From positions 146,253-210,252 of the forward strand of contig ONFF01000003.1 in NCBI GenBank assembly GCA_900317055.1: a stretch of 64,000 nucleotides of DNA, given 5' to 3'. The notes beneath the pieces are model-generated. The model saw only the letters and a program-made list of their open reading frames with translations. It was not told the DNA's origin and made no database searches. The DNA is from an uncultured Bacteroidales bacterium. GTDB lineage: Bacteria; Bacteroidota; Bacteroidia; Bacteroidales; F082. This document shows positions 1-64,000 of the stretch, piece by piece (the first letter of the stretch is position 1; the number at the start of each line of letters is the position of its first letter). The translations under genes were made by a program, and so were the position numbers.

Positions 1-699
1 ATCCGTCGCCGCTACCCGAAATGGTGGGTCGATGAAGAGGATGAGGGCACCAAGAATCAGTATGAAGGCGAACTGCTTGGTGAGCAGCTGAAGCGTTTTG
101 GAAAGAACATCAAGTACTCTTATAATAAGGTGTTGAACCTGCAAGCGGGTAAGAAACTCTACGACCAAATGGCCAACTTGATGCCTAATAAGCTGAATGT
201 CATTGTTTACAACTTTGTTGACATGCTCTCGCATGCCCGCACCGAGATGGAAATCATTCGTGAACTGGCCGACGATGAGGAAGCCTACCGCTCGCTGATG
301 TACTCGTGGTTTGAACATTCCAGCCTCTTCGATATGATGCGCTTCATCGCGGAGAAGGGTTGCGACATGATCATCACCACCGACCACGGTTCCACCTATG
401 TCGAAAAGCCGGTCCGTATCCTTGGCGACCGAGAAGTGAACACCAACCTGCGCTACAAGTACGGCAAGAACCTGAAATACAACCCCAAGGAAGTCTTCGA
501 AGTGAAAGACCCCGAGAAGATATTCTTGCCGAAGGTCAACCTAAGCACGACCTATGTCTTTGCTGGTGAAAGCGACTTCTTCGCCTACCCGAACAATTAC
601 AACTATTATGTGAGCTATTACCGCAACACTTTCCAGCACGGTGGCATTTCCATGAACGAAATGCTGATTCCGGTGACGCATCTTACGGCTAAGCATTGA
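1..699 (+). CDS. porX: PorX-type response regulator, C-terminal PglZ domain (5' end outside window)
   Basis: The reading frame is open from base 1 and stops at 699, so only the last 232 residues are visible. They match the C-terminal PglZ (alkaline-phosphatase-superfamily) domain of PorX, the response regulator of the Bacteroidota type IX secretion system. Visible marks are a metal-binding-type motif TTDHGS near the middle, VYNFVDMLSH upstream of it, and a final QHGGISMNEMLIPV, which is typical of PglZ phosphodiesterase ends. In the family an N-terminal CheY-like receiver precedes this domain; here it lies outside the window. In Porphyromonas PorX works with the PorY sensor and sigma factor SigP to control type IX secretion genes, and the PglZ domain hydrolyses phosphodiester signals. 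The call is strong for PglZ and good for PorX; other PglZ proteins remain possible because the receiver is not seen. Confidence 0.85.
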   Translation: MRRRYPKWWVDEEDEGTKNQYEGELLGEQLKRFGKNIKYSYNKVLNLQAGKKLYDQMANLMPNKLNVIVYNFVDMLSHARTEMEIIRELADDEEAYRSLMYSWFEHSSLFDMMRFIAEKGCDMIITTDHGSTYVEKPVRILGDREVNTNLRYKYGKNLKYNPKEVFEVKDPEKIFLPKVNLSTTYVFAGESDFFAYPNNYNYYVSYYRNTFQHGGISMNEMLIPVTHLTAKH

Positions 700-730
700 T
701 TATGATTACAAATTATTAAACTAATTGAAA

Positions 731-1291
731 ATGAATGAGTTTTATGTCCTTTGGGAAAAAGGAATACGAGGAGAAGTGATAGCTTTTCCAGATAATATCA
801 CTCTTGCTGAGTTTAATGTATCCCAATTTCTAAGGAACCAATTGCCAGACAAAGAGATTACATTTTCTGCTAGTTTGGGAAAGAAGTTCTTTGATTTTGT
901 TCTAGTGTCTCCTGGATTAAACTTGATTTCAGAAAAAGTTTATAAGCTGTTGATGGATAATAACATAACAGGGTGGAAAGGAATTCCTACAGTTATTCAT
1001 AAACACGAGGATTTGAAGTATTATATATTGACCGTTACGGGTAGGTGCGGCCCATTGGATAGGTCGAAGACTCAGATTGTTGATAGCACAAAACTTATTC
1101 ATGGTCAGACGGTTAAGGCCAATCAAGGTCTGTTTTTCCCTGAAGACAGTTGGGATGGGAGTGACATGTTTGTATCTGAGTATGTGAATTTCACTTTTGT
1201 GACGGAAAAAGTAAAAACCATATTGGAAAAAAACAAGGTTACGAATGTAGAAATAATAAATACGAAGGAATACCAATGGCTTAAAGTGTGA
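731..1291 (+). CDS. Hypothetical protein resembling Imm11/Imm43-type immunity proteins
   Basis: This encodes a 186-residue soluble protein with no signal peptide or membrane segment. I chose ATG at 731 over an in-frame TTG two codons upstream. The middle of the protein (LISEKVYKLLMDNNITGW, then a beta-rich stretch around YYILTVTGRCGPLD) has the look of the DUF1629/Imm11 and Imm43 immunity-protein group, in which a short helix before an 'itGw' turn is followed by 'yyil'. This is a similarity by eye only. No polymorphic toxin lies next to it. The gene is visibly more A/T-rich than porX and tsaE on either side, which fits a recent insertion. Function is unknown; an orphan immunity gene is the best guess. 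Confidence 0.5.
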   Translation: MNEFYVLWEKGIRGEVIAFPDNITLAEFNVSQFLRNQLPDKEITFSASLGKKFFDFVLVSPGLNLISEKVYKLLMDNNITGWKGIPTVIHKHEDLKYYILTVTGRCGPLDRSKTQIVDSTKLIHGQTVKANQGLFFPEDSWDGSDMFVSEYVNFTFVTEKVKTILEKNKVTNVEIINTKEYQWLKV

Positions 1292-1298
1292 GGAAAAA

Positions 1299-1733
1299 AT
1301 GCGTGAAAAAGAGTTTCATATTAACAGCGTGGAGCAACTTTCGGAAGTGTCTGAATATTTGCTCTCCATGCGCGACGAAGCCGACATTATTGCATTCTAC
1401 GGCTCGATGGGCGCAGGAAAGACCACACTAATCAAGAATTTATGTCACAAAATGGGGGTGACTGATGAGGTGAACAGCCCGACTTTCGCCATCGTCAATG
1501 AATACATTACGGAAGAAGGTGAATCGGTCTATCATTTTGATTTTTATCGCATTAAGAAATTGGAAGAAGCTTACGACATCGGTTTTGAGAACTATTTCGA
1601 CAGCGGTAACCTCTGCCTCATCGAGTGGCCAGAGATGATTGAACCGCTTTTGCCCGAGAAATATATCCGTGTTGAGATTCAGCATGGCAAGACCAACGAC
1701 GAAAGAATAATCCATTGCCAAGTGATAGAATGA
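1299..1733 (+). CDS. tsaE: tRNA threonylcarbamoyladenosine biosynthesis ATPase TsaE
   Basis: A 144-residue P-loop protein, the usual TsaE size. The Walker A motif GSMGAGKTT sits at about residues 35-43, followed by the family block VNSPTFAIVNEY (about 59-70), YHFDFYR (about 78-84) and the C-terminal LIEWPEMI. TsaE hydrolyses ATP and recycles the TsaB/TsaD complex that makes the t6A modification at A37 of ANN-decoding tRNAs. It acts in the cytoplasm. The start ATG lies 7 bases after the preceding stop, so co-transcription with the upstream gene is likely. TsaB and TsaD are not in the window. Identification is firm. Confidence 0.96.
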   Translation: MREKEFHINSVEQLSEVSEYLLSMRDEADIIAFYGSMGAGKTTLIKNLCHKMGVTDEVNSPTFAIVNEYITEEGESVYHFDFYRIKKLEEAYDIGFENYFDSGNLCLIEWPEMIEPLLPEKYIRVEIQHGKTNDERIIHCQVIE

Positions 1734-1777
1734 TAGTTTAGCCATGATGATGCAGAAACGACTAAACCGTCCCTTAA

Positions 1778-1865
1778 CCGTCATTCCGGACTTGATCCGG
1801 AATCCCCTATGCACGAAGGACACCTTTCAGCAAAGGGGATGGCGGATCCTTGTCCGCTATGACGG
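1778..1865 (+). repeat. Intergenic palindromic repeat element (about 88 bp)
   Basis: The stretch is bounded by perfect inverted ends CCGTCAT (1778-1784) and ATGACGG (1859-1865). Inside are two hairpins: ATTCCGGA/TCCGGAAT around a 5-base loop at 1783-1803, and GCGGA/TCCGC close to the right end. It fills most of the gap between tsaE and aroB. It looks like a non-coding mobile or REP/MITE-like repeat. A second element with the same GGAATGACGG-type right end lies before aroA. Confidence 0.7.
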
Positions 1866-1888
1866 TGTAATGGTTTAATGTAGTGAAT

Positions 1889-2896
1889 ATGCTTGATAAA
1901 CAGATACAAACGGTTTCCAAAGCCTCTATGGTCTTCATCCTTACTGATGAAAACATAGCCCCGTTTTGGTTGCCCGAAGTGGCTCATTGGCTGCATTGTG
2001 ATTCGGCAATTGAGATTGTTATCAAGGCGGGTGAGCAGCACAAAAACCTGCAAACTGTTCAACGCATTTGGAAAACTTTGATGAAGCATCATGCCGACCG
2101 TAACGCTCTGCTTATCAACCTCGGTGGCGGAAACATTACTGACTTGGGTGGATTTGCAGCCTCAACTTACAAGCGCGGCATCAAGTTCATCAATGTGCCG
2201 ACTACATTGCTCGCGATGGTTGATGCAGCGATAGGAGGGAAGACGGGCATCGACTTCGGGGGAGCCAAAAATCAAATCGGCACTTTCGCTGAGGCGGAAG
2301 ATGTGATGGTCAATCCTGTTTTCTTGGAAACTCTGCCCTCAAGGGAAATCCGTTCAGGTTTGGTCGAAATGCTGAAATACGGCTTTATTGCTGATGCCAA
2401 CTTATTGAATGTCAATTTAGAGAACTATCAGCTGTATATTGATCGATGTGGTGAAATCAAACGGGACATTGTGGCAAAAGACTCGACAGAAAATGGCTTG
2501 CGCAAGATATTGAACTTTGGCCACACTTTTGGTCATGCTATCGAAAGCCATTGTCTGACAACGGATTATTCCTTGCTTCATGGTGAAGCGGTGGCGTTGG
2601 GTATGGCAGGAGCATTATGGCTGTCTGTGAAACAATGTGGACTTAGTGAACAAGTTCTGAAGGACTACGAGGAAAAGTTGCCTATGTTGCTTTCAGAAGC
2701 GAAAATTTCGCTTTCAGAAACCGATGTTGAGCCGATTTTGGGTTATCTTGTCCACGACAAGAAAAATAAAGGGGAAAAACCGCAGTTTGTGTTGCTCGAA
2801 ACTGTCGGGAAGCCTATGTGGGATGTTTCGGTAGACTACGACACCATCAAAAGGTCACTTGAATACATCATAACAAATGTGTATGGGAAACGCTGA
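1889..2896 (+). CDS. aroB: 3-dehydroquinate synthase
   Basis: A 335-residue enzyme of the shikimate pathway that converts DAHP to 3-dehydroquinate using NAD+ and a divalent metal in the cytoplasm. Family motifs are clear: LINLGGGNITDLGGF in the NAD-binding part, then KRGIKFINVPTTLLAMVDA and IGGKTGIDFGGAKNQIG. Metal ligands come from the SGLVEMLKYG region, NFGHTFGHAIES and the later LHGEAVALGM. I start at ATG 1889; an in-frame GTG at 1883 would add two residues. aroA follows after 145 bases of repeat-rich DNA, so this is a small shikimate pair, although the repeat between them may affect co-transcription. Identification is firm. Confidence 0.96.
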   Translation: MLDKQIQTVSKASMVFILTDENIAPFWLPEVAHWLHCDSAIEIVIKAGEQHKNLQTVQRIWKTLMKHHADRNALLINLGGGNITDLGGFAASTYKRGIKFINVPTTLLAMVDAAIGGKTGIDFGGAKNQIGTFAEAEDVMVNPVFLETLPSREIRSGLVEMLKYGFIADANLLNVNLENYQLYIDRCGEIKRDIVAKDSTENGLRKILNFGHTFGHAIESHCLTTDYSLLHGEAVALGMAGALWLSVKQCGLSEQVLKDYEEKLPMLLSEAKISLSETDVEPILGYLVHDKKNKGEKPQFVLLETVGKPMWDVSVDYDTIKRSLEYIITNVYGKR

Positions 2897-2910
2897 CCAG
2901 ACCTCCTTGT

Positions 2911-3031
2911 CCTCATTGCGGGCGCAGACCCGCAAATCGCGATTCGACGATGCGAAGCGAGTCAATCTCCCGAACAAAGGAGACGCCTCTTCGTGTTCGG
3001 GAGATGGCGTTCCGCTTTCGCGGAATGACGG
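2911..3031 (+). repeat. Intergenic mosaic of three hairpins ending in GGAATGACGG
   Basis: Three perfect stems follow each other between aroB and aroA: TTGCGGG/CCCGCAA (2916-2922 with 2929-2935), CTCCCGAAC/GTTCGGGAG (2967-2975 with 2995-3003) and TTCCGC/GCGGAA (3010-3015 with 3020-3025). The last stem runs straight into ATGACGG (3025-3031), the same end as the element before aroB. The block is open in the aroA frame, but its peptide does not resemble any EPSP synthase, so I treat it as non-coding repeat DNA that ends about 10 bases before the aroA start codon. Confidence 0.7.
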
Positions 3032-3041
3032 TTCCTCCGCC

Positions 3042-4271
3042 ATGAGGACCAGGAGCGGAAGGGTAGTGCGTTTTGGGGAGGTTGTCTTACCCGCCAGCAA
3101 AAGCGAAAGCAACCGCGCCTTGATGATTGCGGCGTATGGAGGATTTGATCCAGATTTCCAGAACCTGTCCGATTCTCACGACACAAAGGTGTTGATGAAT
3201 GCATTGGATAGTTTGCCTTTTCTAGATTCCCGCCGACGCACAATTCCACATTGGAATGACATAAAAGTTATGCCTCAAATAGTCGATATCGTTGACTGTG
3301 GTACGGCGGCGCGTTTCCTGACCACCTATTTTGCTTGTCACAAAGGCGATTGGCTATTAACGGGCACAGAGCGAATGAAGCAGCGCCCCATGATTCCTAT
3401 AGTGGATGCATTGAGAGGTTTAGGGGCAGATATCCAGTATGTTGACAAAGAGGGCTGTCTGCCATTGCGAATTGTTGGGAAGCCGATTTCAGGCGGTAAA
3501 GTCACCGTCGACATGAGTCAAAGCAGTCAGTTCGCCTCATCCTTGCTTTTGGCTGCACCGATGTGGCCACAAGGTCTTGAAATGGAACTGATTGGTGAAC
3601 TTAGTTCTTTGCCCTATCTCGAAATGACCTTGACCATGATGCAGCATTTCGGCGCAAAGATCGAGCAAAGTGATAGGATGATAAAAGTTCTTCCAAAGCA
3701 TTATCATTCAATGGATTTTGAGATTGAGGCAGACTGGAGTGCAGCTTCCTATTGGTATGAAATGGCAGCATTGAGCGAGGAATGTGAGATCAGGTTGCAT
3801 GGATTGGTCGGCCCTTCGACAAGCTCAGGGACCTCTAGCCTACAAGGTGATGTGGTCATCGTGGATTGGATGAGGCAATTGGGGGTTGGAACTTTTGTTG
3901 AAGATAAGGTTGTTGTCTTGCGAAAAATACCTTTTGAAAAACGCCCGCTCTGTTTTGATTTCTCAGCCCATCCTGACCTCTATCCGACCATGGCGGCCAC
4001 TTGTGCAGGATTGGGCCTTGAAGCTAGGTTTCTAGGTCTTGATAATCTGCATCTTAAAGAATCAGATAGGGTGGAGGCAATGCAAACTGAATTGGCGAAA
4101 TTGAGTCAATATCCCGTGCATTTTTGCGCTCACAATGATCATCGGATCGTGATGGCTTTGGCACCGCTTTCGATGCTCGTTGGCCCTGTCCATTTCGACC
4201 ATCCCGAAGTGGTGGAAAAATCGTATCCTAAGTTTTGGGAAGATGCCTCTTTTTGCCAGTTAATGAGGTAA
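3042..4271 (+). CDS. aroA: 3-phosphoshikimate 1-carboxyvinyltransferase (EPSP synthase)
   Basis: A 409-residue protein that transfers enolpyruvate from PEP to shikimate-3-phosphate. The N-terminal LPASKSESNRAL is the substrate-binding lysine motif. DCGTAARFLTTYF and TGTERMKQRPM are the PEP-loop motifs. The end has the family block LKESDRVEAM and HNDHRIVMALAPLS. I place the start at ATG 3042 because about 9 residues then precede the conserved strand. The same frame is open back to 2877, but that part encodes only the repeat described above. About residue 257 the protein carries an odd Ser/Thr/Gly-rich insert (GPSTSSGT) encoded by a palindromic repeat; see findings. It is otherwise intact and probably active. 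Confidence 0.94.
   Translation: MRTRSGRVVRFGEVVLPASKSESNRALMIAAYGGFDPDFQNLSDSHDTKVLMNALDSLPFLDSRRRTIPHWNDIKVMPQIVDIVDCGTAARFLTTYFACHKGDWLLTGTERMKQRPMIPIVDALRGLGADIQYVDKEGCLPLRIVGKPISGGKVTVDMSQSSQFASSLLLAAPMWPQGLEMELIGELSSLPYLEMTLTMMQHFGAKIEQSDRMIKVLPKHYHSMDFEIEADWSAASYWYEMAALSEECEIRLHGLVGPSTSSGTSSLQGDVVIVDWMRQLGVGTFVEDKVVVLRKIPFEKRPLCFDFSAHPDLYPTMAATCAGLGLEARFLGLDNLHLKESDRVEAMQTELAKLSQYPVHFCAHNDHRIVMALAPLSMLVGPVHFDHPEVVEKSYPKFWEDASFCQLMR
3810..3833 (+). repeat. Palindromic repeat inserted in frame within aroA
   Basis: Positions 3812-3830 read CCCTTCGACAAGCTCAGGG, with CCCT and AGGG ends able to pair. It is read in frame as GPSTSSGT. Its reverse complement is very close (3 differences in 19) to CCCTGAGTTCGTTGAAGGG at 5089-5107. 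This is a repeat-like word found between genes in many genomes, here sitting inside an essential-type coding sequence without breaking the frame. Confidence 0.65.
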
Positions 4272-4293
4272 AAACACCAATTTTTAAGAATTA

Positions 4294-4326
4294 TTGGCCT
4301 TAGTATTAAGAAAATCCGTACTTTTG
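4294..4326 (+). promoter_or_regulatory. Bacteroidota-type promoter for the LutA-like gene
   Basis: TACTTTTG at 4319-4326 matches the -7 consensus TAnnTTTG of the Bacteroidota primary sigma factor. TTGG at 4294-4297 lies 21 bases upstream, in the place of the -33 TTTG box. The start codon of the following gene is 22 bases downstream, so the leader is very short. This separates the Fe-S gene from aroA as its own transcription unit. Confidence 0.65.
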
Positions 4327-4348
4327 CGCGATTTTTGCATACTATGTC

Positions 4349-5071
4349 ATGAAAGTTGAACTGTTTGTCCCCTGCATCATCGACCAGTTTTTCCCCACCG
4401 TGGCGGCCCATACCATGAAACTGTTGGAGCGTACGGGCGTTGAGGTGGAGTACAATCCTGAGCAGACCTGCTGCGGGCGCTTTGCCTATAATGCTGGCTT
4501 TACTGAGGAAGCGAAGGAATTGGGTGACAAGTTTCTCAACGATTTTTCTTACGATGGTCCGGTAGTGGCACCTTCGGCGGCGTGTGTGCATTATATCAAA
4601 AAACGCTATCCTGAGTTGTTTTTCAATACCGCCAATCACTTGAATTTCAAGCGCATGGTGGCTAATGTCTACGAATTGACTGATTTTTTGGTCAACAAGG
4701 TGTATTTCGACGATTTCGGTGCGGAATTCCCCTATAAGGTGACTTTCCATGACAGCTGTAGCGCCTTGAGAGGATTGGGACTCGGCAAGGAAGCACGTCA
4801 GTTGCTATCGAAGGTGAGAGGCCTTGAACTGGTTGAGATGAAGCAGACCGATATGTGCTGTGGTGCTGATTTCTCACTGGAGGTCAACAATGAGACATTG
4901 GCCATGGGCATGGCGAGCCATAAGGTGAAAAATGCGATGAACACGGGTGCCGAGTATATCGTCTCAACTGATATGACCTGCCTGATGCACCAGAAAGCGT
5001 ATATTGAGAAGGAAGGCTTGCCCATCAAGGTGATTCATATCGCAGATGTGTTGGCCTCAGGGTGGGAATAA
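4349..5071 (+). CDS. (Fe-S)-binding protein, LutA/YkgE family, CCG-domain
   Basis: A 240-residue soluble protein with two CCG (cysteine-rich) domains. Domain 1 holds the VPCIID start and the EQTCCGRFAYNAG motif; domain 2 holds HDSCSALRGLG and TDMCCGADFS followed by STDMTCLMH. Such modules bind iron-sulfur clusters in LutA, GlpC and heterodisulfide-reductase-type proteins. LutA normally works with LutB and LutC in oxidising L-lactate, but neither is next to it here, so the electron partner and substrate are unknown. It has its own promoter. The family call is firm; a role in lactate use is only inferred from the family. Confidence 0.87.
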   Translation: MKVELFVPCIIDQFFPTVAAHTMKLLERTGVEVEYNPEQTCCGRFAYNAGFTEEAKELGDKFLNDFSYDGPVVAPSAACVHYIKKRYPELFFNTANHLNFKRMVANVYELTDFLVNKVYFDDFGAEFPYKVTFHDSCSALRGLGLGKEARQLLSKVRGLELVEMKQTDMCCGADFSLEVNNETLAMGMASHKVKNAMNTGAEYIVSTDMTCLMHQKAYIEKEGLPIKVIHIADVLASGWE

Positions 5072-5088
5072 AAACAAAGGCTCTTTAG

Positions 5089-5107
5089 CCCTGAGTTCGT
5101 TGAAGGG
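5089..5107 (+). repeat. Short palindromic repeat word, second copy
   Basis: CCCTGAGTTCGTTGAAGGG lies between the Fe-S gene and the first sugar gene. Read on the other strand it differs from the word inside aroA (3812-3830) at only 3 of 19 positions. It marks the left border of the polysaccharide locus. Confidence 0.55.
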
Positions 5108-5141
5108 TCGAAGTGCCGATTTAATTATGAAGAGTTAAACA

Positions 5142-5699
5142 ATGAACGACTACTACATACACGAAAGCAGTTATGTCGATGACAATGTGAGTATCGGCAA
5201 AGGAACCAAAATCTGGCATTTTTGTCATATCCAGTCGGGTGCCGTCATCGGCGAAGGCTGTTCTTTTGGCCAAAATGTGAATGTGGGCAACAATGTGAAG
5301 ATTGGCAATGGTGTTCGCGTGCAAAACAATGTTTCCATCTACGAAGGCGTTGAAATCGAGGATCATGTATTCTGCGGACCAAGCTGTGTGTTCACCAATG
5401 TAACTACGCCGCGTGCACATTTTCCTGTCCATGGGGTCTATGCCAAAACCAAGATTTGCGAAGGTGCATCGTTAGGTGCCAACTGTACGGTGGTTTGTGG
5501 CCACACCGTGGGCAAAAGCGCTCTCGTTGCTGCGGGCGCTGTGGTGACCAAGGATGTGAAACCATACGCCCTGATGGCCGGTGTGCCCGCCCGTCAGATT
5601 GGTTGGGTCTGTGAATGTGGTAAACGTCTCGACTCATCCCTGCAATGTGAATGTGGTCGGAAATACAAATTAAATAACGAACAATTGGAATCATTGTAG
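5142..5699 (+). CDS. WbpD/WlbB-like sugar N-acetyltransferase (left-handed beta-helix)
   Basis: A 185-residue hexapeptide-repeat acetyltransferase. Residues about 10-150 are regular I/V-G-x-x-x-x turns (VSIGKGTKIWHFCHI, VIGEGCSFGQNVNVG) forming a left-handed beta-helix. The catalytic-type His and the AAGAVVTKDV-PYALMAGVPA end are typical. The C-terminus has two CxCG knuckles (CECGKRL, CECGRKY), a zinc-ribbon-like tail often seen in WbpD/WlbB relatives. These enzymes acetylate the 3-amino group of UDP-GlcNAc3NA on the route to the diacetylated uronic acid ManNAc3NAcA. The next gene is the matching WbpE-type aminotransferase, which supports the role. The dehydrogenase and oxidase steps (WbpA, WbpB) are not adjacent. 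Exact substrate is inferred. Confidence 0.85.
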   Translation: MNDYYIHESSYVDDNVSIGKGTKIWHFCHIQSGAVIGEGCSFGQNVNVGNNVKIGNGVRVQNNVSIYEGVEIEDHVFCGPSCVFTNVTTPRAHFPVHGVYAKTKICEGASLGANCTVVCGHTVGKSALVAAGAVVTKDVKPYALMAGVPARQIGWVCECGKRLDSSLQCECGRKYKLNNEQLESL

Positions 5700-5744
5700 T
5701 GACATGCGCCCGTGCGTCTCTACATCCGCAATATCAATTTAAAT

Positions 5745-6875
5745 ATGCAATTCAGAGATTTAAAAACCCAATATAATGTCCTCAAGGACGAAATGGATAA
5801 GGCCATCCTTGATGTGGTTGCCTCCAGCGCCTTCGTCATGGGCCCGAAAATCAAGGAGATGGAAACAGCTTTCGCCGAGTATGTTGGTGTAAAACACTGC
5901 ATCGCTTGTAACAGCGGCACCGATGCCTTGCTCCTTGCATTGAAGGTGTGGGATGTGAAGCCAGGAGATGCGGTGTTTGTGCCTAGTTTCACTTTCTTTG
6001 CATCAGCGGAAGTGATAGCCATGCAAGGTGCAACACCTGTTTTCGTTGATGTTGACAAAGACACTTTCAACATGGATGTAGCTGACCTTGAGTGCAAGAT
6101 TGAACAGACCAAAAAGGCTGGCAAACTTACACCTCGCGTTGTCATCGCTGTTGATTTGTTCGGTCTGCCTGCCGACTTCAAGGTTATTCGCAAAGTGGCT
6201 GATAAGCATGGGCTTTACATCCTTGAAGATGGTGCGCAAGGCTTTGGAGGTCGTATCGGTGACCGTAAGGCTTGCACTTTTGGCGATATCTCCACCACAT
6301 CGTTCTTCCCTGCCAAGCCAGTGGGCTGCTATGGTGATGGTGGCGCGGTGTTTACCGACAACGACGAATGGGCAGAATTGATAGAGTCTTACCACATTCA
6401 CGGCAAGGGTAGTGACCGTTACGATAATGTTCGCATCGGTATGAACTCACGCTTGGACAGTATCCAGGCGGCTATCCTTTTGGTGAAGCTCAAAGCTTTC
6501 AAGGAATATGAGTTGGTTGATGTCAACAAGGTTGCAGCTCGCTATACGGAGAAGTTGAAGGATGTGGTGAAGACCCCGATTGTGCCTGAAGGCTTCTATT
6601 CCAGCTGGGCTCAATATACATTACAGCTTGAGGACAAGGAGGCTAGGGCTGGATTGCAAGCTGCATTGAAGGCACTCGATATACCAACTGCTATCTATTA
6701 TCCTATCCCTATGCACCGTCAGACAGCGTTCAACTATCTGAACCTTGACGACAACCGTTGTCCTATATCTGACCAGTTGGCCGATACGGTCATCTCGCTG
6801 CCGATACATCCTTATCTCTCCGAAACGGATCAAGATAGGATTTGTGATGCTGTTTGTGGCTTTTTGAAGAAGTAA
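5745..6875 (+). CDS. DegT/DnrJ/EryC1 sugar aminotransferase, WbpE-like
   Basis: A 376-residue PLP-dependent fold-I aminotransferase acting on nucleotide sugars. I start at ATG 5745 (MQFRDLKTQY), the usual start of this family, rather than a GTG 11 codons earlier. The PLP-phosphate motif CNSGTDALLLAL is at about 55-66, Asp162 lies in LEDGAQ, and the Schiff-base lysine is Lys191 in SFFPAKPVGCYGDGG. With the WbpD-like gene just upstream, the best reading is amination of a UDP-3-keto-GlcNAc-uronate. In Porphyromonas the related PorR gene is needed for A-LPS and thus for anchoring type IX cargo. Family is firm; substrate is inferred from context. Confidence 0.88.
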   Translation: MQFRDLKTQYNVLKDEMDKAILDVVASSAFVMGPKIKEMETAFAEYVGVKHCIACNSGTDALLLALKVWDVKPGDAVFVPSFTFFASAEVIAMQGATPVFVDVDKDTFNMDVADLECKIEQTKKAGKLTPRVVIAVDLFGLPADFKVIRKVADKHGLYILEDGAQGFGGRIGDRKACTFGDISTTSFFPAKPVGCYGDGGAVFTDNDEWAELIESYHIHGKGSDRYDNVRIGMNSRLDSIQAAILLVKLKAFKEYELVDVNKVAARYTEKLKDVVKTPIVPEGFYSSWAQYTLQLEDKEARAGLQAALKALDIPTAIYYPIPMHRQTAFNYLNLDDNRCPISDQLADTVISLPIHPYLSETDQDRICDAVCGFLKK

Positions 6876-6889
6876 AAACGCTGACAGGC

Positions 6890-8011
6890 ATGGGTATTAG
6901 GTCATTTATCAGCAATATGATTGCTCGCGACAATTACGACGAGGTAATGGAATACCTTGCCGTGACCGAGACCCAGCATGCCCCGATGTTTGAGTTTGAC
7001 CATGCTCCCGAACAGCTTCGTGAGCTGATAGAGGTGGCCCAAACGCCACGAGGTCCCGAGCGTTCGCAATGGCTCAACGATTTTGCTGATAAGACTTGGG
7101 CGTTGCCTGATGGCGAAGCTGAAGTGCTCCTTGCCAAAGAGCATCTGAATGCCGTTCGCCATCTGAACGGTTATTTGCGTAGTGCCAACTCCAAACTGAA
7201 GCAAGATGGTTATTTTGTTTGCGCTTTTGATACATCACAGAAACGGCGCGCCCAGATTTTCAGCAGGTACCCCAAAATAATTGCCTATTTTGTCTATTTC
7301 TTTGATTTCCTGTGGCATAGGGTGTGCCCAAAAGTTGGATTAACCCGCCGATTCTATTATTTCTGCACGAGAAAAGTGAGAAAGGTTTTCCCAAGGCCTG
7401 AGGTATTGGGGAGGTTGTATTATTGCGGTTTTGAGGTGGTCGGTGAGCAATATATCCACGACCGATATTGTGTAATCACCCAAAAAAAGCGTCTTCCCAG
7501 CAAGGATCAGCATACTTATGGTGCTTTGATTCGGTTGAGAAGATTTGGGAAAGACGGCAAGCTTTTTAATGTCTTCAAGTTCAGGACGATGTATGCCTAT
7601 TCGGAATATTTGCAAACCTATATCTATGAGAACAACGACCTGGATGTAGGTGGCAAATTCTATGACGACTATCGAGTGACCGAATGGGGACGGTTCCTAA
7701 GAAAGACTTGGCTCGATGAATTGCCGATGGTCATTAATTTGATAAAAGGGCAGATGAAAATAGTGGGAGTGAGGCCGCTTAGCCAACAGTATTTCAATTT
7801 GTATAATAAAGAGTTACAAGAGCTTAGAATCAAGACTAAGCCAGGGCTTCTTCCTCCATTTTATGTCGATATGCCCGAAACGCTTGATGAAATTCAGGAG
7901 AGCGAGATGCACTATCTAAAGGAATATTTGGAACATCCTTTTCGCACCGACTGGAAATACTTTTGGAAGATTATTGCCAACATTATCTTTAAAGGGAAAC
8001 GGTCGAAGTAA
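6890..8011 (+). CDS. Polyprenyl-phosphate sugar-1-phosphate transferase with methyltransferase-like N-terminus
   Basis: A 373-residue protein. Residues about 210-373 are a bacterial sugar transferase (PF02397) domain: KFRTM at 230-234, RKTWLDELPMVINLIKG from 271 with Asp276/Glu277 as catalytic-type acids, and IVGVRPLS at 291-298. This type loads the first sugar phosphate onto undecaprenyl phosphate at the inner membrane. The first 200 residues are not the usual four membrane helices. They instead look like the C-terminal half of a SAM-methyltransferase-like domain (DGYFVCAFDT, later LGRLYYCGFEV), with one weakly hydrophobic stretch at about 129-143. ATG 6890 lies 15 bases after the aminotransferase stop, so both are probably in one operon. 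It is the likely committing enzyme of the locus. Confidence 0.87.
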   Translation: MGIRSFISNMIARDNYDEVMEYLAVTETQHAPMFEFDHAPEQLRELIEVAQTPRGPERSQWLNDFADKTWALPDGEAEVLLAKEHLNAVRHLNGYLRSANSKLKQDGYFVCAFDTSQKRRAQIFSRYPKIIAYFVYFFDFLWHRVCPKVGLTRRFYYFCTRKVRKVFPRPEVLGRLYYCGFEVVGEQYIHDRYCVITQKKRLPSKDQHTYGALIRLRRFGKDGKLFNVFKFRTMYAYSEYLQTYIYENNDLDVGGKFYDDYRVTEWGRFLRKTWLDELPMVINLIKGQMKIVGVRPLSQQYFNLYNKELQELRIKTKPGLLPPFYVDMPETLDEIQESEMHYLKEYLEHPFRTDWKYFWKIIANIIFKGKRSK

Positions 8012-8055
8012 AAAAATGTAAAAGTTTTTTGCTTTTTTTATTGAAAAAAAATCTA

Positions 8056-8202
8056 TACTTTTGCAAGCTGTAATATTGGACAGGTTAGCTTGGTATTACA
8101 AACAAAAATGCCACCATCTTATGAGTGAGACAAGTGGCTTAAACATAAATAGTTATGCCTTCTTGATGTGAGTCAAGTGGCGAAGCTTTACCTTTTTTTG
8201 AA
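8056..8202 (+). promoter_or_regulatory. Promoter and long structured leader of the exporter/glycan operon
   Basis: TACTTTTG at 8056-8063 matches the -7 consensus; TTTG at 8028-8031 could be a loosely spaced -33 box. The leader up to the permease start is about 135 bases. It contains two crossing complementary pairs: AAGCT (8065-8069) with AGCTT (8087-8091), and TGTAATA (8069-8075) with TATTACA (8094-8100). These can form alternative hairpins or a pseudoknot. Further on, the phrase ending CAAGTGGC occurs twice. A regulatory leader is plausible but not proven. Confidence 0.5.
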
Positions 8203-9081
8203 ATGAGTCAGACAACAGAAAACGAAAACTGGACCACCATTATCAAGCCTCGAAACAGGCTTTTTGAGGTGAATTTGAAAGAAATTTGGGACTACCGTGA
8301 CCTAATGACCCTTTTTGTGAAGCGCACAATCACGGTGCAATACAAGCAAACCATACTTGGCCCATTGTGGTGGGTTATCCAACCCGCCTTGACGGTCATC
8401 ATGTACATGGTAGTGTTCGGAGGCATTGCGGGTATACCAACCGACGACATTCCACAACCCTTGTTTTATTTAGGCGGTATTGCCATGTGGCAGTATTTTT
8501 CCGATTGCCTCACTAGAACCTCCAACACTTTTGTGTCTAATGCGGGTATTTTTGGAAAGGTTTATTTTCCAAGGCTGATTATGCCACTTTCGGGAGTAAT
8601 TAGTAATTTGGTACGCTTTGGTATTCAACTAGGACTCTTTGTCTTGGTCTATATTTATTATGTAATCATAGGGCAGGCTCCTACACCCAATTGGTATCTG
8701 TTATTGTTTCCCTTGTTGTTGATGATGATGGCAGGACTAGCCTTAGGTTTCGGCATCATTATCTCTTCCATGACTACCAAGTATCGCGACTTGCAGATTC
8801 TGTTTTCCTTCTTCGTCTCATTGTGGATGTATGCCACGCCAATTGTTTATCCATTGAGTCAAGTGGCTGGAAAGGAAAAATTCGGGCTCAATATTGCTAA
8901 CATCATGTGTCTCAATCCTGTGACACCTGTTATTGAGGCCTTTAAACATGGCGCATTAGGTGCAGGTGAGTTTGTCGGCTGGGGCTGGTTGGCCTATAGT
9001 TTTGTTTTCATGTTGGTTGTGCTCTTTGTTGGCATTTTAATATTCAACAAGGTCCAGAAGAGCTTTATGGATACAGTCTAA
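8203..9081 (+). CDS. Polysaccharide ABC exporter permease (Wzm/KpsM type)
   Basis: A 292-residue ABC-2-type permease with about six membrane helices. It opens with the family block NLKEIWDYRDLMTLFVKR and VQYKQTILGPLWWVIQP, the cytoplasmic interface helix typical of O-antigen and teichoic-acid exporters (Wzm, TagG). The loop SMTTKYRDLQILFSF before the fifth helix is also characteristic. With the Wzt-type ATPase at 14426-15721 it should flip or export lipid-linked glycan across the inner membrane. The two partners are usually adjacent; here about 5.3 kb of glycan genes separate them. It is the first gene after the promoter at 8056. The permease family is firm. Confidence 0.93.
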   Translation: MSQTTENENWTTIIKPRNRLFEVNLKEIWDYRDLMTLFVKRTITVQYKQTILGPLWWVIQPALTVIMYMVVFGGIAGIPTDDIPQPLFYLGGIAMWQYFSDCLTRTSNTFVSNAGIFGKVYFPRLIMPLSGVISNLVRFGIQLGLFVLVYIYYVIIGQAPTPNWYLLLFPLLLMMMAGLALGFGIIISSMTTKYRDLQILFSFFVSLWMYATPIVYPLSQVAGKEKFGLNIANIMCLNPVTPVIEAFKHGALGAGEFVGWGWLAYSFVFMLVVLFVGILIFNKVQKSFMDTV

Positions 9082-9219
9082 AACGATGTTGAAAAGTATC
9101 GTAGGGCAATAATTGGTGGTTTTTGCGTTATGATGAAAAAGCAGCACTGTCTTTATGATGCAAAAATTGCCGATGGTTTTCCAGTGACTGTTAAATATAT
9201 ATTTTGTTTTGTTTTGTTT

Positions 9220-10269
9220 ATGAAAGTGCTTGTTTCAGGTGCTGCTGGTTTTATTGGCTCATGGGTCTCAAAAGCCTTGGCCGAGCGGGGCGATGAAGTG
9301 TATTGTGTCGACAACATCAACGACTATTATGATGTGCGTCTTAAATATAGCCGACTACATTGTTTGGGAATCGATTTGATGGAGGGGGAGGAAGAGATTC
9401 CTAACGATGAGATTCGTCAAAGTTCAAGTTTTTCCAAATTGCGATTTCTCCGTATGTCAATAGAAGAAAAGCCTCTGCTAGACTACCTGTTTGCAACAGA
9501 ACATTTCGACATAGTGGTTAATCTGGCGGCACAGGTAGGCGTGCGTTATAGTATCACCCATCCCTACACATATATGCAGAGCAATTTGGTTGGATTCCTG
9601 AATATCTTGGAAGCCTGTCGATTCCATAATGTGAAGAAATTGGTGTTTGCCTCGTCATCTTCTGTGTATGGGCTAAATGCGAAGAAACCCTATAGCGAGG
9701 ATGATATGGTTGGCACACCAGTGTCGCTCTACGCTGTCAGCAAGAGAAGCAACGAACTAATGGCGCATAGTTATAGCAAACTCTACGGACTGCAAACAAT
9801 TGGGCTTCGTTATTTTACGGTCTATGGCCCATGGGGCCGTCCTGATATGGCGCCTATGCTATTTGCTACTGCTTTGCGTGACGGAAAGCCCATCAAGGTA
9901 TTCAACGATGGGAATATGTTGCGCGACTTTACCTATGTTGATGATATCGTCGAGGGTACAATCAGAGCTATTGATTATGATTTAAAGCCAGAATATTGCC
10001 CTAACGGGATTGCCTGTCGTATTTATAATATTGGTTGCGGTCACCCCGTGCGACTGTTGGATTTCATTGCCGAGTTGGAAATGACATATGGAAAACAGGC
10101 GCAAAAGGAGTTTCTCCCCATGCAGCTTGGCGATGTGTGCCAGACCTATGCCGACACTACAAGGCTTGAGAAGGAAATGGGTTATCGTCCGCATTGGGCG
10201 CTTCATGACGGCATCGCAGAGTTCGTGAAGTGGTTTGATAGCGAGGATAATCCGCTGAAAGCTTCATGA
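9220..10269 (+). CDS. NAD-dependent nucleotide-sugar epimerase, UDP-glucuronate 4-epimerase-like
   Basis: A 349-residue extended short-chain dehydrogenase. I start at ATG 9220 because MKVLVSGAAGFIGS begins the Rossmann fold; the frame is open upstream to 9130, but those residues are not family-like. The NAD motif GAAGFIG is at 7-13, the Ser of ASSSSVYG at about 144-151, and the catalytic pair is Tyr171/Lys175 in YAVSKRSNEL. RYFTVYGPWGRPDMAP is the signature of the UDP-glucuronate 4-epimerase (CapI/GAE) branch. It would supply UDP-galacturonate, an acidic sugar, for the glycan. The substrate is the family's usual one and has not been shown here. Confidence 0.9.
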   Translation: MKVLVSGAAGFIGSWVSKALAERGDEVYCVDNINDYYDVRLKYSRLHCLGIDLMEGEEEIPNDEIRQSSSFSKLRFLRMSIEEKPLLDYLFATEHFDIVVNLAAQVGVRYSITHPYTYMQSNLVGFLNILEACRFHNVKKLVFASSSSVYGLNAKKPYSEDDMVGTPVSLYAVSKRSNELMAHSYSKLYGLQTIGLRYFTVYGPWGRPDMAPMLFATALRDGKPIKVFNDGNMLRDFTYVDDIVEGTIRAIDYDLKPEYCPNGIACRIYNIGCGHPVRLLDFIAELEMTYGKQAQKEFLPMQLGDVCQTYADTTRLEKEMGYRPHWALHDGIAEFVKWFDSEDNPLKAS

Positions 10270-10318
10270 AGTCATTCTTTTATAAAGAATTTCTTTTCAG
10301 TTTTGCTTCTTTATAGAA

Positions 10319-11278
10319 ATGAGCGATTTAGTAAGTGTTATTATTAATGTCTATAACTGCAAAACATATCTTCCAAAGACCCTTGATAGTGTACGCGAGC
10401 AAAGTTATCGGAATTTGGAAGTGATTTTGGTGGATGATTGTTCTACAGATGGTTCAGGTGAGTTTTGCGATGAGTATTGCAGACAAGATGAGCGGTTCCG
10501 TGTCATCCATCATGAGAAAAACACTGGGGTGAGTGGGCCAAGGAATACTGGACTGAGGAATGCCAAAGGCGACTACATCTATTTCATGGATGGCGACGAT
10601 TATATTCATGTGGATGCCTTAGAGGCACTGATGGAAGCCATAAAGAAAACAGGTCTTGAACTGGCCGTTTTCGACTTTGTCAGGACTGATTCGTTGCATG
10701 AGGATATACATTCCCTCCGAGATAGAAAACCGGTAGAAATAGTTTCGACGGAAAAAATGATATTTGAGATGCTGTCATCGGTGATGTTGAAATGGTGTGT
10801 GGTGTGGAACAAGTTATATAAACGGACACTTATTGACGGGCTTTTTTTTAAGGATGCCTATAGCATTCAGGACCAGGATTTCAATATTAGAGTGTATCAG
10901 AAGGTTGAAAAGGCGGCTTATGTACCAGAGGCATTGTATTGGTATGTTGCAAATCCCCATTCGCTCCAGCGTGATTCATCATATAATGCCAAGCGGTATT
11001 ATTTTAATACTAAATTTCGTTTCGAAATGCTTGAGCACGTTTTGCCGGGGAAAAATGAGAAAAAATACCGTTCTTGGATTATTTATTATGGTTTTTTTCA
11101 GATGCTGCAACGTCGTGAAGTTGAAAAAGGTACAGCATACGAGTCTGATTTCATGAAAATGAGCAAGGATATCATCAGGAAGACAGGGAGGGAATTTCTT
11201 TTCTTGAGACGCTTCCCTTTGAGAAAGAAGATGAGGTTTGTCTTTTCGTGGTATTTACCATGGATGTATGAGGCGTAA
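10319..11278 (+). CDS. Glycosyltransferase family 2
   Basis: A 319-residue GT-A enzyme. The N-terminal VSVIINVYNCKTYLPKTLDS and VILVDDCSTDGS (about 35-46) form the nucleotide-binding part, and the metal-binding DGDD is at 91-94 (FMDGDDYIH). After about 230 it is basic and Tyr/Phe-rich without clear helices. It should add one sugar from a nucleotide donor at the cytoplasmic face of the membrane. From here on the DNA is clearly more A/T-rich than the WbpD/WbpE region. Donor and linkage cannot be told from sequence. Confidence 0.88.
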   Translation: MSDLVSVIINVYNCKTYLPKTLDSVREQSYRNLEVILVDDCSTDGSGEFCDEYCRQDERFRVIHHEKNTGVSGPRNTGLRNAKGDYIYFMDGDDYIHVDALEALMEAIKKTGLELAVFDFVRTDSLHEDIHSLRDRKPVEIVSTEKMIFEMLSSVMLKWCVVWNKLYKRTLIDGLFFKDAYSIQDQDFNIRVYQKVEKAAYVPEALYWYVANPHSLQRDSSYNAKRYYFNTKFRFEMLEHVLPGKNEKKYRSWIIYYGFFQMLQRREVEKGTAYESDFMKMSKDIIRKTGREFLFLRRFPLRKKMRFVFSWYLPWMYEA

Positions 11279-11340
11279 ACTGGTTTGATAAATGATGGAT
11301 GCAAAACCCATTGTTTGTTTTTTTGGGGCTATCATAATAG

Positions 11341-12489
11341 ATGATTACAGTTTTGTATATAAGTAATGCTGGAGGGCCAACGAATGGAGCTGGCCAATCT
11401 TTGATAGATTTGATAGAATCAGTCAAGGAGGAAGTTAAGCCTATAGTTTTTGTAAGCGGTATGGGAGATGTATATGATTATTTTATTGGCCATGGAATAG
11501 AATGCTATGTTTGCCCTTCATCGACAGTGTTTGGTCGGCCGCGTGGTTGGTGCCATTATCTTTCTCATCCTTGGCATTTAAGGATGTTTAGGGATTATCG
11601 ACTGACTCGAAGGATGATAAAAAAAGTGAAGAAAGGGCTATCGGTCAGTCATATTGATCTAATTCACACCAATACTTCAACGATTTGTTCGGGATATTAT
11701 CTTTCTAGGTCATTAAAAATCAAACATATATGGCATGTTAGGGAGTATCTGGATGTGGGCGTGCATATACAGGGTGAATTAAGCTATCGGTTGCCTCATC
11801 TCAAGCAAATGATGAATGATGCCGATGCTAGGGTTCTAGTTTCAAATCCCTGCTGCCAACATTGGGGTTTGAAGAAAGAGAATACTTGGATGTTTTGGGA
11901 CGCAGTTCGTAGTGTCAATGATTGCTGCTATGAGAAAGTAAGGCAACCGTATATTTTGTTTTGTTCTCAATGGGTGACTGAGGGGAAGGGGATAAGCAAG
12001 ACCATCACTGCCTATGGCATGAGCAATTTGTTTAATTCATCAAATAGAATTCGATTGAAAATAGTTGGAATTTGTGATAAAGAATACGAAAAAGAATTGA
12101 GTGCTATTGCTGATGGTTATGGCTGTGCTGAATATGTTGATTTCATTCCTGCTCAGAAAGACGTAAAGCCGTTTTTTTCCCAAGCCATGGCATTTATCAA
12201 TTCATCTGTCAACGAAGGTATGGGGCGTACAACTGCCGAAGCTATGTTCTATGGCTGTCCAGTCATTGCATATGCTTCGGGCGGCACCTTGGATTTGGTA
12301 AAAGATGGAGAGACTGGCTATTTGTTCAATACGGTAGAGGAGTGTGCCGAACTGATGCGCAAAGTGTGTACAACCGATCAGAAAGATATAATCTTGAGAG
12401 CTCAGGAGTTTGCAAAGCAGAATCTGTCTATCGAGAATTATGGCTCTAAGGTCATGGAGGTGTACAATTCGGTTTTGGAGACGAAGTAA
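11341..12489 (+). CDS. Glycosyltransferase family 4
   Basis: A 382-residue GT-B enzyme. The start VLYISNAGGPTNGAGQSL is the glycine-rich acceptor loop of the N-terminal domain. The C-terminal domain carries SSVNEGMGRTTAEAMFYGC (about 284-302), the E-x7-E donor motif of GT4 retaining enzymes. It probably transfers a sugar to the growing lipid-linked chain. The gene sits in the A/T-rich run between the split ABC exporter genes. Donor is unknown. Confidence 0.87.
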   Translation: MITVLYISNAGGPTNGAGQSLIDLIESVKEEVKPIVFVSGMGDVYDYFIGHGIECYVCPSSTVFGRPRGWCHYLSHPWHLRMFRDYRLTRRMIKKVKKGLSVSHIDLIHTNTSTICSGYYLSRSLKIKHIWHVREYLDVGVHIQGELSYRLPHLKQMMNDADARVLVSNPCCQHWGLKKENTWMFWDAVRSVNDCCYEKVRQPYILFCSQWVTEGKGISKTITAYGMSNLFNSSNRIRLKIVGICDKEYEKELSAIADGYGCAEYVDFIPAQKDVKPFFSQAMAFINSSVNEGMGRTTAEAMFYGCPVIAYASGGTLDLVKDGETGYLFNTVEECAELMRKVCTTDQKDIILRAQEFAKQNLSIENYGSKVMEVYNSVLETK

Positions 12490-12532
12490 AAATGTACATG
12501 TGTTGGATATATAAACCATCAAATCAGTTTTA

Positions 12533-13408
12533 ATGAATCTAGAGCAAGAAGTTATTTGCGGCTTCGAAGTTTCAGCCAAGATGAAACGAGTATGGGCCAT
12601 GGAGTTGGATATGGTCAAGAGTTTTGTCTCTGTTTGTGAGAGGCATAACTTGACCTATTCCATTATGGGAGGAACCTTGTTGGGAGCAGTGCGTCATAAA
12701 GGTTTTATCCCTTGGGATAATGATGTTGATGTGGCCATGCCAAGAAAAGATTTCAACAAGCTTTTGGAGATAGGTCCAAAAGCTTTCGAAAAGCCATTGT
12801 TTTTTCAGACGCCTGTCACGGAGCAAGGACGATTTTTCTGCACTTATGTCAAAATAAGGGATGAAAGGGGAACTGCGGCTTCGGAGGCTGAATATAATAA
12901 GGGCATCAATTGCGGGATGTTCATTGACGTGTTTTGCCTGGATGAGATTCCAGATGGCAAATGGCGACGAAATTTGTATGTCCGAAAGTTGAATGAGATT
13001 GCAAAAATGCAGCGTTTTTGTTTCGACAAGCCTGTGGGAGGCGGATTGTCTTCCAATGCTAAACATGCCTTGCAACATCTGGTCTATCGTTTGGTTTACC
13101 ATAGTCCTGATGCAACTCAACTTTTCCGCGTCTATCACAGGAATGCGGGTAAGTTTGCTGGGAAAGACTGTAAGGAAGTCGCGCATCTCGATTTCGGTTA
13201 CCATAATAAGTTCGTTTGGAACCGCAGTGATTGGGCTAATGCGGTTCAATTGGATTTTGAAGGAATGAAACTCAATGCTCCTGCAGGTTATGAGGCGATA
13301 CTTAAACATCAATACGGCGATTACATGCGGTTCCCCGATGACAAGTCGACGCATGACTATTTTGAGTTTGATCCGGATGTCCCTTATACCAAGTTCTTCA
13401 AGAAATAA
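12533..13408 (+). CDS. LicD-family phosphotransferase
   Basis: A 291-residue protein of the LicD/fukutin nucleotidyltransferase-like group. The motif MGGTLLGAVRHKGFIPWDND-VDVAMPR spans about residues 43-70; the paired Asp residues of DNDVD bind metal. LicD proteins add phosphocholine or other phospho-alcohols to surface sugars from a CDP-linked donor, and some members transfer sugar-phosphate. No choline-uptake or CDP-choline gene is nearby, so the transferred group is open. Its presence suggests a phosphodiester or phospho-substituent in the glycan. Confidence 0.87.
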   Translation: MNLEQEVICGFEVSAKMKRVWAMELDMVKSFVSVCERHNLTYSIMGGTLLGAVRHKGFIPWDNDVDVAMPRKDFNKLLEIGPKAFEKPLFFQTPVTEQGRFFCTYVKIRDERGTAASEAEYNKGINCGMFIDVFCLDEIPDGKWRRNLYVRKLNEIAKMQRFCFDKPVGGGLSSNAKHALQHLVYRLVYHSPDATQLFRVYHRNAGKFAGKDCKEVAHLDFGYHNKFVWNRSDWANAVQLDFEGMKLNAPAGYEAILKHQYGDYMRFPDDKSTHDYFEFDPDVPYTKFFKK

Positions 13409-13410
13409 TT

Positions 13411-14409
13411 ATGGAAAATCAAATGGAACCTTTGAAAGTTGTTCTCACCCCCGTCAGAAACGAAGCATGGGTGCTGCGTGCCTTCTTGGAGGCGACATCG
13501 TTGTGGGCGGATTATATCATCATTGCCGACCAGATGTCAACAGACGGTAGTCGCGAGATTGCCAAGGAGTATCCTAAGGTGATTTTGATAGACAACAACA
13601 GGAAAGAAATGCACATGGCCGCCACGAGAAGGCTATTGTTTGAGGAGGCTAAAAAGATTGAGGGAGAAAAATTGCTTTTTGCTTTGGATGCAGATGAGTT
13701 TCTTTCGGGCGATTTTGTCAATACTGAAGATTGGGAAAAGATTCTCAAATCGAAACCTGATGATTCGTTTTGTTGGCGGTGGATGAATCTGAAGCGAAAT
13801 GATATTACTAAATACAGCACATTCCAGCATTATTATTGGTGTGTGCATGAGTCGGAAACACTGTGGAATGGTACATTCCCTGATAATTTTATTCATGAAT
13901 GGCGCCTGCCTTGGCCTCCTAATGCTGATGATTCGCATACATTCATTTTGGACGGCTTTTGTTCCATTCATTTGGCAAGGGTCAATCAGTTAAGGCAAAA
14001 GAACAAAGAGCGGTTTTATCAAGTTTCTACAATAGCTCAAAATTCTAAATTAAGCATGGTGTCTTTATATAGACAGTATCATAGTGAGGAAGAGTTGGAT
14101 TATTTTGATGTTCCTCAAGATGCCTATCGCTTTTATGAAAGGAATGGTCTTGATATTTGGAAATATATTGACATGGATGATGAAGGAGCTTATTACACAA
14201 ATGAAATCTTAGGCTACTTTAGAAAAGATGGAATTAAGAAATACGCTATGCTTGATTTATGGGATGAAGAATGGATGAAAAGGAATGGCGTAGAAGACCC
14301 CAGAACAGGTGCGCAAAAGCTGCTCCATAAGTATTTGCAGTCTACTATGCATTCGTCTGACAAGTTTTTGATTCGTGTTATTGATAAAGTTTTGAAGTGG
14401 TTCGTTTAA
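13411..14409 (+). CDS. Glycosyltransferase family 2-like
   Basis: A 332-residue protein beginning two bases after the LicD stop. LTPVRNEAWVLRAFLEA and IIIADQMSTDGSREIA form the nucleotide-binding half, and ALDADEFLSG (about 91-100) holds the metal-binding Asp residues. This is the 'D-A-D-E-F' variety found in waaE/LPS-core-like transferases rather than the DGDD variety. The C-terminal 150 residues are aromatic and charged. It likely adds a sugar to the glycan; donor and linkage unknown. Tight spacing on both sides implies one operon. Confidence 0.85.
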   Translation: MENQMEPLKVVLTPVRNEAWVLRAFLEATSLWADYIIIADQMSTDGSREIAKEYPKVILIDNNRKEMHMAATRRLLFEEAKKIEGEKLLFALDADEFLSGDFVNTEDWEKILKSKPDDSFCWRWMNLKRNDITKYSTFQHYYWCVHESETLWNGTFPDNFIHEWRLPWPPNADDSHTFILDGFCSIHLARVNQLRQKNKERFYQVSTIAQNSKLSMVSLYRQYHSEEELDYFDVPQDAYRFYERNGLDIWKYIDMDDEGAYYTNEILGYFRKDGIKKYAMLDLWDEEWMKRNGVEDPRTGAQKLLHKYLQSTMHSSDKFLIRVIDKVLKWFV

Positions 14410-14425
14410 GAAAACAATTAAGAAT

Positions 14426-15721
14426 ATGTCAACAGCTATAGAATTCAATAATATCAGTAAGCTTTACCGTTTGGGCCTTGTATCAAGTGGTACCTTAAGC
14501 AACGACCTGAAAAGGTGGTGGCAGATGAGTGTTTTGGGCAAAGAAGATCCCTTTTTGAAGGTGGGTTCGGTGAACGACCGTTCCAAAGCCGCCGACAGCG
14601 AATATGTTTGGGCCTTGAAGGACATCGACTTCAAGGTAGAACAAGGCGATGTGGTGGGCATTATTGGCAAGAACGGCGCGGGGAAGAGCACCCTTTTGAA
14701 GCTGCTCTCCAAAGTGACTGGGCCAACCACTGGAACCATTAAAGCAAAAGGCAGAATCGGCTCTTTGCTTGAAGTGGGAACAGGCTTCCATCCTGAACTT
14801 ACCGGTCGTGAGAACATTTATATGAATGGAGCTATTCTTGGAATGTCCAAACAGGAAATCAACAGCAAAATGGATGCAATCATTGATTTCTCGGGTTGTG
14901 AACGCTATATCGACACCCCTGTTAAACGTTACTCAAGCGGTATGACCGTTCGTCTTGGTTTTGCTGTGGCAGCCCATCTCGATCCCGAGATTCTTGTGGT
15001 CGACGAGGTGCTTGCCGTGGGCGATGCCGAGTTCCAAAAGAAAGCCATTGGGAAAATGAAAGATGTTTCCGAAGGGGAAGGAAGAACCGTGCTGTTTGTA
15101 TCTCATAATATGTCATCGATTCGTAAACTTTGCCGTTCTGGTGTTGTGCTGAAAAATGGTTACATTGATTTCATGGGAACTGCAGATGAGAGTGTGGATT
15201 ATTATATTGGTAATAGTATTTCTCAATTGTGCAGTTATGCAGAAATCACAGATGAGCATAGGAGATATGAGTATACTAGTAGGGATGTGGAAATCGTATC
15301 GGTGAAAATACTTGATGAAGTTAATGATTTTGCATCAAACCAACCTCTGGAGTTTGAAATTAAGTTGCGCAAAAATAGGGCTGTTGATGCAATGTCAATG
15401 GAAATTATGATTAATAATCAGAAAGATGAAAGAATAGGTTCATACTTGTCTTCTATGATTAATATTAGTAACATTCCTGTTGGGCAAGAGTTTGTGTGGA
15501 GATCCAGAGTAGAGCATAATTTGGCTCGAGGGAAGTATCAGGTTTGTTTTAATGTCGGTTTAAAGAATATCCAATTTGGATCCAAAGATTTTGACATTGT
15601 TCATAATGTTCTTGCTTTTTCTGTGGTTAAGGCAGATATGTTTTCGGAGTCTCCGTTTGCCTATTGGCCAGACTATAATGGTAGTTTGTATTTTAAAGGT
15701 TCAAGTGAAATAATTTCGTAA
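14426..15721 (+). CDS. Polysaccharide ABC exporter ATPase with C-terminal carbohydrate-binding domain (Wzt type)
   Basis: A 431-residue protein. Residues 1-250 are an ABC ATPase: Walker A GKNGAGKST at 81-89, signature YSSGM at 169-173, Walker B VVDEVLAVGD at 191-200 and the switch-His segment FVSHN. Residues about 265-431 form a beta-rich Wzt_C-type domain, which in E. coli O8/O9a recognises the finished end of the O-chain before export. It should pair with the permease at 8203-9081. The DNA of the ATPase half is visibly richer in G/C than the C-terminal half, as if the specificity domain came with the neighbouring genes. Identification is firm. Confidence 0.94.
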   Translation: MSTAIEFNNISKLYRLGLVSSGTLSNDLKRWWQMSVLGKEDPFLKVGSVNDRSKAADSEYVWALKDIDFKVEQGDVVGIIGKNGAGKSTLLKLLSKVTGPTTGTIKAKGRIGSLLEVGTGFHPELTGRENIYMNGAILGMSKQEINSKMDAIIDFSGCERYIDTPVKRYSSGMTVRLGFAVAAHLDPEILVVDEVLAVGDAEFQKKAIGKMKDVSEGEGRTVLFVSHNMSSIRKLCRSGVVLKNGYIDFMGTADESVDYYIGNSISQLCSYAEITDEHRRYEYTSRDVEIVSVKILDEVNDFASNQPLEFEIKLRKNRAVDAMSMEIMINNQKDERIGSYLSSMINISNIPVGQEFVWRSRVEHNLARGKYQVCFNVGLKNIQFGSKDFDIVHNVLAFSVVKADMFSESPFAYWPDYNGSLYFKGSSEIIS

Positions 15722-15724
15722 AGT

Positions 15725-17065
15725 ATGTTCAGAAAAATCAAAAGATTCGTTAAGGATCCTTATTACGCTTTAGGTTACGACATGATAAAAAAATGCCCTA
15801 ATCTGATGTCTGACAAGTTTTATCTTTCAATTCTTTGGAAGATATGTATGGGTTATAAGATAGATTGGAAGAATCCTAGGACATTTAATGAGAAGCTTCA
15901 ATGGCTTAAATTGTATGACCGCAATCCATTATACACTACTTTGGTAGACAAATACCGAGTGAAGCAGTGGGTCGCTGACAGAATCGGTAAGCAGTATGTG
16001 ATTCCTACTTTGGCGGTCTATAATTCTGTTGATGAGATTGATTTGAGCAAGTTGCCCGACCAATTTGTGCTGAAATGCAATCACGATAGTGGCAGTGTAG
16101 TGATTTGTAGGGATAAAGCGACTTTTGACTTTGAGTCGGCAAAACGAAAACTTGATGCGGGACTGAAGCGCAATTTTTACTGGAGTGTCAGGGAATGGCC
16201 CTATAAGAATGTGAAACGATGTGTTTTTGCGGAACAATTTATGAAAGATGCGTCAATGGAAGATGATTTGCTTGACAATAAATTGTTTATCGGTGGCCAA
16301 CCTAAAATAATACAAGTAAGTTTTGACCTTTTTAAATGGCACAAATGTAAACTATATGATACGCATTGGAACTATGTTGAGGGACAATTGCAACATGTTA
16401 CTCAACAGAAGGAGTATAATAATCCCAATGCTTTGGACGAGATGCTTGGTTTGTGTGAAAAAATAGTACGATATTTCACTCAGGTTTATGCTGATTTTTA
16501 TCTGATAGACAATAAGATATATTTTGGAGAATTGACATATAAACAAAGTGGTGGATTGGATGGTTTTAGGCCAGAAGAATTAGGTCTGCAGTCGGATAAT
16601 TATGTCCAACTTCCGGGGAATAAGAGATATTGTGAAGGAGCGATTGTTCAAGATGGTTTTGTTTTATATCTACATTGCGAATCGTCTATCCCTTCTTTTG
16701 TAGGGTTGAAAGATTACAAGTGGTTTTGCTTTAATGGCGAACCAAAGATCATGTATATTGCAAATGATAAAGCTGAATTTCCTACGGAGGATTTTTTTGA
16801 TATGGATTTCAATCCGTTGTCTATTTATATCAATGAACCACCTAGCTTTGAACTGCCAAAAAAGCCGAAGCAATTTGAGGAAATGAAAGAAATGGCAGCT
16901 ATTCTATCTAGAAACATTCCTCAAGTGAGAGTGGATTTTTATGAAAGTTATAATCAGATTTTGTTTGGAGAGATGACTTTTTTCCGTAACGGTGGAATGG
17001 GTGAGATTTATCCAATTGAATGGAGTAGGAAAATGGGTGATTGGATTAAATTGCCTAATAAATGA
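15725..17065 (+). CDS. TupA-type ATP-grasp protein with duplicated C-terminal lobe
   Basis: A 446-residue protein of the ATPgrasp_TupA family found in polysaccharide loci. The N-terminal family block NPRTFNEKLQWLKLYDR (about 54-70), DKYRVKQWV and FVLKCNHDSGS (about 116-126) is present once. The C-terminal half seems to occur twice: copy 1 around 188-305 ends YADFYLIDNKIYFGELT..GG, and copy 2 around 328-446 ends RVDFYESYNQILFGEMT..GG. Each copy ends in a similar LP-containing segment. Normal family members are about 300 residues. The family is thought to form amide or peptide-like links in glycans (TupA makes teichuronopeptide), but the activity of most members is unknown. It overlaps the next gene by 4 bases (ATGA). 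Confidence 0.82.
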   Translation: MFRKIKRFVKDPYYALGYDMIKKCPNLMSDKFYLSILWKICMGYKIDWKNPRTFNEKLQWLKLYDRNPLYTTLVDKYRVKQWVADRIGKQYVIPTLAVYNSVDEIDLSKLPDQFVLKCNHDSGSVVICRDKATFDFESAKRKLDAGLKRNFYWSVREWPYKNVKRCVFAEQFMKDASMEDDLLDNKLFIGGQPKIIQVSFDLFKWHKCKLYDTHWNYVEGQLQHVTQQKEYNNPNALDEMLGLCEKIVRYFTQVYADFYLIDNKIYFGELTYKQSGGLDGFRPEELGLQSDNYVQLPGNKRYCEGAIVQDGFVLYLHCESSIPSFVGLKDYKWFCFNGEPKIMYIANDKAEFPTEDFFDMDFNPLSIYINEPPSFELPKKPKQFEEMKEMAAILSRNIPQVRVDFYESYNQILFGEMTFFRNGGMGEIYPIEWSRKMGDWIKLPNK

Positions 17066-17928
17066 AACGGTATGTGATATATGGCGCCATGGTGGGGGGA
17101 TATGACCAAATCCTTCAGCCTTTGGCAGTTGACGATAGGTTCGACTATGTTTTGTTTACCAATGAAGTTGCGGATTCTAATGTGGGCGTTTGGCAAATTC
17201 GTCCTATTGAGTATCGAAATGAAGACAACACGAGGATCTGTCGGTTTGTCAAGACACATCCAGAGACTCTATTGCCAGAATATGAGGCTTCTGTATGGAT
17301 AGATATGAATGTCTTGATTAAAACCCATTTATTATATGATTTTGTCATCCGAATGTTGGAGGAAGGCATAGAGGTCTCAAGCATGTGTCATCCGTTTTAT
17401 CATTGTATATATGATGAGGCTTTTTCCGTTATGTATTTGGGGATAGAACATGAGTCTGTGGTATTGAAATGGTGTGGGCGTCTTCGCAAGGAGAATTATC
17501 CTGTGAATAATGGTTTGTGTGAAACCAATGTCCTGTTTCGGAAGCATAATGAAAAGATTTCCGATATTGATGCCTATTGGTGGGAATGTATCGAAGGCAA
17601 TTCGCGAAGAGACCAGCTTTCATTCAATTATGTGTTATGGAAGAAAGGCACTCCCTGTCACTATTTGTTGGGTGAAGGGAAGTGTGTTAGAAACTCAGAA
17701 CATTTTGGTATAGTAAACCACAAGAATAGTAATCACAATTTCTGTGGCTTTGACAAGTATGAGGGTTGGCTTATGCGTTATTGCCGAAAAATACCTGCAA
17801 AAACAGATATGGTGAAGAAAATATATTTTAGACTTTATTCCATGCCGTTTCCTCAGTTTTGGGCATTTCTTATGGGACAGTTTTTTAGGGTTAAATATTT
17901 GTTAACCAATAAATTAAGTATGTTTTAA
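17062..17928 (+). CDS. DUF616 (TOD1/MUCI70-like) glycosyltransferase-like protein
   Basis: A 288-residue protein. VIYGAMVGGYDQILQP at the start, YVLFTNE (about 29-35), then CRFVKTHPETLLPEYEASVWIDMN (written in parts: CRFVKTHPE, SVWIDMNV) are the marks of the DUF616 glycosyltransferase group. The central HPFYHCIYDEA and late RDQLSFNYVLW are also typical of this group. It would add a sugar in glycan assembly. Start ATG overlaps the upstream stop (ATGA), which shows translational coupling. Family call good; donor unknown. Confidence 0.83.
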   Translation: MKRYVIYGAMVGGYDQILQPLAVDDRFDYVLFTNEVADSNVGVWQIRPIEYRNEDNTRICRFVKTHPETLLPEYEASVWIDMNVLIKTHLLYDFVIRMLEEGIEVSSMCHPFYHCIYDEAFSVMYLGIEHESVVLKWCGRLRKENYPVNNGLCETNVLFRKHNEKISDIDAYWWECIEGNSRRDQLSFNYVLWKKGTPCHYLLGEGKCVRNSEHFGIVNHKNSNHNFCGFDKYEGWLMRYCRKIPAKTDMVKKIYFRLYSMPFPQFWAFLMGQFFRVKYLLTNKLSMF

Positions 17929-17943
17929 ATAGAGTTGGTTTTG

Positions 17944-18966
17944 ATGGTTATAACTTCGACATTAGATAAACCGCGTCTCCATTGGGTTGATGCAGCTAAA
18001 GGCCTCTTGATAGTATTGGTGGCTATGGTGCATACCATCAGTAGAGCTGAAGAGCTGGGTATTGCTTGCCCTGCCATCGGTGTCATAGTCATAATTAGTG
18101 GTATTTTTTGCTTTCGCATGCCAGCTTTCTTTATTTTGGCTGGGTTTTGGGGAAAGTATGACATGAGCTTTAAGGATTTCCTCATCCGCAATGCGAAGGG
18201 ATTGCTTCTTCCGTTGCTCATTTTTAGCTATTTGGGAGGTGCATTTCATGAGATTTTTTATGAAATCTTGAAAAGAACCTATAATGCGGGTGCTTTGGAA
18301 GGACCGTTTTTGGACATCTCGCTTGATTATTGGTTTGTTCTAGCCCTGTTTTTGGCCAAATGTGTATATTGGGTTGTGTGCCGAATTAGCTCTAAGCAGA
18401 TAATCAAGCTTCTGATCTGCATTGGAATATATGCTTTGGGAGTGATGTCACTTAATGCATGGTTTTTGCCTAACTTTGCTTGTTGGAAATGGGCGTTAAT
18501 CATGTTGGTTTATCTACCTATAGGCCAATGGGTTAAGGATAATTTGAGCGGTTGGATAGCTTTCGCAATTGCTTTGGCGATTTTTGTGGCGGGATATTCC
18601 TTCTATCGTTGGCAAGGAACATTCATCCCCATTCCAGGAGGAGGAATGAAATACATCAATTGGATGTCGGCACTACCGTCATTGCTGCTTTGCACGGCAG
18701 GCAGCCTCGTCTTCCTCAAGTTGTGCTCACTCATTAAGAGGGCACGTGTTTTGGAGATGATCGGACGCAATACCTTAGCCATATATGTGATGCATTGGTG
18801 GATTGAGATTTTGGTAATGAAGGTGCTCCGTGGTTTCTTTGCTCAAGGCGTTTGGATTTCGACAGTAGCCATTATTGTCACCATTGCTGTTGCTGTATTA
18901 GTTCCCTGCATGATTTCGGAGTTGTTGAATCGCCCGAAGTTGAAATGGATTCTTGGAAAACATTAA
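17944..18966 (+). CDS. Acyltransferase family 3 membrane protein
   Basis: A 340-residue, highly hydrophobic protein with about ten membrane helices. RLHWVDAAKGLLIVLVAMVHT at the start (RLHWVDAAKG, then the His in MVHT) is the acyltransferase-3 (PF01757) opening, with the His in helix 1 and FRMPAFFILAGFW in helix 2. Such proteins O-acetylate or otherwise O-acylate surface sugars at the membrane. I use ATG 17944; an in-frame TTG three codons earlier is less likely. It stands at the head of a set of acylation genes (ACP, KAS III, MBOAT, SGNH). Confidence 0.87.
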   Translation: MVITSTLDKPRLHWVDAAKGLLIVLVAMVHTISRAEELGIACPAIGVIVIISGIFCFRMPAFFILAGFWGKYDMSFKDFLIRNAKGLLLPLLIFSYLGGAFHEIFYEILKRTYNAGALEGPFLDISLDYWFVLALFLAKCVYWVVCRISSKQIIKLLICIGIYALGVMSLNAWFLPNFACWKWALIMLVYLPIGQWVKDNLSGWIAFAIALAIFVAGYSFYRWQGTFIPIPGGGMKYINWMSALPSLLLCTAGSLVFLKLCSLIKRARVLEMIGRNTLAIYVMHWWIEILVMKVLRGFFAQGVWISTVAIIVTIAVAVLVPCMISELLNRPKLKWILGKH

Positions 18967-18979
18967 ATCATTTTGAATT

Positions 18980-19213
18980 ATGAATATTGATCAATTTGTG
19001 TCTGATTTTGCCGAGTGTTTTGATGACACAGAGGCAGAAGTGTTTACTCCTACCTTGAAGTTCAAGGAATTGGAGGAATGGAGCTCGCTGCAAGGATTAG
19101 CTATCATTGCAATGTGTAGAAAAAGCTATGGCATCAGAATCAGTGGCGCCGAAATTCAAGAGGCTGACACGATTCAGGATGTGTATGCTCTCGTTTCGGA
19201 AAAACTGGGATAA
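18980..19213 (+). CDS. Acyl carrier protein
   Basis: A 77-residue acidic protein with the four-helix ACP pattern. The usual DSL phosphopantetheine site is here EWSSLQGL, so Ser36 is the likely attachment point and the preceding Asp is replaced by Ser. Helix 2 (LQGLAIIAMCRKSYGI) and the end ADTIQDVYALVSEKL are typical. Its stop overlaps the start of the KAS III gene (TAATG). It is a dedicated, not housekeeping, ACP: the general fatty-acid genes are not here. It should hold the acyl chain made or moved by the next enzymes. Confidence 0.88.
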   Translation: MNIDQFVSDFAECFDDTEAEVFTPTLKFKELEEWSSLQGLAIIAMCRKSYGIRISGAEIQEADTIQDVYALVSEKLG

Positions 19214-20211
19214 TGGCAGCTTATATTAAGGCAATATCTTATTATTTGCCCGAAACGATTTTGTCCAACCAAATTCTGGTTGAGGAATTTCCCGAGTGGT
19301 CGGTAGAAAAAATCGCAAAGAAAGTGGGCGTGGTCAACAGACATGTCGTAAAAAACGACGAATGTGCATCTGATTTGGCTCAACATGCCGCATTGTCTTT
19401 GTTTGACGAGTGGAATATCGACAAAAGCTGCATAGACTTTGTCTTGCTGTGTACCCAAAGTCCCGATTATTTCCTTCCGACCACTGCCTGTTTGCTTCAG
19501 CGTCATCTAGGATTGAGAACATCTTGTGGTGCTTTGGACTTCAATTTGGGTTGTTCGGGTTTTGTTTACGGATTGGCATTGGCAAAAGGTTTGGTTGAAA
19601 GTGATACTGCCAACAATGTTTTGCTTTTAACGGCGGAGACGTATTCAAAGTACATTCATGAACGAGACAAGGGTAACCGTACGATTTTCGGAGATGCAGC
19701 GACGGCTACATTGGTATCTGCGGATGGATTTGCCGAGATTGGCAGCTTTGAATTGGGGACCGATGGTAATGGCGCCGACAATCTAATAGTAAGGTCCGGT
19801 GCGATGCGACATCCTGATCGATTTGAAGACATTGCATTTGACAAATCTGGGAATCCAGTTTCTTCAGATCATTTGTATATGAATGGTTCGGAAATATTTA
19901 ATTTTACTCTGGATACAGTTCCATCCGTCGTCGACAATGTGCTTGCGAAGAATGGGGTAAGACAAGATGATGTCAGCCTCTATGTATTCCATCAAGCCAA
20001 CAAGTATATGTTGGATTGTTTGTTTGATTTGATGGAGATAGACGAACACAAAGCCTATTTCTACATGTCGGAGGTGGGTAATACGGTATCGTCAACAATT
20101 CCAATTGCTCTAGTGGAGGCGCGAAAAGAAGGAAGGCTTAGGGGCAATGTGGTTGTTGCAGGGTTCGGCGTTGGTTATTCTTGGGGAGGGTGCATTCTAA
20201 AATGTAAATAA
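19213..20211 (+). CDS. 3-oxoacyl-ACP synthase III-like (FabH/KAS III family)
   Basis: A 332-residue thiolase-fold condensing enzyme with a full catalytic triad: Cys114 (FNLGCSGFVYG), His260 (VFHQANKYML) and Asn290 (SEVGNTVSST). FabH condenses an acyl-CoA starter with malonyl-ACP, while relatives in secondary pathways transfer or condense other acyl groups. Its place between an ACP and an MBOAT in a glycan operon points to making a short, special 3-oxo or hydroxy acyl group, not general lipid synthesis. It overlaps the ACP gene by one base and the MBOAT start follows its stop directly. Confidence 0.9.
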   Translation: MAAYIKAISYYLPETILSNQILVEEFPEWSVEKIAKKVGVVNRHVVKNDECASDLAQHAALSLFDEWNIDKSCIDFVLLCTQSPDYFLPTTACLLQRHLGLRTSCGALDFNLGCSGFVYGLALAKGLVESDTANNVLLLTAETYSKYIHERDKGNRTIFGDAATATLVSADGFAEIGSFELGTDGNGADNLIVRSGAMRHPDRFEDIAFDKSGNPVSSDHLYMNGSEIFNFTLDTVPSVVDNVLAKNGVRQDDVSLYVFHQANKYMLDCLFDLMEIDEHKAYFYMSEVGNTVSSTIPIALVEARKEGRLRGNVVVAGFGVGYSWGGCILKCK

Positions 20212-21651
20212 ATGCTGTTCAATTCTATAGAGTTCGCCGTTTTCCTTCCGATTGTGTTTTTGCTCTACTGGTTCGTATTTGCCAAGAACCTGAAGATTCA
20301 AAACCTGTTTATCGTCATTGCCTCATATGTCTTCTACGGCTGGTGGGATTGGCGGTTTCTTTTCTTGATGGCTTTTACTTCAATCTGTAGTTGGGGTAGT
20401 GGCTTGTTGATTGAAAAATTTAAGTCAACACCCAAGAAAGCAAAAGCTGTAAGTGTCTTGAATATTGTAATCAATCTGCTGGTTCTTGGCATTTTCAAAT
20501 ACTATGACTTTTTTGTCGGGTCGTTTGCTGATTTGTTTCTCGGAGGTAAAAAAGATGGGTTGTTGCTTAACATCATCCTTCCCGTAGGAATCAGTTTTTA
20601 TACTTTTCAGGCTTTAAGTTATAGTATTGACATATATAGAGGGAAAATGAAGCCGACGAGGGATGTTATACAATTCTTTGCTTTCGTTAGCTTCTTTCCA
20701 CAATTGGTGGCGGGTCCCATTGAGCGGGCGACAAACCTGCTGCCCCAATTTGCAAAGCAGAGGAAGTTTGATTACGATTTGGCAGTTGATGGCATGAGAC
20801 AGATACTATGGGGTCTGTTCAAGAAGATGGTGGTGGCTGACAATTGTGCTGTATATGTGGATAAGGTGTTCCCAAATTTCGCCTCGCAAACTGGAAGTAC
20901 TTTGGCATTGGGCATAGTCCTGTTTGCCGTCCAATTGTATTGTGATTTCTCTGGCTATTCAGACATTGCCATTGGCACATCTAAATTGTTTGGCATCAGA
21001 TTGATGCGGAACTTCAACAATCCCTATTTTGCCACTTCTTTTGCAGACTATTGGAAACGCAATCACATCTCGTTGACCACATGGTTTATGGACTATGTGT
21101 ATTATCCGATGATTGGCATCAGCGATAAGCTGGCATATTGGAATTTCTGTATGATAGCTACATTCCTGCTCAGCGGATTATGGCATGGTGCAGGGTGGAC
21201 ATTTGTCCTATGGGGCCTATATCAAGGTGTGTTTATTGTAATATCTATGAATTCGGCTAAGGGAAGAAAGCGTTTTGAAAAGGAACACGGCTTGAAGAAT
21301 AACAAGTTATACGAATGGGCTTCACGAATTGTAACATTCTTGATAATTTGCATTGGTTTGATTCTTTTTAGGGCCGAAAGCCTCTCGCAGGCATGGGGCT
21401 ATTTTTGTGGTATTTTCAGGAGTGGCCTCTTCTCCATCCCATGGCTTGACTCCAGGTCCTATTACATACCGGTTCTATTGAGCATCGCGGTGCTTTTTGT
21501 AGTCGAATGGCTGCAACGAAACAATGAGCATGCGTTTGATTTGCGCAGTGTCAAGAGTCATGTCGTTAAGTTCGGCATCTACTATTTGATGATTGCCGTT
21601 CTCTTTTGGTTTGGTGGGCATGCCGAGAGCTTTATTTATTTTCAGTTTTGA
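20212..21651 (+). CDS. MBOAT-family O-acyltransferase (AlgI/DltB-like)
   Basis: A 479-residue protein with about eleven membrane helices. FNSIEFAVFLPIVFLLYW at the start, GISFYTFQALSYSIDIYRG, FFPQLVAGPIERA and the catalytic His325 in LSGLWHGAGWTFVLWG are the AlgI/DltB signature. These proteins move acyl groups across or at the membrane onto extracytoplasmic sugars. The acyl donor is likely the ACP encoded two genes upstream. It starts immediately after the KAS III stop, so the three genes are one translational unit. The SGNH protein that follows would be the AlgJ/AlgX/DltD-type partner. Confidence 0.92.
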   Translation: MLFNSIEFAVFLPIVFLLYWFVFAKNLKIQNLFIVIASYVFYGWWDWRFLFLMAFTSICSWGSGLLIEKFKSTPKKAKAVSVLNIVINLLVLGIFKYYDFFVGSFADLFLGGKKDGLLLNIILPVGISFYTFQALSYSIDIYRGKMKPTRDVIQFFAFVSFFPQLVAGPIERATNLLPQFAKQRKFDYDLAVDGMRQILWGLFKKMVVADNCAVYVDKVFPNFASQTGSTLALGIVLFAVQLYCDFSGYSDIAIGTSKLFGIRLMRNFNNPYFATSFADYWKRNHISLTTWFMDYVYYPMIGISDKLAYWNFCMIATFLLSGLWHGAGWTFVLWGLYQGVFIVISMNSAKGRKRFEKEHGLKNNKLYEWASRIVTFLIICIGLILFRAESLSQAWGYFCGIFRSGLFSIPWLDSRSYYIPVLLSIAVLFVVEWLQRNNEHAFDLRSVKSHVVKFGIYYLMIAVLFWFGGHAESFIYFQF

Positions 21652-21657
21652 GGTGTT

Positions 21658-22611
21658 ATGAAGAAATTCTTGATACGGTTTTGCATTTGGATGGCGATTG
21701 CCCTTGCTTTGGCATTGTTGGCGGATATGATGGTAACTAATGGATTGAGTAAGACCGATGTGAGGAAATATACGGTTTGGAACGATATTTATAAGGGCGA
21801 AATCAATGCTGATTTGGTTGTGCTAGGCAATTCTCAGGCATGGTGTAGCTATAATACCTACATATTGGATTCACTATTGGACTGTAATTCCTATAATCTT
21901 GGAATGGACGGTCATTCCCTGCACTTTCAGCTGATTCGTTATGAAACTTATAGACGTTTTAACCCCGCCCCCCAAATCATAATTCTCAATACCTGTTTTT
22001 TCGGCACATTTTATATAATGGCTGACAAGCAATATGAAAGGGATCAGTTTTTCCCTTATGTTACTGATGCCACTTTGATGGCAGCTGTGGCTGAAACGAA
22101 ACATATAACATGGCTTGACAAATATGTCCCTCTTTATAGGTATTTCGGCTATCGTGATGATGTTGAAATGGGAATGGCTTCTTTTTTTGGACAGACAGAT
22201 TTTCAGGATGGAGGCTTCCATAAAGGTTATAGAGGAAATGACTATCCTTGGGAGACGATAAAAATGTCAGCCGATAGCTTGTTGCATAGTACTATTGATA
22301 TGAAATTGGCGGATGAGTTGGAGAAATTCGCTGAGGAGTGTTGCAAGGAGGATACCAAATTGGTTTTTGTAAAATATCCAATGTGTTATCCAATTGTGGA
22401 GAGGGTGAGTAATTTAAATGTAAGTGATTCTATTATTGAAACGATTGCAGATAGGTATAGTATTCCTGTTCTGGATTATTACTACTCCGACATTACAAAA
22501 GACACCACCAACTATTATAATTTTGGCCATTTGAACAAGAAAGGCTCAAAATTGTTTACCAATGATTTGTGCCTTGATTTGGATTCGTTAGGTATCTTTA
22601 AAGGTATATAA
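21658..22611 (+). CDS. Membrane-anchored SGNH-fold protein, AlgJ/DltD-like partner of MBOAT
   Basis: A 317-residue protein with one N-terminal membrane helix (about 6-26) and an otherwise soluble outer part. LVVLGNSQAWCSYNTY (Ser in GNSQAW) is the block-I Ser of SGNH hydrolases, and NFGHLNKKGSKLFTNDL near the end has the block-V type His (usual D-x-x-H replaced by F-G-H, preceded by YYN). In alginate and teichoic acid systems a protein of this fold completes transfer of the acyl group received through MBOAT. Sequence is divergent, so the fold call rests on the two motifs and the context. Confidence 0.72.
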   Translation: MKKFLIRFCIWMAIALALALLADMMVTNGLSKTDVRKYTVWNDIYKGEINADLVVLGNSQAWCSYNTYILDSLLDCNSYNLGMDGHSLHFQLIRYETYRRFNPAPQIIILNTCFFGTFYIMADKQYERDQFFPYVTDATLMAAVAETKHITWLDKYVPLYRYFGYRDDVEMGMASFFGQTDFQDGGFHKGYRGNDYPWETIKMSADSLLHSTIDMKLADELEKFAEECCKEDTKLVFVKYPMCYPIVERVSNLNVSDSIIETIADRYSIPVLDYYYSDITKDTTNYYNFGHLNKKGSKLFTNDLCLDLDSLGIFKGI

Positions 22612-22630
22612 TGATCAAGAATGTATTATC

Positions 22631-23542
22631 GTGAAACTGTTTGCAATCATAGTAACTTATAAAGGCAAGCAATGGTACGACCGCTGCTTCACTTCGTTGC
22701 GTGAATCGACTATTCCCGTCCAGACCATTGTAATTGACAATGCCTCCAATGACGGCACGGTAGAATACATCCGTGAACTATATCCAGAGATTCACCTCAT
22801 TGAGTCGAAAGAGAATCTGGGGTTTGGCAGAGCAAACAATATTGGGATGCGTTATGCATTGGACCATGGCTGTGATTATGTGTTTTTGCTTAATCAAGAT
22901 GCATGGGTAGAGTTGGATACACTTGAAAAATTGGTGAGTATACATTTAAATCATCCTGAATACGGCATTATAAGTCCAATTCATCTCAATGCGAAGAAGA
23001 CCGGAATAGAAAAAGGATTGGTCAATTACCTCGATGACAAACAAATTACGGATAAATCGTTCTTTGAGGATCTGTATTTTGGCAGATTAAAAGAACTGTA
23101 CAAAACAAATTATGTCAATGCTGCAGCATGGCTTTTGCCAAGAAGGACTTTGGAAACTGTGGGAGGTTTTGATCCGATTTTTTCACATTATGGCGAAGAT
23201 GATAATTATATGCATAGGGTGTTATTCCATAAGATGAAAATCGGTATTTGCCCCATGTGCATTGCAGTACATGACACTGAACGACGGATTGTTGCTGCTG
23301 AAAAGAAAGTTCAAACCAGTAGTAGTGGTTTGTTGGCAGAAGTAACTAATGTAAACACTCAATCGAGCATTTGGGGATTGTGTTTTTTCCATCTTAGAAA
23401 AGCCATATCAAAGTTGTTTGCTTTGAAGTACTCACAAGCGAGGAATCATTGGAAAACCATGCTTTTTATATGCAAACATGCTAAAGCAATTAAGCTCAGC
23501 AGAGAAACTAATGTTCAGCCTGGGATGAATTGGCTAGAATGA
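22631..23542 (+). CDS. Glycosyltransferase family 2, rhamnosyltransferase-like
   Basis: A 303-residue GT-A enzyme with GTG start at 22631; no nearer ATG is in frame. FAIIVTYKGKQWYDRCFTSL, TIVIDNASNDGT and FGRANNIGMRYA are the nucleotide-binding part, and LLNQDAW replaces the DxD motif as in the rhamnosyltransferase branch (WbbL/RfbF). HYGEDDNYMHRV contains the catalytic-base-type Glu-Asp. It likely adds a deoxysugar. Donor identity is inferred from the subfamily only. Confidence 0.86.
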   Translation: MKLFAIIVTYKGKQWYDRCFTSLRESTIPVQTIVIDNASNDGTVEYIRELYPEIHLIESKENLGFGRANNIGMRYALDHGCDYVFLLNQDAWVELDTLEKLVSIHLNHPEYGIISPIHLNAKKTGIEKGLVNYLDDKQITDKSFFEDLYFGRLKELYKTNYVNAAAWLLPRRTLETVGGFDPIFSHYGEDDNYMHRVLFHKMKIGICPMCIAVHDTERRIVAAEKKVQTSSSGLLAEVTNVNTQSSIWGLCFFHLRKAISKLFALKYSQARNHWKTMLFICKHAKAIKLSRETNVQPGMNWLE

Positions 23543-23548
23543 TATTTT

Positions 23549-24211
23549 ATGAGTATAAATAATAAAATATTGAAATTCAAAAGGTTCGTTAAGAAATTTG
23601 ATGTTCCTAAAACTTTATATTGGCGTGCAAAACTCCGATTAAGCAGGGCAGCCTCTTTCCATATTTGTCCCAAATCAATTGTATCTATTGATAAGGGAGC
23701 AAATGTGACCATCAAATCGGGCGAATTGGTCATCAACGACTCTTGGTTTGCAACGAGGAAGCGACATTATGTCTCCGAGTTCAGGCTCGACAAGGACAGT
23801 GTTTTCGAGTGTGAAGGGGACTTTAGGTTGTTTCAGGGAGCCTCAATCTATGTGGCTCCTGGTGCCAGACTTGTAGTGCATGGAGGTGGAACAGTCTTCA
23901 ACACCAATGCCACATTGAATTGCTTTCATCGTATCGAGATAGGCAAAGGTTGTGCCATATCCGATAATGTTTGTATCGCCGATTCCGATTCTCATTGCAT
24001 CGATGGCCATAAAGATAAAGTGATGGCACCAATTATCATTGGAGACCATGTTTGGATTGGCAAGAATGTTACAGTGTTGAAAGGTGTTTCCATAGGAAGT
24101 GGTGCCGTCATAGGCGCTGGCTCGGTTGTAACGAAGGATGTGCCAAGTAATACTGTGGTGGCAGGCAATCCAGCCAAACCTATTAAAACGATTGAAAAAT
24201 GGAATTGGTAG
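23549..24211 (+). CDS. Hexapeptide-repeat O-acetyltransferase (LbH acyltransferase)
   Basis: A 220-residue protein. Its second half shows left-handed beta-helix turns (IEIGKGCAISDNVCI, PIIIGDHVWIGKNVTVLKGV, IGSGAVIGAGSVVTKDVPSN) and the closing VVAGNPAKPIKTI of the maltose/galactoside O-acetyltransferase group. The His of IADSDSHCI is the likely catalytic base. It should move an acetyl group from acetyl-CoA to a sugar hydroxyl in the cytoplasm. It overlaps the next gene by 13 bases, implying coupling. Confidence 0.87.
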   Translation: MSINNKILKFKRFVKKFDVPKTLYWRAKLRLSRAASFHICPKSIVSIDKGANVTIKSGELVINDSWFATRKRHYVSEFRLDKDSVFECEGDFRLFQGASIYVAPGARLVVHGGGTVFNTNATLNCFHRIEIGKGCAISDNVCIADSDSHCIDGHKDKVMAPIIIGDHVWIGKNVTVLKGVSIGSGAVIGAGSVVTKDVPSNTVVAGNPAKPIKTIEKWNW

Positions 24212-25104
24212 TTTTTCAAACTCCTATCCTTGTTATCGCTTTTAACCGGCCACGCCACACGCGTCGGGTTTTGGAGGCCATTATGGCTGTTCGCCCACAA
24301 GACCTTTATGTCTTTCAAGACGGTGCGCGCGAAGGTAATGAAGCAGACCGGATAAAATGTGAAGAGGTGAGGCAGGTAGTGAATGAACTCATCAACGGAA
24401 CGCAAGTTCGGTTGCACACGAATTACTCTGAAGTGAACCTGGGTTGCGGGCCGGGGCCGTATGAAGCCATGTCGTGGTTTTTTAGGAATGTAGAAAAAGG
24501 CATTGTCTTGGAGGATGACATTGTTCCACACCCATTGTTCTTCTCTTATATGGACGATCTCCTTGAACGTTACAAAAACAATGATTCTGTCGGGATGGTG
24601 ACAGCCCATAATCTCCAACGCCACTATTCAAGACGGAATTCCTATTATTTCACATTTGAAATGGCTGGGACATTGGGATGGGGTACCTGGCGAAGAGTGT
24701 GGGAAAAATTTGATTTTGATATCCCATATAATGGAGCTTTGCTTGATGAGGCGTTAAGAAGTTATGGGATTCCCAAGCTTTGTAGAAAGAAGATGTTGCT
24801 AAACTTTAAAAAGTGGCTGTCGGGTACTAGGCATGATTGTTGGGACTATCAGTTCGATTATTACCTGTTGGTTAATCGGTTTCTAAACGCTCGTTCCAAT
24901 TCTTGCCTTACTTCCCACGAAGATGATGGTGAAGAGGGTACTCATTCAGGCTACTCTAATCCTGGTTATAGGATGGAAGTCAACACCTCGTTGTTTCAAC
25001 CCATTACCCATCCTAAATCAGTGAAAGTGGATAGTTCCGTAAAATGGAGAATGTGGAAAAAAGAGGCGCATCGCCTTGTTAAAAAACTACTGAAACGTGA
25101 TTAG
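24199..25104 (+). CDS. Glycosyltransferase, GNT-I-like/GT-A fold
   Basis: A 301-residue protein starting inside the end of the acetyltransferase gene. PILVIAFNRPRHTRRVLEAI and VFQDGAREG open the nucleotide-binding fold, and GIVLEDDIVPHPLFF carries an EDD metal motif like GNT-I-type glycosyltransferases. TLGWGTWRRVWEKFDFD is a block seen in many bacterial proteins of this group. It probably transfers GlcNAc or a related sugar. The gene overlaps the following dehydratase gene by 8 bases and so links the glycosyltransferases to the deoxysugar operon. Confidence 0.82.
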   Translation: MELVVFQTPILVIAFNRPRHTRRVLEAIMAVRPQDLYVFQDGAREGNEADRIKCEEVRQVVNELINGTQVRLHTNYSEVNLGCGPGPYEAMSWFFRNVEKGIVLEDDIVPHPLFFSYMDDLLERYKNNDSVGMVTAHNLQRHYSRRNSYYFTFEMAGTLGWGTWRRVWEKFDFDIPYNGALLDEALRSYGIPKLCRKKMLLNFKKWLSGTRHDCWDYQFDYYLLVNRFLNARSNSCLTSHEDDGEEGTHSGYSNPGYRMEVNTSLFQPITHPKSVKVDSSVKWRMWKKEAHRLVKKLLKRD

Positions 25105-26467
25105 TTCATTGTTATCTGTTGATGGAAGATGGGCTTCCTTGGATTCAATCGTGTCATGGATTGAAACGAGGAACAGGGAAGTCTCAGTGTCGGTAGACCT
25201 TATTCCATTCAAGGCTATGGACAATTGGGAAGTGCTTTCCGATAATAGTTTGCGCCATTCTAGTGGGAAGTTTTTCTCCATTGAAGGAATTCGGGTCAAT
25301 ACAGATTTTCCACAGCCAAAAGTATGGGAACAGCCCATCATTAATCAACCTGAAATAGGCTATTTGGGCATTTTGGCTAAAGAATTTGATGGTGTTCTTC
25401 ATTTTCTAATGCAGGCAAAGATAGAGCCTGGCAATGTAAACAATGTTCAATTGTCACCGACACTACAGGCTACTAAGAGCAATTATACGCGGGTGCATGG
25501 CGGTAAAAAAGCAGCATACCTCGAGTATTTCCATAATGCCAAATCTAGCCAGATCATTCTTGACCAATTGCAATCCGAGCAAGGTGCCCGCTTCATGAGG
25601 AAGCGAAACCGAAATATGATTGTCAAAGTGGAAGAAGATATTCCCCTTTTGGAGGATTTTCGTTGGATGACCTTGGGCCAGATCAAAGAATTGATGCAGC
25701 GTGACAATTGTGTGAACATGGATACCAGAACGGTATTGGCGGGGATTGATTTTGCAGAATATTTGGTCTCTGAGGCCGATTTGTCAGAAATGTCTGGTTT
25801 TGGTCGTGCCATGTACGAATCAGCTACGGCTTTATCTGGAGTGAAAACCTTACGAGAGGTTCTTTCGTGGCTCACCAACTTAAAGTCAAGATATGACCTC
25901 TCCGTTGAAAGGGTTCCTTTGAATCAGATCAAAGAATGGGAGTGTAGAGACGATGAGATTGTGCGTTATGATAAAAAGTACTTTCGAGTGCTTGGTGTAA
26001 GAGTCCATATTGCGAACAGGGAAGTGGTGTCGTGGTGCCAACCCTTGGTTCAACCCATGCAACAAGGAATATGTGCTTTTATTATCAAAAAGATTGGTGG
26101 CATTTATCATTTTTTGGTTCAAGCCAAGTTGGAATGTGGAAACAGGGATGTTTTTGAACTAGCGCCCACAGTTCAATGCCTTACAGGAAGTATCTTTAAT
26201 GGTGCTCCGCGTCCTCCTTACACAGACTATGTGTTAAATGCAAAGAAAGAACAGATAATCTATGATGCGTTGCAAAGTGAAGAAGGCGGACGATTCTATC
26301 ACGAACAAAACCGCAACATGATTGTCGTCGCTGATGACGATTTCCCAATGGATTTGCCGCATACCTACCAGTGGATGACTCTTGGGCAAATCAATGAGTT
26401 TATGAGATATAGTAATTATATTAACATTCAGGCGCGAAGCCTGATCGCTGCATTAAAATACAAATGA
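25097..26467 (+). CDS. NDP-hexose 2,3-dehydratase (TylX3/EvaA/SpnO family)
   Basis: A 456-residue protein made of two homologous halves, as is normal for PF03559. Half 1 ends RWMTLGQIKELMQRDNCVN (about 190-208) and half 2 ends QWMTLGQINEFMRYSNYIN (about 425-443); each also has a Q-x-x-x-E-x-G...QLSPT / ELAPT block. Family members remove the 2-OH from NDP-4-keto-6-deoxy-glucose, the first step towards 2,6-dideoxysugars, and are known mainly from antibiotic pathways. The GTG start at 25097 overlaps the upstream gene. The next genes supply the expected reductase and aminotransferase. The 4,6-dehydratase that makes its substrate is not in the window. Confidence 0.9.
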   Translation: MISSLLSVDGRWASLDSIVSWIETRNREVSVSVDLIPFKAMDNWEVLSDNSLRHSSGKFFSIEGIRVNTDFPQPKVWEQPIINQPEIGYLGILAKEFDGVLHFLMQAKIEPGNVNNVQLSPTLQATKSNYTRVHGGKKAAYLEYFHNAKSSQIILDQLQSEQGARFMRKRNRNMIVKVEEDIPLLEDFRWMTLGQIKELMQRDNCVNMDTRTVLAGIDFAEYLVSEADLSEMSGFGRAMYESATALSGVKTLREVLSWLTNLKSRYDLSVERVPLNQIKEWECRDDEIVRYDKKYFRVLGVRVHIANREVVSWCQPLVQPMQQGICAFIIKKIGGIYHFLVQAKLECGNRDVFELAPTVQCLTGSIFNGAPRPPYTDYVLNAKKEQIIYDALQSEEGGRFYHEQNRNMIVVADDDFPMDLPHTYQWMTLGQINEFMRYSNYINIQARSLIAALKYK

Positions 26468-27477
26468 TAAGAATAGGTGTTATTTGTCCTTCGGAGATTG
26501 CTTCTCGCCGGTTTCTGCCTGCTTTGAAGCAAAGCGGATTATTCAAGTTTGCAGGAGTTGCGGTTGCTGACCGAACTGAATTTGAGGGCGCTTCGGATGA
26601 GGTGCTTTCAAAAGAGATTGAAAAAGCAAAAGCGATTCAGACAGAGTATGGTGGCGAGATTTTTGATGGTTATCATACTTTGATTGAGTCTGGTGTTGTT
26701 GATGCGGTCTATTTGCCCCTGCCTCCAGCATTGCATTTTCATTGGGCCTATAGGGTTTTACAGGAAGGTAAGCATGCACTTGTTGAAAAGCCTTGCACCA
26801 CCTTGCTTAAGAATACAGAAAGTCTTGTCGCTTTGGCAAAGGAAAAACAGTTGGCCTTGCATGAAAACTACATGTTTACTTTTCATCGTCAAATGGAACA
26901 GGTGCGTGAAATTGTTGATTCTGGTCAACTCGGTGAGGTGAGGCTGTATCGCATTGATTTTGGGTTTCCCATGAGGGCAAAAACTGATTTTCGGTATAAT
27001 AAAGCATTGGGTGGGGGCGCACTATTGGATTGTGCTGGATACACTCTGCGTTGCGCTTCATTTTTCCTGGGGCAAAAAGCCCAAGTGGTTAGTGCCGCAA
27101 AACAAAGTGTTAAAGGATTTGAGGTGGATATGTTTGGTTCGGCAACAATGCGTAATGAAGAAGGCTTGACTGCGCAATTGGCCTGGGGAATGGACAATAA
27201 TTATCGATGCAGTCTTGATATTTGGGGCAGCAAGGGAACCTTGCATACAGACCGAATCATGACGGCACCTGTGGGATTTGTTCCTCATGCCACCATCAAA
27301 CTTGGTAACGACGAACCAATTACTTTGACGCTCGATGCGGATGACGCTTTCAAAAAATCCATAGAGCATTTTTACTGTTGCATACAGTCTGATCAAATGA
27401 GATTGGCGAATTATGAACAAATATGCCGTCAGGCAGAATTGATTGATCAATTTAATAAACTTGCTGATGATGAATAA
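26464..27477 (+). CDS. Gfo/Idh/MocA-family oxidoreductase, probable NDP-hexose 3-ketoreductase
   Basis: A 337-residue NAD(P)-dependent enzyme. The Rossmann start IRIGVICPSEIASRRFLPAL, then VDAVYLPLPPALHF and HALVEKPCTTLLKN (the EKP motif with catalytic-type Lys), and GGGALLDCAGYTLR later, are family marks and fit the KijD10/SpnN-like 3-ketoreductase branch. After the 2,3-dehydratase makes a 3,4-diketo sugar, this enzyme would reduce C3 to give NDP-4-keto-2,6-dideoxyglucose. ATGA overlap with the dehydratase stop supports the pairing. A WbpB-like dehydrogenase role is an alternative. Confidence 0.84.
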   Translation: MIRIGVICPSEIASRRFLPALKQSGLFKFAGVAVADRTEFEGASDEVLSKEIEKAKAIQTEYGGEIFDGYHTLIESGVVDAVYLPLPPALHFHWAYRVLQEGKHALVEKPCTTLLKNTESLVALAKEKQLALHENYMFTFHRQMEQVREIVDSGQLGEVRLYRIDFGFPMRAKTDFRYNKALGGGALLDCAGYTLRCASFFLGQKAQVVSAAKQSVKGFEVDMFGSATMRNEEGLTAQLAWGMDNNYRCSLDIWGSKGTLHTDRIMTAPVGFVPHATIKLGNDEPITLTLDADDAFKKSIEHFYCCIQSDQMRLANYEQICRQAELIDQFNKLADDE

Positions 27478-28561
27478 ACCCATCTATGTTACCATGCCAA
27501 CCCTTGCACCGCAGGCCGAAGTTGACGAATTGCTCAAAGGTGTTTGGGAGAGTGGCATTATGACTCATAACGGGCCTTTGGTGCAGCGCTTTGAAAAAGA
27601 AGTTGCTGAGTATTTGAATGTTCCTCGTATGGTGGCTTGCACCAATGGCACTCTTGCTTTGCAAGTAGCTATCAAAGCACTTGGTTTGCAGGGAGAGATT
27701 ATCACTACGCCTTTTACATTCATTGCCACCGTCTCTTCCATTATGTGGGAGCATTGTACTCCTGTTTTTGTGGATATTGACCCTGAGACTCTCAATATCG
27801 ACCCTTCAAAGATAGAAGAGAGGATAACATGTCATACAGTAGCCATCATGCCCGTTCATGTGTTTGGCAACAGTTGTGATATAGATGAAATTAATGCCAT
27901 TGCGGCTAAGCACGGCTTGAAAGTGATTTATGACGCATGTCATTCTTTTGGCGTGAAGTATAAGGGGAAGTCTGTCTTCACTTATGGCGACATCGCTGTG
28001 ACGAGTTTCCATGCCACCAAAATGCTGAACACGGCGGAAGGAGGGGGCTGTTTCACTCAAAACAAGGAACTGGACGAAAAAATGCGTCGCATTCGTTTTT
28101 TTGGATTTGAAAACCACGCTGATATCGTTGAAGATGGCTTTAACGGAAAAATGACGGAAGTCAACGCCGCTGTAGGCATTGCTAATTTGAAGTATATGGA
28201 CGCTGCATTATCTGATCGCAAAAAGAAGTATATGCTTTATAAGGAGATTCTGCAAAGTAGTGGCGATTTGCGATTCCAAAAAATCGAAGATGATTCTTGC
28301 AATTACAGCTATTTCCCCGTGGTGTTTCCGGATGAAGAGACAACGCTGCGCGTTATGGCACACTTGCAAGCCAATCAGATATTCCCGCGCAGGTATTTTT
28401 ATCCTTCCGTGAATACTTTCACCAAGATTGTTCCATACTTGCCCATGCCAAAATCCGAGGATGTCGCAAGCCGCATTCTCTGTTTGCCGCTATACAAGGA
28501 TTTAAGAATTCAAGAGGTGGAGGAAATTGCGGAGGTTACATTAAGGACAATACAGTTGTAA
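27470..28561 (+). CDS. DegT/DnrJ/EryC1 aminotransferase, VioA-like
   Basis: A 363-residue PLP enzyme. I take ATG 27470 (MNKPIYVTMP); ATG 27467 is the alternative, and both overlap the previous stop. CTNGTLALQVAIKALGL holds the phosphate-binding motif, Asp155 lies in VIYDACHSFG and the Schiff-base lysine is Lys184 in SFHATKMLNTAEGG. The SFHATK-x-LNTAEGG form is that of 4-aminotransferases such as VioA (Qui4N). On the product of the two preceding enzymes it would give NDP-4-amino-2,4,6-trideoxyhexose. Position of amination is inferred from subfamily and context. Confidence 0.87.
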   Translation: MNKPIYVTMPTLAPQAEVDELLKGVWESGIMTHNGPLVQRFEKEVAEYLNVPRMVACTNGTLALQVAIKALGLQGEIITTPFTFIATVSSIMWEHCTPVFVDIDPETLNIDPSKIEERITCHTVAIMPVHVFGNSCDIDEINAIAAKHGLKVIYDACHSFGVKYKGKSVFTYGDIAVTSFHATKMLNTAEGGGCFTQNKELDEKMRRIRFFGFENHADIVEDGFNGKMTEVNAAVGIANLKYMDAALSDRKKKYMLYKEILQSSGDLRFQKIEDDSCNYSYFPVVFPDEETTLRVMAHLQANQIFPRRYFYPSVNTFTKIVPYLPMPKSEDVASRILCLPLYKDLRIQEVEEIAEVTLRTIQL

Positions 28562-28562
28562 G

Positions 28563-29759
28563 ATGAAGAAGTTATTGATATTAGGTGGTGATCATTTCAC
28601 CATCCCAGTAGTGGAGGCAGCACATAAGCAAGGCTATTATGTAATTACCTGTGATTATTTGCCCAATAATGTCGCGCATAAGTATTCTGATGCATTTATT
28701 AATTATAGCACGATTGACAAAGAAGGGATTTTAGCATGGGCTCGTAAAAATCCTATTGATGGAATCCTTACATTTACTGACTCAGGAGTAATAACAACAG
28801 CATATGTGCAGCATTATCTTGGTTTACCTCAGATAGGTCCTTTAGAATCAGTTGAGATATTGCAAAATAAGGCTCGCTTCCGTCGTTTTCTTGCTGATAA
28901 TGGTTTTAAAGTGCCAAAGGCAAAAGGTTATGCATCGCTTGAAGATGCCATTAATGATGCTGGGTGCTTTAAATGGCCAATAATGGTAAAGCCTGTTGAT
29001 TCTGCGGGGAGCAAAGGAGTGTCAAAAATAGAAAAATTGGAACAGCTAAAAGAAGCTGTTGACTTTGCTTTAAATTTCTCTATCTCGAAAGAGTTTATTA
29101 TAGAAGAGTTTATTGAAAAAGATGGTTGCTCGTCTGATAGTGATTGCTTTTCAGTTGATGGCCGTTTTAAGTTTATATCTTTTTCTGCCCAACGATTTGA
29201 TGAAAACTCCATGGGTATATATACTCCTGCTGCCTATTCATGGCCTGCGACCATGACAAGTCAAGCGCAGAAAGAGCTATCTGAAGAATTGCAGCGCCTC
29301 ATTAGCTTGTTGGGTATGAAGACTACCATTTATAATATAGAGACCCGTGTCGGTGCAGATGGGAATCCATACATTATGGAAGTTACACCTCGTGGTGGAG
29401 GTAACCGACTGGCCGAGATGCTTCGGTATGCAACAGGTGTTGATATGATTACTGCGGCAGTTCGTGCTGCGGTTGGTGACCCTGTTGTTGGGGTGGAACA
29501 AAAGCCTTTGGTTGGCCATTGGGCAGAAATCATTGTCCATGCCGACAAGACAGGTGTTCTTGACAATATTGAGATTTTACCCATGGTAGAACCATTTGTG
29601 AGAGAAAAAGATTTCTGGTTCAAAAAAGGCGATGCCGTCAAAGAATTTCAGTCGGCAAGGGATGCGATAGGCACGTTGGTATTACAATTCCCATCAGCAG
29701 AAAAGTTGGAATACGCCATTACTCATCAAAGTGAATGGCTTAAGGTAAGAGTGAGATAA
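28563..29759 (+). CDS. ATP-grasp ligase, probable N-acylation of the amino sugar
   Basis: A 398-residue protein of the carbamoyl-phosphate-synthase/biotin-carboxylase-like ATP-grasp group. It starts with KKLLILGGDHFTIPVVEAA, binds ATP through PIMVKPVDSAGSKGVSKI (about 139-156) and FIIEEFIEKDG, and has the metal-binding YIMEVTPRGGGN (about 271-282). Such enzymes join a carboxylate, activated as acyl phosphate, to an amine or thiol. In this operon it may link an amino or hydroxy acid to the sugar's new amino group. Start ATG lies one base after the aminotransferase stop; its own stop overlaps the next start. Confidence 0.84.
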   Translation: MKKLLILGGDHFTIPVVEAAHKQGYYVITCDYLPNNVAHKYSDAFINYSTIDKEGILAWARKNPIDGILTFTDSGVITTAYVQHYLGLPQIGPLESVEILQNKARFRRFLADNGFKVPKAKGYASLEDAINDAGCFKWPIMVKPVDSAGSKGVSKIEKLEQLKEAVDFALNFSISKEFIIEEFIEKDGCSSDSDCFSVDGRFKFISFSAQRFDENSMGIYTPAAYSWPATMTSQAQKELSEELQRLISLLGMKTTIYNIETRVGADGNPYIMEVTPRGGGNRLAEMLRYATGVDMITAAVRAAVGDPVVGVEQKPLVGHWAEIIVHADKTGVLDNIEILPMVEPFVREKDFWFKKGDAVKEFQSARDAIGTLVLQFPSAEKLEYAITHQSEWLKVRVR

Positions 29760-30730
29760 TGGAAGCCATAGGTGGATACTTTGAATTGGCTGACCTAGTT
29801 GAAGGTGGACAGTTTCCCCATGGCAATGGAGTGCTACTGAACACCGGCCGCAATGCATTGGAGTATATTCTGAGGAGCATTGGCGATGTGAAAAGTGTCT
29901 ATCTGCCGTATTACACTTGTGAGGTGGTGCTTGAGCCATTAAAGAAACTCAATATACCTTGGTCTTTCTACCATATCAACACCAGTTTCGAAATTGCAGA
30001 TGAAATCAATCTAGGAGAAAGGGAATACATCATTGCCAACAATTATTTTGGCATCAAGGATTCCTACATTGAGAAGTTAGCCAAACGATACGGCTGCCAG
30101 CTTATTGTGGATTGTTCGCAAGCTTTCTTTTCTAAACCTCTATCAAGGATAAATTCGTTCTACAGTATGAGGAAATTTGTAGGAGTTGCTGACGGAGGGG
30201 TGGCATATTTGGGAAACTTGCCGCAAGGACTTATTGATGTAAAAGAGGAGGAACGCACAAGTGAGCACGACAGCCATTTATTAAAACGTAAGCGATTAGG
30301 GGCGGAATCAGGTTTTGCTTTTTTTCAGGCTAACGAAAAGAAATTGAATAATCAACCTATTCGCAATATGTCGTTTAAAACAAAATGGATACTCGACCAT
30401 ATTGATTATGATGAAGTTGTTGAACGGCGTGTGGAAAATTTCAAGTGCTTACATAATGCTTTAAATAAAGAGAATTACTTGACTTTGCCTAATTGTGATG
30501 CTTTCAAGTGTCCAATGATATATCCTTTTATGACAAGTATAGGTTGTAGCCTTCGTAAAAAGCTTATAGACAGTAAGGTATTTGTTGCAAGGTATTGGCC
30601 AAATGTGGAGCAACGGGATGGGTTTGAAACTGAATATGATCTGTCATTGAATGTAATTGCAATTCCTTGTGATCAAAGATATGGGATTGAAGAAATGAAT
30701 AGAATAATCGATTTAATACGAACAATATGA
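29759..30730 (+). CDS. Divergent DegT/fold-I PLP-dependent aminotransferase-like protein
   Basis: A 323-residue protein, shorter than usual for DegT enzymes. LLNTGRNALEYILRSI (about 27-42) replaces the SGT-A-L phosphate motif with N-T-G-R-N-A-L, QLIVDCSQAFF (about 116-126) has the PLP-ring Asp, and YSMRKFVGVADGGVAYL contains the candidate Schiff-base lysine. These marks fit a minor DegT branch seen in glycan loci. It may make the amino acid or another amino sugar used by the neighbouring ATP-grasp ligase. Its end overlaps the next gene by ATGA. Function is inferred only. Confidence 0.7.
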   Translation: MEAIGGYFELADLVEGGQFPHGNGVLLNTGRNALEYILRSIGDVKSVYLPYYTCEVVLEPLKKLNIPWSFYHINTSFEIADEINLGEREYIIANNYFGIKDSYIEKLAKRYGCQLIVDCSQAFFSKPLSRINSFYSMRKFVGVADGGVAYLGNLPQGLIDVKEEERTSEHDSHLLKRKRLGAESGFAFFQANEKKLNNQPIRNMSFKTKWILDHIDYDEVVERRVENFKCLHNALNKENYLTLPNCDAFKCPMIYPFMTSIGCSLRKKLIDSKVFVARYWPNVEQRDGFETEYDLSLNVIAIPCDQRYGIEEMNRIIDLIRTI

Positions 30731-31398
30731 AAATTATATTAATAGGTGGCCGTGGCACTGCAATAGTTGTTGCTGACCAAATGAATGATGCTCACCAAAG
30801 GTTTGGTATGGATATCGAGGTTCTTGGACTAGCACTGGATGATCATTCAGGGGGCGATGATGTTTCAGGGTACCCGATTCTTTGCGATATAAAAGATGTT
30901 TATGAAAAGTATAAGGTGTACGATGACGTGAAATTTGTTTATCAGTTGTATCGTCCGGATATCTTAAGGGAAAGAACTAAGCTGCTTTATGATTTGAATA
31001 TTCCAGTTGAAAAATTCGCTACATTTATCCATCCATCTGTGATGGTGGCAAAATCAGCAAAGATAGGTTACGGGAATGTGTTTCTAGCTAATGTGGTGAT
31101 AAATTGTAATGCCGTTATTGGCAATTTTAATACAGTTAATTCTGGTGCGTTGCTTGGCCACGACATTACAATAGGTAATAACAATTATTTTGCAGGGCAG
31201 GTTTGTGTTGGTAGTGGTTTGCAAATTGGCAATATGAATTTTATCGGGTTGAATTCATCTATTCGTAATGGAATAACAATAGGAGATGGCAATGTTATTG
31301 GTATGGCATCTAATGTTACAAAGGATGTTTCAAACGACAATGTACTTTATGGCAACCCTGCTATTATTAAACCTAAGTTAAACCATGTGATAAGATAA
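30727..31398 (+). CDS. PglD/NeuD-type sugar N- or O-acyltransferase
   Basis: A 223-residue two-domain protein. Residues 1-90 form a small Rossmann-like sugar-binding domain (KIILIGGRGTAIVVAD), and 95-215 a left-handed beta-helix (HPSVMVAKSAKIGYGN, VINCNAVIGNFNTVNSGALLGHD), with the acceptor-side His in LLGHDITIG. This is the PglD/NeuD architecture that acylates 4-amino sugars or sialic-acid-like sugars using an acyl-CoA. It stands directly before the MaoC and CitE-like genes, so the acyl-CoA may come from those. The acyl group is unknown. Confidence 0.85.
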   Translation: MKIILIGGRGTAIVVADQMNDAHQRFGMDIEVLGLALDDHSGGDDVSGYPILCDIKDVYEKYKVYDDVKFVYQLYRPDILRERTKLLYDLNIPVEKFATFIHPSVMVAKSAKIGYGNVFLANVVINCNAVIGNFNTVNSGALLGHDITIGNNNYFAGQVCVGSGLQIGNMNFIGLNSSIRNGITIGDGNVIGMASNVTKDVSNDNVLYGNPAIIKPKLNHVIR

Positions 31399-31401
31399 AA
31401 C

Positions 31402-31860
31402 ATGAATCAATCGGTTTTAGGATTATACTTTGAAGAGTTTGAAGTAGGCTCTGAAATAAAGCATGCACTTTCAAAGACTATTTTCGAGAGCGACAACAAC
31501 CTTTTTAGCCTGATGACAATGAACTATCATCCGGTCCATACCAATGTGGATTATGCAAGCAAAAACCAGCATGGCCAGATTTTGGTTGTTGGTACATTGG
31601 TGTTCTCATTGGTGGTGGGAATGACGGTACCTGATATCAGCGGCAAGGCTATAGCAAATCTTGGTTATGAGGATGTGAGGCACTTGGCTCCAACCTTCAT
31701 TGGAGACACCTTGTATGCTCGTACTCGTGTTATTTCGAAAAGAGAATCGGCTTCTAAGCCTGATAGGGGCATCGTGTATGTTGAGACCATTGGGTACAAC
31801 CAACGTGGTGAAGATGTCATCTCATTTAGACGTAATGTCTTAATCAAAAAGAAGGGCTGA
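31402..31860 (+). CDS. MaoC-family hydratase/dehydratase
   Basis: A 152-residue single hot-dog-fold protein. The (R)-enoyl-CoA hydratase motif D-x4-H is here N41-x4-H46 (MNYHPVHTNVDYA). Asn in place of the catalytic Asp is, as far as I recall, common in the mesaconyl-CoA/methylmalyl-CoA dehydratase branch. Such enzymes add or remove water on acyl-CoA thioesters. A HpcH/HpaI (CitE-like) lyase gene follows 4 bases later; the same pair makes malyl- and methylmalyl-type CoA esters in other pathways. It probably prepares the acyl group attached to the glycan. Confidence 0.8.
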   Translation: MNQSVLGLYFEEFEVGSEIKHALSKTIFESDNNLFSLMTMNYHPVHTNVDYASKNQHGQILVVGTLVFSLVVGMTVPDISGKAIANLGYEDVRHLAPTFIGDTLYARTRVISKRESASKPDRGIVYVETIGYNQRGEDVISFRRNVLIKKKG

Positions 31861-31864
31861 TACT

Positions 31865-32749
31865 ATGAGAACTGATTTTTTGACAAGAAGCCTCATGTTT
31901 GTGCCGGCGCACAATGATAGGCTGATGCAAAGTGCATCACGCAGTAATGCAGACATACTTCTTCTCGACATAGAAGATAGTGTTCAGCCAATCGAAAACA
32001 AACAAGTTGCTCGTGACAAGATTATTCAATATGTACGAGAGGGGCTTTTTAAGGATCGAATCCTTTTCCCTCGTATTAACGACCGAGAAAGTGGCCAGTT
32101 GCTGAAGGATGTTTATCAATTGGCCGTTGAGGGAGTGACTGGATTTATGTATCCCAAAGCTAGATGTGGTGAGGATGTGTATTTCATCGGAAAGTTGCTT
32201 GAGACTATTGAATATGATAAAGGATTTGAACCTGGTACATTTAAACTTATCCCTTTAATAGAAACGACTGGGGCCGTGATGAACATCCAAGACATTTGCA
32301 AGGCTAGTCCTCGTGTGGTCGCTGTCGCATTTGGTTGTGAAGACTATGTGGCAGATCTTAAAGGTATGCATGACAAAGAGGGACAGAGCATCTTTTTTGC
32401 CCGTAATATGATAGTAAACGGAGCCCATAATTGTGGAGTTGCCGCAATTGATACTGTACATATTCGCGTTCATGACCTTGAAGATTTGGAGAATAACCTC
32501 ATTCTTTCCAAAAAACTTGGGTTTGATGGAATGCTGGTTTTGAACCCGAAGGAGTTGCCTTTGTGTCACCACTATTATTCTCCTTCTCTTGAAGAAGTTG
32601 CATGGGCCGAAGAGATGATTGCGCTAAGTGAGAATGCTGTAATGAAAGGGAAAGGCGTGGAGGTCGTTGACAACAAGTTTATAGGCCCACCTATGCTTAA
32701 GATGGCAAAGGAAATTTTGACAAAGGCAAAGATGTGTTTTAAAAATTGA
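31865..32749 (+). CDS. HpcH/HpaI aldolase, CitE/malyl-CoA lyase-like
   Basis: A 294-residue TIM-barrel enzyme. RSLMFVPAHNDRLMQSA and LLLDIEDSV (about 32-40) are the CitE opening; Arg70 in FPRIND binds the acyl carboxylate, Glu133 in LIETTGAV and Asp160 in FGCEDYVADL bind Mg2+. Members split or join acetyl-CoA (or propionyl-CoA) with glyoxylate to give malyl-CoA, or act as thioesterases on them. No citrate lyase alpha or gamma genes are nearby, so citrate lyase is unlikely. With MaoC and the PglD-like transferase it suggests a hydroxy-dicarboxylic acyl decoration such as malyl. Confidence 0.86.
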   Translation: MRTDFLTRSLMFVPAHNDRLMQSASRSNADILLLDIEDSVQPIENKQVARDKIIQYVREGLFKDRILFPRINDRESGQLLKDVYQLAVEGVTGFMYPKARCGEDVYFIGKLLETIEYDKGFEPGTFKLIPLIETTGAVMNIQDICKASPRVVAVAFGCEDYVADLKGMHDKEGQSIFFARNMIVNGAHNCGVAAIDTVHIRVHDLEDLENNLILSKKLGFDGMLVLNPKELPLCHHYYSPSLEEVAWAEEMIALSENAVMKGKGVEVVDNKFIGPPMLKMAKEILTKAKMCFKN

Positions 32750-32793
32750 ATTGTCTAAAAGCTGTTTGTTCAACTTTTTTTGACTTAGCTATA

Positions 32794-33684
32794 ATGGAAA
32801 AGGTTCTTGTTAGCATTCGTTGTTTGGCATATAATCATGCGTCATATATTCGCCAGTGTTTGGATGGTTTCGTGATGCAAAAAACCAGTTTTTGTTTCGA
32901 GGCTATTGTTCATGATGATGCATCAACGGATGGAACGGCTGCTATCATTAGAGAATATGCTGAAAAATACCCCAATATCATCAAGCCTATTTTTGAAACC
33001 GAAAACCAATACTCAAAACATGATGGTTCTTTGCGAGATATTATGAATGCAGCTTGCAAAGGCAAATATATTGCCATGTGTGAGGGCGATGATTATTGGA
33101 TTGATCCTTACAAGCTCCAGAAACAGGTTGATTTTATGGAACAGCATCCCGATTATGTCGCTTGTTTCCATAATGCAAGGGTGCAGTATAATAATCATGT
33201 TGCGCTGTTTAATAATTTGGAAGAAAAGCATCATACTCCTACCGAAGATATTATCAAACGCCGTTGGTTCATTGCCACACCTTCGCTTTTGTATCGTAAC
33301 ATTGTTCTTGAAATGCCTGAGTGGAGTAAAGAAGTCGTCAATGGAGATTATATGATGGAATTGTTGCTTGCAAAAGAAGGCAAGTTCTATTACATGGATG
33401 ATGTGATGGCTGTTTATAGACAAGACGGTCAAGGTATGTCTTCTGTGCTTAAAAGGGATAAGGTGAATATGATAGATAGGCTGATTGATTTGCTGGAAAA
33501 GATGAAGCTTTATTACGGCGATGAATATGCTCCTGCGTTTGACAAATCTATTAGGAATTATCAAACCATCCGAGATGATTATGAAAAAGAAGCCTATTTT
33601 GAACAGCATCCAATAGCAAGGTTTTTCAGGCCAAAAACATACAAGCGGATGATAAAGAAGAAGCTTAGAAGTATTGTCCAATGA
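32794..33684 (+). CDS. Glycosyltransferase family 2
   Basis: A 296-residue GT-A enzyme. I start at ATG 32794 (MEKVLVSIRCLAYNHASYI) because the residues in frame upstream are not family-like. AIVHDDASTDGTAAII and MCEGDDYWIDPYKLQKQVDFM (read as MCEGDDYW, then PYKLQKQVDFM) are the standard blocks, with the metal-binding Asp pair in EGDDYW. It follows the CitE-like gene after 44 bases and overlaps the next glycosyltransferase by ATGA. It should add a sugar to the chain; donor unknown. Confidence 0.87.
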   Translation: MEKVLVSIRCLAYNHASYIRQCLDGFVMQKTSFCFEAIVHDDASTDGTAAIIREYAEKYPNIIKPIFETENQYSKHDGSLRDIMNAACKGKYIAMCEGDDYWIDPYKLQKQVDFMEQHPDYVACFHNARVQYNNHVALFNNLEEKHHTPTEDIIKRRWFIATPSLLYRNIVLEMPEWSKEVVNGDYMMELLLAKEGKFYYMDDVMAVYRQDGQGMSSVLKRDKVNMIDRLIDLLEKMKLYYGDEYAPAFDKSIRNYQTIRDDYEKEAYFEQHPIARFFRPKTYKRMIKKKLRSIVQ

Positions 33685-34535
33685 AACTTTCCATCATAAC
33701 CATCAACCGTAACAACGCAGCGGGTCTCGAAAAGACTATACAAAGCGTAGCTGCCCAATCTTTCAAGGAGTATGAGTACATAGTCGTTGACGGTGCCTCA
33801 ACTGATGATAGCGTGAATGTTATCAAAGCGCATGAAAGCGATTTTGATTGTCTGAAATGGGTTTCAGAGCCAGACTCTGGCATCTATAATGCCATGAACA
33901 AAGGCTTACATATGGCTTCAAGCGACTATATACAGATTCTCAACTCTGGCGACTGCCTTGCTGCACCCGATGTAACGGAACGAATGTTGAAGGCCCTGAA
34001 AGAGAATGAAGGACCTTCCATCCTTTACGGCAACATGGTGAAATGTTTTCCCGATGGACGCCGTTTGGTGGATAAATGTTTTGCGGGACAGGAAATCACT
34101 ATGTTGGGGATGTATACTGGGACATTAAACCATGACCCCGCCTATATCCGTCGCGACTTGTTCGATAAATATGGTTATTATGATGAAGGTCTGAAGATTG
34201 TCTCCGACTGGAAATGGTATCTTCAAGCCATTGTTTTTGGTGGCGAAAAACCAAAGTATGTGGATGTGGATGCCACCTTGTTTGACATGACGGGAATAAG
34301 CGAGAATGGGGGCCAAAATCGAAGTCTCATCGATCATGAGAAGAGGACGGTTCTCGAACAATTGATAAACCCACAATTCCTTCAGGATTATGACAATTAT
34401 GCTTCCGACATCTATTTTATGCGTCGTATCCGAAGGCACCGTATTGCATTTAAGTTGGTATGGTTCATCGAAAGAGTGCTGTTCAAAATCGAAAAGAATA
34501 GGAACAAACGTTTAGGCATCCAAAAATGGGAGTAA
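33681..34535 (+). CDS. Glycosyltransferase family 2 (WcaE-like)
   Basis: A 284-residue protein. LSIITINRNNAAGLEKTI, YIVVDGASTDDSV and SEPDSGIYNAMNKGLHMA are the blocks of the short WcaE-like GT2 branch, in which the metal motif is NSGD (ILNSGDCL) rather than DxD. HDPAYIRRDLFDKYG is also usual there. ATGA overlap with the previous gene marks coupling. It probably transfers fucose, colitose or a similar sugar, but the donor is not predictable here. Confidence 0.86.
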   Translation: MKLSIITINRNNAAGLEKTIQSVAAQSFKEYEYIVVDGASTDDSVNVIKAHESDFDCLKWVSEPDSGIYNAMNKGLHMASSDYIQILNSGDCLAAPDVTERMLKALKENEGPSILYGNMVKCFPDGRRLVDKCFAGQEITMLGMYTGTLNHDPAYIRRDLFDKYGYYDEGLKIVSDWKWYLQAIVFGGEKPKYVDVDATLFDMTGISENGGQNRSLIDHEKRTVLEQLINPQFLQDYDNYASDIYFMRRIRRHRIAFKLVWFIERVLFKIEKNRNKRLGIQKWE

Positions 34536-34548
34536 AATTCGAAAGGAA

Positions 34549-35481
34549 ATGAAGACGATTTTATTATTAGGGGGCTATGGTTTTTTGGGAACCAATATCA
34601 TCAAGATGATTGATGACTCGTTTGCCCAATCCTATCGTGTTGTGGTGCTGGATAGAATGCCATCCCATCCTTCTGGTTTGAGGTTCGATTGTGTGAAAAA
34701 GGTGTATGTTGGTGATTTTTCTGACGAGTCGTTTTTGAAGAATGTTTTTGAAGAAAACGATATTGACTTGGTGATTCACTCATTGAGCTCAACAATTCCC
34801 TTGGGTACGAATAATGCCAGATTCGACATCGAAACCAATCTTGTTCCAACGATAAAGCTATTGGATTGCATGTTGGAACACCATGTTTTTGATATCGTCT
34901 TTATTTCATCAGGGGGGGCTATCTATGGCAATAGCTATGAGGGTGCACATAGGGAAGATGAGAACACATTCCCTATCAGCTCTTATGGAGTAGTCAAATT
35001 GACAATTGAAAAGTATTTGATGCACTATGCGACATATTATGGACTAAGGCCTTTGGTGTTGCGATTGTCTAATCCATACGGACCTTACCATTATTCCATG
35101 AAACAGGGTCTTGTCAATGTGGCTTTGGCTACAGCGCTTGGAAATGAGCAATTTGTCGTGTGGGGTGATGGGACTGCCGAGAAGGATTACATTTATGTTC
35201 GGGATTTTGTTTCAGTCATGTTTCAACTTGTTGACTGTGGCGTTCATTCAAAAGTCATCAATGTCGGTAGTGGACAGGTTGCATCGGTGAATCAGATTCT
35301 AGGCGAAATTAAGCAAATGATCCCATCGTTTTCATGGGAATACAAGGAAGCCTCCAAATTGGATGTCTCGCGTTTTGAATTAGACACAACACTACTGCGC
35401 TCATATATCGGAGCATATGCTTTCGTCAAATTGGACGAAGGAATAAGAATGACATATGAATGGGAAAAACAGCGGAGATGA
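34549..35481 (+). CDS. NAD-dependent epimerase/dehydratase (GalE-like SDR)
   Basis: A 310-residue extended SDR acting on a nucleotide sugar. The dinucleotide motif is GGYGFLG at 8-14 in place of the usual GAAGFIG. The catalytic residues are Ser121 (ISSGGAIYG), Tyr146 and Lys150 (SSYGVVKL). RLSNPYGPYHYSMKQG and WGDGTAEKDYIYVRDFV are typical of the UDP-GlcNAc/UDP-glucose 4-epimerase side of the family. Its stop overlaps the next start by ATGA. It supplies an isomerised sugar donor; which one is unknown. Confidence 0.86.
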   Translation: MKTILLLGGYGFLGTNIIKMIDDSFAQSYRVVVLDRMPSHPSGLRFDCVKKVYVGDFSDESFLKNVFEENDIDLVIHSLSSTIPLGTNNARFDIETNLVPTIKLLDCMLEHHVFDIVFISSGGAIYGNSYEGAHREDENTFPISSYGVVKLTIEKYLMHYATYYGLRPLVLRLSNPYGPYHYSMKQGLVNVALATALGNEQFVVWGDGTAEKDYIYVRDFVSVMFQLVDCGVHSKVINVGSGQVASVNQILGEIKQMIPSFSWEYKEASKLDVSRFELDTTLLRSYIGAYAFVKLDEGIRMTYEWEKQRR

Positions 35482-36449
35482 AGCTGAGTATTGTAACAAC
35501 GATGTATAATTCGGCGAAGTATTTGCCCAAGTGTGTGGATTCTTTGCTGAATCAAAATTTGTCCGAAGATGATTATGAGATCGTCTTGGTCAATGATGGC
35601 AGTCCTGACAATAGTTTGGAACTTGCCGAGCAATATGCATCTCGTCATAAGAACATCAAAGTGTTGTCTCATGAGAATAAGGGACTGGCTGGAGCTAGAA
35701 ATACAGGACTTGATGCGGCTACGGGTGAATATTTGTGTTTTGTTGATCCCGATGACTATGTCCATCCCGATATCTATGGAAAGTTGTTGGGAATGATGGA
35801 CGAGAGACATCTTGACATATTGCGGTTCAATTACGACATGGTGAATGAGGATTATCAAATCATCGATAAGCCCAAAGGAACAGTAATAGATTATTCACCC
35901 CAGGTTATGGATGGAGAGACATTCTTGGATGAGCGTTTGGGTTACGGATGCTTTGTCTGGTCTTATGTGTATAGGTTGTCATTCCTTAGGAAGACTGGAG
36001 TCAGGTTCAAGGAAGGGGCTTATTTTGACGATACAAATTGGTTTCCGAGGGTGTGTTGCATGGCGGATAGGGTAGATAGTGTCGATATTGTTGGTTATTA
36101 TTACCTTCAGCGTAGTGGATCGTTGGTGAATAGTATGACCGAGGAAGCCAAACAGAAGAAAGTAAAAGGTCAGGTGGATTTGATATATAGTTTAAAGGAT
36201 TTTGCTGGTCAAACCCATTCTGAGAAGGTGAAACACTGGTGCCTATCTATGGCTTCCTTGACCGTTCTTGCAATCATGTCGTTTGCTGTTGATGAGAAAA
36301 AGGAGGATGTGGTTGCGTTGGTGAGCGGCTTAGATGTGTTTCCTTTGGAGCTGAGATTGAATAATACGACCAAGAGAGTGAAAAGTAAGTTGAGGTTGAT
36401 CAACTGGTCTCCAAAGATGTATTATAAGTTATATCAATTGCTTAGGTAA
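35478..36449 (+). CDS. Glycosyltransferase family 2
   Basis: A 323-residue GT-A enzyme. I take ATG 35478, which gives an ATGA overlap with the epimerase stop; ATG 35460 lies six codons earlier. LSIVTTMYNSAKYLPKCVDS, IVLVNDGSPDNS and FVDPDDYVHPDIY (metal-binding Asp90 and Asp93) are the standard blocks, and GLAGARNTGLDAA precedes them. This is the EpsH/CpsJ-like branch. It adds one sugar at the cytoplasmic face; donor unknown. Confidence 0.88.
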   Translation: MKLSIVTTMYNSAKYLPKCVDSLLNQNLSEDDYEIVLVNDGSPDNSLELAEQYASRHKNIKVLSHENKGLAGARNTGLDAATGEYLCFVDPDDYVHPDIYGKLLGMMDERHLDILRFNYDMVNEDYQIIDKPKGTVIDYSPQVMDGETFLDERLGYGCFVWSYVYRLSFLRKTGVRFKEGAYFDDTNWFPRVCCMADRVDSVDIVGYYYLQRSGSLVNSMTEEAKQKKVKGQVDLIYSLKDFAGQTHSEKVKHWCLSMASLTVLAIMSFAVDEKKEDVVALVSGLDVFPLELRLNNTTKRVKSKLRLINWSPKMYYKLYQLLR

Positions 36450-36468
36450 TCGTACATTTGGTGATTAA

Positions 36469-37188
36469 ATGATTCCGAAAAAAATACACTATTGTTGGTT
36501 CGGAAAAGGCGAAATGCCTGAACTTGCATTGAAATGCATTGAGTCTTGGCATAGGTGTATGCCTGATTATGAGTTTAAGTTGTGGAATGAAGAGCGCTTT
36601 GATGTAGAATCAATTCCTTATACTAAAGAAGCCTACGAGGCTCGCAAGTTCGCCTTCGTGAGCGATTATGTGCGTCTTTTGGCTTTGGAGCAGGAGGGAG
36701 GAGTCTACATGGATGTTGATTTCGAAACTTATAAAGCTTTTGATGACTTGTTGACTTGGAAATCTTTTGCTGGCTTTGAAGGTAGCAAGCATTCCCCTTT
36801 AATGATGGGGGTGATAGCAAGTGAAGCTCATGGCGAATGGGTTACGGAGATGTTGGAAGCCTATCAAGGGCGGCACTTTTTGAATGCTGATGGCACACCT
36901 GATTTGACTACTAATGTCCAGTTCATATCTGCAATAATGCGGAACAACGGTTTTGTGCAGAACGGCAAAGAACAAGACTATAAAGATTTGCATGTTTTTC
37001 CCGTGGATTATTTCTGTCCGCTACAGACAACAGGTGAATACCTGTGTACTGAGAATACATATTGCGAGCATCGAGGTTTGGGCTCTTGGGAAGAAAAAGA
37101 TGGTGGCTGGAAGGCAAAAGTTGGTGAAATCGTTGGCCCGAAAAACATGGCTCGATTGATAAAGTTGAAAAGACGCATTCTCGGATAA
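36469..37188 (+). CDS. GT32-like (OCH1/capsular) glycosyltransferase
   Basis: A 239-residue protein. IPKKIHYCWFGKGEMPELAL, KLWNEERFD, KFAFVSDYVRLLALEQEGG and the metal motif YMDVDFE (about 79-85) are the family blocks of GT32 mannosyl/galactosyltransferases with the DXD motif. Length is normal for the bacterial capsular branch. It should transfer a hexose from a nucleotide donor. The gene stands between a GT2 gene and the membrane protein that follows. Confidence 0.89.
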   Translation: MIPKKIHYCWFGKGEMPELALKCIESWHRCMPDYEFKLWNEERFDVESIPYTKEAYEARKFAFVSDYVRLLALEQEGGVYMDVDFETYKAFDDLLTWKSFAGFEGSKHSPLMMGVIASEAHGEWVTEMLEAYQGRHFLNADGTPDLTTNVQFISAIMRNNGFVQNGKEQDYKDLHVFPVDYFCPLQTTGEYLCTENTYCEHRGLGSWEEKDGGWKAKVGEIVGPKNMARLIKLKRRILG

Positions 37189-37230
37189 AATGAAATTGAG
37201 TATTTTTGCACCGAAATTGAAGACATCGTT

Positions 37231-38625
37231 ATGTTGACTTATTTTCCTAATTATTTTTCGCGCCGTGCTATCATGTGCTATGTTATTACGCTAGCCTTGG
37301 TGAGTGCCCTGTTCATAAACTATGTACTTCCTCTCAAGTTTGTTGTTTTTGGTTTTGTCGCTGTGGTTATTTTTTTCACATATGCCAGCAAACTGACAAT
37401 GAATTGGGGACGTTATAATGAAAATGTTTTTCAGAGGAGGGTGTTCGTCGCGGCATTAATCATTCGTCTTGTTTATGTAATTTTCATTTATTATTTTTAT
37501 ATTAGTGAGACGGGCGAGCCACATGCTTATCATAAGGGTGATGAGGGCTTGTACCAAGCTGTAGCGGCAAGATGGTATGAAGCTGGCTTTGAGGCTTTTC
37601 ACACCACCATTACAGATTATCTTGACTTTGATGACACGGGCTATTGCTGGTGGTTGGCAATTTTGTATTTGCCTTTTGGCCCTGAAGTTTTGGTGGCTCG
37701 TGTTGTGAAGTGTTTTGTTGATGCATTGAGTTGTCTGTTGCTCTACAATTTGGCTAAACGCAACTTTGGGGAGTCTACTGGACGCATAGCAGCTATTTTC
37801 TATATGCTCATGCCCAATGCATGGTTTTATTGCGGAGTTACGTTGAAAGAAATAGAAATGTCGTTCTTGGTTATCTTATTTGTTGAACGCGCAGATTCGG
37901 CCCTGCATTCCTCTAAACTCAAGATACAAAACTTGATTATACCGTTAATGGCATCAGCAGCAATGCTGACTTTCCGCACAGCCTTGGCTGCAGTTATGGT
38001 TGCGGCGTTGGCACTTGCATTCATTGTTGGTTCGCAGAGACAATTGCAATTATGGCAAAAGGTCGTGTTGGGAGCAGTCTTTGTCGTTTGGATGTTTTTG
38101 ACGGTTGGTGTTGAGTTGGTACAAGAGAGTGCTAATTTGTGGGCGAATAGAGCTTCTACGCAGGAATCAGGTTATGCCTGGCGCGCCGAGACCAACTCGT
38201 TTGCACAATATGCTTCAGCAGCCATATTTGCTCCCTTGATTTTTACAATTCCCTTCTCTTCAATGGTGGATATTCTGAATCAGGAGAATCAGATGATGAT
38301 GAATGGGGCAAATTTCATCAAGAATATTCTTTCCGGATTGACCATATTTGCGTTGTTTATGTTAGTGAAGCGGCGTACTTGGCGAGATCATGTGCTTCCA
38401 CTAGCGCTAATGGGTGGCTATTTGGTGGTTCTGGTGTTTAGTAATTTTGCCCACTCTGAGCGCTTCCACTTCCCGGTGTTGGCTCTAGAATTGATGTTTG
38501 CTGCCTATGGCGTATCGCAAGTGACAAACAAACACAAACGATTATACATGATTTGGATGGTGGGTATTAGTATTGCTAATATATTATGGGCATGGATTAA
38601 ACTGGCTGGTAGAGGTTTGGCATGA
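37231..38625 (+). CDS. Polytopic membrane protein, GT39/ArnT-like or Wzy-like
   Basis: A 464-residue protein with about ten to eleven membrane helices. After two helices comes an outer loop HAYHKGDEGLYQAVAARWYE with a conserved-type Asp-Glu, then FDDTGYCWWLAILYLPFG. This is like the GT-C fold (GT39/ArnT) in which an acidic residue in the first large loop is catalytic. SERFHFPVLALELMFAAYG near the end is like the same group. It could be a GT-C glycosyltransferase using a lipid-linked donor, or the chain polymerase. It is the only such candidate in the window, and no Wzx flippase is seen. The end overlaps the next gene by ATGA. Confidence 0.7.
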   Translation: MLTYFPNYFSRRAIMCYVITLALVSALFINYVLPLKFVVFGFVAVVIFFTYASKLTMNWGRYNENVFQRRVFVAALIIRLVYVIFIYYFYISETGEPHAYHKGDEGLYQAVAARWYEAGFEAFHTTITDYLDFDDTGYCWWLAILYLPFGPEVLVARVVKCFVDALSCLLLYNLAKRNFGESTGRIAAIFYMLMPNAWFYCGVTLKEIEMSFLVILFVERADSALHSSKLKIQNLIIPLMASAAMLTFRTALAAVMVAALALAFIVGSQRQLQLWQKVVLGAVFVVWMFLTVGVELVQESANLWANRASTQESGYAWRAETNSFAQYASAAIFAPLIFTIPFSSMVDILNQENQMMMNGANFIKNILSGLTIFALFMLVKRRTWRDHVLPLALMGGYLVVLVFSNFAHSERFHFPVLALELMFAAYGVSQVTNKHKRLYMIWMVGISIANILWAWIKLAGRGLA

Positions 38626-39557
38626 GAATACTTGTTGTCGCTTCATTCAATAAAGGTCGTTTCGCCCCATTCATTGTTGAGCAAGTCGGGGCACTTGAAA
38701 AGCAGGGCTGCACAACTGGCTTCTTTGGATTGCAAGGCAAAGGCTTACGAGGCTATTTGAGAAATTTGCCTTTGTTGAAGCAGAAAATCAAAGAGTTTTG
38801 TCCTGATGTTATCCATGCGCATTATGGTCTGTCTGGACTTTTCGCCAACTTGCAGCGTCGCATCCCTGTTGTGACCACTTATCACGGCTCTGACATCAAT
38901 GACAAAAAGGTTTTGCCTTTTTCAAGGGTCGCCATGTTTTTATCCGCATGGAATGTGTTTGTGTCGCGAAAGACTTTGGAAATTGCAGGACCAAAGGAAA
39001 AATACAAGCTGTTGCCTTGTGGGATTGACCTGTCCGACTTGCAATTGACAGAAAAAGCGGAGGCGAGGCGAAAGATGAATCTACAGGCAGACGGAAAATA
39101 CATTCTATTTGCCGGTGCATTTGATGTTGAAGTGAAAAATGCTCCGTTGGCCAAAGACGCGGTTGCATTACTGCAAGATATTAAAACTGAATTGCTTGAG
39201 CTGAAAGGTTATACGAGAGAAGAGGTGACCTTGCTCATGTGTGCCGCTGATGCCTTTCTATTGACTTCATTCATGGAAGGCTCTCCTCAAGTCATCAAGG
39301 AAGCCATGGCTTGCGGATGTCCAATTGTGAGTGTAGATGTAGGTGATGTCCGGGAAAGGGTGGCTGGTGTTGAAGGCTGCTATGTGGCAAACACTCGAGA
39401 ACCAGAAGAATTGGCAGGCCTGCTGCGGAAAGCGATGTCTTTCGAGGGAAGAACGAAAGGTCATGATAAAATCGTTGCGGATGGCATTGATAATCGGCAA
39501 GTGACAAAACAACTTATTGAGATATATGAAAGGGTGTTGAGAAGTGAGAATCATTGA
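38622..39557 (+). CDS. Glycosyltransferase family 4 (short form)
   Basis: A 311-residue GT-B enzyme. RILVVASFNKGRFAPFIVEQ, DVIHAHYGLSG and TTYHGSDIN form the N-terminal domain. FAGAFDVEVKNAPLAKDAV, LLTSFMEGSPQVIKEAMACG (donor motif with two Glu) and GDVRERVAG form the C-terminal one. The stretch between KDAVALLQ and ELLELKGYT is short compared with most GT4 enzymes, a form seen in other Bacteroidota glycan loci. ATGA coupling to the upstream gene. Donor unknown. Confidence 0.87.
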   Translation: MRILVVASFNKGRFAPFIVEQVGALEKQGCTTGFFGLQGKGLRGYLRNLPLLKQKIKEFCPDVIHAHYGLSGLFANLQRRIPVVTTYHGSDINDKKVLPFSRVAMFLSAWNVFVSRKTLEIAGPKEKYKLLPCGIDLSDLQLTEKAEARRKMNLQADGKYILFAGAFDVEVKNAPLAKDAVALLQDIKTELLELKGYTREEVTLLMCAADAFLLTSFMEGSPQVIKEAMACGCPIVSVDVGDVRERVAGVEGCYVANTREPEELAGLLRKAMSFEGRTKGHDKIVADGIDNRQVTKQLIEIYERVLRSENH

Positions 39558-40545
39558 AGGTGAACACATTGATCCGATATTGTGGTCTGGATTGGTGAAA
39601 CAATCGCCATGGTCAACATGGTTTCAAACCCAAGAAGCGTATGCGTTTTTTGAAGGCCTCTCTTTTCTTGAGGCTTTTGCAATCGCTGTTGAGACGGATG
39701 GGCAGCTAAAAGGGTTAATTACGGGCTATATCCAAAAGGATGGCGGAAAGATAAAACAGTTTTTTTCCCGAAGGGCTATTATTGTTGGTGGGCCGCTATT
39801 GTCGGATGAGATTACTGATGAAGAACTATCTTTCCTGCTGTCTGCACTGATAAAGAAGCTTCGGAGAAAAGCCATATTCGTCGAAACCCGTAATTTTAAT
39901 GACTATAGTCGTTGGCACTCGGTTTTCGAACAATCGAAGTTCGACTATGAACCACATTATGATGTCCAAGTGGATACAACTTCTATGGAGTTGGTTAATA
40001 GCAAGTTGGATAGGAATAGGAGACGTAATATTAAAAAAGCATTGGATAATGGTGTTGTCATTGATGAAAAACCAAATGCAGAGGATTTGAAGCAGTTGTA
40101 TTCGATGCTTGAGGAATTATATACTACAAAGGTCAAAACACCGTTGTTTCCATTCGAGTTTTTTGAGAAACTCAGCAAAATACATTCATCTCGGTTTTTC
40201 TTGGCCAAAAACGCAGAGGGACAAATGCTTGGCGGTTTGATTTGTGTGGAATTGGAACATAGGGCAGTATATGCATGGTTGGCTTGTGGTGACGATTACA
40301 ACTATAAATCATTATCTCCTTCTGTAATGGTCAATTATGCCGGAGTCAGCTATGCGGCACGAGAGGGAGTACCTCTGTTTGATTTCATGGGAGCTGGTAA
40401 ACCCGATGACGGAGGCTATGGAGTTCGCGATTTCAAGTTGAAATTCGGTGGCGATTTGGTGGAATATGGGCGTTATGTTCATGTGTGTAACCGCATGCTG
40501 TTCAGTATCGGTAAAATGGCTGTAAGAATATTGAAGAAAGCATGA
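39544..40545 (+). CDS. FemAB/GNAT-like aminoacyl- or acyltransferase
   Basis: A 333-residue protein with a GTG start inside the end of the GT4 gene (14-base overlap). It has the two-GNAT-lobe layout of FemAB-like proteins: STWFQTQEAYAFFE near the start, VGGPLLSDE (about 82-90), DRNRRRNIKKALDNG (about 156-170, a basic helix typical of the family) and the C-terminal VPLFDFMGAGKPDDGGYGV-RDFK with FKLKFGG. FemAB proteins add amino acids from aminoacyl-tRNA to glycan stems. Homologues in exopolysaccharide loci are common but their reaction is not settled. Might decorate the glycan. Confidence 0.8.
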   Translation: MRIIEGEHIDPILWSGLVKQSPWSTWFQTQEAYAFFEGLSFLEAFAIAVETDGQLKGLITGYIQKDGGKIKQFFSRRAIIVGGPLLSDEITDEELSFLLSALIKKLRRKAIFVETRNFNDYSRWHSVFEQSKFDYEPHYDVQVDTTSMELVNSKLDRNRRRNIKKALDNGVVIDEKPNAEDLKQLYSMLEELYTTKVKTPLFPFEFFEKLSKIHSSRFFLAKNAEGQMLGGLICVELEHRAVYAWLACGDDYNYKSLSPSVMVNYAGVSYAAREGVPLFDFMGAGKPDDGGYGVRDFKLKFGGDLVEYGRYVHVCNRMLFSIGKMAVRILKKA

Positions 40546-41627
40546 ATATTTTAATTGACATCAACCATCCAGCCCATGTGCATCTGTTTCGGAATGTATA
40601 TAAGATGCTGGTTGAAAAGGGTCATGAGGTGCTTGTCGTTGTCAAGGAGATTCCTTCGGCGATGAAGCTACTCGATTTGTATGGCATTCCGTATGTCAAC
40701 ATCGGGAAGAAAGACGATGCGATTGGCAAAAAAGGTTTAGACCAACTGGTTTTTGATCGGCGTTTGCTTAAATTGGTTCGTCAACATCATGTCGATTTGG
40801 GCGTTGGCTCTTCGATTAACATTCCTCATGTCAGCAAGTTGAGCAAGATGAAAAGCATTATCTTGGATGACGACGACGACGAAGCGGAACCCTTGTTCGT
40901 CAAGTTTGGACATCCTTTCGCCGACACCATACTGACACCTTCGGCCATCAAACGAAAATCATCCAAAGCAGTTTATGTAGATGCCTATCATGAATTGGCG
41001 TATCTCCATCCGAACCGTTTCGCTCCTGACCCGAGCGTGTTGAGTGATGCAGGCGTTGAGGAAGGAGAGCCCTATTTCATCTTGAGGTTCAACGCTTTCA
41101 AGGCACATCATGACATTGGTGCTGAGGGGTTGTCCATCGAAAACAAGCGTCGGCTTGTGGAACGGCTACTAGCCTGTGGAAAAGTTTTCATCACCACCGA
41201 ACGGAACATTGATGACGAGTTTAAGCCATACCAACTCGCGGTATCGCCCGACAAGGCGCATTCGTTGATGTATTATGCCACGATGTTTGTCGGCGATAGC
41301 CAGACGATGACATCTGAAGCTGCTGTCCTGGGCACTCCTGCGGTCAAGTGCAACAGCTTTGCAGGCCGTTTGGCTGTGCCTAATGAATTGGAGCAGAGGT
41401 ATGGTTTGTGTTATTCGTTTTTGCCTGAACAACAGGAAGCTTTCTTTGCCAAGATAGAAGAATTGCTCGCCATGTCCGACCTGAAAGGGGAGTGGCAGCG
41501 GCGGCGACAACACCTGTTTTCCGAGAAGATTGACTATACCAGCTTTTTGGTTTGGTTTGTTGAGAACTATCCCCAAAGCAGGCAAACCATTGTGGAACAA
41601 CCTGAATTCCAATTCCAATTCCGATGA
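40542..41627 (+). CDS. DUF354 family GT-B-like protein
   Basis: A 361-residue soluble protein. NILIDINHPAHVHLFRNVYK at the start, then EVLVVVKEIPSAMKLLDLYGI and GDSQTMTSEAAVLGTPAVKCN (about 251-271) are the DUF354 blocks. The fold is like UDP-GlcNAc 2-epimerase and GT-B glycosyltransferases. An unusual acidic run DDDDDE occurs at about 110 (ILDDDDDEAEP). The end QFQFQFR is simple-sequence-like. It overlaps both neighbours by ATGA. Function is not known; a glycosyltransferase or epimerase role is likely. Confidence 0.83.
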   Translation: MNILIDINHPAHVHLFRNVYKMLVEKGHEVLVVVKEIPSAMKLLDLYGIPYVNIGKKDDAIGKKGLDQLVFDRRLLKLVRQHHVDLGVGSSINIPHVSKLSKMKSIILDDDDDEAEPLFVKFGHPFADTILTPSAIKRKSSKAVYVDAYHELAYLHPNRFAPDPSVLSDAGVEEGEPYFILRFNAFKAHHDIGAEGLSIENKRRLVERLLACGKVFITTERNIDDEFKPYQLAVSPDKAHSLMYYATMFVGDSQTMTSEAAVLGTPAVKCNSFAGRLAVPNELEQRYGLCYSFLPEQQEAFFAKIEELLAMSDLKGEWQRRRQHLFSEKIDYTSFLVWFVENYPQSRQTIVEQPEFQFQFR

Positions 41628-42415
41628 GTAAAGATTTCACATTGGAGAAATATGCAGAATTGCTTCAGAGCTTGAAAAAGGGCGGTTATCGCTTTTTGAC
41701 ATTTGAGCAATATTGCATGGAAAAAGAATCTCTGAATGATGTTAAGTTTGTTATTCTTCGTCACGATGTGGACTTGAAAGCCGACAATTCTCTCGCTACG
41801 GCTAAAATTGAGCATTCGTTCGGGATAAATGCATCGTACTATTTCCGCGTCGTTGAGCAGAGCAACAAGCCTGGAATCATTAGGGAAATAGCTGAAATGG
41901 GTCATGAAATCGGCTATCATTACGAAGACATGACCATTTGTGAAGGCGATGTAGAAAAAGCCATTGGGCATTTCGAAAAGCAATTGGGTTATTTTCGTCA
42001 GTTCTATCCTGTGAAGACCATCTGCATGCATGGTGCACCGCGCAGCAAATTTGATGGGCGTGACCTGTGGAAGAGGTTTGATTATCATAATTTTGGAATT
42101 ATAGGCGAACCTTATTTTGATGTAGACTTTTCAAGAGTTTTCTATCTTACGGATACGGGTCGCCGATGGGATGGTTTCAATGTGAGCCTTCGTGACAAAG
42201 TACCCATCTATCAAGATGAATGGGTTCGGCAAGGATTGGTTTTCCATAGTACTGATGATGTTGTTGATGCCATCGAAAATGAGGAATTGCCTAAACAATT
42301 AATGATGACAACACACCCTCAGCGTTGGACAGATCAAGTTGTAGAATGGCTTAAAGAAAAGACTATGCAATCAACTAAAAATATGGTGAAAGGATTCATG
42401 GTGAGGCTCAATTGA
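41624..42415 (+). CDS. Polysaccharide-deacetylase-like protein (NodB fold)
   Basis: A 263-residue protein with no signal peptide. VILRHDVDLKADNS (RHDVD, about 44-48) is the NodB metal motif start; HEIGYHYEDMTICEGD supplies the His residues of the second motif and TICMHGAPRSKFDGRD the third. It could remove an N- or O-acetyl group from the glycan or from its precursor. It acts in the cytoplasm as far as the N-terminus shows, which suggests a lipid-linked intermediate. It is the last gene of the large locus. Confidence 0.8.
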   Translation: MSKDFTLEKYAELLQSLKKGGYRFLTFEQYCMEKESLNDVKFVILRHDVDLKADNSLATAKIEHSFGINASYYFRVVEQSNKPGIIREIAEMGHEIGYHYEDMTICEGDVEKAIGHFEKQLGYFRQFYPVKTICMHGAPRSKFDGRDLWKRFDYHNFGIIGEPYFDVDFSRVFYLTDTGRRWDGFNVSLRDKVPIYQDEWVRQGLVFHSTDDVVDAIENEELPKQLMMTTHPQRWTDQVVEWLKEKTMQSTKNMVKGFMVRLN

Positions 42416-42434
42416 TTTTTTAGCATTTTTTCCT

Positions 42435-42476
42435 TGGCATTAGTGCCTTTTTATCCGAAAAATATTTGTAATTTTG
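42435..42476 (+). promoter_or_regulatory. Weak terminator-like hairpin and promoter before the export genes
   Basis: GGCA-TTAG-TGCC followed by five T (42436-42452) could be a weak terminator for the large operon. TAATTTTG at 42469-42476 matches the -7 promoter consensus; a -33 box is not clear. The next gene starts 31 bases downstream. This would let the Wza/Wzc/CpsB genes be made separately from the glycosyltransferases. Confidence 0.55.
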
Positions 42477-42507
42477 CAACCTAATACAACAAGAAATTTT
42501 TATAGTG

Positions 42508-43323
42508 ATGAAAACATATAGAATTATCCTTTATTTCCTATTAGCCTTATTGGCTGTTTCGGCTTCGTCATGTGTCACGCAAAAAAGTGTTCGTTATTTA
42601 CAGGACATGCCGAAATATGGTATGCCCATCAATGAGTCATTGGAAGCTACGGTGGCTCCATACGATGATTTGAGAATTTATGTTTTGAGTAGTTCGGCAG
42701 GAAGAGATGATGAACTGCTCAAGCCATTCAATGCTGTCCAGAATTTAGGAGGTGGTGCTGGTGGTGCTAGTGGAAGAGCTTCTGGTTATCTTGTTGATTC
42801 TGAAGGTAATATTGAATTTCCGGTATTGGGTAAACTTCATGTTGCAGGTTTGACTCGTTTGCAATTGCAAGACACTATTGCGTCGCAACTCATAAGTAAT
42901 GGGCAGCTTAAAGACCCATTGGTTATTGTCCGTTTTTTGAATTTTAAAGTTTTTTTCTTAAGCAGTTCAGGCGGTAAGGTTATCAATGTTTCAGATGAGC
43001 GTTGTACCTTCCTTGAAGCTTTGGCGATGGCAGGTGGGTTGGATTGGTATACACGACGCGACCGTATTGGTGTGATGCGCGAGGTGAACGGCAAACGGGT
43101 AATACATTACCTCGATCCACGCTCCACTGAGATTTTCAACGACGAGTTTTTTGTACTTCAGCAGAATGACATCATTTTCACCGAAGAACGTCCATACAAG
43201 TTCTTCAGTTCCAACTTAAATACGGTACTTGGATTGATATCATCGGTTACAGGACTGGTGTCATCAGCAGTTTCGATTTATACGTTATACAAATTGATTG
43301 ATGGCTTTTTTGGTTCAAATTGA
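42508..43323 (+). CDS. Polysaccharide export outer-membrane lipoprotein (Wza/OPX type)
   Basis: A 271-residue lipoprotein starting at ATG 42508 (a GTG one codon upstream is possible). The signal peptide has the hydrophobic run ILYFLLALLAVSA and a lipid-type Cys at about residue 22 (SASSCVT). VAPYDDLRIYVLSSS is the start of the Poly_export domain, SGYLVDSEGNIEFPVLGKLHV and GLTRLQLQDTIASQL follow, then an SLBB-like part (EALAMAGGLDWYTRRDRI). The last 35 residues (VLGLISSVTGLVSSAVSIYT) may span the outer membrane. It should form the outer-membrane exit for the glycan together with the next kinase. Confidence 0.92.
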   Translation: MKTYRIILYFLLALLAVSASSCVTQKSVRYLQDMPKYGMPINESLEATVAPYDDLRIYVLSSSAGRDDELLKPFNAVQNLGGGAGGASGRASGYLVDSEGNIEFPVLGKLHVAGLTRLQLQDTIASQLISNGQLKDPLVIVRFLNFKVFFLSSSGGKVINVSDERCTFLEALAMAGGLDWYTRRDRIGVMREVNGKRVIHYLDPRSTEIFNDEFFVLQQNDIIFTEERPYKFFSSNLNTVLGLISSVTGLVSSAVSIYTLYKLIDGFFGSN

Positions 43324-43376
43324 TTGATGGCTATTATATTCCCTAACTAGAGTTTTACCATTTTTAATTTAAGAGT

Positions 43377-45938
43377 ATGGCTACTAACAACAATCTCAAC
43401 GATATCAACAACATTAATAAGAGACCTGAGAATATTAATTCGTTTTTTGATGAAAGTGCCAACAGCGGTTTCAAGTTCAAGGATTTGGTTTTCCTTGTAT
43501 TGCGCAACCTGCATTGGTTTCTCATTTGTGCCTTGATTGGCGGTGTTATCGCTTATTACAATGTCAGTAAGCAAGAACGGGTTTATGCGAGTAGTGCTAC
43601 TCTTTTGATTAAGACTTCTTTGACAAGTAGTGGTTCGGAGTCACTTCGCTCTTCTTCAACTTTGGGAAGCCTTGCAGGTGGGCCTATTGTTAGCACAATC
43701 AACAATGAGATTATGGTTTTGAAGTCTCAGTCGATTATGGAAAACATGGTGCGCGAATTGAACTTGAATGTTTCCTATTCTTATAAGACAAAAGTGTCAA
43801 AGCGTAATAGGGATCTTTACAAAGAGTCACCGATTGAGGTTTCTTTTCCTGGATTGGATGAACAGATTAAAGCTTCATTCAGCGTCAAGCCAGTTGACAA
43901 GGAACATGTGATCCTTGACGATTTTGGAGGTGATATTCCTGCAATGACGGTACGCTTGAATGATACGGTGATATCTCCTATCGGCAAGATTGTTGTAAAG
44001 CCCACATGGCGTTTCGGTGACTTTTACGATATAGCCATTACTGTCAACCATCGTCCGGTTTCTACAGTGGCTTCAATCTATCGTGGACGTATCGTTGTGA
44101 AAAGAGAAAGTGAAAGGAATTCCATCCTGAAACTAATAGTTAGTGACACATCTCCCTTGCGTGCTGCTGATGTGCTAAATACACTTATGGAAACTTATAA
44201 TAAGGAGTCAATTGATGATCAGCAACGCGTACTCGACTATACGGAAAACTTTATCAATGAGCGTATTGAGTATTTAATGAACGACATACATGAGAATGAA
44301 AAAGTGTTTGTCGATTTCAAGCGTAGTCACAACATTATTGACACCAAGAGCTATGGTCAGGCATATATGGCGGCAAGTAATGCTTTGACGGAAGAAGCAA
44401 AAAAATTGGACGCTCAAGCTGACATGGTGCGTTATCTGCTCAATTTTACCAAAAACAATACGGATCAGATGATTCCTATAGGCGCGGTCAATGTTTCTAA
44501 CGAGGCTTCAACAATTATAGGAAAGTACAACGATAATTTGGTCAAAATTGAAAAATATAAAGCTGATGGCACGATTAATAATCCCGTGGCTCAGAGTTTA
44601 ATGGAAGAACAGGTGAGCCTTCATGCCAGTATAGTTTCAGTTCTCGAAACCAATCTCAAAGGTTTGGAAGATCGTATTGATGCCGCCAATCGCGATAGGA
44701 ACATTGCCAATTCCCAGATTCAAAGCGTTCCCGTTGCCCAATTGGAGTTGGGCTCTGTTGAGCGTATGCAAGGCATCAAGGAAAGCCTATACTTGCAATT
44801 GTTGACCAAGCGTGAAGAACTGTTGATGACAAGCCCACAACTGGAAGCTACGGGTAGGGTAATTGACTATGCACATGCTAATTATAATCCTGTTGCACCA
44901 GATGAAAGAAGGTCAACAATAATTGGTATTATTATTGGTCTTGCTGTACCGATTGTCATTTTGATACTTAAGAATTTGCTTGATACAACGATACACGAAA
45001 GAGTGGATGTGCAGAAGACTTCAAATGTACCATTCCTTGGAGATGTTCCTTTTGAAAAGGATATGGATGGTTATGCCATTAGGGTGCGTGAAAATGGTCG
45101 AGATTCACTTTCTGAGTCGTTCCGTCTTATCCGGTCCAGTTTGGAGTACATGAAAGATAGAAAAGAGGGCGCTCATGCCATCATGTTCACATCCTTCATG
45201 GTTTCTTCAGGAAAGACATTTGTCTCCACCAATTTGGCAACTAGTTTCGCTTTGGCAAAAAGAAAGACAGTGCTTGTCGACTTGGATATTCGTAAGGGTA
45301 CTTTGTTCAAAGTGTTCAATGTATCAACCAAAGCTGGAGTTTCCAATTATTTGTCTGGTAAGACCGATTCGATTGACGATATTATTCATTCTGATGTCAA
45401 TACACCTGGCCTTGACATTATCTTCTCGGGTCCGGTGCCGCCCAATCCGGCTGAATTACTGATGAGTAACCGTTTGGAAGACATGATGGCTGAACTTCGC
45501 AAGCGTTATGAATATATCTTCTTGGACAATGTTCCTGTGGGTATGGTTGCCGACTCGGACATTGTGAAACGTGTGGCTGATACTACTATCATGGTGCTCA
45601 GAGCCGGTAAGACCGATAAGCGATTGCTCTTCGATGTGGATAAGTTCTACAAGGATAAGGTCTATCCTAATATTTGCGTGATTCTGAATGGCGTGAATAA
45701 GAAGAGACGTGGCTATGGTTATTATGGATATGGATATGGATATGGATATGGGTATGGATATGGGTATGGATATGGATACGGCCATGAATACGGCTACGGC
45801 TATGGCTATGGCAATGAGGAAGAACAAAAACAGAAGAAGAAAAAGAAGTGGTATCAACGTATTTTCAAAAAGAAACATCATCACCATCATCATTCTGGCA
45901 AGCATGTGAGTAAGATGAGTGATGACGGTAAGGAATAA
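43377..45938 (+). CDS. Wzc-type polysaccharide co-polymerase and tyrosine autokinase
   Basis: An 853-residue inner-membrane protein. Membrane helices lie near residues 40-62 and 515-535. Between them is the Wzz-type periplasmic region with coiled coils (TLMETYNKESIDDQ; QMIPIGAV region). The BY-kinase domain follows: Walker A VSSGKT with Lys613, Walker A' VLVDLDIRKG with Asp635/Asp637, and Walker B-like YIFLDNVPVG. The tail holds a Gly-Tyr run with 16 tyrosines, then a Lys-rich stretch and six consecutive His. Autophosphorylation of the Tyr tail controls chain length and export in Wzc. The phosphatase gene follows 10 bases later. Confidence 0.94.
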   Translation: MATNNNLNDINNINKRPENINSFFDESANSGFKFKDLVFLVLRNLHWFLICALIGGVIAYYNVSKQERVYASSATLLIKTSLTSSGSESLRSSSTLGSLAGGPIVSTINNEIMVLKSQSIMENMVRELNLNVSYSYKTKVSKRNRDLYKESPIEVSFPGLDEQIKASFSVKPVDKEHVILDDFGGDIPAMTVRLNDTVISPIGKIVVKPTWRFGDFYDIAITVNHRPVSTVASIYRGRIVVKRESERNSILKLIVSDTSPLRAADVLNTLMETYNKESIDDQQRVLDYTENFINERIEYLMNDIHENEKVFVDFKRSHNIIDTKSYGQAYMAASNALTEEAKKLDAQADMVRYLLNFTKNNTDQMIPIGAVNVSNEASTIIGKYNDNLVKIEKYKADGTINNPVAQSLMEEQVSLHASIVSVLETNLKGLEDRIDAANRDRNIANSQIQSVPVAQLELGSVERMQGIKESLYLQLLTKREELLMTSPQLEATGRVIDYAHANYNPVAPDERRSTIIGIIIGLAVPIVILILKNLLDTTIHERVDVQKTSNVPFLGDVPFEKDMDGYAIRVRENGRDSLSESFRLIRSSLEYMKDRKEGAHAIMFTSFMVSSGKTFVSTNLATSFALAKRKTVLVDLDIRKGTLFKVFNVSTKAGVSNYLSGKTDSIDDIIHSDVNTPGLDIIFSGPVPPNPAELLMSNRLEDMMAELRKRYEYIFLDNVPVGMVADSDIVKRVADTTIMVLRAGKTDKRLLFDVDKFYKDKVYPNICVILNGVNKKRRGYGYYGYGYGYGYGYGYGYGYGYGHEYGYGYGYGNEEEQKQKKKKKWYQRIFKKKHHHHHHSGKHVSKMSDDGKE
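45711..45816 (+). repeat. Coding GGATAT-like hexanucleotide repeat (Gly-Tyr tract)
   Basis: From 45736 the DNA is an almost perfect run of GGATAT/GGGTAT units, then GGCTAC/GGCTAT units, all in frame. They encode alternating Gly and Tyr with one His-Glu break, 16 tyrosines in total. Six-base units can change in number by slippage without breaking the frame. Confidence 0.85.
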
Positions 45939-45948
45939 ACGATAGGTT

Positions 45949-46677
45949 ATGTTTGGGTTCCGTAACAAGCTACCCCAAGGCATTTTTGAGGGCGCATGCG
46001 ATGTACATTGCCATATTCTTCCCGGTGTTGACGATGGCTTTTCAACAGTGGAGAAATCCTTGCAAGCCTTGAAAAAACTTGAAGAACGTGGCATTAAGAA
46101 GATGGTGCTTACACCCCATTTCATGAAGGATTATCCTGACAATGATCGTGCTAGCATCACTTCAAAGTTTGAGGCTTTCAAGGCTGAAGCTGCCAATGCT
46201 TGTGGCATTGAATTGCATCTTGCTGGAGAGTATATGATGGATGCCCGGTTTCTGGAGCATTTCAAAGAGGGTTTCCTGACTTTGGACAAGGATGGCACGC
46301 ATGTGCTGTGCGAGACTTCCTATTTGATGTGTGAGCATGGTGTCTCAGATATGCTTTACGAGATTATGTGTGCTGAATATCAACCCGTCATTGCCCATCC
46401 CGAACGCTATGAATATGCAAGGAAAGATGATTATTTCAAGTGGATTGACAAAAGATACAAGTTCCAGCTGAATATTTTGTCACTTTCCGGTGCTTATGGA
46501 AGCACAGCAGTAGCCAAGTCGCACTTCCTGCTTAAAGAGGGCTTGTATGATTATGTAGGTTCCGATATGCATGGGCTAAGCAACTACAAACGCTTTCTCC
46601 CGGAAATCCGTTTGAGCAATAAAGACATTGAACGATTGGAACAGCTGATTGAGAATAATAAGAAGTTGGTTGGCTGA
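45949..46677 (+). CDS. Tyrosine-protein phosphatase, CpsB/YwqE (PHP) family
   Basis: A 242-residue PHP-domain phosphatase. Metal ligands are the His pair in CDVHCHILPGVDDG (His20, His22), the His in LTPHFMKDYP, the Glu of LAGEYMMD, the His of IAHPERYEY (about 149-157) and the Asp-x-His in VGSDMHGLSN. It dephosphorylates the Tyr tail of the Wzc kinase encoded just upstream and thus resets polymer export. Length and gene order are normal for the family. A strong hairpin follows its stop. Confidence 0.94.
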   Translation: MFGFRNKLPQGIFEGACDVHCHILPGVDDGFSTVEKSLQALKKLEERGIKKMVLTPHFMKDYPDNDRASITSKFEAFKAEAANACGIELHLAGEYMMDARFLEHFKEGFLTLDKDGTHVLCETSYLMCEHGVSDMLYEIMCAEYQPVIAHPERYEYARKDDYFKWIDKRYKFQLNILSLSGAYGSTAVAKSHFLLKEGLYDYVGSDMHGLSNYKRFLPEIRLSNKDIERLEQLIENNKKLVG

Positions 46678-46700
46678 TTTCAGTTTGTCTCTGTTTAAAC

Positions 46701-46735
46701 AACAATCCCGATGAGGTTTCCTCACCGGGATTGTT
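46701..46735. terminator. Bidirectional terminator between convergent genes
   Basis: A perfect 10-bp stem AACAATCCCG (46701-46710) / CGGGATTGTT (46726-46735) continues inward as GAGG/CCTC. It lies between the stop of the phosphatase gene (+) and the stop of the M3 peptidase gene (-), and ends in T-rich or A-rich DNA on both sides, so it can stop transcription from both directions. Confidence 0.85.
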
Positions 46736-46780
46736 TGCGTTTAGGCATAGGGCTATCATGTCATGGTGGACCTATGACCA

Positions 46781-48910
46781 TTATTGTTTCAATCCTCGTG
46801 CCTTCAGATAAGGCTCATAATCGGGATCTTGGCCGCGGAACTTGCGGTATTGCACCATGCCTTCGTCGTTGCCACATTCCTGTAAGCAATTCTTGCGGAA
46901 CGAAGCTGCAAGCTCAGGATTGAAGAGGTTACCTGAACTCTTGAAATAATTGAAGGCGTCCTTGTCGAGCACCTCGGCCCAAGTATAGGCATAATAGCCG
47001 GCACTGTAGCCACCATTGAAGATGTGGGCGAAGTTGGTGCTGCGATAGCGTGGCAGAATTTCCGGCATCAGGCCAATGGCATCCATCTGCTGCTTCTCGA
47101 AAGCGTCGACATCAAGGTCTTGGACTTCAGTGAGCTCGTGATACTTCATGTCAAGGATTGAGGCGGCGATGAGTTCAGTGGTCATGAAGCCTTGGTTGAA
47201 CAAAGCACTGTTCTCAATCTTGGCGATGAGGCTGTCTGGCATGACTTCGCCGGTCTTGTAATGCTTGGCATACATGCGAATGACTTCGGGCTCAGCAACC
47301 CAGTTTTCCATGATTTGCGAAGGCATCTCCACATAGTCGTGAGGCACATTGCCGCAGGTGCGGGTGTAGAGACCGTCGCTGAAGAAGGCGTGCAGCGAGT
47401 GACCAAACTCATGCCACATGGTTTCGGTTTCGTCCCAAGTGAGCAGGGCAGGGGTATCGCCCGAAGCGGGAGTGAAGTTCATCACCAAGGAGACGACAGG
47501 ATAAATCTTTTTTCCGTTGATGTCATGGCCGCTTTCGCGGAAACTGGTACACCAGGCGCCGCCGCTCTTGGATTCACGCGGGAAATAGTCCATGTAGAGG
47601 ATGCCCAAAAAGTCACCATTGGCTTCCTTTACCTCGTAAGTTTCCACACCAGGATAATACACTGGCAGGTTAGTATTTTGGGTGAAAGTGATGCCGTACA
47701 ACTTGTTAGCAGCAGTGAACATACCGTTGCGTACATTGTCCACGGTGAGGTAAGGCTTGATGTAGTTTTCATCGAAGTCGTATTTGGCCTTACGCAGTTT
47801 TTCGGCGTAGTACCACCAGTCCCAGCCTTCCAACTTGATGTTAGCACCTTCCTTGTCGGCTATGGACTGCATTTCGGCGAGTTCTTTCTTGGCAAGCTGC
47901 TGGGCGGGATTGAAGATGTCAATGAGGAACTTGTCGACGGTCTTGGAGTCTTGCGCCATGTTGACGGCAAGGACATAGTCGGCATAGTTGTCAAAGCCAA
48001 ACAATTTGGCTTTCTGGACACGCAGTTTGCACATCTCGTTAATGATTTGTTTGTTGTCATACTCGTTACCGTTGTCGCCACGGTTGTAGTAGGCTTTGTA
48101 CATTTGTTCGCGCAGGTCGCGGTTGTCGGCAAATTGTAGGAAGGGGATGAGGCTGGGCTTGCTGAGGGTGAACACCCATTTGCCTTCCATGCCTTCGGCT
48201 TTTGCTTGCTCGGCGGCGGCATCGATGCTGGTCTGAGGTAGACCTGCGAGGTCGGCTTCGTTCTCAATGACGAGTTTGTAGCCTGCGTTTTCCTTCAACA
48301 GATTGTTGCCGAATTGCAGACTCAAGGTGGAAAGTTGCTCGTTGATTTGGCTTAGCTCGGCTTGCTTGTCGGCGGGTAGACCAGCGCCATGACGCATGAA
48401 GTCTTCGTGGTATTTCTTCACCACACGAATCTGCTGGTCATCAAGGCCCATCTCATCGCAGTGCTGAAACACATAGTCGATGCGCTCGAAGAGTTTCGGG
48501 TTCATCATGACGGCGTCGCTGTGTTTTGAGAGCATGGGCAACACCTGTTCTGCAATGGCCACCATCTCGTCGTTGGTGAGGCATTCGTTGAGGTTGAAGA
48601 ACACATTGCTCACACGGTTCAAGGTTTTGCCTGACTTGTCGAAAGGCAGAATAGTGTTCTCGAAGGTCGGTGTTTCGGCATTGTTGACAATGGCGTCAAC
48701 TTCAGCTTGTTGTTCGGCTATACCCGTTTCAAAGGCAGGCATGTAGTGCTCGTTCTTGATTTGGTCGAACGGCGGCACTTGGAAAGGTGTCGTGTACTCA
48801 CTAAGGAAGGGATTGGGGGCGACGACCTCGGTTTTTTGTTCTGGCTTCGAGGTGCATGAAGCCAATGTGATGACGCTTAATGCGATCATGTTGATAAGTT
48901 TTTTGGTCAT
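46781..48910 (-). CDS. dcp: M3-family metallopeptidase lipoprotein (peptidyl-dipeptidase Dcp-like)
   Basis: A 709-residue zinc peptidase on the minus strand. I start at the ATG at 48910 because it gives a lipoprotein signal peptide (MTKKLINMIALSVITLASC) with a lipobox LASC; the frame is open further upstream but not protein-like. NPFLSEYTTPFQVPPFDQI is the usual Dcp start. The zinc motif HEFGH is at 500-504, in TMWHEFGHSLHAFFS, with the third ligand Glu in the following ENWVAEPEVI region. Dcp removes dipeptides from peptide C-termini. As a lipoprotein it should act in the periplasm or at the cell surface. Promoter box at 48942-48949. Confidence 0.93.
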   Translation of the reverse strand: MTKKLINMIALSVITLASCTSKPEQKTEVVAPNPFLSEYTTPFQVPPFDQIKNEHYMPAFETGIAEQQAEVDAIVNNAETPTFENTILPFDKSGKTLNRVSNVFFNLNECLTNDEMVAIAEQVLPMLSKHSDAVMMNPKLFERIDYVFQHCDEMGLDDQQIRVVKKYHEDFMRHGAGLPADKQAELSQINEQLSTLSLQFGNNLLKENAGYKLVIENEADLAGLPQTSIDAAAEQAKAEGMEGKWVFTLSKPSLIPFLQFADNRDLREQMYKAYYNRGDNGNEYDNKQIINEMCKLRVQKAKLFGFDNYADYVLAVNMAQDSKTVDKFLIDIFNPAQQLAKKELAEMQSIADKEGANIKLEGWDWWYYAEKLRKAKYDFDENYIKPYLTVDNVRNGMFTAANKLYGITFTQNTNLPVYYPGVETYEVKEANGDFLGILYMDYFPRESKSGGAWCTSFRESGHDINGKKIYPVVSLVMNFTPASGDTPALLTWDETETMWHEFGHSLHAFFSDGLYTRTCGNVPHDYVEMPSQIMENWVAEPEVIRMYAKHYKTGEVMPDSLIAKIENSALFNQGFMTTELIAASILDMKYHELTEVQDLDVDAFEKQQMDAIGLMPEILPRYRSTNFAHIFNGGYSAGYYAYTWAEVLDKDAFNYFKSSGNLFNPELAASFRKNCLQECGNDEGMVQYRKFRGQDPDYEPYLKARGLKQ

Positions 48911-48941
48911 TATATTGAAATTTAGTGTGTTTTCGAGGCTG

Positions 48942-48949
48942 CAAAGATA
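48942..48949 (-). promoter_or_regulatory. -7 promoter box for the M3 peptidase gene
   Basis: On the minus strand the bases read TATCTTTG, a match to TAnnTTTG, 32 bases before the M3 start codon. A T-rich run lies in the -33 region without a clear TTTG. It is back to back with the + strand box at 48989-48996. Confidence 0.65.
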
Positions 48950-48967
48950 AAAAATGTTGTTTTTTTC

Positions 48968-48996
48968 TTTGCGAAAACCTAAAAACATTATCTTTG
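48968..48996 (+). promoter_or_regulatory. Promoter of the glycogen operon
   Basis: TTTG at 48968-48971 and TATCTTTG at 48989-48996 form a -33/-7 pair with 17 bases between them. The original start codon of the debranching enzyme, ATG 49033, lies 37 bases downstream. Together with the minus-strand box this is a divergent promoter region. Confidence 0.65.
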
Positions 48997-49032
48997 TACT
49001 CGGTTTTTTATGCAAATTTTGAAAAATTATAT

Positions 49033-49137
49033 ATGAGTTACATTTCTTGGGATAAACGAAAATTGGGCAATCTGGAGTTTACACTCCACCGTGAAGTTTT
49101 ACACTCAACCGTGAAGTGTTGCGTTCCAATGCGTTAG
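49033..49137 (+). other. Displaced N-terminal start of the glycogen debranching enzyme
   Basis: ATG 49033 opens a frame that reads MSYISWDKRKLGNLEFTLHREVL, the expected start of Bacteroidota debranching enzymes. It then runs out of frame and stops at 49137. The rest of the enzyme continues in another frame (49116-51020). The shift is caused by the 20-bp duplication at 49081-49120. If one copy is removed in thought, the two parts join as HREVLRSNALGA without a gap. Confidence 0.8.
49081..49120 (+). repeat. 20-bp tandem duplication that breaks the debranching-enzyme frame
   Basis: Copy 1 is ACACTCCACCGTGAAGTTTT (49081-49100) and copy 2 ACACTCAACCGTGAAGTGTT (49101-49120); 18 of 20 bases agree. 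Twenty is not a multiple of three, so having both copies shifts the frame. Confidence 0.9.
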
Positions 49138-51020
49138 GCGCATTTCTCGCCACTACGGTGATTGGCTGTAATACGCGAAAATACCATGGCCTCTTAGTGG
49201 TGCCTCAACCGCAATTGGACAATAACAACCATGTGCTGTTGTCGAGCCTTGATGAGACCATTATTGAAAACAAGGAGGAGTTCCACCTTGGCGTACACAT
49301 GTACCCCGATGGCATCTTCGCTCCAAGAGGTCATAAATACCTCCGCGACTTCACTGCCGACCCCATGCCGAAGCTGACCTATCGCATTGGCAATGTGGTT
49401 TTGGACAAGGAGTTGATCTTCTCCGCAACTGAGGCCCGACTTTTCGTTCGCTATACATTGCGCGAATCACTGGTGCCGATCACCCTTCGCGTCTTGCCTT
49501 TCTTGGCTTTCCGCAATGTTCACATGTTGACCCATGAGAACCATGAGGCCAGCCGGAAGGTGGATTTGGTGAAGAATGGCGCTTCATGGCAGCTATACAA
49601 GGACTATTCTAAGCTCTATCTTCAGTTCTCCCGTGCCGCGGAATACACACATGTGCCGCATTGGTACTACAATATGTTTTATATCCGTGAACAGGAGCGT
49701 GGCTATGATGCCGTTGAGGATCAGTTTGTGCCTGGCTTCTTTGAATTGCAGATGAAGCAAGGCGATACGGTGATTCTCTCTGTTAGTCTCAAGGAAGAAA
49801 GTCCTGCCTCCATCAAGCGTCAATGCGAGGCTGAGGTCAAGAGACTGTTGCCTCAGCATAGCTATGAGGAGTGTCTTGTGAAGGCCGCCGACCAATTCAT
49901 TATTCACGACGAGCAAGGCACTCGTCTTTGGGCTGGATTCCCGTGGTTTGGTTCATGTAGCCGCGACACTTTCCTTGCTTTGCCTGGCATTGCTTTGGCA
50001 CAAGGCGACGAGAAGACCTTTACAGCGGCTCTCGATTACCTCATTTCGAGGATGCAAGGCCCGTTCTTCCCGCATCGATACTATCAGAAGAGCCTTTATT
50101 TCACGGCTGTTGACTCGCCGCTGTGGTTCTTCTATGTGCTGCAACTCTACGAGAAGATGCTTGGCAAGGACAAGAAAGACATTTGGAAGAAATACAAGAA
50201 GCCGATGACGACCATTTTGGAGAGTTTCATCGCAGGTACGGACTTCAATGTGCATACCCTCGACAACGGCTTGCTCTATGCCGGCAATCGCGACTTGGCC
50301 CTTACTTGGATGAACGTTTTCGCACAAGGCAAGCCTTGGACACCTCGCACAGGCTTGGCCATCGAGGTGAATGCCTTGTGGTATAACGCCTTGTGCTATG
50401 GTGTCGAGTTGCTGAAAGTTGCCGAACCCAAGAGCGCACTGCTCAAGAAATGGAAGGCTTTGGCCGATAAAGTGAAAGCCTCGTTTGCTGACACCTTTAT
50501 TAATAAGGCATCCAACGGTTTCTATGACTATGTGAACAGCAATGAGAAAAACGAACAGGTGAGACCCAATATGATGTTGGCTGCTGCGCTACCGTTCACT
50601 CCGATGAGCGATGAACAGCAGAAACGCGCTTTTGACATTGCCCACTCCGAGTTGTTGACGACACGGGGTATCCGTTCGTTGTCGCCTAATGACGAGAACT
50701 ATAAGGGTATCAGCATCGGCAGTCACAGTGAACGCGAACGCGCCTATCACAATGGCTCGACATTCCCGTGGCTGATTATGTTCTACGCCGACTTGTCCGT
50801 GAAGCTGTTTGGCAAGACCTCGTTGCCCTATCTGGAAGACCTTTATAACGGCTTCGAGGAGGCCATTAAGGAGAACGGCATCGGTACGGTGTCGGAGATT
50901 TATGATGGCAACCCACCCTTCGAGGCCAGAGGTTGCATCTCGCAGTCGACCAGCGTGGGTGCCTTGCTTTACCTGCATTACCTGATTGAAGAATTAAATA
51001 AGAAAGGAGGCTCAAAATGA
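49116..51020 (+). CDS. Glycogen debranching enzyme (amylo-alpha-1,6-glucosidase), N-terminus frameshifted
   Basis: The main frame gives 634 residues from a possible GTG at 49116 and ends overlapping the next start (ATGA). VIGCNTRKYHGLLVVPQP and LLSSLDETII are the GDE N-terminal domain. GFPWFGSCSRDTFLALPGI (about 276-294) holds the (alpha/alpha)6-barrel acid pair region, and GNRDLALTWMN (about 392-402) and SIGSHSERERAYHNGSTFPW are other family blocks. It hydrolyses alpha-1,6 branches of glycogen. The first 25 or so residues are in another frame from ATG 49033. It may be made from the GTG, by frameshifting, or be inactive. It leads a four-gene glycogen operon. Confidence 0.88.
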   Translation: MLRSNALGAFLATTVIGCNTRKYHGLLVVPQPQLDNNNHVLLSSLDETIIENKEEFHLGVHMYPDGIFAPRGHKYLRDFTADPMPKLTYRIGNVVLDKELIFSATEARLFVRYTLRESLVPITLRVLPFLAFRNVHMLTHENHEASRKVDLVKNGASWQLYKDYSKLYLQFSRAAEYTHVPHWYYNMFYIREQERGYDAVEDQFVPGFFELQMKQGDTVILSVSLKEESPASIKRQCEAEVKRLLPQHSYEECLVKAADQFIIHDEQGTRLWAGFPWFGSCSRDTFLALPGIALAQGDEKTFTAALDYLISRMQGPFFPHRYYQKSLYFTAVDSPLWFFYVLQLYEKMLGKDKKDIWKKYKKPMTTILESFIAGTDFNVHTLDNGLLYAGNRDLALTWMNVFAQGKPWTPRTGLAIEVNALWYNALCYGVELLKVAEPKSALLKKWKALADKVKASFADTFINKASNGFYDYVNSNEKNEQVRPNMMLAAALPFTPMSDEQQKRAFDIAHSELLTTRGIRSLSPNDENYKGISIGSHSERERAYHNGSTFPWLIMFYADLSVKLFGKTSLPYLEDLYNGFEEAIKENGIGTVSEIYDGNPPFEARGCISQSTSVGALLYLHYLIEELNKKGGSK

Positions 51021-52303
51021 GAGTCCTGATGTTTGGGTGGGAGTTTCCGCCCCATATTACCGGCGGCCTCGGAACCGCATGCTTCGGCATGACCAAAGGC
51101 CTGGCCAAGAATGATGTGGATGTGCTTTTCGTGGTGCCGCGCGCTTATGGCGACGAGGACGAAACCAATGTCCGTCTGCTCAATGCCAGCGAAGTAACCA
51201 TTGACATCGACCACGAAAAAGACCGCAGCTATTGGGAACGCGTGCAGTACATGGAGATTGGCTCCAACATCATCCCTTATGTCGGCCCAGAGGAGTTCTT
51301 GAAATATAAGGAAGGCTATAGCACGGTAGACCATTTCAACCGCAGCGGCTCGGTGTTTGCACGCAACTACCAGTTCTCTGGCAAATATGGTATGAACCTC
51401 ATGGAGGAGGTGGCACGCTACGCCTTGATAGGCTCGTCGTTGGCCACGAAATATGACTTCGACATCATCCACGCCCACGACTGGCTGACCTATTCGGCAG
51501 GCATTGCGGCGAAGGAGACCACGGGCAAACCGTTGGTGGTGCACATGCACGCCACCGAGTTCGACCGCTCTGGCGAGAACATCAACACCGATGTGTATGC
51601 CATCGAGCGTCGGGGCATGGAGGCCGCCGACCGCGTGATTACAGTGAGTAATCTGACCCGCAACATTGTCATCAACAAATACGGTATTGACCCCGCCAAG
51701 GTCGTGACGGTGCACAACGCTGTGGAACCTAACGACAAGCCCAAGTCGGAATACGAACGCAGCGGTTTGGATGCCAAGGTGGTGACCTTCCTTGGAAGAA
51801 TCACCTACCAGAAAGGTCCAGAATATTTCATCGAGGCGGCCTACAAGATCCACCAGGTCGATCCGAGCATCCATTTCGTGATGGCGGGCACGGGCGACAT
51901 GCTGGAGAAGATGATCCGTCGTGTGGCACAGCTCGGTATGGGCAGCCACTTCCACTTCACGGGTTTCCTGAAGGGCGAGGCCGTCGACCAAATGTTCGCC
52001 ATGACCGATGTGTTCGTCATGCCGTCCATCTCCGAGCCGTTCGGCATTGTGCCGTTGGAGGCCATGCGCTTGAATGTGCCGGTGGTCATTAGCAAGCAGT
52101 CGGGTGTTTCCGAGGTCGTCAAGCATGCCTTGAAGGTCGACTTTTGGGACATCAACGGCCTGGCCGATGCTATCTACGGCCTCTGTCACTATAAGCCTTT
52201 GGCCGACTGTTTCAAGGACGAAGGCAAGGACGAGGTGGATAGCCTCAAATGGGAACTGGCCGCGAAGAAGATTAAGGCGGTTTATGAATCGGTAGTTAAG
52301 TAA
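51017..52303 (+). CDS. GT4-type glycogen/starch synthase-like glycosyltransferase
   Basis: A 428-residue GT-B enzyme. MRVLMFGWEFPPHITGGLGT is the start seen in Bacteroidota and archaeal glycogen-synthase-like GT4 proteins, with the GGLG donor loop. DIIHAHDWLTYSAGI, VVHMHATEFDRSG, TFLGRITYQKGPEYFIEA and MPSISEPFGIVPLEAM (the two-Glu donor motif) follow. It likely adds glucose to alpha-1,4-glucan, perhaps making primers or maltooligosaccharides. ATGA overlap with the debranching enzyme and 21 bases before the GH57 gene put it in one operon. Donor could be ADP- or UDP-glucose. Confidence 0.87.
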   Translation: MRVLMFGWEFPPHITGGLGTACFGMTKGLAKNDVDVLFVVPRAYGDEDETNVRLLNASEVTIDIDHEKDRSYWERVQYMEIGSNIIPYVGPEEFLKYKEGYSTVDHFNRSGSVFARNYQFSGKYGMNLMEEVARYALIGSSLATKYDFDIIHAHDWLTYSAGIAAKETTGKPLVVHMHATEFDRSGENINTDVYAIERRGMEAADRVITVSNLTRNIVINKYGIDPAKVVTVHNAVEPNDKPKSEYERSGLDAKVVTFLGRITYQKGPEYFIEAAYKIHQVDPSIHFVMAGTGDMLEKMIRRVAQLGMGSHFHFTGFLKGEAVDQMFAMTDVFVMPSISEPFGIVPLEAMRLNVPVVISKQSGVSEVVKHALKVDFWDINGLADAIYGLCHYKPLADCFKDEGKDEVDSLKWELAAKKIKAVYESVVK

Positions 52304-52324
52304 GAATAATAAAAAACATACGAT

Positions 52325-53524
52325 ATGAGCAAATCAATTTGTTTCTATTTCCAAGTGCATCAGCCTTACAGGCTTCGCACATATCGTTTCTTCGAAATCG
52401 GTAAGAAACATTATTACTATGACGACTACAGCAACCGCATGATCATGCGGCGCGTGGCCGAGAAGTGCTACTTGCCCATGAACGAACTCCTGATGCGCCA
52501 GATCGAGAAGTTTGGCGACAAGGTCAAATTCGCGTTCTCTTTCTCGGGCGTAGTCATCGAGCAGATGGAACAATTCGCACCTGAGGTGCTGGAGAGTTTC
52601 CAGAAGTTGGTTGCCACAGGTAAGGTAGAGGTGCTTTCCGAGACCTATGCTCACTCCTTGGCTTCGCTGTCGAATCCCGACGAGTTCAAGCGTCAGGTGA
52701 CGGCCCATAAGCACAAGATGAAAGAGGTGTTTGGCGTCACGCCCAAGACCTTCCGCAACACCGAGTTGATCTATAGCGACGAAATCGGTGCAGCGGTGGC
52801 TGACATGGGCTACAACCTCATGCTTACTGAAGGTGCTAAGCACATCTTGGGCTGGAAGAGTCCCAACTACATGTATGCCAATGCGATCAATCCGAAGCTG
52901 AAGGTGCTGCTGCGCAACTTCAAGTTCAGCGATGAGATTGCCTTCCGCTTTGTGCAGGACGGTTTCCGTGCCGAGGACTTCGTCAACTGGCTCAATGCCT
53001 TGCCGGAGGAGGAGGAAGTGGTCAACATCTTCATGGACTATGAGACCTTTGGCGAGCATCAGAGTGCCGAGACGGGCATCTTCAACTTCATGGATGCTTT
53101 GCCCGAGGCCATCCTGAAAGGCAGCAAGTTTAAGTTTGCCACTCCACAGGAACTGGCCAAGGCCTTGCAGCCGGTGAGTGCTGTTAATGTGCCTAATGTG
53201 CTGTCGTGGAGCGACGAAGAGCGCGACCTTACGGCTTGGCTCGGTAACCCCTTGCAAGACGATGCCTTCCGTGCACTGTACGACCTGAACGCCAAGGTGC
53301 ATCGCATCAAGGACGAGGAGCTGCAGCAGGACTGGACCATGCTCCAGACCTCCGACCATTTCTATTATATGTGCACGAAGTGGCTCTCCGACGGTGTGGT
53401 GCATAAGTACTTTAATCACTATGCATCGCCCTATGATGCTTATGTCAATTACATGAATGTGCTGACAGACTTCACTGATAGGGTGACGAAACTGTCGAAA
53501 CGGAAAGTGGCAAAAGTTGAGTAA
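52325..53524 (+). CDS. GH57 alpha-amylase/glucanotransferase
   Basis: A 399-residue protein, the size of compact GH57 enzymes. ICFYFQVHQPYRLRTYRF is conserved region 1 (His-Gln-Pro). The nucleophile is Glu147 in FRNTELIYSDE and the acid/base Asp238 in FMDYETFGEHQ. No signal peptide, so it acts on intracellular alpha-glucan. GH57 members act as alpha-amylases, 4-alpha-glucanotransferases or branching enzymes. This one lies between two glycogen synthase genes, and its exact activity is open. Confidence 0.92.
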   Translation: MSKSICFYFQVHQPYRLRTYRFFEIGKKHYYYDDYSNRMIMRRVAEKCYLPMNELLMRQIEKFGDKVKFAFSFSGVVIEQMEQFAPEVLESFQKLVATGKVEVLSETYAHSLASLSNPDEFKRQVTAHKHKMKEVFGVTPKTFRNTELIYSDEIGAAVADMGYNLMLTEGAKHILGWKSPNYMYANAINPKLKVLLRNFKFSDEIAFRFVQDGFRAEDFVNWLNALPEEEEVVNIFMDYETFGEHQSAETGIFNFMDALPEAILKGSKFKFATPQELAKALQPVSAVNVPNVLSWSDEERDLTAWLGNPLQDDAFRALYDLNAKVHRIKDEELQQDWTMLQTSDHFYYMCTKWLSDGVVHKYFNHYASPYDAYVNYMNVLTDFTDRVTKLSKRKVAKVE

Positions 53525-53582
53525 AAGGATTTCCCGAAGGAATCTAATTTTTGAATTTTAAATTTTAAATCTTGAATTTTAA

Positions 53583-56500
53583 ATGAAAACCCCCGAATAC
53601 CTTTTTGAAACCTCTTGGGAAGTGTGTAACATGGTCGGCGGCATCTACACGGTGCTTTCCACAAAGTCGAATGTGATGCGTCAACTACTTGATGACCATT
53701 ATGTTACTGTTGGTCCTGATGTGGTCAAGGAATCACACGAAACACTTTATTTTGTTGAAGACAATGAACTCTTTCCCGAGTGGCGCGAAAGGGCATTGAG
53801 CCAAGGCTTGAAATGCCGTATTGGACGATGGAAAATCGAAAGCAGCCCCATTGCTATCCTAGTGGACTACACACCACTATATCAGTCTAAGAATGAGATA
53901 CTTGGGCACCTATGGGAACAGTATGAATTGGATAGTATCCGCGGTCAGTGGGACTATATAGAGCCCGTTTTGTTCGGCTATGCTGCTGGTCAGGTGATTG
54001 AGAGTTTCTGCAACTTCTATTTGCAACAAACCAGCAATATTGTGGCCCAGTTCCACGAGTGGATGACAGGCTCGGGTGTGTTGTATCTGAAGGAGCATTG
54101 TCCGCAGATTGCCACCGTGTTTACTACGCATGCCACTTATCTCGGCCGTGCCATTTCGGGCAACGGTTTGCCGCTGTACGACAATCTGAAGACCTACCTG
54201 CCTTCTGTAATGGCCATGCAGTTCAATGTGGTTTCGCAACAGTCGATGGAGCAGAAGGCAGCCAAGAATGCCGATTCCTTCACGACGGTGAGCGACATCA
54301 CAGCTCAGGAATGCGAGCAGTTCCTCTATCGTAAGCCCGATGTGGTGACGAAGAATGGTATCGACCATACCTTCAGGCAAGACGAGGCCGCCTTTGAGGA
54401 GAAGCGCAAGGCCACTAGGGCGCAGATTCTGAAAATCGCTGGCACCTTGTGCGGCGAAACCCTTGACCCCAACTGCTTGATGGTAATCAACAGCGGACGC
54501 TATGAGTTCAAGAACAAAGGCATCGACCTCTTCATTGAGGCGTTGCGTCGCTTGAATGAGGACAAAAACCTGCCGCGTACAGTGGTGGCCGTGATTGCCG
54601 TGCCGAGCAACATTGCCGGTCCTTCGAAGGACTTGCAGCATCGTCTTGATGGCACCAATGCCATCATGGGGCACACTGACTTTCCTGCTACGCACCATGT
54701 CTTTGAATATGAAAACGATGCAATTCTGAATACCTTGCGTAATTCTGGCCTGCAGAATGACGCCAACGACAAAGTGAAGGTGATGTTTGTGCCTGCCTAC
54801 CTCAACGGCAGCGACGGCATCTTCAATATAACCTATTCCGAGTTCCTTTCTGCATTTGATTTTTCGGTGTTCCCATCCTATTACGAGCCATGGGGCTATA
54901 CGCCGCTTGAGAGCGTCGCCTTGGGCATCCCCACCTTGACTTCCGATGTCTCGGGTTTCGGTAAATTCGTCCAGCAGGAATGCAAGGACAACGAGGCCGT
55001 GACCGTGGTGTCGCGTCAGGTGGGCGACAATGACAAAGTGATCGAAGAGATTGTCTCGGCTTTGCGCCGTTTCTTGAACATGACCGACAAGGGCATGGCA
55101 AAAGTGTCGGAAGCTGCCTTGCAAGTGGCCGATAAACTGCTGTGGAAAGACTTGATCGTCAACTATCAGAAGGCATGGGATGTGGCTTTGGAGAAGGCAG
55201 GCGGACGCCATTACATGATGGAGCCGGTGCCCTATGCCGATATGATGCATGAGGTGGTCTACCAGAAGAACGACACGCCGAGTTGGAAGAAGGTGCTGGT
55301 GAAACCCATCTATTCACCCGAGATGAAGAAGCTCGAAGAGCTCTCGCGTAACATCTGGTGGTGCTGGAATGTGGATGCCATCGAACTGTTTGAGAGCATC
55401 GACCCGGTGGCTTGGAAGGCTACGGAACAAAACCCCGTCGCCATGATGGAGGGCCTGTCGGTAGAGCAGATCAAGGACTTGGAGAATAACGAGGTTTTTG
55501 TTGAACAACTAAATAAGGTGTACGACCAGTTCAAGGCTTACATGGCGCAGCCGACGAAGCAAAAGGACCTCATCGCCTATTTCAGCATGGAATACGGCCT
55601 GATGAAGAGCCTGAAGATCTATTCCGGTGGCCTCGGCATCCTGGCAGGCGACTATATGAAGCAGGCTTCCGACTCGAATGCCAACATGGTGGGCATCGGT
55701 CTGCTGTATCGTTATGGCTATTTTGCACAAGAGATCACCGTCTCCGGCGAGCAGCGTGCCGAATACATCCCGCAGAAGTTCTCGCAACTGCCCCTGCAGC
55801 CCGTGCTCAACGACAAGGGCGAATGGGTGAAGGTGAGCATCGCCTTCCCGGGTCGCTCGGTCTATGCCAAGGCATGGCGCGTCAACGTGGGTAGGGTAGG
55901 ACTCTATCTCTTGGATACCGACATCGAGGAGAACTCGCCCGAGGACCGTGGCATCACGAGCCGACTCTATGGCGGCGACAGCGAGATGCGCATCAAGCAG
56001 GAGATGTTCCTTGGCGTAGGCGGTATCCGTCTTCTTGAGGCAATAGGCTTGAAACCAACGGTTTACCACTGCAATGAAGGCCATGCTGCTTTCAGCGGTT
56101 TGGAACGCCTGCGTGTTTACATCAACAAGCACAACCTCGACTTCGATGTAGCGCTTGAGTTGGTCAGGGCATCAACTTTGTTTACGACACACACACCCGT
56201 GCCTGCAGGTCACGATGCCTTTGAGGAACACCTTATCCGTACCTATATGCCACACTATGCCAACCGAATGAATATCAGCTGGGAACGCTTCATGGGCTTG
56301 GGTCGCTTCAACCCCAACAACCCGAATGAGAAGTTCTCGATGAGCGTGCTTGCCACTAACCTCAGCCAAGAGGTGAATGGCGTGAGCAAGATTCATGGTC
56401 GTGTGTCGAGGGAAATGTTCCAGTCGTTGTGGCCGGGTTATTTCGCTGAGGAAAACCACATTGGTTATGTCACTAACGGCGTACATCTGCCCACATGGAG

Positions 56501-57809
56501 CAATCGTCTGTGGCAGCGTCTCTACAAGGAGACCTTTGGTCCCGATTACATTGACCATCAGTCGGATGTGAAGATGTGGGAGCAAATCAACGAGGTGCCT
56601 GATGAGAAGATTTGGGACATCCGAAAGCAGTTGAAACATGAGTTGATAGACTATCTCTCTGGAAAGATTAAGGAAGACATGCGTCAGCGTCAGGAAAGTC
56701 CAAAGCTCATCATGCAGACTGTCAATAATTTGAATGAGAATGCTTTAATTGTTGGTTTTGCCCGTCGTTTTGCCACTTATAAGCGCGCCCATCTGCTGTT
56801 CGGCAACTTGGAGCGTTTGTCGCAGTTGGTCAACGACCCGAAGCGCCCCGTCATCTTCCTCTTTGCCGGTAAGGCGCACCCCAACGACAAGGCGGGACAA
56901 GACCTCATCAAGATGATTATTGACATCTCGCGTCGTCCAGAGTTTATCGGTAAGATTCTGTTTATCAGCAATTACGATATGGAACTAGGAGGTCGCTTGA
57001 CCAGTGGCGTGGATGTATGGCTTAATACGCCGACGCGTCCGCTCGAAGCCTCTGGCACCAGTGGCGAGAAGGCCGTGATGAACGGTGTACTCAACTTCTC
57101 CGTCTTGGACGGCTGGTGGGCTGAGGGCTATCGCCCCGATGCTGGTTGGGCCATTCAGGAGAAGCGTACCTATCAAGACCAGCGTTATCAAGACGAGATG
57201 GATGCTGAGACCATCTACAACACGCTTGAAAATGAGATTGTTCCGCTCTATTATGCCCGCAATGTTCATGAGGTGCCTACAGGATGGGTGGCAGCTATGA
57301 AGAAATGCTTGAATGAAATTTCACCCCGTTTCACCATGAAACGCATGATGGACGACTACTTTGAGCAGTACTACAACAAGCTGATTGAGCGAACCAACTG
57401 GATGCGAGCCAACCGTTACCAGAAGGCCTTTGAGATCAATGCATGGAAGACGCGAGTGCGTAACAACTGGGACAAGGTGGAAGTGAAGTCGCTGATTCTG
57501 CCCGACACTAATGTGCGTCCCTTGACCTTCGGCGAGCAGTTTGTTGCAGAGATTACATTGCTCACACCCGACCTCGAGCCTGGTGACCTCGCCATCGAAT
57601 TGCTCTTTGGCAAGAAGAACAACGATATGGTGGACGAAATCACATCTGTCTACAAAATGAAGCTTGTCGATTCGGGTGACAAATGGGTGAAGTATTATAT
57701 TAAAGTGCCGATTACGCGTGCTGGAGTGTACAATTTCACCTTCCGAGTTTACCCCACCAACACCATGCTTCCGCATCGTCAGGACTTCCCCTTGGTCAAG
57801 TGGATTTAA
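53583..57809 (+). CDS. Fused GT3-type glycogen synthase and GT35 alpha-glucan phosphorylase
   Basis: A 1408-residue two-enzyme protein. Residues 1 to about 560 resemble eukaryote-type (GT3) glycogen synthase: YLFETSWEVCNMVGGIYTVL at the start and SYYEPWGYTPLESVALGIP (about 431-449) as donor motif. From about 574 it is an alpha-glucan phosphorylase of the Thermotoga/archaeal type: LEELSRNIWWCWNVDA, FSMEYGLMKSLKIYSGGLG, and the PLP lysine Lys1163 in SGTSGEKAVMNGVLN (most relatives have GMKA). The synthase lengthens glycogen, and the phosphorylase releases glucose-1-phosphate. The fusion is known in Bacteroidota. A strong terminator follows. Confidence 0.94.
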   Translation: MKTPEYLFETSWEVCNMVGGIYTVLSTKSNVMRQLLDDHYVTVGPDVVKESHETLYFVEDNELFPEWRERALSQGLKCRIGRWKIESSPIAILVDYTPLYQSKNEILGHLWEQYELDSIRGQWDYIEPVLFGYAAGQVIESFCNFYLQQTSNIVAQFHEWMTGSGVLYLKEHCPQIATVFTTHATYLGRAISGNGLPLYDNLKTYLPSVMAMQFNVVSQQSMEQKAAKNADSFTTVSDITAQECEQFLYRKPDVVTKNGIDHTFRQDEAAFEEKRKATRAQILKIAGTLCGETLDPNCLMVINSGRYEFKNKGIDLFIEALRRLNEDKNLPRTVVAVIAVPSNIAGPSKDLQHRLDGTNAIMGHTDFPATHHVFEYENDAILNTLRNSGLQNDANDKVKVMFVPAYLNGSDGIFNITYSEFLSAFDFSVFPSYYEPWGYTPLESVALGIPTLTSDVSGFGKFVQQECKDNEAVTVVSRQVGDNDKVIEEIVSALRRFLNMTDKGMAKVSEAALQVADKLLWKDLIVNYQKAWDVALEKAGGRHYMMEPVPYADMMHEVVYQKNDTPSWKKVLVKPIYSPEMKKLEELSRNIWWCWNVDAIELFESIDPVAWKATEQNPVAMMEGLSVEQIKDLENNEVFVEQLNKVYDQFKAYMAQPTKQKDLIAYFSMEYGLMKSLKIYSGGLGILAGDYMKQASDSNANMVGIGLLYRYGYFAQEITVSGEQRAEYIPQKFSQLPLQPVLNDKGEWVKVSIAFPGRSVYAKAWRVNVGRVGLYLLDTDIEENSPEDRGITSRLYGGDSEMRIKQEMFLGVGGIRLLEAIGLKPTVYHCNEGHAAFSGLERLRVYINKHNLDFDVALELVRASTLFTTHTPVPAGHDAFEEHLIRTYMPHYANRMNISWERFMGLGRFNPNNPNEKFSMSVLATNLSQEVNGVSKIHGRVSREMFQSLWPGYFAEENHIGYVTNGVHLPTWSNRLWQRLYKETFGPDYIDHQSDVKMWEQINEVPDEKIWDIRKQLKHELIDYLSGKIKEDMRQRQESPKLIMQTVNNLNENALIVGFARRFATYKRAHLLFGNLERLSQLVNDPKRPVIFLFAGKAHPNDKAGQDLIKMIIDISRRPEFIGKILFISNYDMELGGRLTSGVDVWLNTPTRPLEASGTSGEKAVMNGVLNFSVLDGWWAEGYRPDAGWAIQEKRTYQDQRYQDEMDAETIYNTLENEIVPLYYARNVHEVPTGWVAAMKKCLNEISPRFTMKRMMDDYFEQYYNKLIERTNWMRANRYQKAFEINAWKTRVRNNWDKVEVKSLILPDTNVRPLTFGEQFVAEITLLTPDLEPGDLAIELLFGKKNNDMVDEITSVYKMKLVDSGDKWVKYYIKVPITRAGVYNFTFRVYPTNTMLPHRQDFPLVKWI

Positions 57810-57821
57810 CCTCGAGATGAG

Positions 57822-57858
57822 AAAACGGGAATGGCGATCGCTTTTCCCGTTTTTTTTG
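57822..57858 (+). terminator. Rho-independent terminator of the glycogen operon
   Basis: AAAACGGGAA (57822-57831) pairs with TTCCCGTTTT (57844-57853), with the palindrome GCGATCGC (57834-57841) in the loop, followed by a T run. It lies 13 bases after the stop codon. The remaining DNA up to the adhesin start, about 220 bases, shows no gene and no clear -7 promoter box. Confidence 0.9.
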
Positions 57859-58078
57859 CGTTTTTTTTTGAAAAAAATACATTTTTGACTAAGGGTAAAA
57901 CACCTCTCGCGCGTCTTATAGGTGTCGACAAAATGTTAAACGCGTTTACTATGCATTCTTTTTTTACCACAATGCTTAGCAAAAATGCTGTCACCATGCC
58001 TTTTGGCACTGGTGCGTTTCTCATTTACACACAAAGAAACAATTTAATTCACCTATTTATTAACCAAATCAATTCATT

Positions 58079-61000
58079 ATGAAAAAGAAAGTTTTTTCTT
58101 TGATGATGATGCTCTTACTAGCCGTTTCTGGTTTTGTGAGAGCAGGGGAGATTACCGTCCATGACGGTTCTACCACAAATTCCTACATCCCTGTTTGGGG
58201 ATTGTGGACGGACAACAGCCTCCAGCACGAATTCGTGTATCCCGCTGATGAACTCGCTGTTATGAATGGCGCAGAGATTACAGCGATGAAGTTCTACACT
58301 TCAAGCAGCTACGCGAATGTTTCCTGGAACGGTAGTTTCCAAGTGTTCCTGAAAGAAGTTGGAACGACAACGCTTACTTCTTTCTTGGGCACTAGTGATG
58401 CCACTCTTGTTTACGAAGGATCGCTTGGCGTTACTTCGCAAGAGATGGTGATCACGCTTGCCACGCCTTACACATACAATGGCGGCAACTTGTGGGTTGG
58501 AGTGTATTACACTGCCACTACGGGTTATAGCAGCAGCTATTGGTATGGCGAGAGTGTGACAGGTGCTTCTATTTATGGCAGAAGCGGTAATAACTACTCG
58601 GTCAACTCCGCCAACTTCCTGCCTAAGACCACTTTCACCTTCAATGGTGGCGGTGGTGGTAGCGTCGACCAGCTCCATGTGAAGTACATGGCTGGCGATG
58701 TTGAAGTCATTGACGAATTGAACCTTGGTGTGCGCCCTGCCGGTGCTTGGATGGAGCCTTTCGACTTCACCATGTACACTACTGGTTCTACTTACACTGT
58801 CAACATTCTTGACTTCACTCCTGACGATGGCATGTTCACTGTTGCTGGTGAGGATCTTCCTTTCCAAGTGATTCGTAACAACGATGTTGCCTTGAACATG
58901 AATGTCAACGGCACTGAAGCTGGTGTCATCGAGCGTCAGTTTGTGGCTATCACCGAAGGTGACCGTGCCGCTCACATCTGGCCTTTGACGGTTGAGCTCT
59001 ACGCTCCCGAGGTTCCGGATGTTTGGGAGCTGGCTTGCGAAGAAGCCACCACATTCCCCTTCGTGGAGATTCCTGCAAATGCTCACCAAACTGTCCTTCA
59101 CAACGACTACACCCTGCCTTTCCCCGAGATTGAGGAAGGTGTGGATGCCGTTTACAAACTTGTGTTTGACCAAGACATGATTTTGAATGCTAGCGTTACT
59201 GCAGGTGAAAACGGTAAAGTTGCTCTTTACAGAGAAGGCTTCGAAGGCGAAGGTGGCCCAATGGCCGACAACAACTACACTGGTAGTGTTGGTGGCGGCG
59301 GCGGCGCTGCCGGTGCTCCTTTTGAGGCTCAGATTGGCGAAGGCACTAACACTTCGACCTACTTCCCCTTCCACACCCTGTGGAACTACTCTATTGGTGA
59401 AAACCTCTTCTTGGCTTCAGAGCTTACTGAAGCTGGTGTGACTCCTGCTCCGATGACAAGCTTGAGCTGGTATGTGAGTTCGACCACTTGCACTACGCCC
59501 CAGAACAACATCAGCATCTGGATGGCCAATGTGAGCGATACTGAATTGACCACCACTTCGCACACTACTGCTGGTATGACCCTCGTCTATACTGGTAACA
59601 ATGTGCTTCCTGTCGCTGGCCAATGGAATGAGTTTGTCTTCAACCAAGGCAACTTCTCATGGGATGGCCACAGCAACATCTTGATTCTTTGCACGCGTAA
59701 TAATGGTAGCTGGGAAGGTTCTGTTAGCTGGCAGACCCACAATCCTGGCTTCACAGCCATGAGCTATCACTATTCCGACACCAATGGTGGTTATGACGTA
59801 TCGTCGACTTCCTCGACCATGTATACCTCATCTACCAACCGCGCTAACATCATCATGAAGGGCGGCGGTCGCAATCGCGACGAAGTGCTGTTCTCTGATA
59901 CTTTCGAAAGCGGTAGCCTGAGCAACTGGACCCTTGTCGATGCAGATGCAGATGGCGACGATTGGCAGATTGCAACTCCCGCTGAATATGGCATCGGCAA
60001 TGCTCACAGCGGCACCTATTGCGCTAGCTCATGGTCATGGAACAGTTATACTTTGTATCCTGACAACTATATGATTTCCCCGCTGGTAGACGGTGCCACG
60101 AGCATCAACTACTATGTTTCTACCAACACGGCATATCCAGACCATTACGCAGTGATGGCTTCTTCCACTGGTACAAGCATCAGCGACTTTGTCACTGTGT
60201 ATGAAGAAGATGCCTTCAGAGGCAGCAACAGTAACGGTGTAAGAAGTTCAATGGCTCAAGGCAGTAACCGTGAAATGAGCACTTGGGCAGCCAAGAGCGT
60301 TACCCTGCCTGCTGGCACCAAGTATGTGGCTTTCCGTCACTACAACAGCGACGATATGAACTACCTGTTCATTGACGATGTGACCGTTTATGGTAATGGT
60401 GGTGTTACACCTCCTACACCTCCTACTCCACCTACTCCACCTACACCTCCAACTCCTACTTCTGAAATGTCCTACGGTCCTGTCATCACAGATGCTGATG
60501 TGCCTGCTGGTACCTACTATCTGGTTGCATCTTCGACGACTCCTAATTTCGAGGTCACAATCAATGCCGATCCTATGCCTTGCCCGGCTGTTGAAGGCTT
60601 CGCTTTCAACCCGACTCCTGCCGACAATGAAGACGGCGTTGAGCCTGGTAGCGTGACCCTGCGTTGGAACATCCCGGACTATGCCACTGGTTGGAGACTG
60701 GTCTTCGGTAGCACTTACTATCCGGATCCCAACCATGTCCAAACCATCATCTATCCTGAAGATGGTAGCTGGTCCACCACAATGGCCAACAGTTACACTG
60801 TGCGTAACCTGTGGAACAACACCAACTATTTCTGGCATGTTGAGTTCAACAACAACGGTTCCTGCCCTGAAGGCGTGAGCAGCCCGATCTGGGGCTTCAC
60901 GACCCACCTCAACATCCCGCAGAACCTCACTGCTGATGACTACACCGTGTTCAATGACGAACAGATTACCCTTCACTGGAACGCTGTTGTTGACCGTACC

Positions 61001-64000
61001 TATCGTCAATACTTCATCTATCGTGATGGCGTGAAGGTTGGTGAGACTCAGGTGAACAACATTGGTAATACCACTTTCACTGAAGGTCCTCTGCCGTACA
61101 ATATGGCTGGTTACACCTACTATGTAACGGCTATCTACGATGAAGGCGAGAGCGCTCCGTCAGATCCTGTTACTGTGAAGGTTTCTGGCTACGGTGATGT
61201 GAACGGTCACGTCTTTGAGCAAGACGGCACGACTGGCGTTGCCAATGCCACTGTTACCATGGAAGGTCTGGACGAGTTTGGTGTTTCACACACCTACAAC
61301 TTCACCACCGATGGTCAAGGCTACTACACTGGTCATATCTATGCCGGTAGCTACAATGGTTCTGCTGCTTGCAACGGTTATCAGCCTGTTGACGCTCCCG
61401 TCCAAGGCAACCCGATTGCAATTGCCTATAACGAAACGACTTCTCCGATCGACTATATCCTCGACGAGAACTTCTATGCTCCTTGTGCAGTTATTGCCCA
61501 ATACTATCCTGACAGCTTGGATCCTCAATCACCGTTCGTGAAGGTGTACTGGGGCTGCGGTCTGCCTGGCAGCAATATCATCGAGGACTTCGAGACTGGC
61601 GACTTCAGCATGTTCGATTGGCAGCTTGATCCTACCTATCCTTGGAGCATCACCACTACCAACCCGTACGAAGGCACCTACTGCATGAAGAGCGGTGGCG
61701 CTGGCGTGGCCAATGTGGTGAGCAACATGTCTGTGGCTGTTGAGATTCCTGCTGACGGTGAGATGAGCTTCTTCGCCAAGATTTCTTGCGAAAACAGCTG
61801 GGACTATGGTTACTTCTATATTGATGGTGTTGAAAAGGGCAGCTTCACTGGTGCTGGTAACTGGGTTGAAAAGACCTATCCTATCACCGCTGGTACGCAC
61901 ACCTTCATGTGGAAATACACCAAGGATGGTAGCGTGAACAGCAACGACGACTGCTTCTATGTAGACTATATCAACTTCTACAAGCAACCAGAACCTGCTA
62001 TCCCTGGCATGACCTATGACTTTGAGAATAGCACCATGCAAGGCTGGACTTCAGTCGATGCCGACGGTGATGGTCACGGTTGGATGCTTGCAAGCGAGTT
62101 GATGAGTGGTGTCGCTGGTCACAACGGATCGTCCGACTTCGTCTTCTCACAGAGTTACGACAACAGCACTGGCGTTCTCTATCCTGACAACTACCTCGTT
62201 TCACCTCAGGTGCAGCTGGGTGGTGTTTTGAGATTCTATGCTTGCGCTCAGGATGCCAGCTATGCTGCTGAGCACTTTGGCGTTGCCGTTTCGACGACCA
62301 ACACCAACCCGAGCTCCTTCACCATGGTTCAGGAATGGACGATGAGTGCCAAGGCTGCTCCTGCTGACAATGGCAAACCCGTTCGCAACAGCCGCAGCGG
62401 CCGTGCACAAGGCAACTGGTATGAATACACTGTTGACCTGAGCGCCTACAGTGGCATGGGTTATGTGGCTATCCGTCACTTCAACTGCAGCGACATGTTC
62501 TACCTCGATGTTGATGACATCACCATCGGTGAACCTGGTAAGGGTATGGTTGACAACACCCGTAGACTTGATCACTACAGAGTGTATCGCACCAACTGCT
62601 ACAACGATGGTCCTTACACCGAAGAGAACACCGCCCTGTTGGCTTCTGTCTGGATGCCTGACACCGTCTACATCGACGTTGAATGGGCTGACCTCGCTCC
62701 TGGTGTTTACAAGTGGGGTGTCGGTTCCGTCTATTCTGGCAACCGCGGTGAAGAAATCGAAGGCGAAATCGCCTGGTCAGAACCTGTTGCAGTTGCTCCT
62801 GAAAAGGGCAACCGCGATCAAGTCTTTGACTTCGAAAACGGTCAGATTCCTGCTGGCTGGACCAACGACGCCACCTATCCTTGGACCGTGGTCAACAATG
62901 CTTACCCGGGTTACAATGGCACTTACTGCATCAAGAGTGGTAATGGCGGCATAGCCAACTCCACTTCTTCCATCAGCACTACTGTTGATTATGCCCAAGA
63001 TGGTACTGTTAGCTTCCTCGGTGGTTTCTGGGGTGAAGGCAGCAACGACTCTTATGATTGGGATAAGTGCAGATTCTATATCGATGGCAATATCATGATC
63101 GACTATGGCGCACACGATGCTTGGGAAAATGTCAGCTTCCCGGTTTCAGCTGGTAATCATACCTTCACTTGGACTTACAAGAAGGATAGTAGCGTGAACC
63201 CGACTGGTGATGCCTTCTTCGTTGACGATGTTACCTTCTCTACCAGTGGTGGTAGCGGCGGTGGCGGCAACAACGGTGGCTATGGTCCTGGCAACCAGCC
63301 CATCCAATTGCCTCGCGAGAGCGAAATCGTTTGGTCGAACTGCCTCGACAAGGACATGTGGCTTGATAATGTTACCGTGAACGTGTTGCTCAACAGCGCT
63401 GATAGCCCAGAGGGCACAACCGTTGACTTCACCAACCTGAACGAAGTTGAACAACAGAACTATCCTATTGATCAACTCGTCCTCGACGAAAGCGGCTTCT
63501 ATGCATTTGAGACCTTCCGCCGTGGTGACTATATCATCAATGTGCGTCACGAAGGCTATGAGCCCATCGACGACACTGTCAGCATCTGGGAGAACACCGA
63601 TCTCCGTTATGTGATGATTGAAATCTTCTACGGTATTGAAAACCTGTATGTCTCTCGTACTGGCTGGGCCATGTGGGATGAGGCTTACATTCCTGGTGGC
63701 GGTGGTGGCCAAGGCGGCGGCCAAGGCGACTCCTTCAGCGTGAACTTTGACGACGGTCAGATTCCTGCTGGTTGGACCATGATTGATGCCAACAACGACA
63801 ATTACAACTGGGTGCTTGGCTCGCAAATCGGTGGAGTCTACCTCGTTTCAGGTGCCAGCCTCGAAGGTTCTGGTCACAATTCATCAACTGACCTGATCTG
63901 CTCTGGTTCATACAGCAATGCTTCTGGTCAAGCCATTACTCCTGACAACTACCTTGTTTCGCCTCAGGTGACCCTCGGTGCTGGTTCAACCTTCAGCTTC
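58079..64000 (+). CDS. Giant secreted adhesin with choice-of-anchor-J and FnIII domains (3' end outside window)
   Basis: The frame runs from ATG 58079 to the window edge, 1974 codons with no stop seen. A signal peptide (KKKVFSLMMMLLLAVSGFVRA) comes first. Two copies of a beta-domain follow at about 26-185 (TVHDGSTTNSYIPVWG) and 420-600 (IGEGTNTSTYFPF). Choice-of-anchor-J/cleaved-adhesin domains lie at about 607-772, 1312-1487 and from 1886, each with YPDNYMISP or TPDNYLVSP-type motifs. Related MAM-like domains are near 1166-1300 and 1579-1720. A (Pro-Thr) linker at about 779-794, FnIII-like domains at 833-1038 and a carboxypeptidase-regulatory-like domain at 1040-1130 lie between. Such proteins are usual type IX secretion cargo; the C-terminal sorting domain would be beyond the window. 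Confidence 0.88.
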   Translation, partial: MKKKVFSLMMMLLLAVSGFVRAGEITVHDGSTTNSYIPVWGLWTDNSLQHEFVYPADELAVMNGAEITAMKFYTSSSYANVSWNGSFQVFLKEVGTTTLTSFLGTSDATLVYEGSLGVTSQEMVITLATPYTYNGGNLWVGVYYTATTGYSSSYWYGESVTGASIYGRSGNNYSVNSANFLPKTTFTFNGGGGGSVDQLHVKYMAGDVEVIDELNLGVRPAGAWMEPFDFTMYTTGSTYTVNILDFTPDDGMFTVAGEDLPFQVIRNNDVALNMNVNGTEAGVIERQFVAITEGDRAAHIWPLTVELYAPEVPDVWELACEEATTFPFVEIPANAHQTVLHNDYTLPFPEIEEGVDAVYKLVFDQDMILNASVTAGENGKVALYREGFEGEGGPMADNNYTGSVGGGGGAAGAPFEAQIGEGTNTSTYFPFHTLWNYSIGENLFLASELTEAGVTPAPMTSLSWYVSSTTCTTPQNNISIWMANVSDTELTTTSHTTAGMTLVYTGNNVLPVAGQWNEFVFNQGNFSWDGHSNILILCTRNNGSWEGSVSWQTHNPGFTAMSYHYSDTNGGYDVSSTSSTMYTSSTNRANIIMKGGGRNRDEVLFSDTFESGSLSNWTLVDADADGDDWQIATPAEYGIGNAHSGTYCASSWSWNSYTLYPDNYMISPLVDGATSINYYVSTNTAYPDHYAVMASSTGTSISDFVTVYEEDAFRGSNSNGVRSSMAQGSNREMSTWAAKSVTLPAGTKYVAFRHYNSDDMNYLFIDDVTVYGNGGVTPPTPPTPPTPPTPPTPTSEMSYGPVITDADVPAGTYYLVASSTTPNFEVTINADPMPCPAVEGFAFNPTPADNEDGVEPGSVTLRWNIPDYATGWRLVFGSTYYPDPNHVQTIIYPEDGSWSTTMANSYTVRNLWNNTNYFWHVEFNNNGSCPEGVSSPIWGFTTHLNIPQNLTADDYTVFNDEQITLHWNAVVDRTYRQYFIYRDGVKVGETQVNNIGNTTFTEGPLPYNMAGYTYYVTAIYDEGESAPSDPVTVKVSGYGDVNGHVFEQDGTTGVANATVTMEGLDEFGVSHTYNFTTDGQGYYTGHIYAGSYNGSAACNGYQPVDAPVQGNPIAIAYNETTSPIDYILDENFYAPCAVIAQYYPDSLDPQSPFVKVYWGCGLPGSNIIEDFETGDFSMFDWQLDPTYPWSITTTNPYEGTYCMKSGGAGVANVVSNMSVAVEIPADGEMSFFAKISCENSWDYGYFYIDGVEKGSFTGAGNWVEKTYPITAGTHTFMWKYTKDGSVNSNDDCFYVDYINFYKQPEPAIPGMTYDFENSTMQGWTSVDADGDGHGWMLASELMSGVAGHNGSSDFVFSQSYDNSTGVLYPDNYLVSPQVQLGGVLRFYACAQDASYAAEHFGVAVSTTNTNPSSFTMVQEWTMSAKAAPADNGKPVRNSRSGRAQGNWYEYTVDLSAYSGMGYVAIRHFNCSDMFYLDVDDITIGEPGKGMVDNTRRLDHYRVYRTNCYNDGPYTEENTALLASVWMPDTVYIDVEWADLAPGVYKWGVGSVYSGNRGEEIEGEIAWSEPVAVAPEKGNRDQVFDFENGQIPAGWTNDATYPWTVVNNAYPGYNGTYCIKSGNGGIANSTSSISTTVDYAQDGTVSFLGGFWGEGSNDSYDWDKCRFYIDGNIMIDYGAHDAWENVSFPVSAGNHTFTWTYKKDSSVNPTGDAFFVDDVTFSTSGGSGGGGNNGGYGPGNQPIQLPRESEIVWSNCLDKDMWLDNVTVNVLLNSADSPEGTTVDFTNLNEVEQQNYPIDQLVLDESGFYAFETFRRGDYIINVRHEGYEPIDDTVSIWENTDLRYVMIEIFYGIENLYVSRTGWAMWDEAYIPGGGGGQGGGQGDSFSVNFDDGQIPAGWTMIDANNDNYNWVLGSQIGGVYLVSGASLEGSGHNSSTDLICSGSYSNASGQAITPDNYLVSPQVTLGAGSTFSF

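What the first reader, a model, noticed from the sequence alone, without database searches (positions are those of the whole stretch)
25097..32749. Operon predicted to make an N-acylated 4-amino-2,4,6-trideoxyhexose with its own acyl-CoA enzymes
Eight overlapping or touching genes encode a 2,3-dehydratase, a Gfo/Idh reductase, a VioA-like aminotransferase, an ATP-grasp ligase, a second PLP enzyme, a PglD-like acyltransferase, a MaoC hydratase and a CitE-like lyase. The first three match the route known for early D-forosamine-type antibiotic sugars (SpnO, SpnN, SpnR), giving a 4-amino-2,4,6-trideoxyhexose. The last five would make and attach an acyl group, possibly a malyl or methylmalyl-type one. 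I know of no described surface-glycan system with this full set. The gene calls are seen in sequence; the pathway is inference.
Basis: partly seen in the sequence, partly recalled or inferred. Interest (0 to 1): 0.85.

Follow-up and report, generated by a model that had tools for sequence, protein, structure and literature searches.

The report
Mix-and-match acylated deoxy-amino-sugar operon
A Bacteroidales bacterium carries genes that appear to build an antibiotic-style 2-deoxy amino sugar for its surface coat and to hang an unusual acyl group on it, and related bacteria keep the same sugar core while swapping the acyl-making genes.

Summary
The eight genes are real, co-directional and nearly touching (gaps -8 to +4 bases), inside a larger polysaccharide-type locus. 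The first three form a conserved core: EvaA-type NDP-hexose 2,3-dehydratase, Gfo/Idh 3-ketoreductase, VioA-like aminotransferase. Of 79 related dehydratase loci, 43 have this aminotransferase class; a dehydrogenase-like protein occurs in 0 of those 43 but 19 of the other 36, which supports action at C-4. Predicted product: dTDP-4-amino-2,4,6-trideoxyhexose. After the core comes an exchangeable acylation slot: 22 of 38 aminotransferase loci versus 2 of 26 others carry an acylation-type gene there (window-derived queries). The window joins two separately recurring cassettes: ATP-grasp + a diverged PLP enzyme, and PglD + MaoC + CitE. In 15 of 15 loci with this MaoC type, a neighbouring CitE-like protein has Gly or Ser for the catalytic lid Asp; 22 of 22 control CitE-like proteins keep Asp. 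So the sugar prediction is well supported; the acyl chemistry (malyl from a normal lyase) is not, and 'one eight-gene system' is better read as 'core plus two cassettes'. One other fetched locus (L129) has core plus PglD/MaoC/CitE; none has all eight.

The parts
25097..26467 (+). NDP-hexose 2,3-dehydratase (EvaA/SpnO type)
   Evidence: PF03559 1.2e-158; EvaA 4j7g 1.8e-116; E110 and E161 = EvaA E139/E190, invariant in 80 of 80 aligned, window included
26464..27477 (+). Gfo/Idh-family NDP-sugar 3-ketoreductase
   Evidence: best solved match Sugar 3-ketoreductase 3rbv, 3.9e-58; K109 and Y193 kept; tree groups it with dehydratase-linked Gfo proteins
27470..28561 (+). VioA-like sugar aminotransferase (DegT/DnrJ), predicted C-4
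   Evidence: PF01041; best solved match 2po3, DesI; one of 42 dehydratase-linked enzymes on one side of a branch, next to VioA-type
28563..29759 (+). ATP-grasp ligase, predicted amide ligase for the 4-amino group
   Evidence: ATP-grasp_4, LAL_C2 below cut-off; best solved matches 4dim (2.2e-19) and L-amino acid ligase 3vot (7.3e-18); follows a VioA-like AT in 7 of 7 relatives
29759..30730 (+). diverged fold-type-I PLP enzyme of the sugar-aminotransferase fold
   Evidence: no Pfam/NCBIfam hit and no meaningful PDB sequence hit; AlphaFold2 + Foldseek; invariant D118, R138-K139
30727..31398 (+). NeuD/PglD/VioB-like hexapeptide N-acyltransferase
   Evidence: TIGR03570 137.9 bits, cut-off 160.8; perosamine N-acetyltransferase 4ea7 and VioB 7txp
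31402..31860 (+). MaoC-type hydratase/dehydratase, nearest RipB and mesaconyl-CoA hydratase models
   Evidence: NF038241 7.5e-44, below cut-off; MaoC hits; relatives of at least 58% in 14 other loci
31865..32749 (+). CitE-like TIM-barrel protein lacking the catalytic lid Asp (Gly274)
   Evidence: PF03328; the aligned position is Asp in the five solved relatives shown of 16 matched and in 22 of 22 controls
24199..25104 (+). overlapping upstream gene, probable glycosyltransferase (weak GNT-I-like match)
   Evidence: PF03071 3.8e-4, below its cut-off; overlaps 25097
32746..33684 (+). overlapping downstream ORF, GT2-like by reading the sequence (TTG start; an ATG lies further in)
   Evidence: ORF; no family search run on it

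Best explanation
The first three genes convert dTDP-4-keto-6-deoxyglucose (RmlA/RmlB encoded elsewhere in the genome) into dTDP-4-amino-2,4,6-trideoxyhexose: the 2,3-dehydratase removes O-2, the Gfo/Idh enzyme reduces C-3, the VioA-like enzyme aminates C-4. The amino group is then N-acylated by exchangeable cassettes. The ATP-grasp enzyme, helped by the diverged PLP enzyme, probably forms the first amide with an amino acid or other carboxylate. The PglD-like enzyme adds an acyl group from a CoA thioester prepared by MaoC and the CitE-like protein, either as a second layer on the aminoacyl group or on another amino sugar of the same glycan. The CitE-like protein is probably not a normal lyase. 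The sugar goes into a surface polysaccharide. Shown: genes, conservation, active-site residues, phylogeny, co-occurrence. Inferred: substrates, products, order of acylation, identity of the acyl group, use in the glycan. My rough odds: core sugar 0.8; N-acylated at N-4 0.75; both cassettes acting on this same sugar 0.45.
For: Catalytic residues kept. The aminotransferase group (42 rows, SH-aLRT 97) lies next to VioA plus the ATP-grasp-linked aminotransferases. A PF01370 dehydrogenase-like protein occurs near the dehydratase in 0 of 43 AT loci but 19 of 36 non-AT loci (Fisher 9.7e-9; contig-edge loci removed 0 of 38 versus 16 of 26, 1.1e-8). Acylation-type genes follow in 22 of 38 AT loci versus 2 of 26 with window-derived queries (Fisher 4.9e-5), 30 of 38 versus 3 of 26 with a wider set (1.0e-7). 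AT/ATP-grasp/PLP triple in 7 of 7 relatives with PLP of at least 44%. MaoC next to a G/S-lid CitE in 15 of 15 loci, a clear PglD-like gene within three genes in 12 of 15. Five-gene order repeated in L106; core + PglD/CitE/MaoC/CitE in L129. RmlA and RmlB in own genome. An N-acyl-aminoacyl group on Qui4N is described (PMC3210612 passages).
Against: No chemistry was measured. The window is the only fetched locus with both cassettes and the core, so their joint action rests on adjacency in one genome. All dehydratase-locus comparisons use the best 80 of 302 relatives, which favours loci like this one, and loci share ancestry. The dehydrogenase-like queries (4 proteins) were taken from non-AT loci; 17 of the 36 non-AT loci lack that protein (7 of those 17 at contig edges) and 5 of the 36 have another aminotransferase. 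In the wider acylation count several query proteins (a hexapeptide pair, a second ATP-grasp, WbqC, the Glu-lid CitE) came from AT loci; even so 8 of 38 AT loci show none. The aminotransferase tree is a quick one with flagged long branches and no named C-3 enzyme; WecE and ArnB, also annotated for C-4, lie apart from VioA. Gfo/Idh proteins of AT loci fall in several groups, so C-3 configuration may differ. Gene 5's model match has high rmsd.
Confidence: 0.6

Rival explanations
1. Two different sugars: the core plus ATP-grasp/PLP make one N-substituted 4-amino-2,4,6-trideoxyhexose, while PglD/MaoC/CitE acylate another amino sugar of the same glycan.
For: 13 of the 15 loci with this MaoC type show no 2,3-dehydratase in the gene maps; four have FdtA-type genes near it (L096, L099, L224, L225), three of these with RmlA, i.e. 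probably 3-amino sugars. The window has a second DegT aminotransferase and a hexapeptide protein at 5142-6875.
Against: In the window the cassette is part of the run of near-touching genes right behind the core, and L129 independently places PglD/CitE/MaoC/CitE from the second gene behind the same core.
Confidence: 0.25
2. The aminotransferase acts at C-3 on the diketo product (as EvaB-type enzymes do, recalled) and the Gfo/Idh enzyme reduces C-4, giving a 3-amino-2,3,6-trideoxyhexose.
For: That order is known for antibiotic sugars (recalled). Other loci (L091, L092, L094, L122, L140, L151) have the order DH-AT-Gfo with a different aminotransferase. No named C-3 aminotransferase was in my tree to exclude it by grouping.
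Against: Those other aminotransferases are 29-32% identical to the window's and lie elsewhere in the tree, near WecE; the window enzyme is nearest DesI and VioA, and in many loci a dehydrogenase-like protein is found instead of it after DH-Gfo.
Confidence: 0.1
3. One reading: MaoC and a working CitE-type lyase run in reverse make malyl-, methylmalyl- or citramalyl-CoA, which PglD attaches.
For: Nearest named relatives are RipB/mesaconyl-CoA hydratase and CitE/RipC/malyl-CoA lyase; Mg-binding Glu/Asp and the substrate Arg are kept; N-malyl groups occur on marine bacterial glycans (PMC3210612 passages).
Against: The lid Asp proposed for proton transfer is Gly in the window and Gly or Ser in 18 of 18 of this subfamily; PMC3832036 (passages) reports it conserved across the superfamily except for Glu in the malyl-CoA thioesterase cluster.
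Confidence: 0.2

Closest known systems
TDP-D-forosamine early pathway (SpnO, SpnN, SpnR; enzyme roles recalled) and other antibiotic 2-deoxysugar routes (EvaA, OleV etc.)
   Same: 2,3-dehydratase + Gfo/Idh 3-ketoreductase + DegT aminotransferase logic; the DH-Gfo gene pair is also adjacent in two of the three actinomycete plasmid regions read, L187 and L188, not in L186
   Different: Here in a polysaccharide-type locus, no 3-dehydratase among the eight genes, and followed by acylation-type genes
VioA/VioB route to N-acylated dTDP-Qui4N (recalled)
   Same: VioA-like aminotransferase and a PglD/VioB-type acyltransferase
   Different: Sugar is predicted to be 2-deoxygenated first; ATP-grasp, PLP and MaoC/CitE genes added
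RipB-RipC itaconate degradation and Mcd/Mcl pathways
   Same: MaoC + CitE-like pair
   Different: CitE lid Asp replaced, neighbours are glycan-type genes, no CoA-transferase among the eight genes; both below the curated cut-offs
Acylated amino sugars of marine and fish-associated bacteria (e.g. Qui4N with N-[(R)-3-hydroxybutyryl]-L-alanyl; 2-hydroxyglutaryl in Flexibacter maritimus), PMC3210612 passages
   Same: 4-amino-6-deoxysugars carrying hydroxyacyl or acyl-aminoacyl groups
   Different: In the passages read, the 4-amino sugars keep an oxygen or nitrogen at C-2

Membership tests
EvaA-type NDP-hexose 2,3-dehydratase | PF03559 domains (two stretches) and the Glu139/Glu190 of EvaA | tested here: met
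Gfo/Idh NDP-sugar 3-ketoreductase (I recall the name KijD10) | best match to the solved sugar 3-ketoreductase, with the Lys and Tyr altered in its variants | tested here: met
VioA-type sugar aminotransferase | groups with a VioA-annotated enzyme rather than with WecE, ArnB or FdtA-locus aminotransferases | tested here: met
   quick tree; one VioA-annotated reference, no named C-3 enzyme included
VioA-type sugar aminotransferase | amination of the 4-keto group | not testable with these tools
   needs enzyme assay; genomic support only
DesI (TIGR04427) | curated cut-off 650 bits | tested here: not met
   262.5 bits
TDP-forosamine pathway | SpnQ-type 3-dehydratase and N-methyltransferase after the core (recalled) | tested here: not met
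   no methyltransferase and only one DegT-family hit among the eight proteins; genome not searched for them
NeuD/PglD/VioB N-acyltransferase (TIGR03570) | score above curated cut-off 160.8 | tested here: inconclusive
   137.9 bits, near full-length match
CitE-like C-C lyase superfamily | Mg-binding Glu/Asp and substrate Arg | tested here: met
CitE-like C-C lyase superfamily | catalytic lid Asp (Asp299 of Rhodobacter malyl-CoA lyase) | tested here: not met
   Gly in window; importance from PMC3832036 passages
Itaconate degradation RipB/RipC | NCBIfam equivalog cut-offs | tested here: not met
   149.7 of 340 and 112.9 of 375 bits
Citrate lyase beta subunit CitE (TIGR01588) | curated cut-off 443.4 bits | tested here: not met
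   181.6 bits
L-amino acid ligase-like ATP-grasp | forms an amide on the 4-amino sugar | not testable with these tools
   family match only

The most novel reading that the evidence does not exclude
PglD + MaoC + lid-Asp-less CitE (in 6 of 15 loci with a second CitE-like protein that has Glu at that site) is an undescribed acyl-CoA-building cassette of Bacteroidota surface glycans, in which a CitE-fold enzyme has left C-C lysis for a new reaction; in the window it decorates a 2-deoxy-4-amino sugar of a kind tied so far to antibiotics.
Probability: 0.35. Interest if true: 0.78.

Novelty: new variant of a known kind. Interest (0 to 1): 0.62.

Why it matters
In the passages I saw, a 2022 review (PMC8987622) describes 2,3-dehydratases from antibiotic pathways. 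Here the same enzyme logic appears in polysaccharide-type loci of Bacteroidota and some other phyla, including the named strain Bacteroides cellulosilyticus DSM 14838 (L163), predicting a class of 4-amino-2,4,6-trideoxy surface sugars with interchangeable acyl groups, and a CitE subfamily whose chemistry is open. Both are directly testable.

Tried and rejected
C-3 amination was considered and disfavoured by the nearest relatives of the aminotransferase and the AT/dehydrogenase exchange. WbpE-type identity for gene 3 was not favoured: the solved WbpE scored 155.7 bits against 203.1 for DesI. A single fixed eight-gene system was rejected: of 173 family genomes only the window's own has both the dehydratase and a CitE of at least 81% identity, and the parts recur separately. 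Treating the CitE change as an alignment slip was rejected: five solved relatives and 22 of 22 controls align Asp there; the controls are 22 of the 23 loci fetched for the best-scoring distant CitE hits (L072 gave no usable ORF). In the first, smaller CitE alignment one of the 12 glycan proteins departed at the Arg position and one at an Asp position (the call does not say which); in the larger one the Arg aligned in all 25 non-control proteins. Gene 5 could not be given a reaction. Literature searches for a described system with this core in a surface glycan (listings only, plus passages of PMC8987622, PMC7725333 and PMC3210612) showed none that I recognised by title and abstract start; searches used spaced phrases that may miss comma-written names, only open-licence papers are held, and the library is not the whole literature. 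(dehydratase in 3 of 395 phylum genomes, own included) shows the trait is rare in that sample.
Full report
Observation. Pfam and NCBIfam give the families listed in the parts table. Gene 5 has no Pfam or NCBIfam match and only two chance-level PDB sequence matches; its AlphaFold2 model from 13 sequences (mean pLDDT 81.7, pTM 0.85) matches DegT-type sugar aminotransferases in Foldseek (TM about 0.6 but rmsd 8-11 Angstrom, so a diverged relative at best), and Asp118 and Arg138-Lys139 are invariant. Neighbouring ORFs overlap the block on both sides. The window holds an ABC transporter ATPase with a Wzt C-terminal domain at 14426-15721 and, by reading, several glycosyltransferase-like genes, so I take this as a stretch of a surface-polysaccharide locus.

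The core. The dehydratase matches EvaA over its length. The two Glu residues whose mutation PMC8987622 (passages) reports as abolishing EvaA activity are E110 and E161 here and are invariant in the 80 dehydratases aligned, window included. The Gfo/Idh protein's best solved match is a sugar 3-ketoreductase (3rbv; I recall the name KijD10), and the residues altered in its variants 3rcb and 3rc7 are present as K109 and Y193. The aminotransferase is closest to DesI among solved structures by sequence, scores best but below cut-off on the DesI model, and is 42% identical to a VioA-annotated plasmid protein (unnamed DegT proteins scored higher, up to 47%).

Spread. A scan of one genome per species gave 302 dehydratase relatives, of which the best 80 were kept: mostly Bacteroidota, with some Pseudomonadota, Myxococcota, Kiritimatiellota, Nitrospirota and others; named hosts include Bacteroides timonensis (L110), B. 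cellulosilyticus DSM 14838 (L163) and Hoylesella timonensis (L166). By genome the dehydratase is uncommon: 11 of 173 family genomes and 3 of 395 drawn from the phylum, own included in both. In 79 of the 80 loci my ORF caller found the dehydratase (L173 missed). Of these, 43 have an aminotransferase of at least 50% identity to the window's close by, 42 of them with a Gfo protein too; 36 do not, five of which have another aminotransferase.

C-4 argument. A quick tree of 64 aminotransferases puts the window enzyme among 42 dehydratase-linked enzymes on one side of a branch (SH-aLRT 97), with VioA plus the seven ATP-grasp-linked aminotransferases as the neighbouring group (99). Several long branches are flagged, one of the 42 is an extreme one, and no named C-3 enzyme was included, so the tree shows kinship to VioA, not regiochemistry. 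In loci without this aminotransferase a NAD-dependent epimerase/dehydratase-family protein (PF01370 for the one tested) lies near the dehydratase in 19 of 36, against 0 of 43 with it (Fisher 9.7e-9; 16 of 26 versus 0 of 38 without contig-edge loci). The four query proteins came from non-AT loci. The simplest reading is that after 2-deoxygenation and C-3 reduction the 4-keto group is either reduced or aminated. Loci share ancestry, so the p-values overstate independence. A third arrangement, DH-AT-Gfo with a different aminotransferase, also exists.

Acylation slot. With queries taken from the window alone (ATP-grasp, gene 5, PglD, MaoC, CitE, KAS III), a hit lies in the five genes after the core in 22 of 38 non-edge AT loci and 2 of 26 non-AT loci (Fisher 4.9e-5). 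Adding two more hexapeptide proteins, a second ATP-grasp, WbqC and the Glu-lid CitE, all taken from AT loci, gives 30 of 38 and 3 of 26 (1.0e-7). Types in the wider count: PglD-like 14, ATP-grasp 8 plus 3 of another kind, KAS III 6, other hexapeptide 6, WbqC 5, gene-5-like 3, MaoC/CitE 1; eight AT loci show none. L106 repeats the first five window genes in order. L129 has dehydratase, Gfo, aminotransferase, LUD-domain protein, PglD-like, CitE-like, MaoC, CitE-like, then ketopantoate hydroxymethyltransferase and BKACE-family genes.

Cassette one. Gene-5 homologues of at least 44% identity occur in 8 of 149 family genomes including the window's; nine more genomes have distant ones. The seven others in the close set all have the order aminotransferase, ATP-grasp, gene 5, and none of those seven genomes is among the 11 with the dehydratase. 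So ATP-grasp and gene 5 go with a VioA-type aminotransferase, with or without 2-deoxygenation, which fits work on the 4-amino group. ATP-grasp relatives in the PDB include L-amino acid ligases, after a better match named phosphoribosylglycinamide synthetase.

Cassette two. MaoC of at least 58% identity was collected in 15 loci: the window, six found through CitE, L129 found through the dehydratase, and seven found by a phylum search with MaoC (8 of 395 genomes at 62% or more, own included). In 15 of 15 a CitE-like protein stands beside it whose lid residue is Gly or Ser (17 Gly and 1 Ser among 18 such proteins); six loci carry a further CitE-like protein with Glu there. A clear PglD-like gene is within three genes in 12 of 15; L100, L101 and L219 have only weak hexapeptide matches. 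Mg-site Glu/Asp and the substrate Arg are kept. The 22 control CitE-like proteins from the same family of genomes keep Asp (22 of 23 loci fetched, themselves the best-scoring part's distant hits), as does the one MaoC/CitE pair seen away from glycan-type genes (L226), and so do the five solved relatives shown. PMC3832036 (passages) gives this Asp a proton-transfer role and reports it conserved except for Glu in the malyl-CoA thioesterase cluster. Four of the 15 loci also carry FdtA-type genes (L096, L099, L224, L225), suggesting 3-amino sugars as other acceptors.

Reading. The window is core plus two cassettes. dTDP-4-keto-6-deoxyglucose should be available from RmlA (67% to E. coli RffH) and RmlB (52% to RffG) elsewhere in the genome. 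A two-layer substituent, aminoacyl then acyl, would use all eight genes and has structural precedent on Qui4N (PMC3210612 passages); the alternative is that cassette two serves another sugar. What the CitE-like protein does without its lid Asp is the main open question.

Limits. Everything is sequence and structure prediction. The compared loci were chosen by similarity. No result identifies the acyl group, the C-3 or C-5 configuration, or the final glycan.

Noticed in passing
window 18980-22611: Small ORF of ACP size, KAS III-like, MBOAT-like and an SGNH/DltD-like gene in a row: looks like a separate O-acylation system of the same locus (names by reading; only 21658-22611 was sent to Pfam, with no hit).
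   Followed up: no
window 5142-6875: A second hexapeptide protein and DegT aminotransferase pair near the start of the locus; that aminotransferase lies apart from gene 3 in the tree.
   Followed up: partly
window 45723-45811: Six-base tandem repeat (14.8 copies) encoding a Gly-Tyr run near the end of a Wzc-like protein (name by reading), followed by a His run.
   Followed up: no
window 58079-64000: Open reading frame of at least 1974 aa for a large secreted-looking protein, running off the window.
   Followed up: no
L091, L092, L094, L122, L140, L151: Third dehydratase arrangement, DH-AT-Gfo, with aminotransferases that group near WecE rather than VioA.
   Followed up: partly
L112, L156: Gene-5-like PLP protein next to a WbqC-like gene, suggesting WbqC and ATP-grasp as alternative partners, though L112 has both.
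   Followed up: partly
L219, L220, L221, L223, L225, L129: Second CitE-like protein with Glu at the lid site, as reported for malyl-CoA thioesterases, beside the Gly/Ser one.
   Followed up: partly
L183: Burkholderia glumae plasmid pBGF3: VioA-annotated gene followed by KAS III, ACP and, further on, an SDR gene, perhaps another amino-sugar acyl cassette.
   Followed up: no
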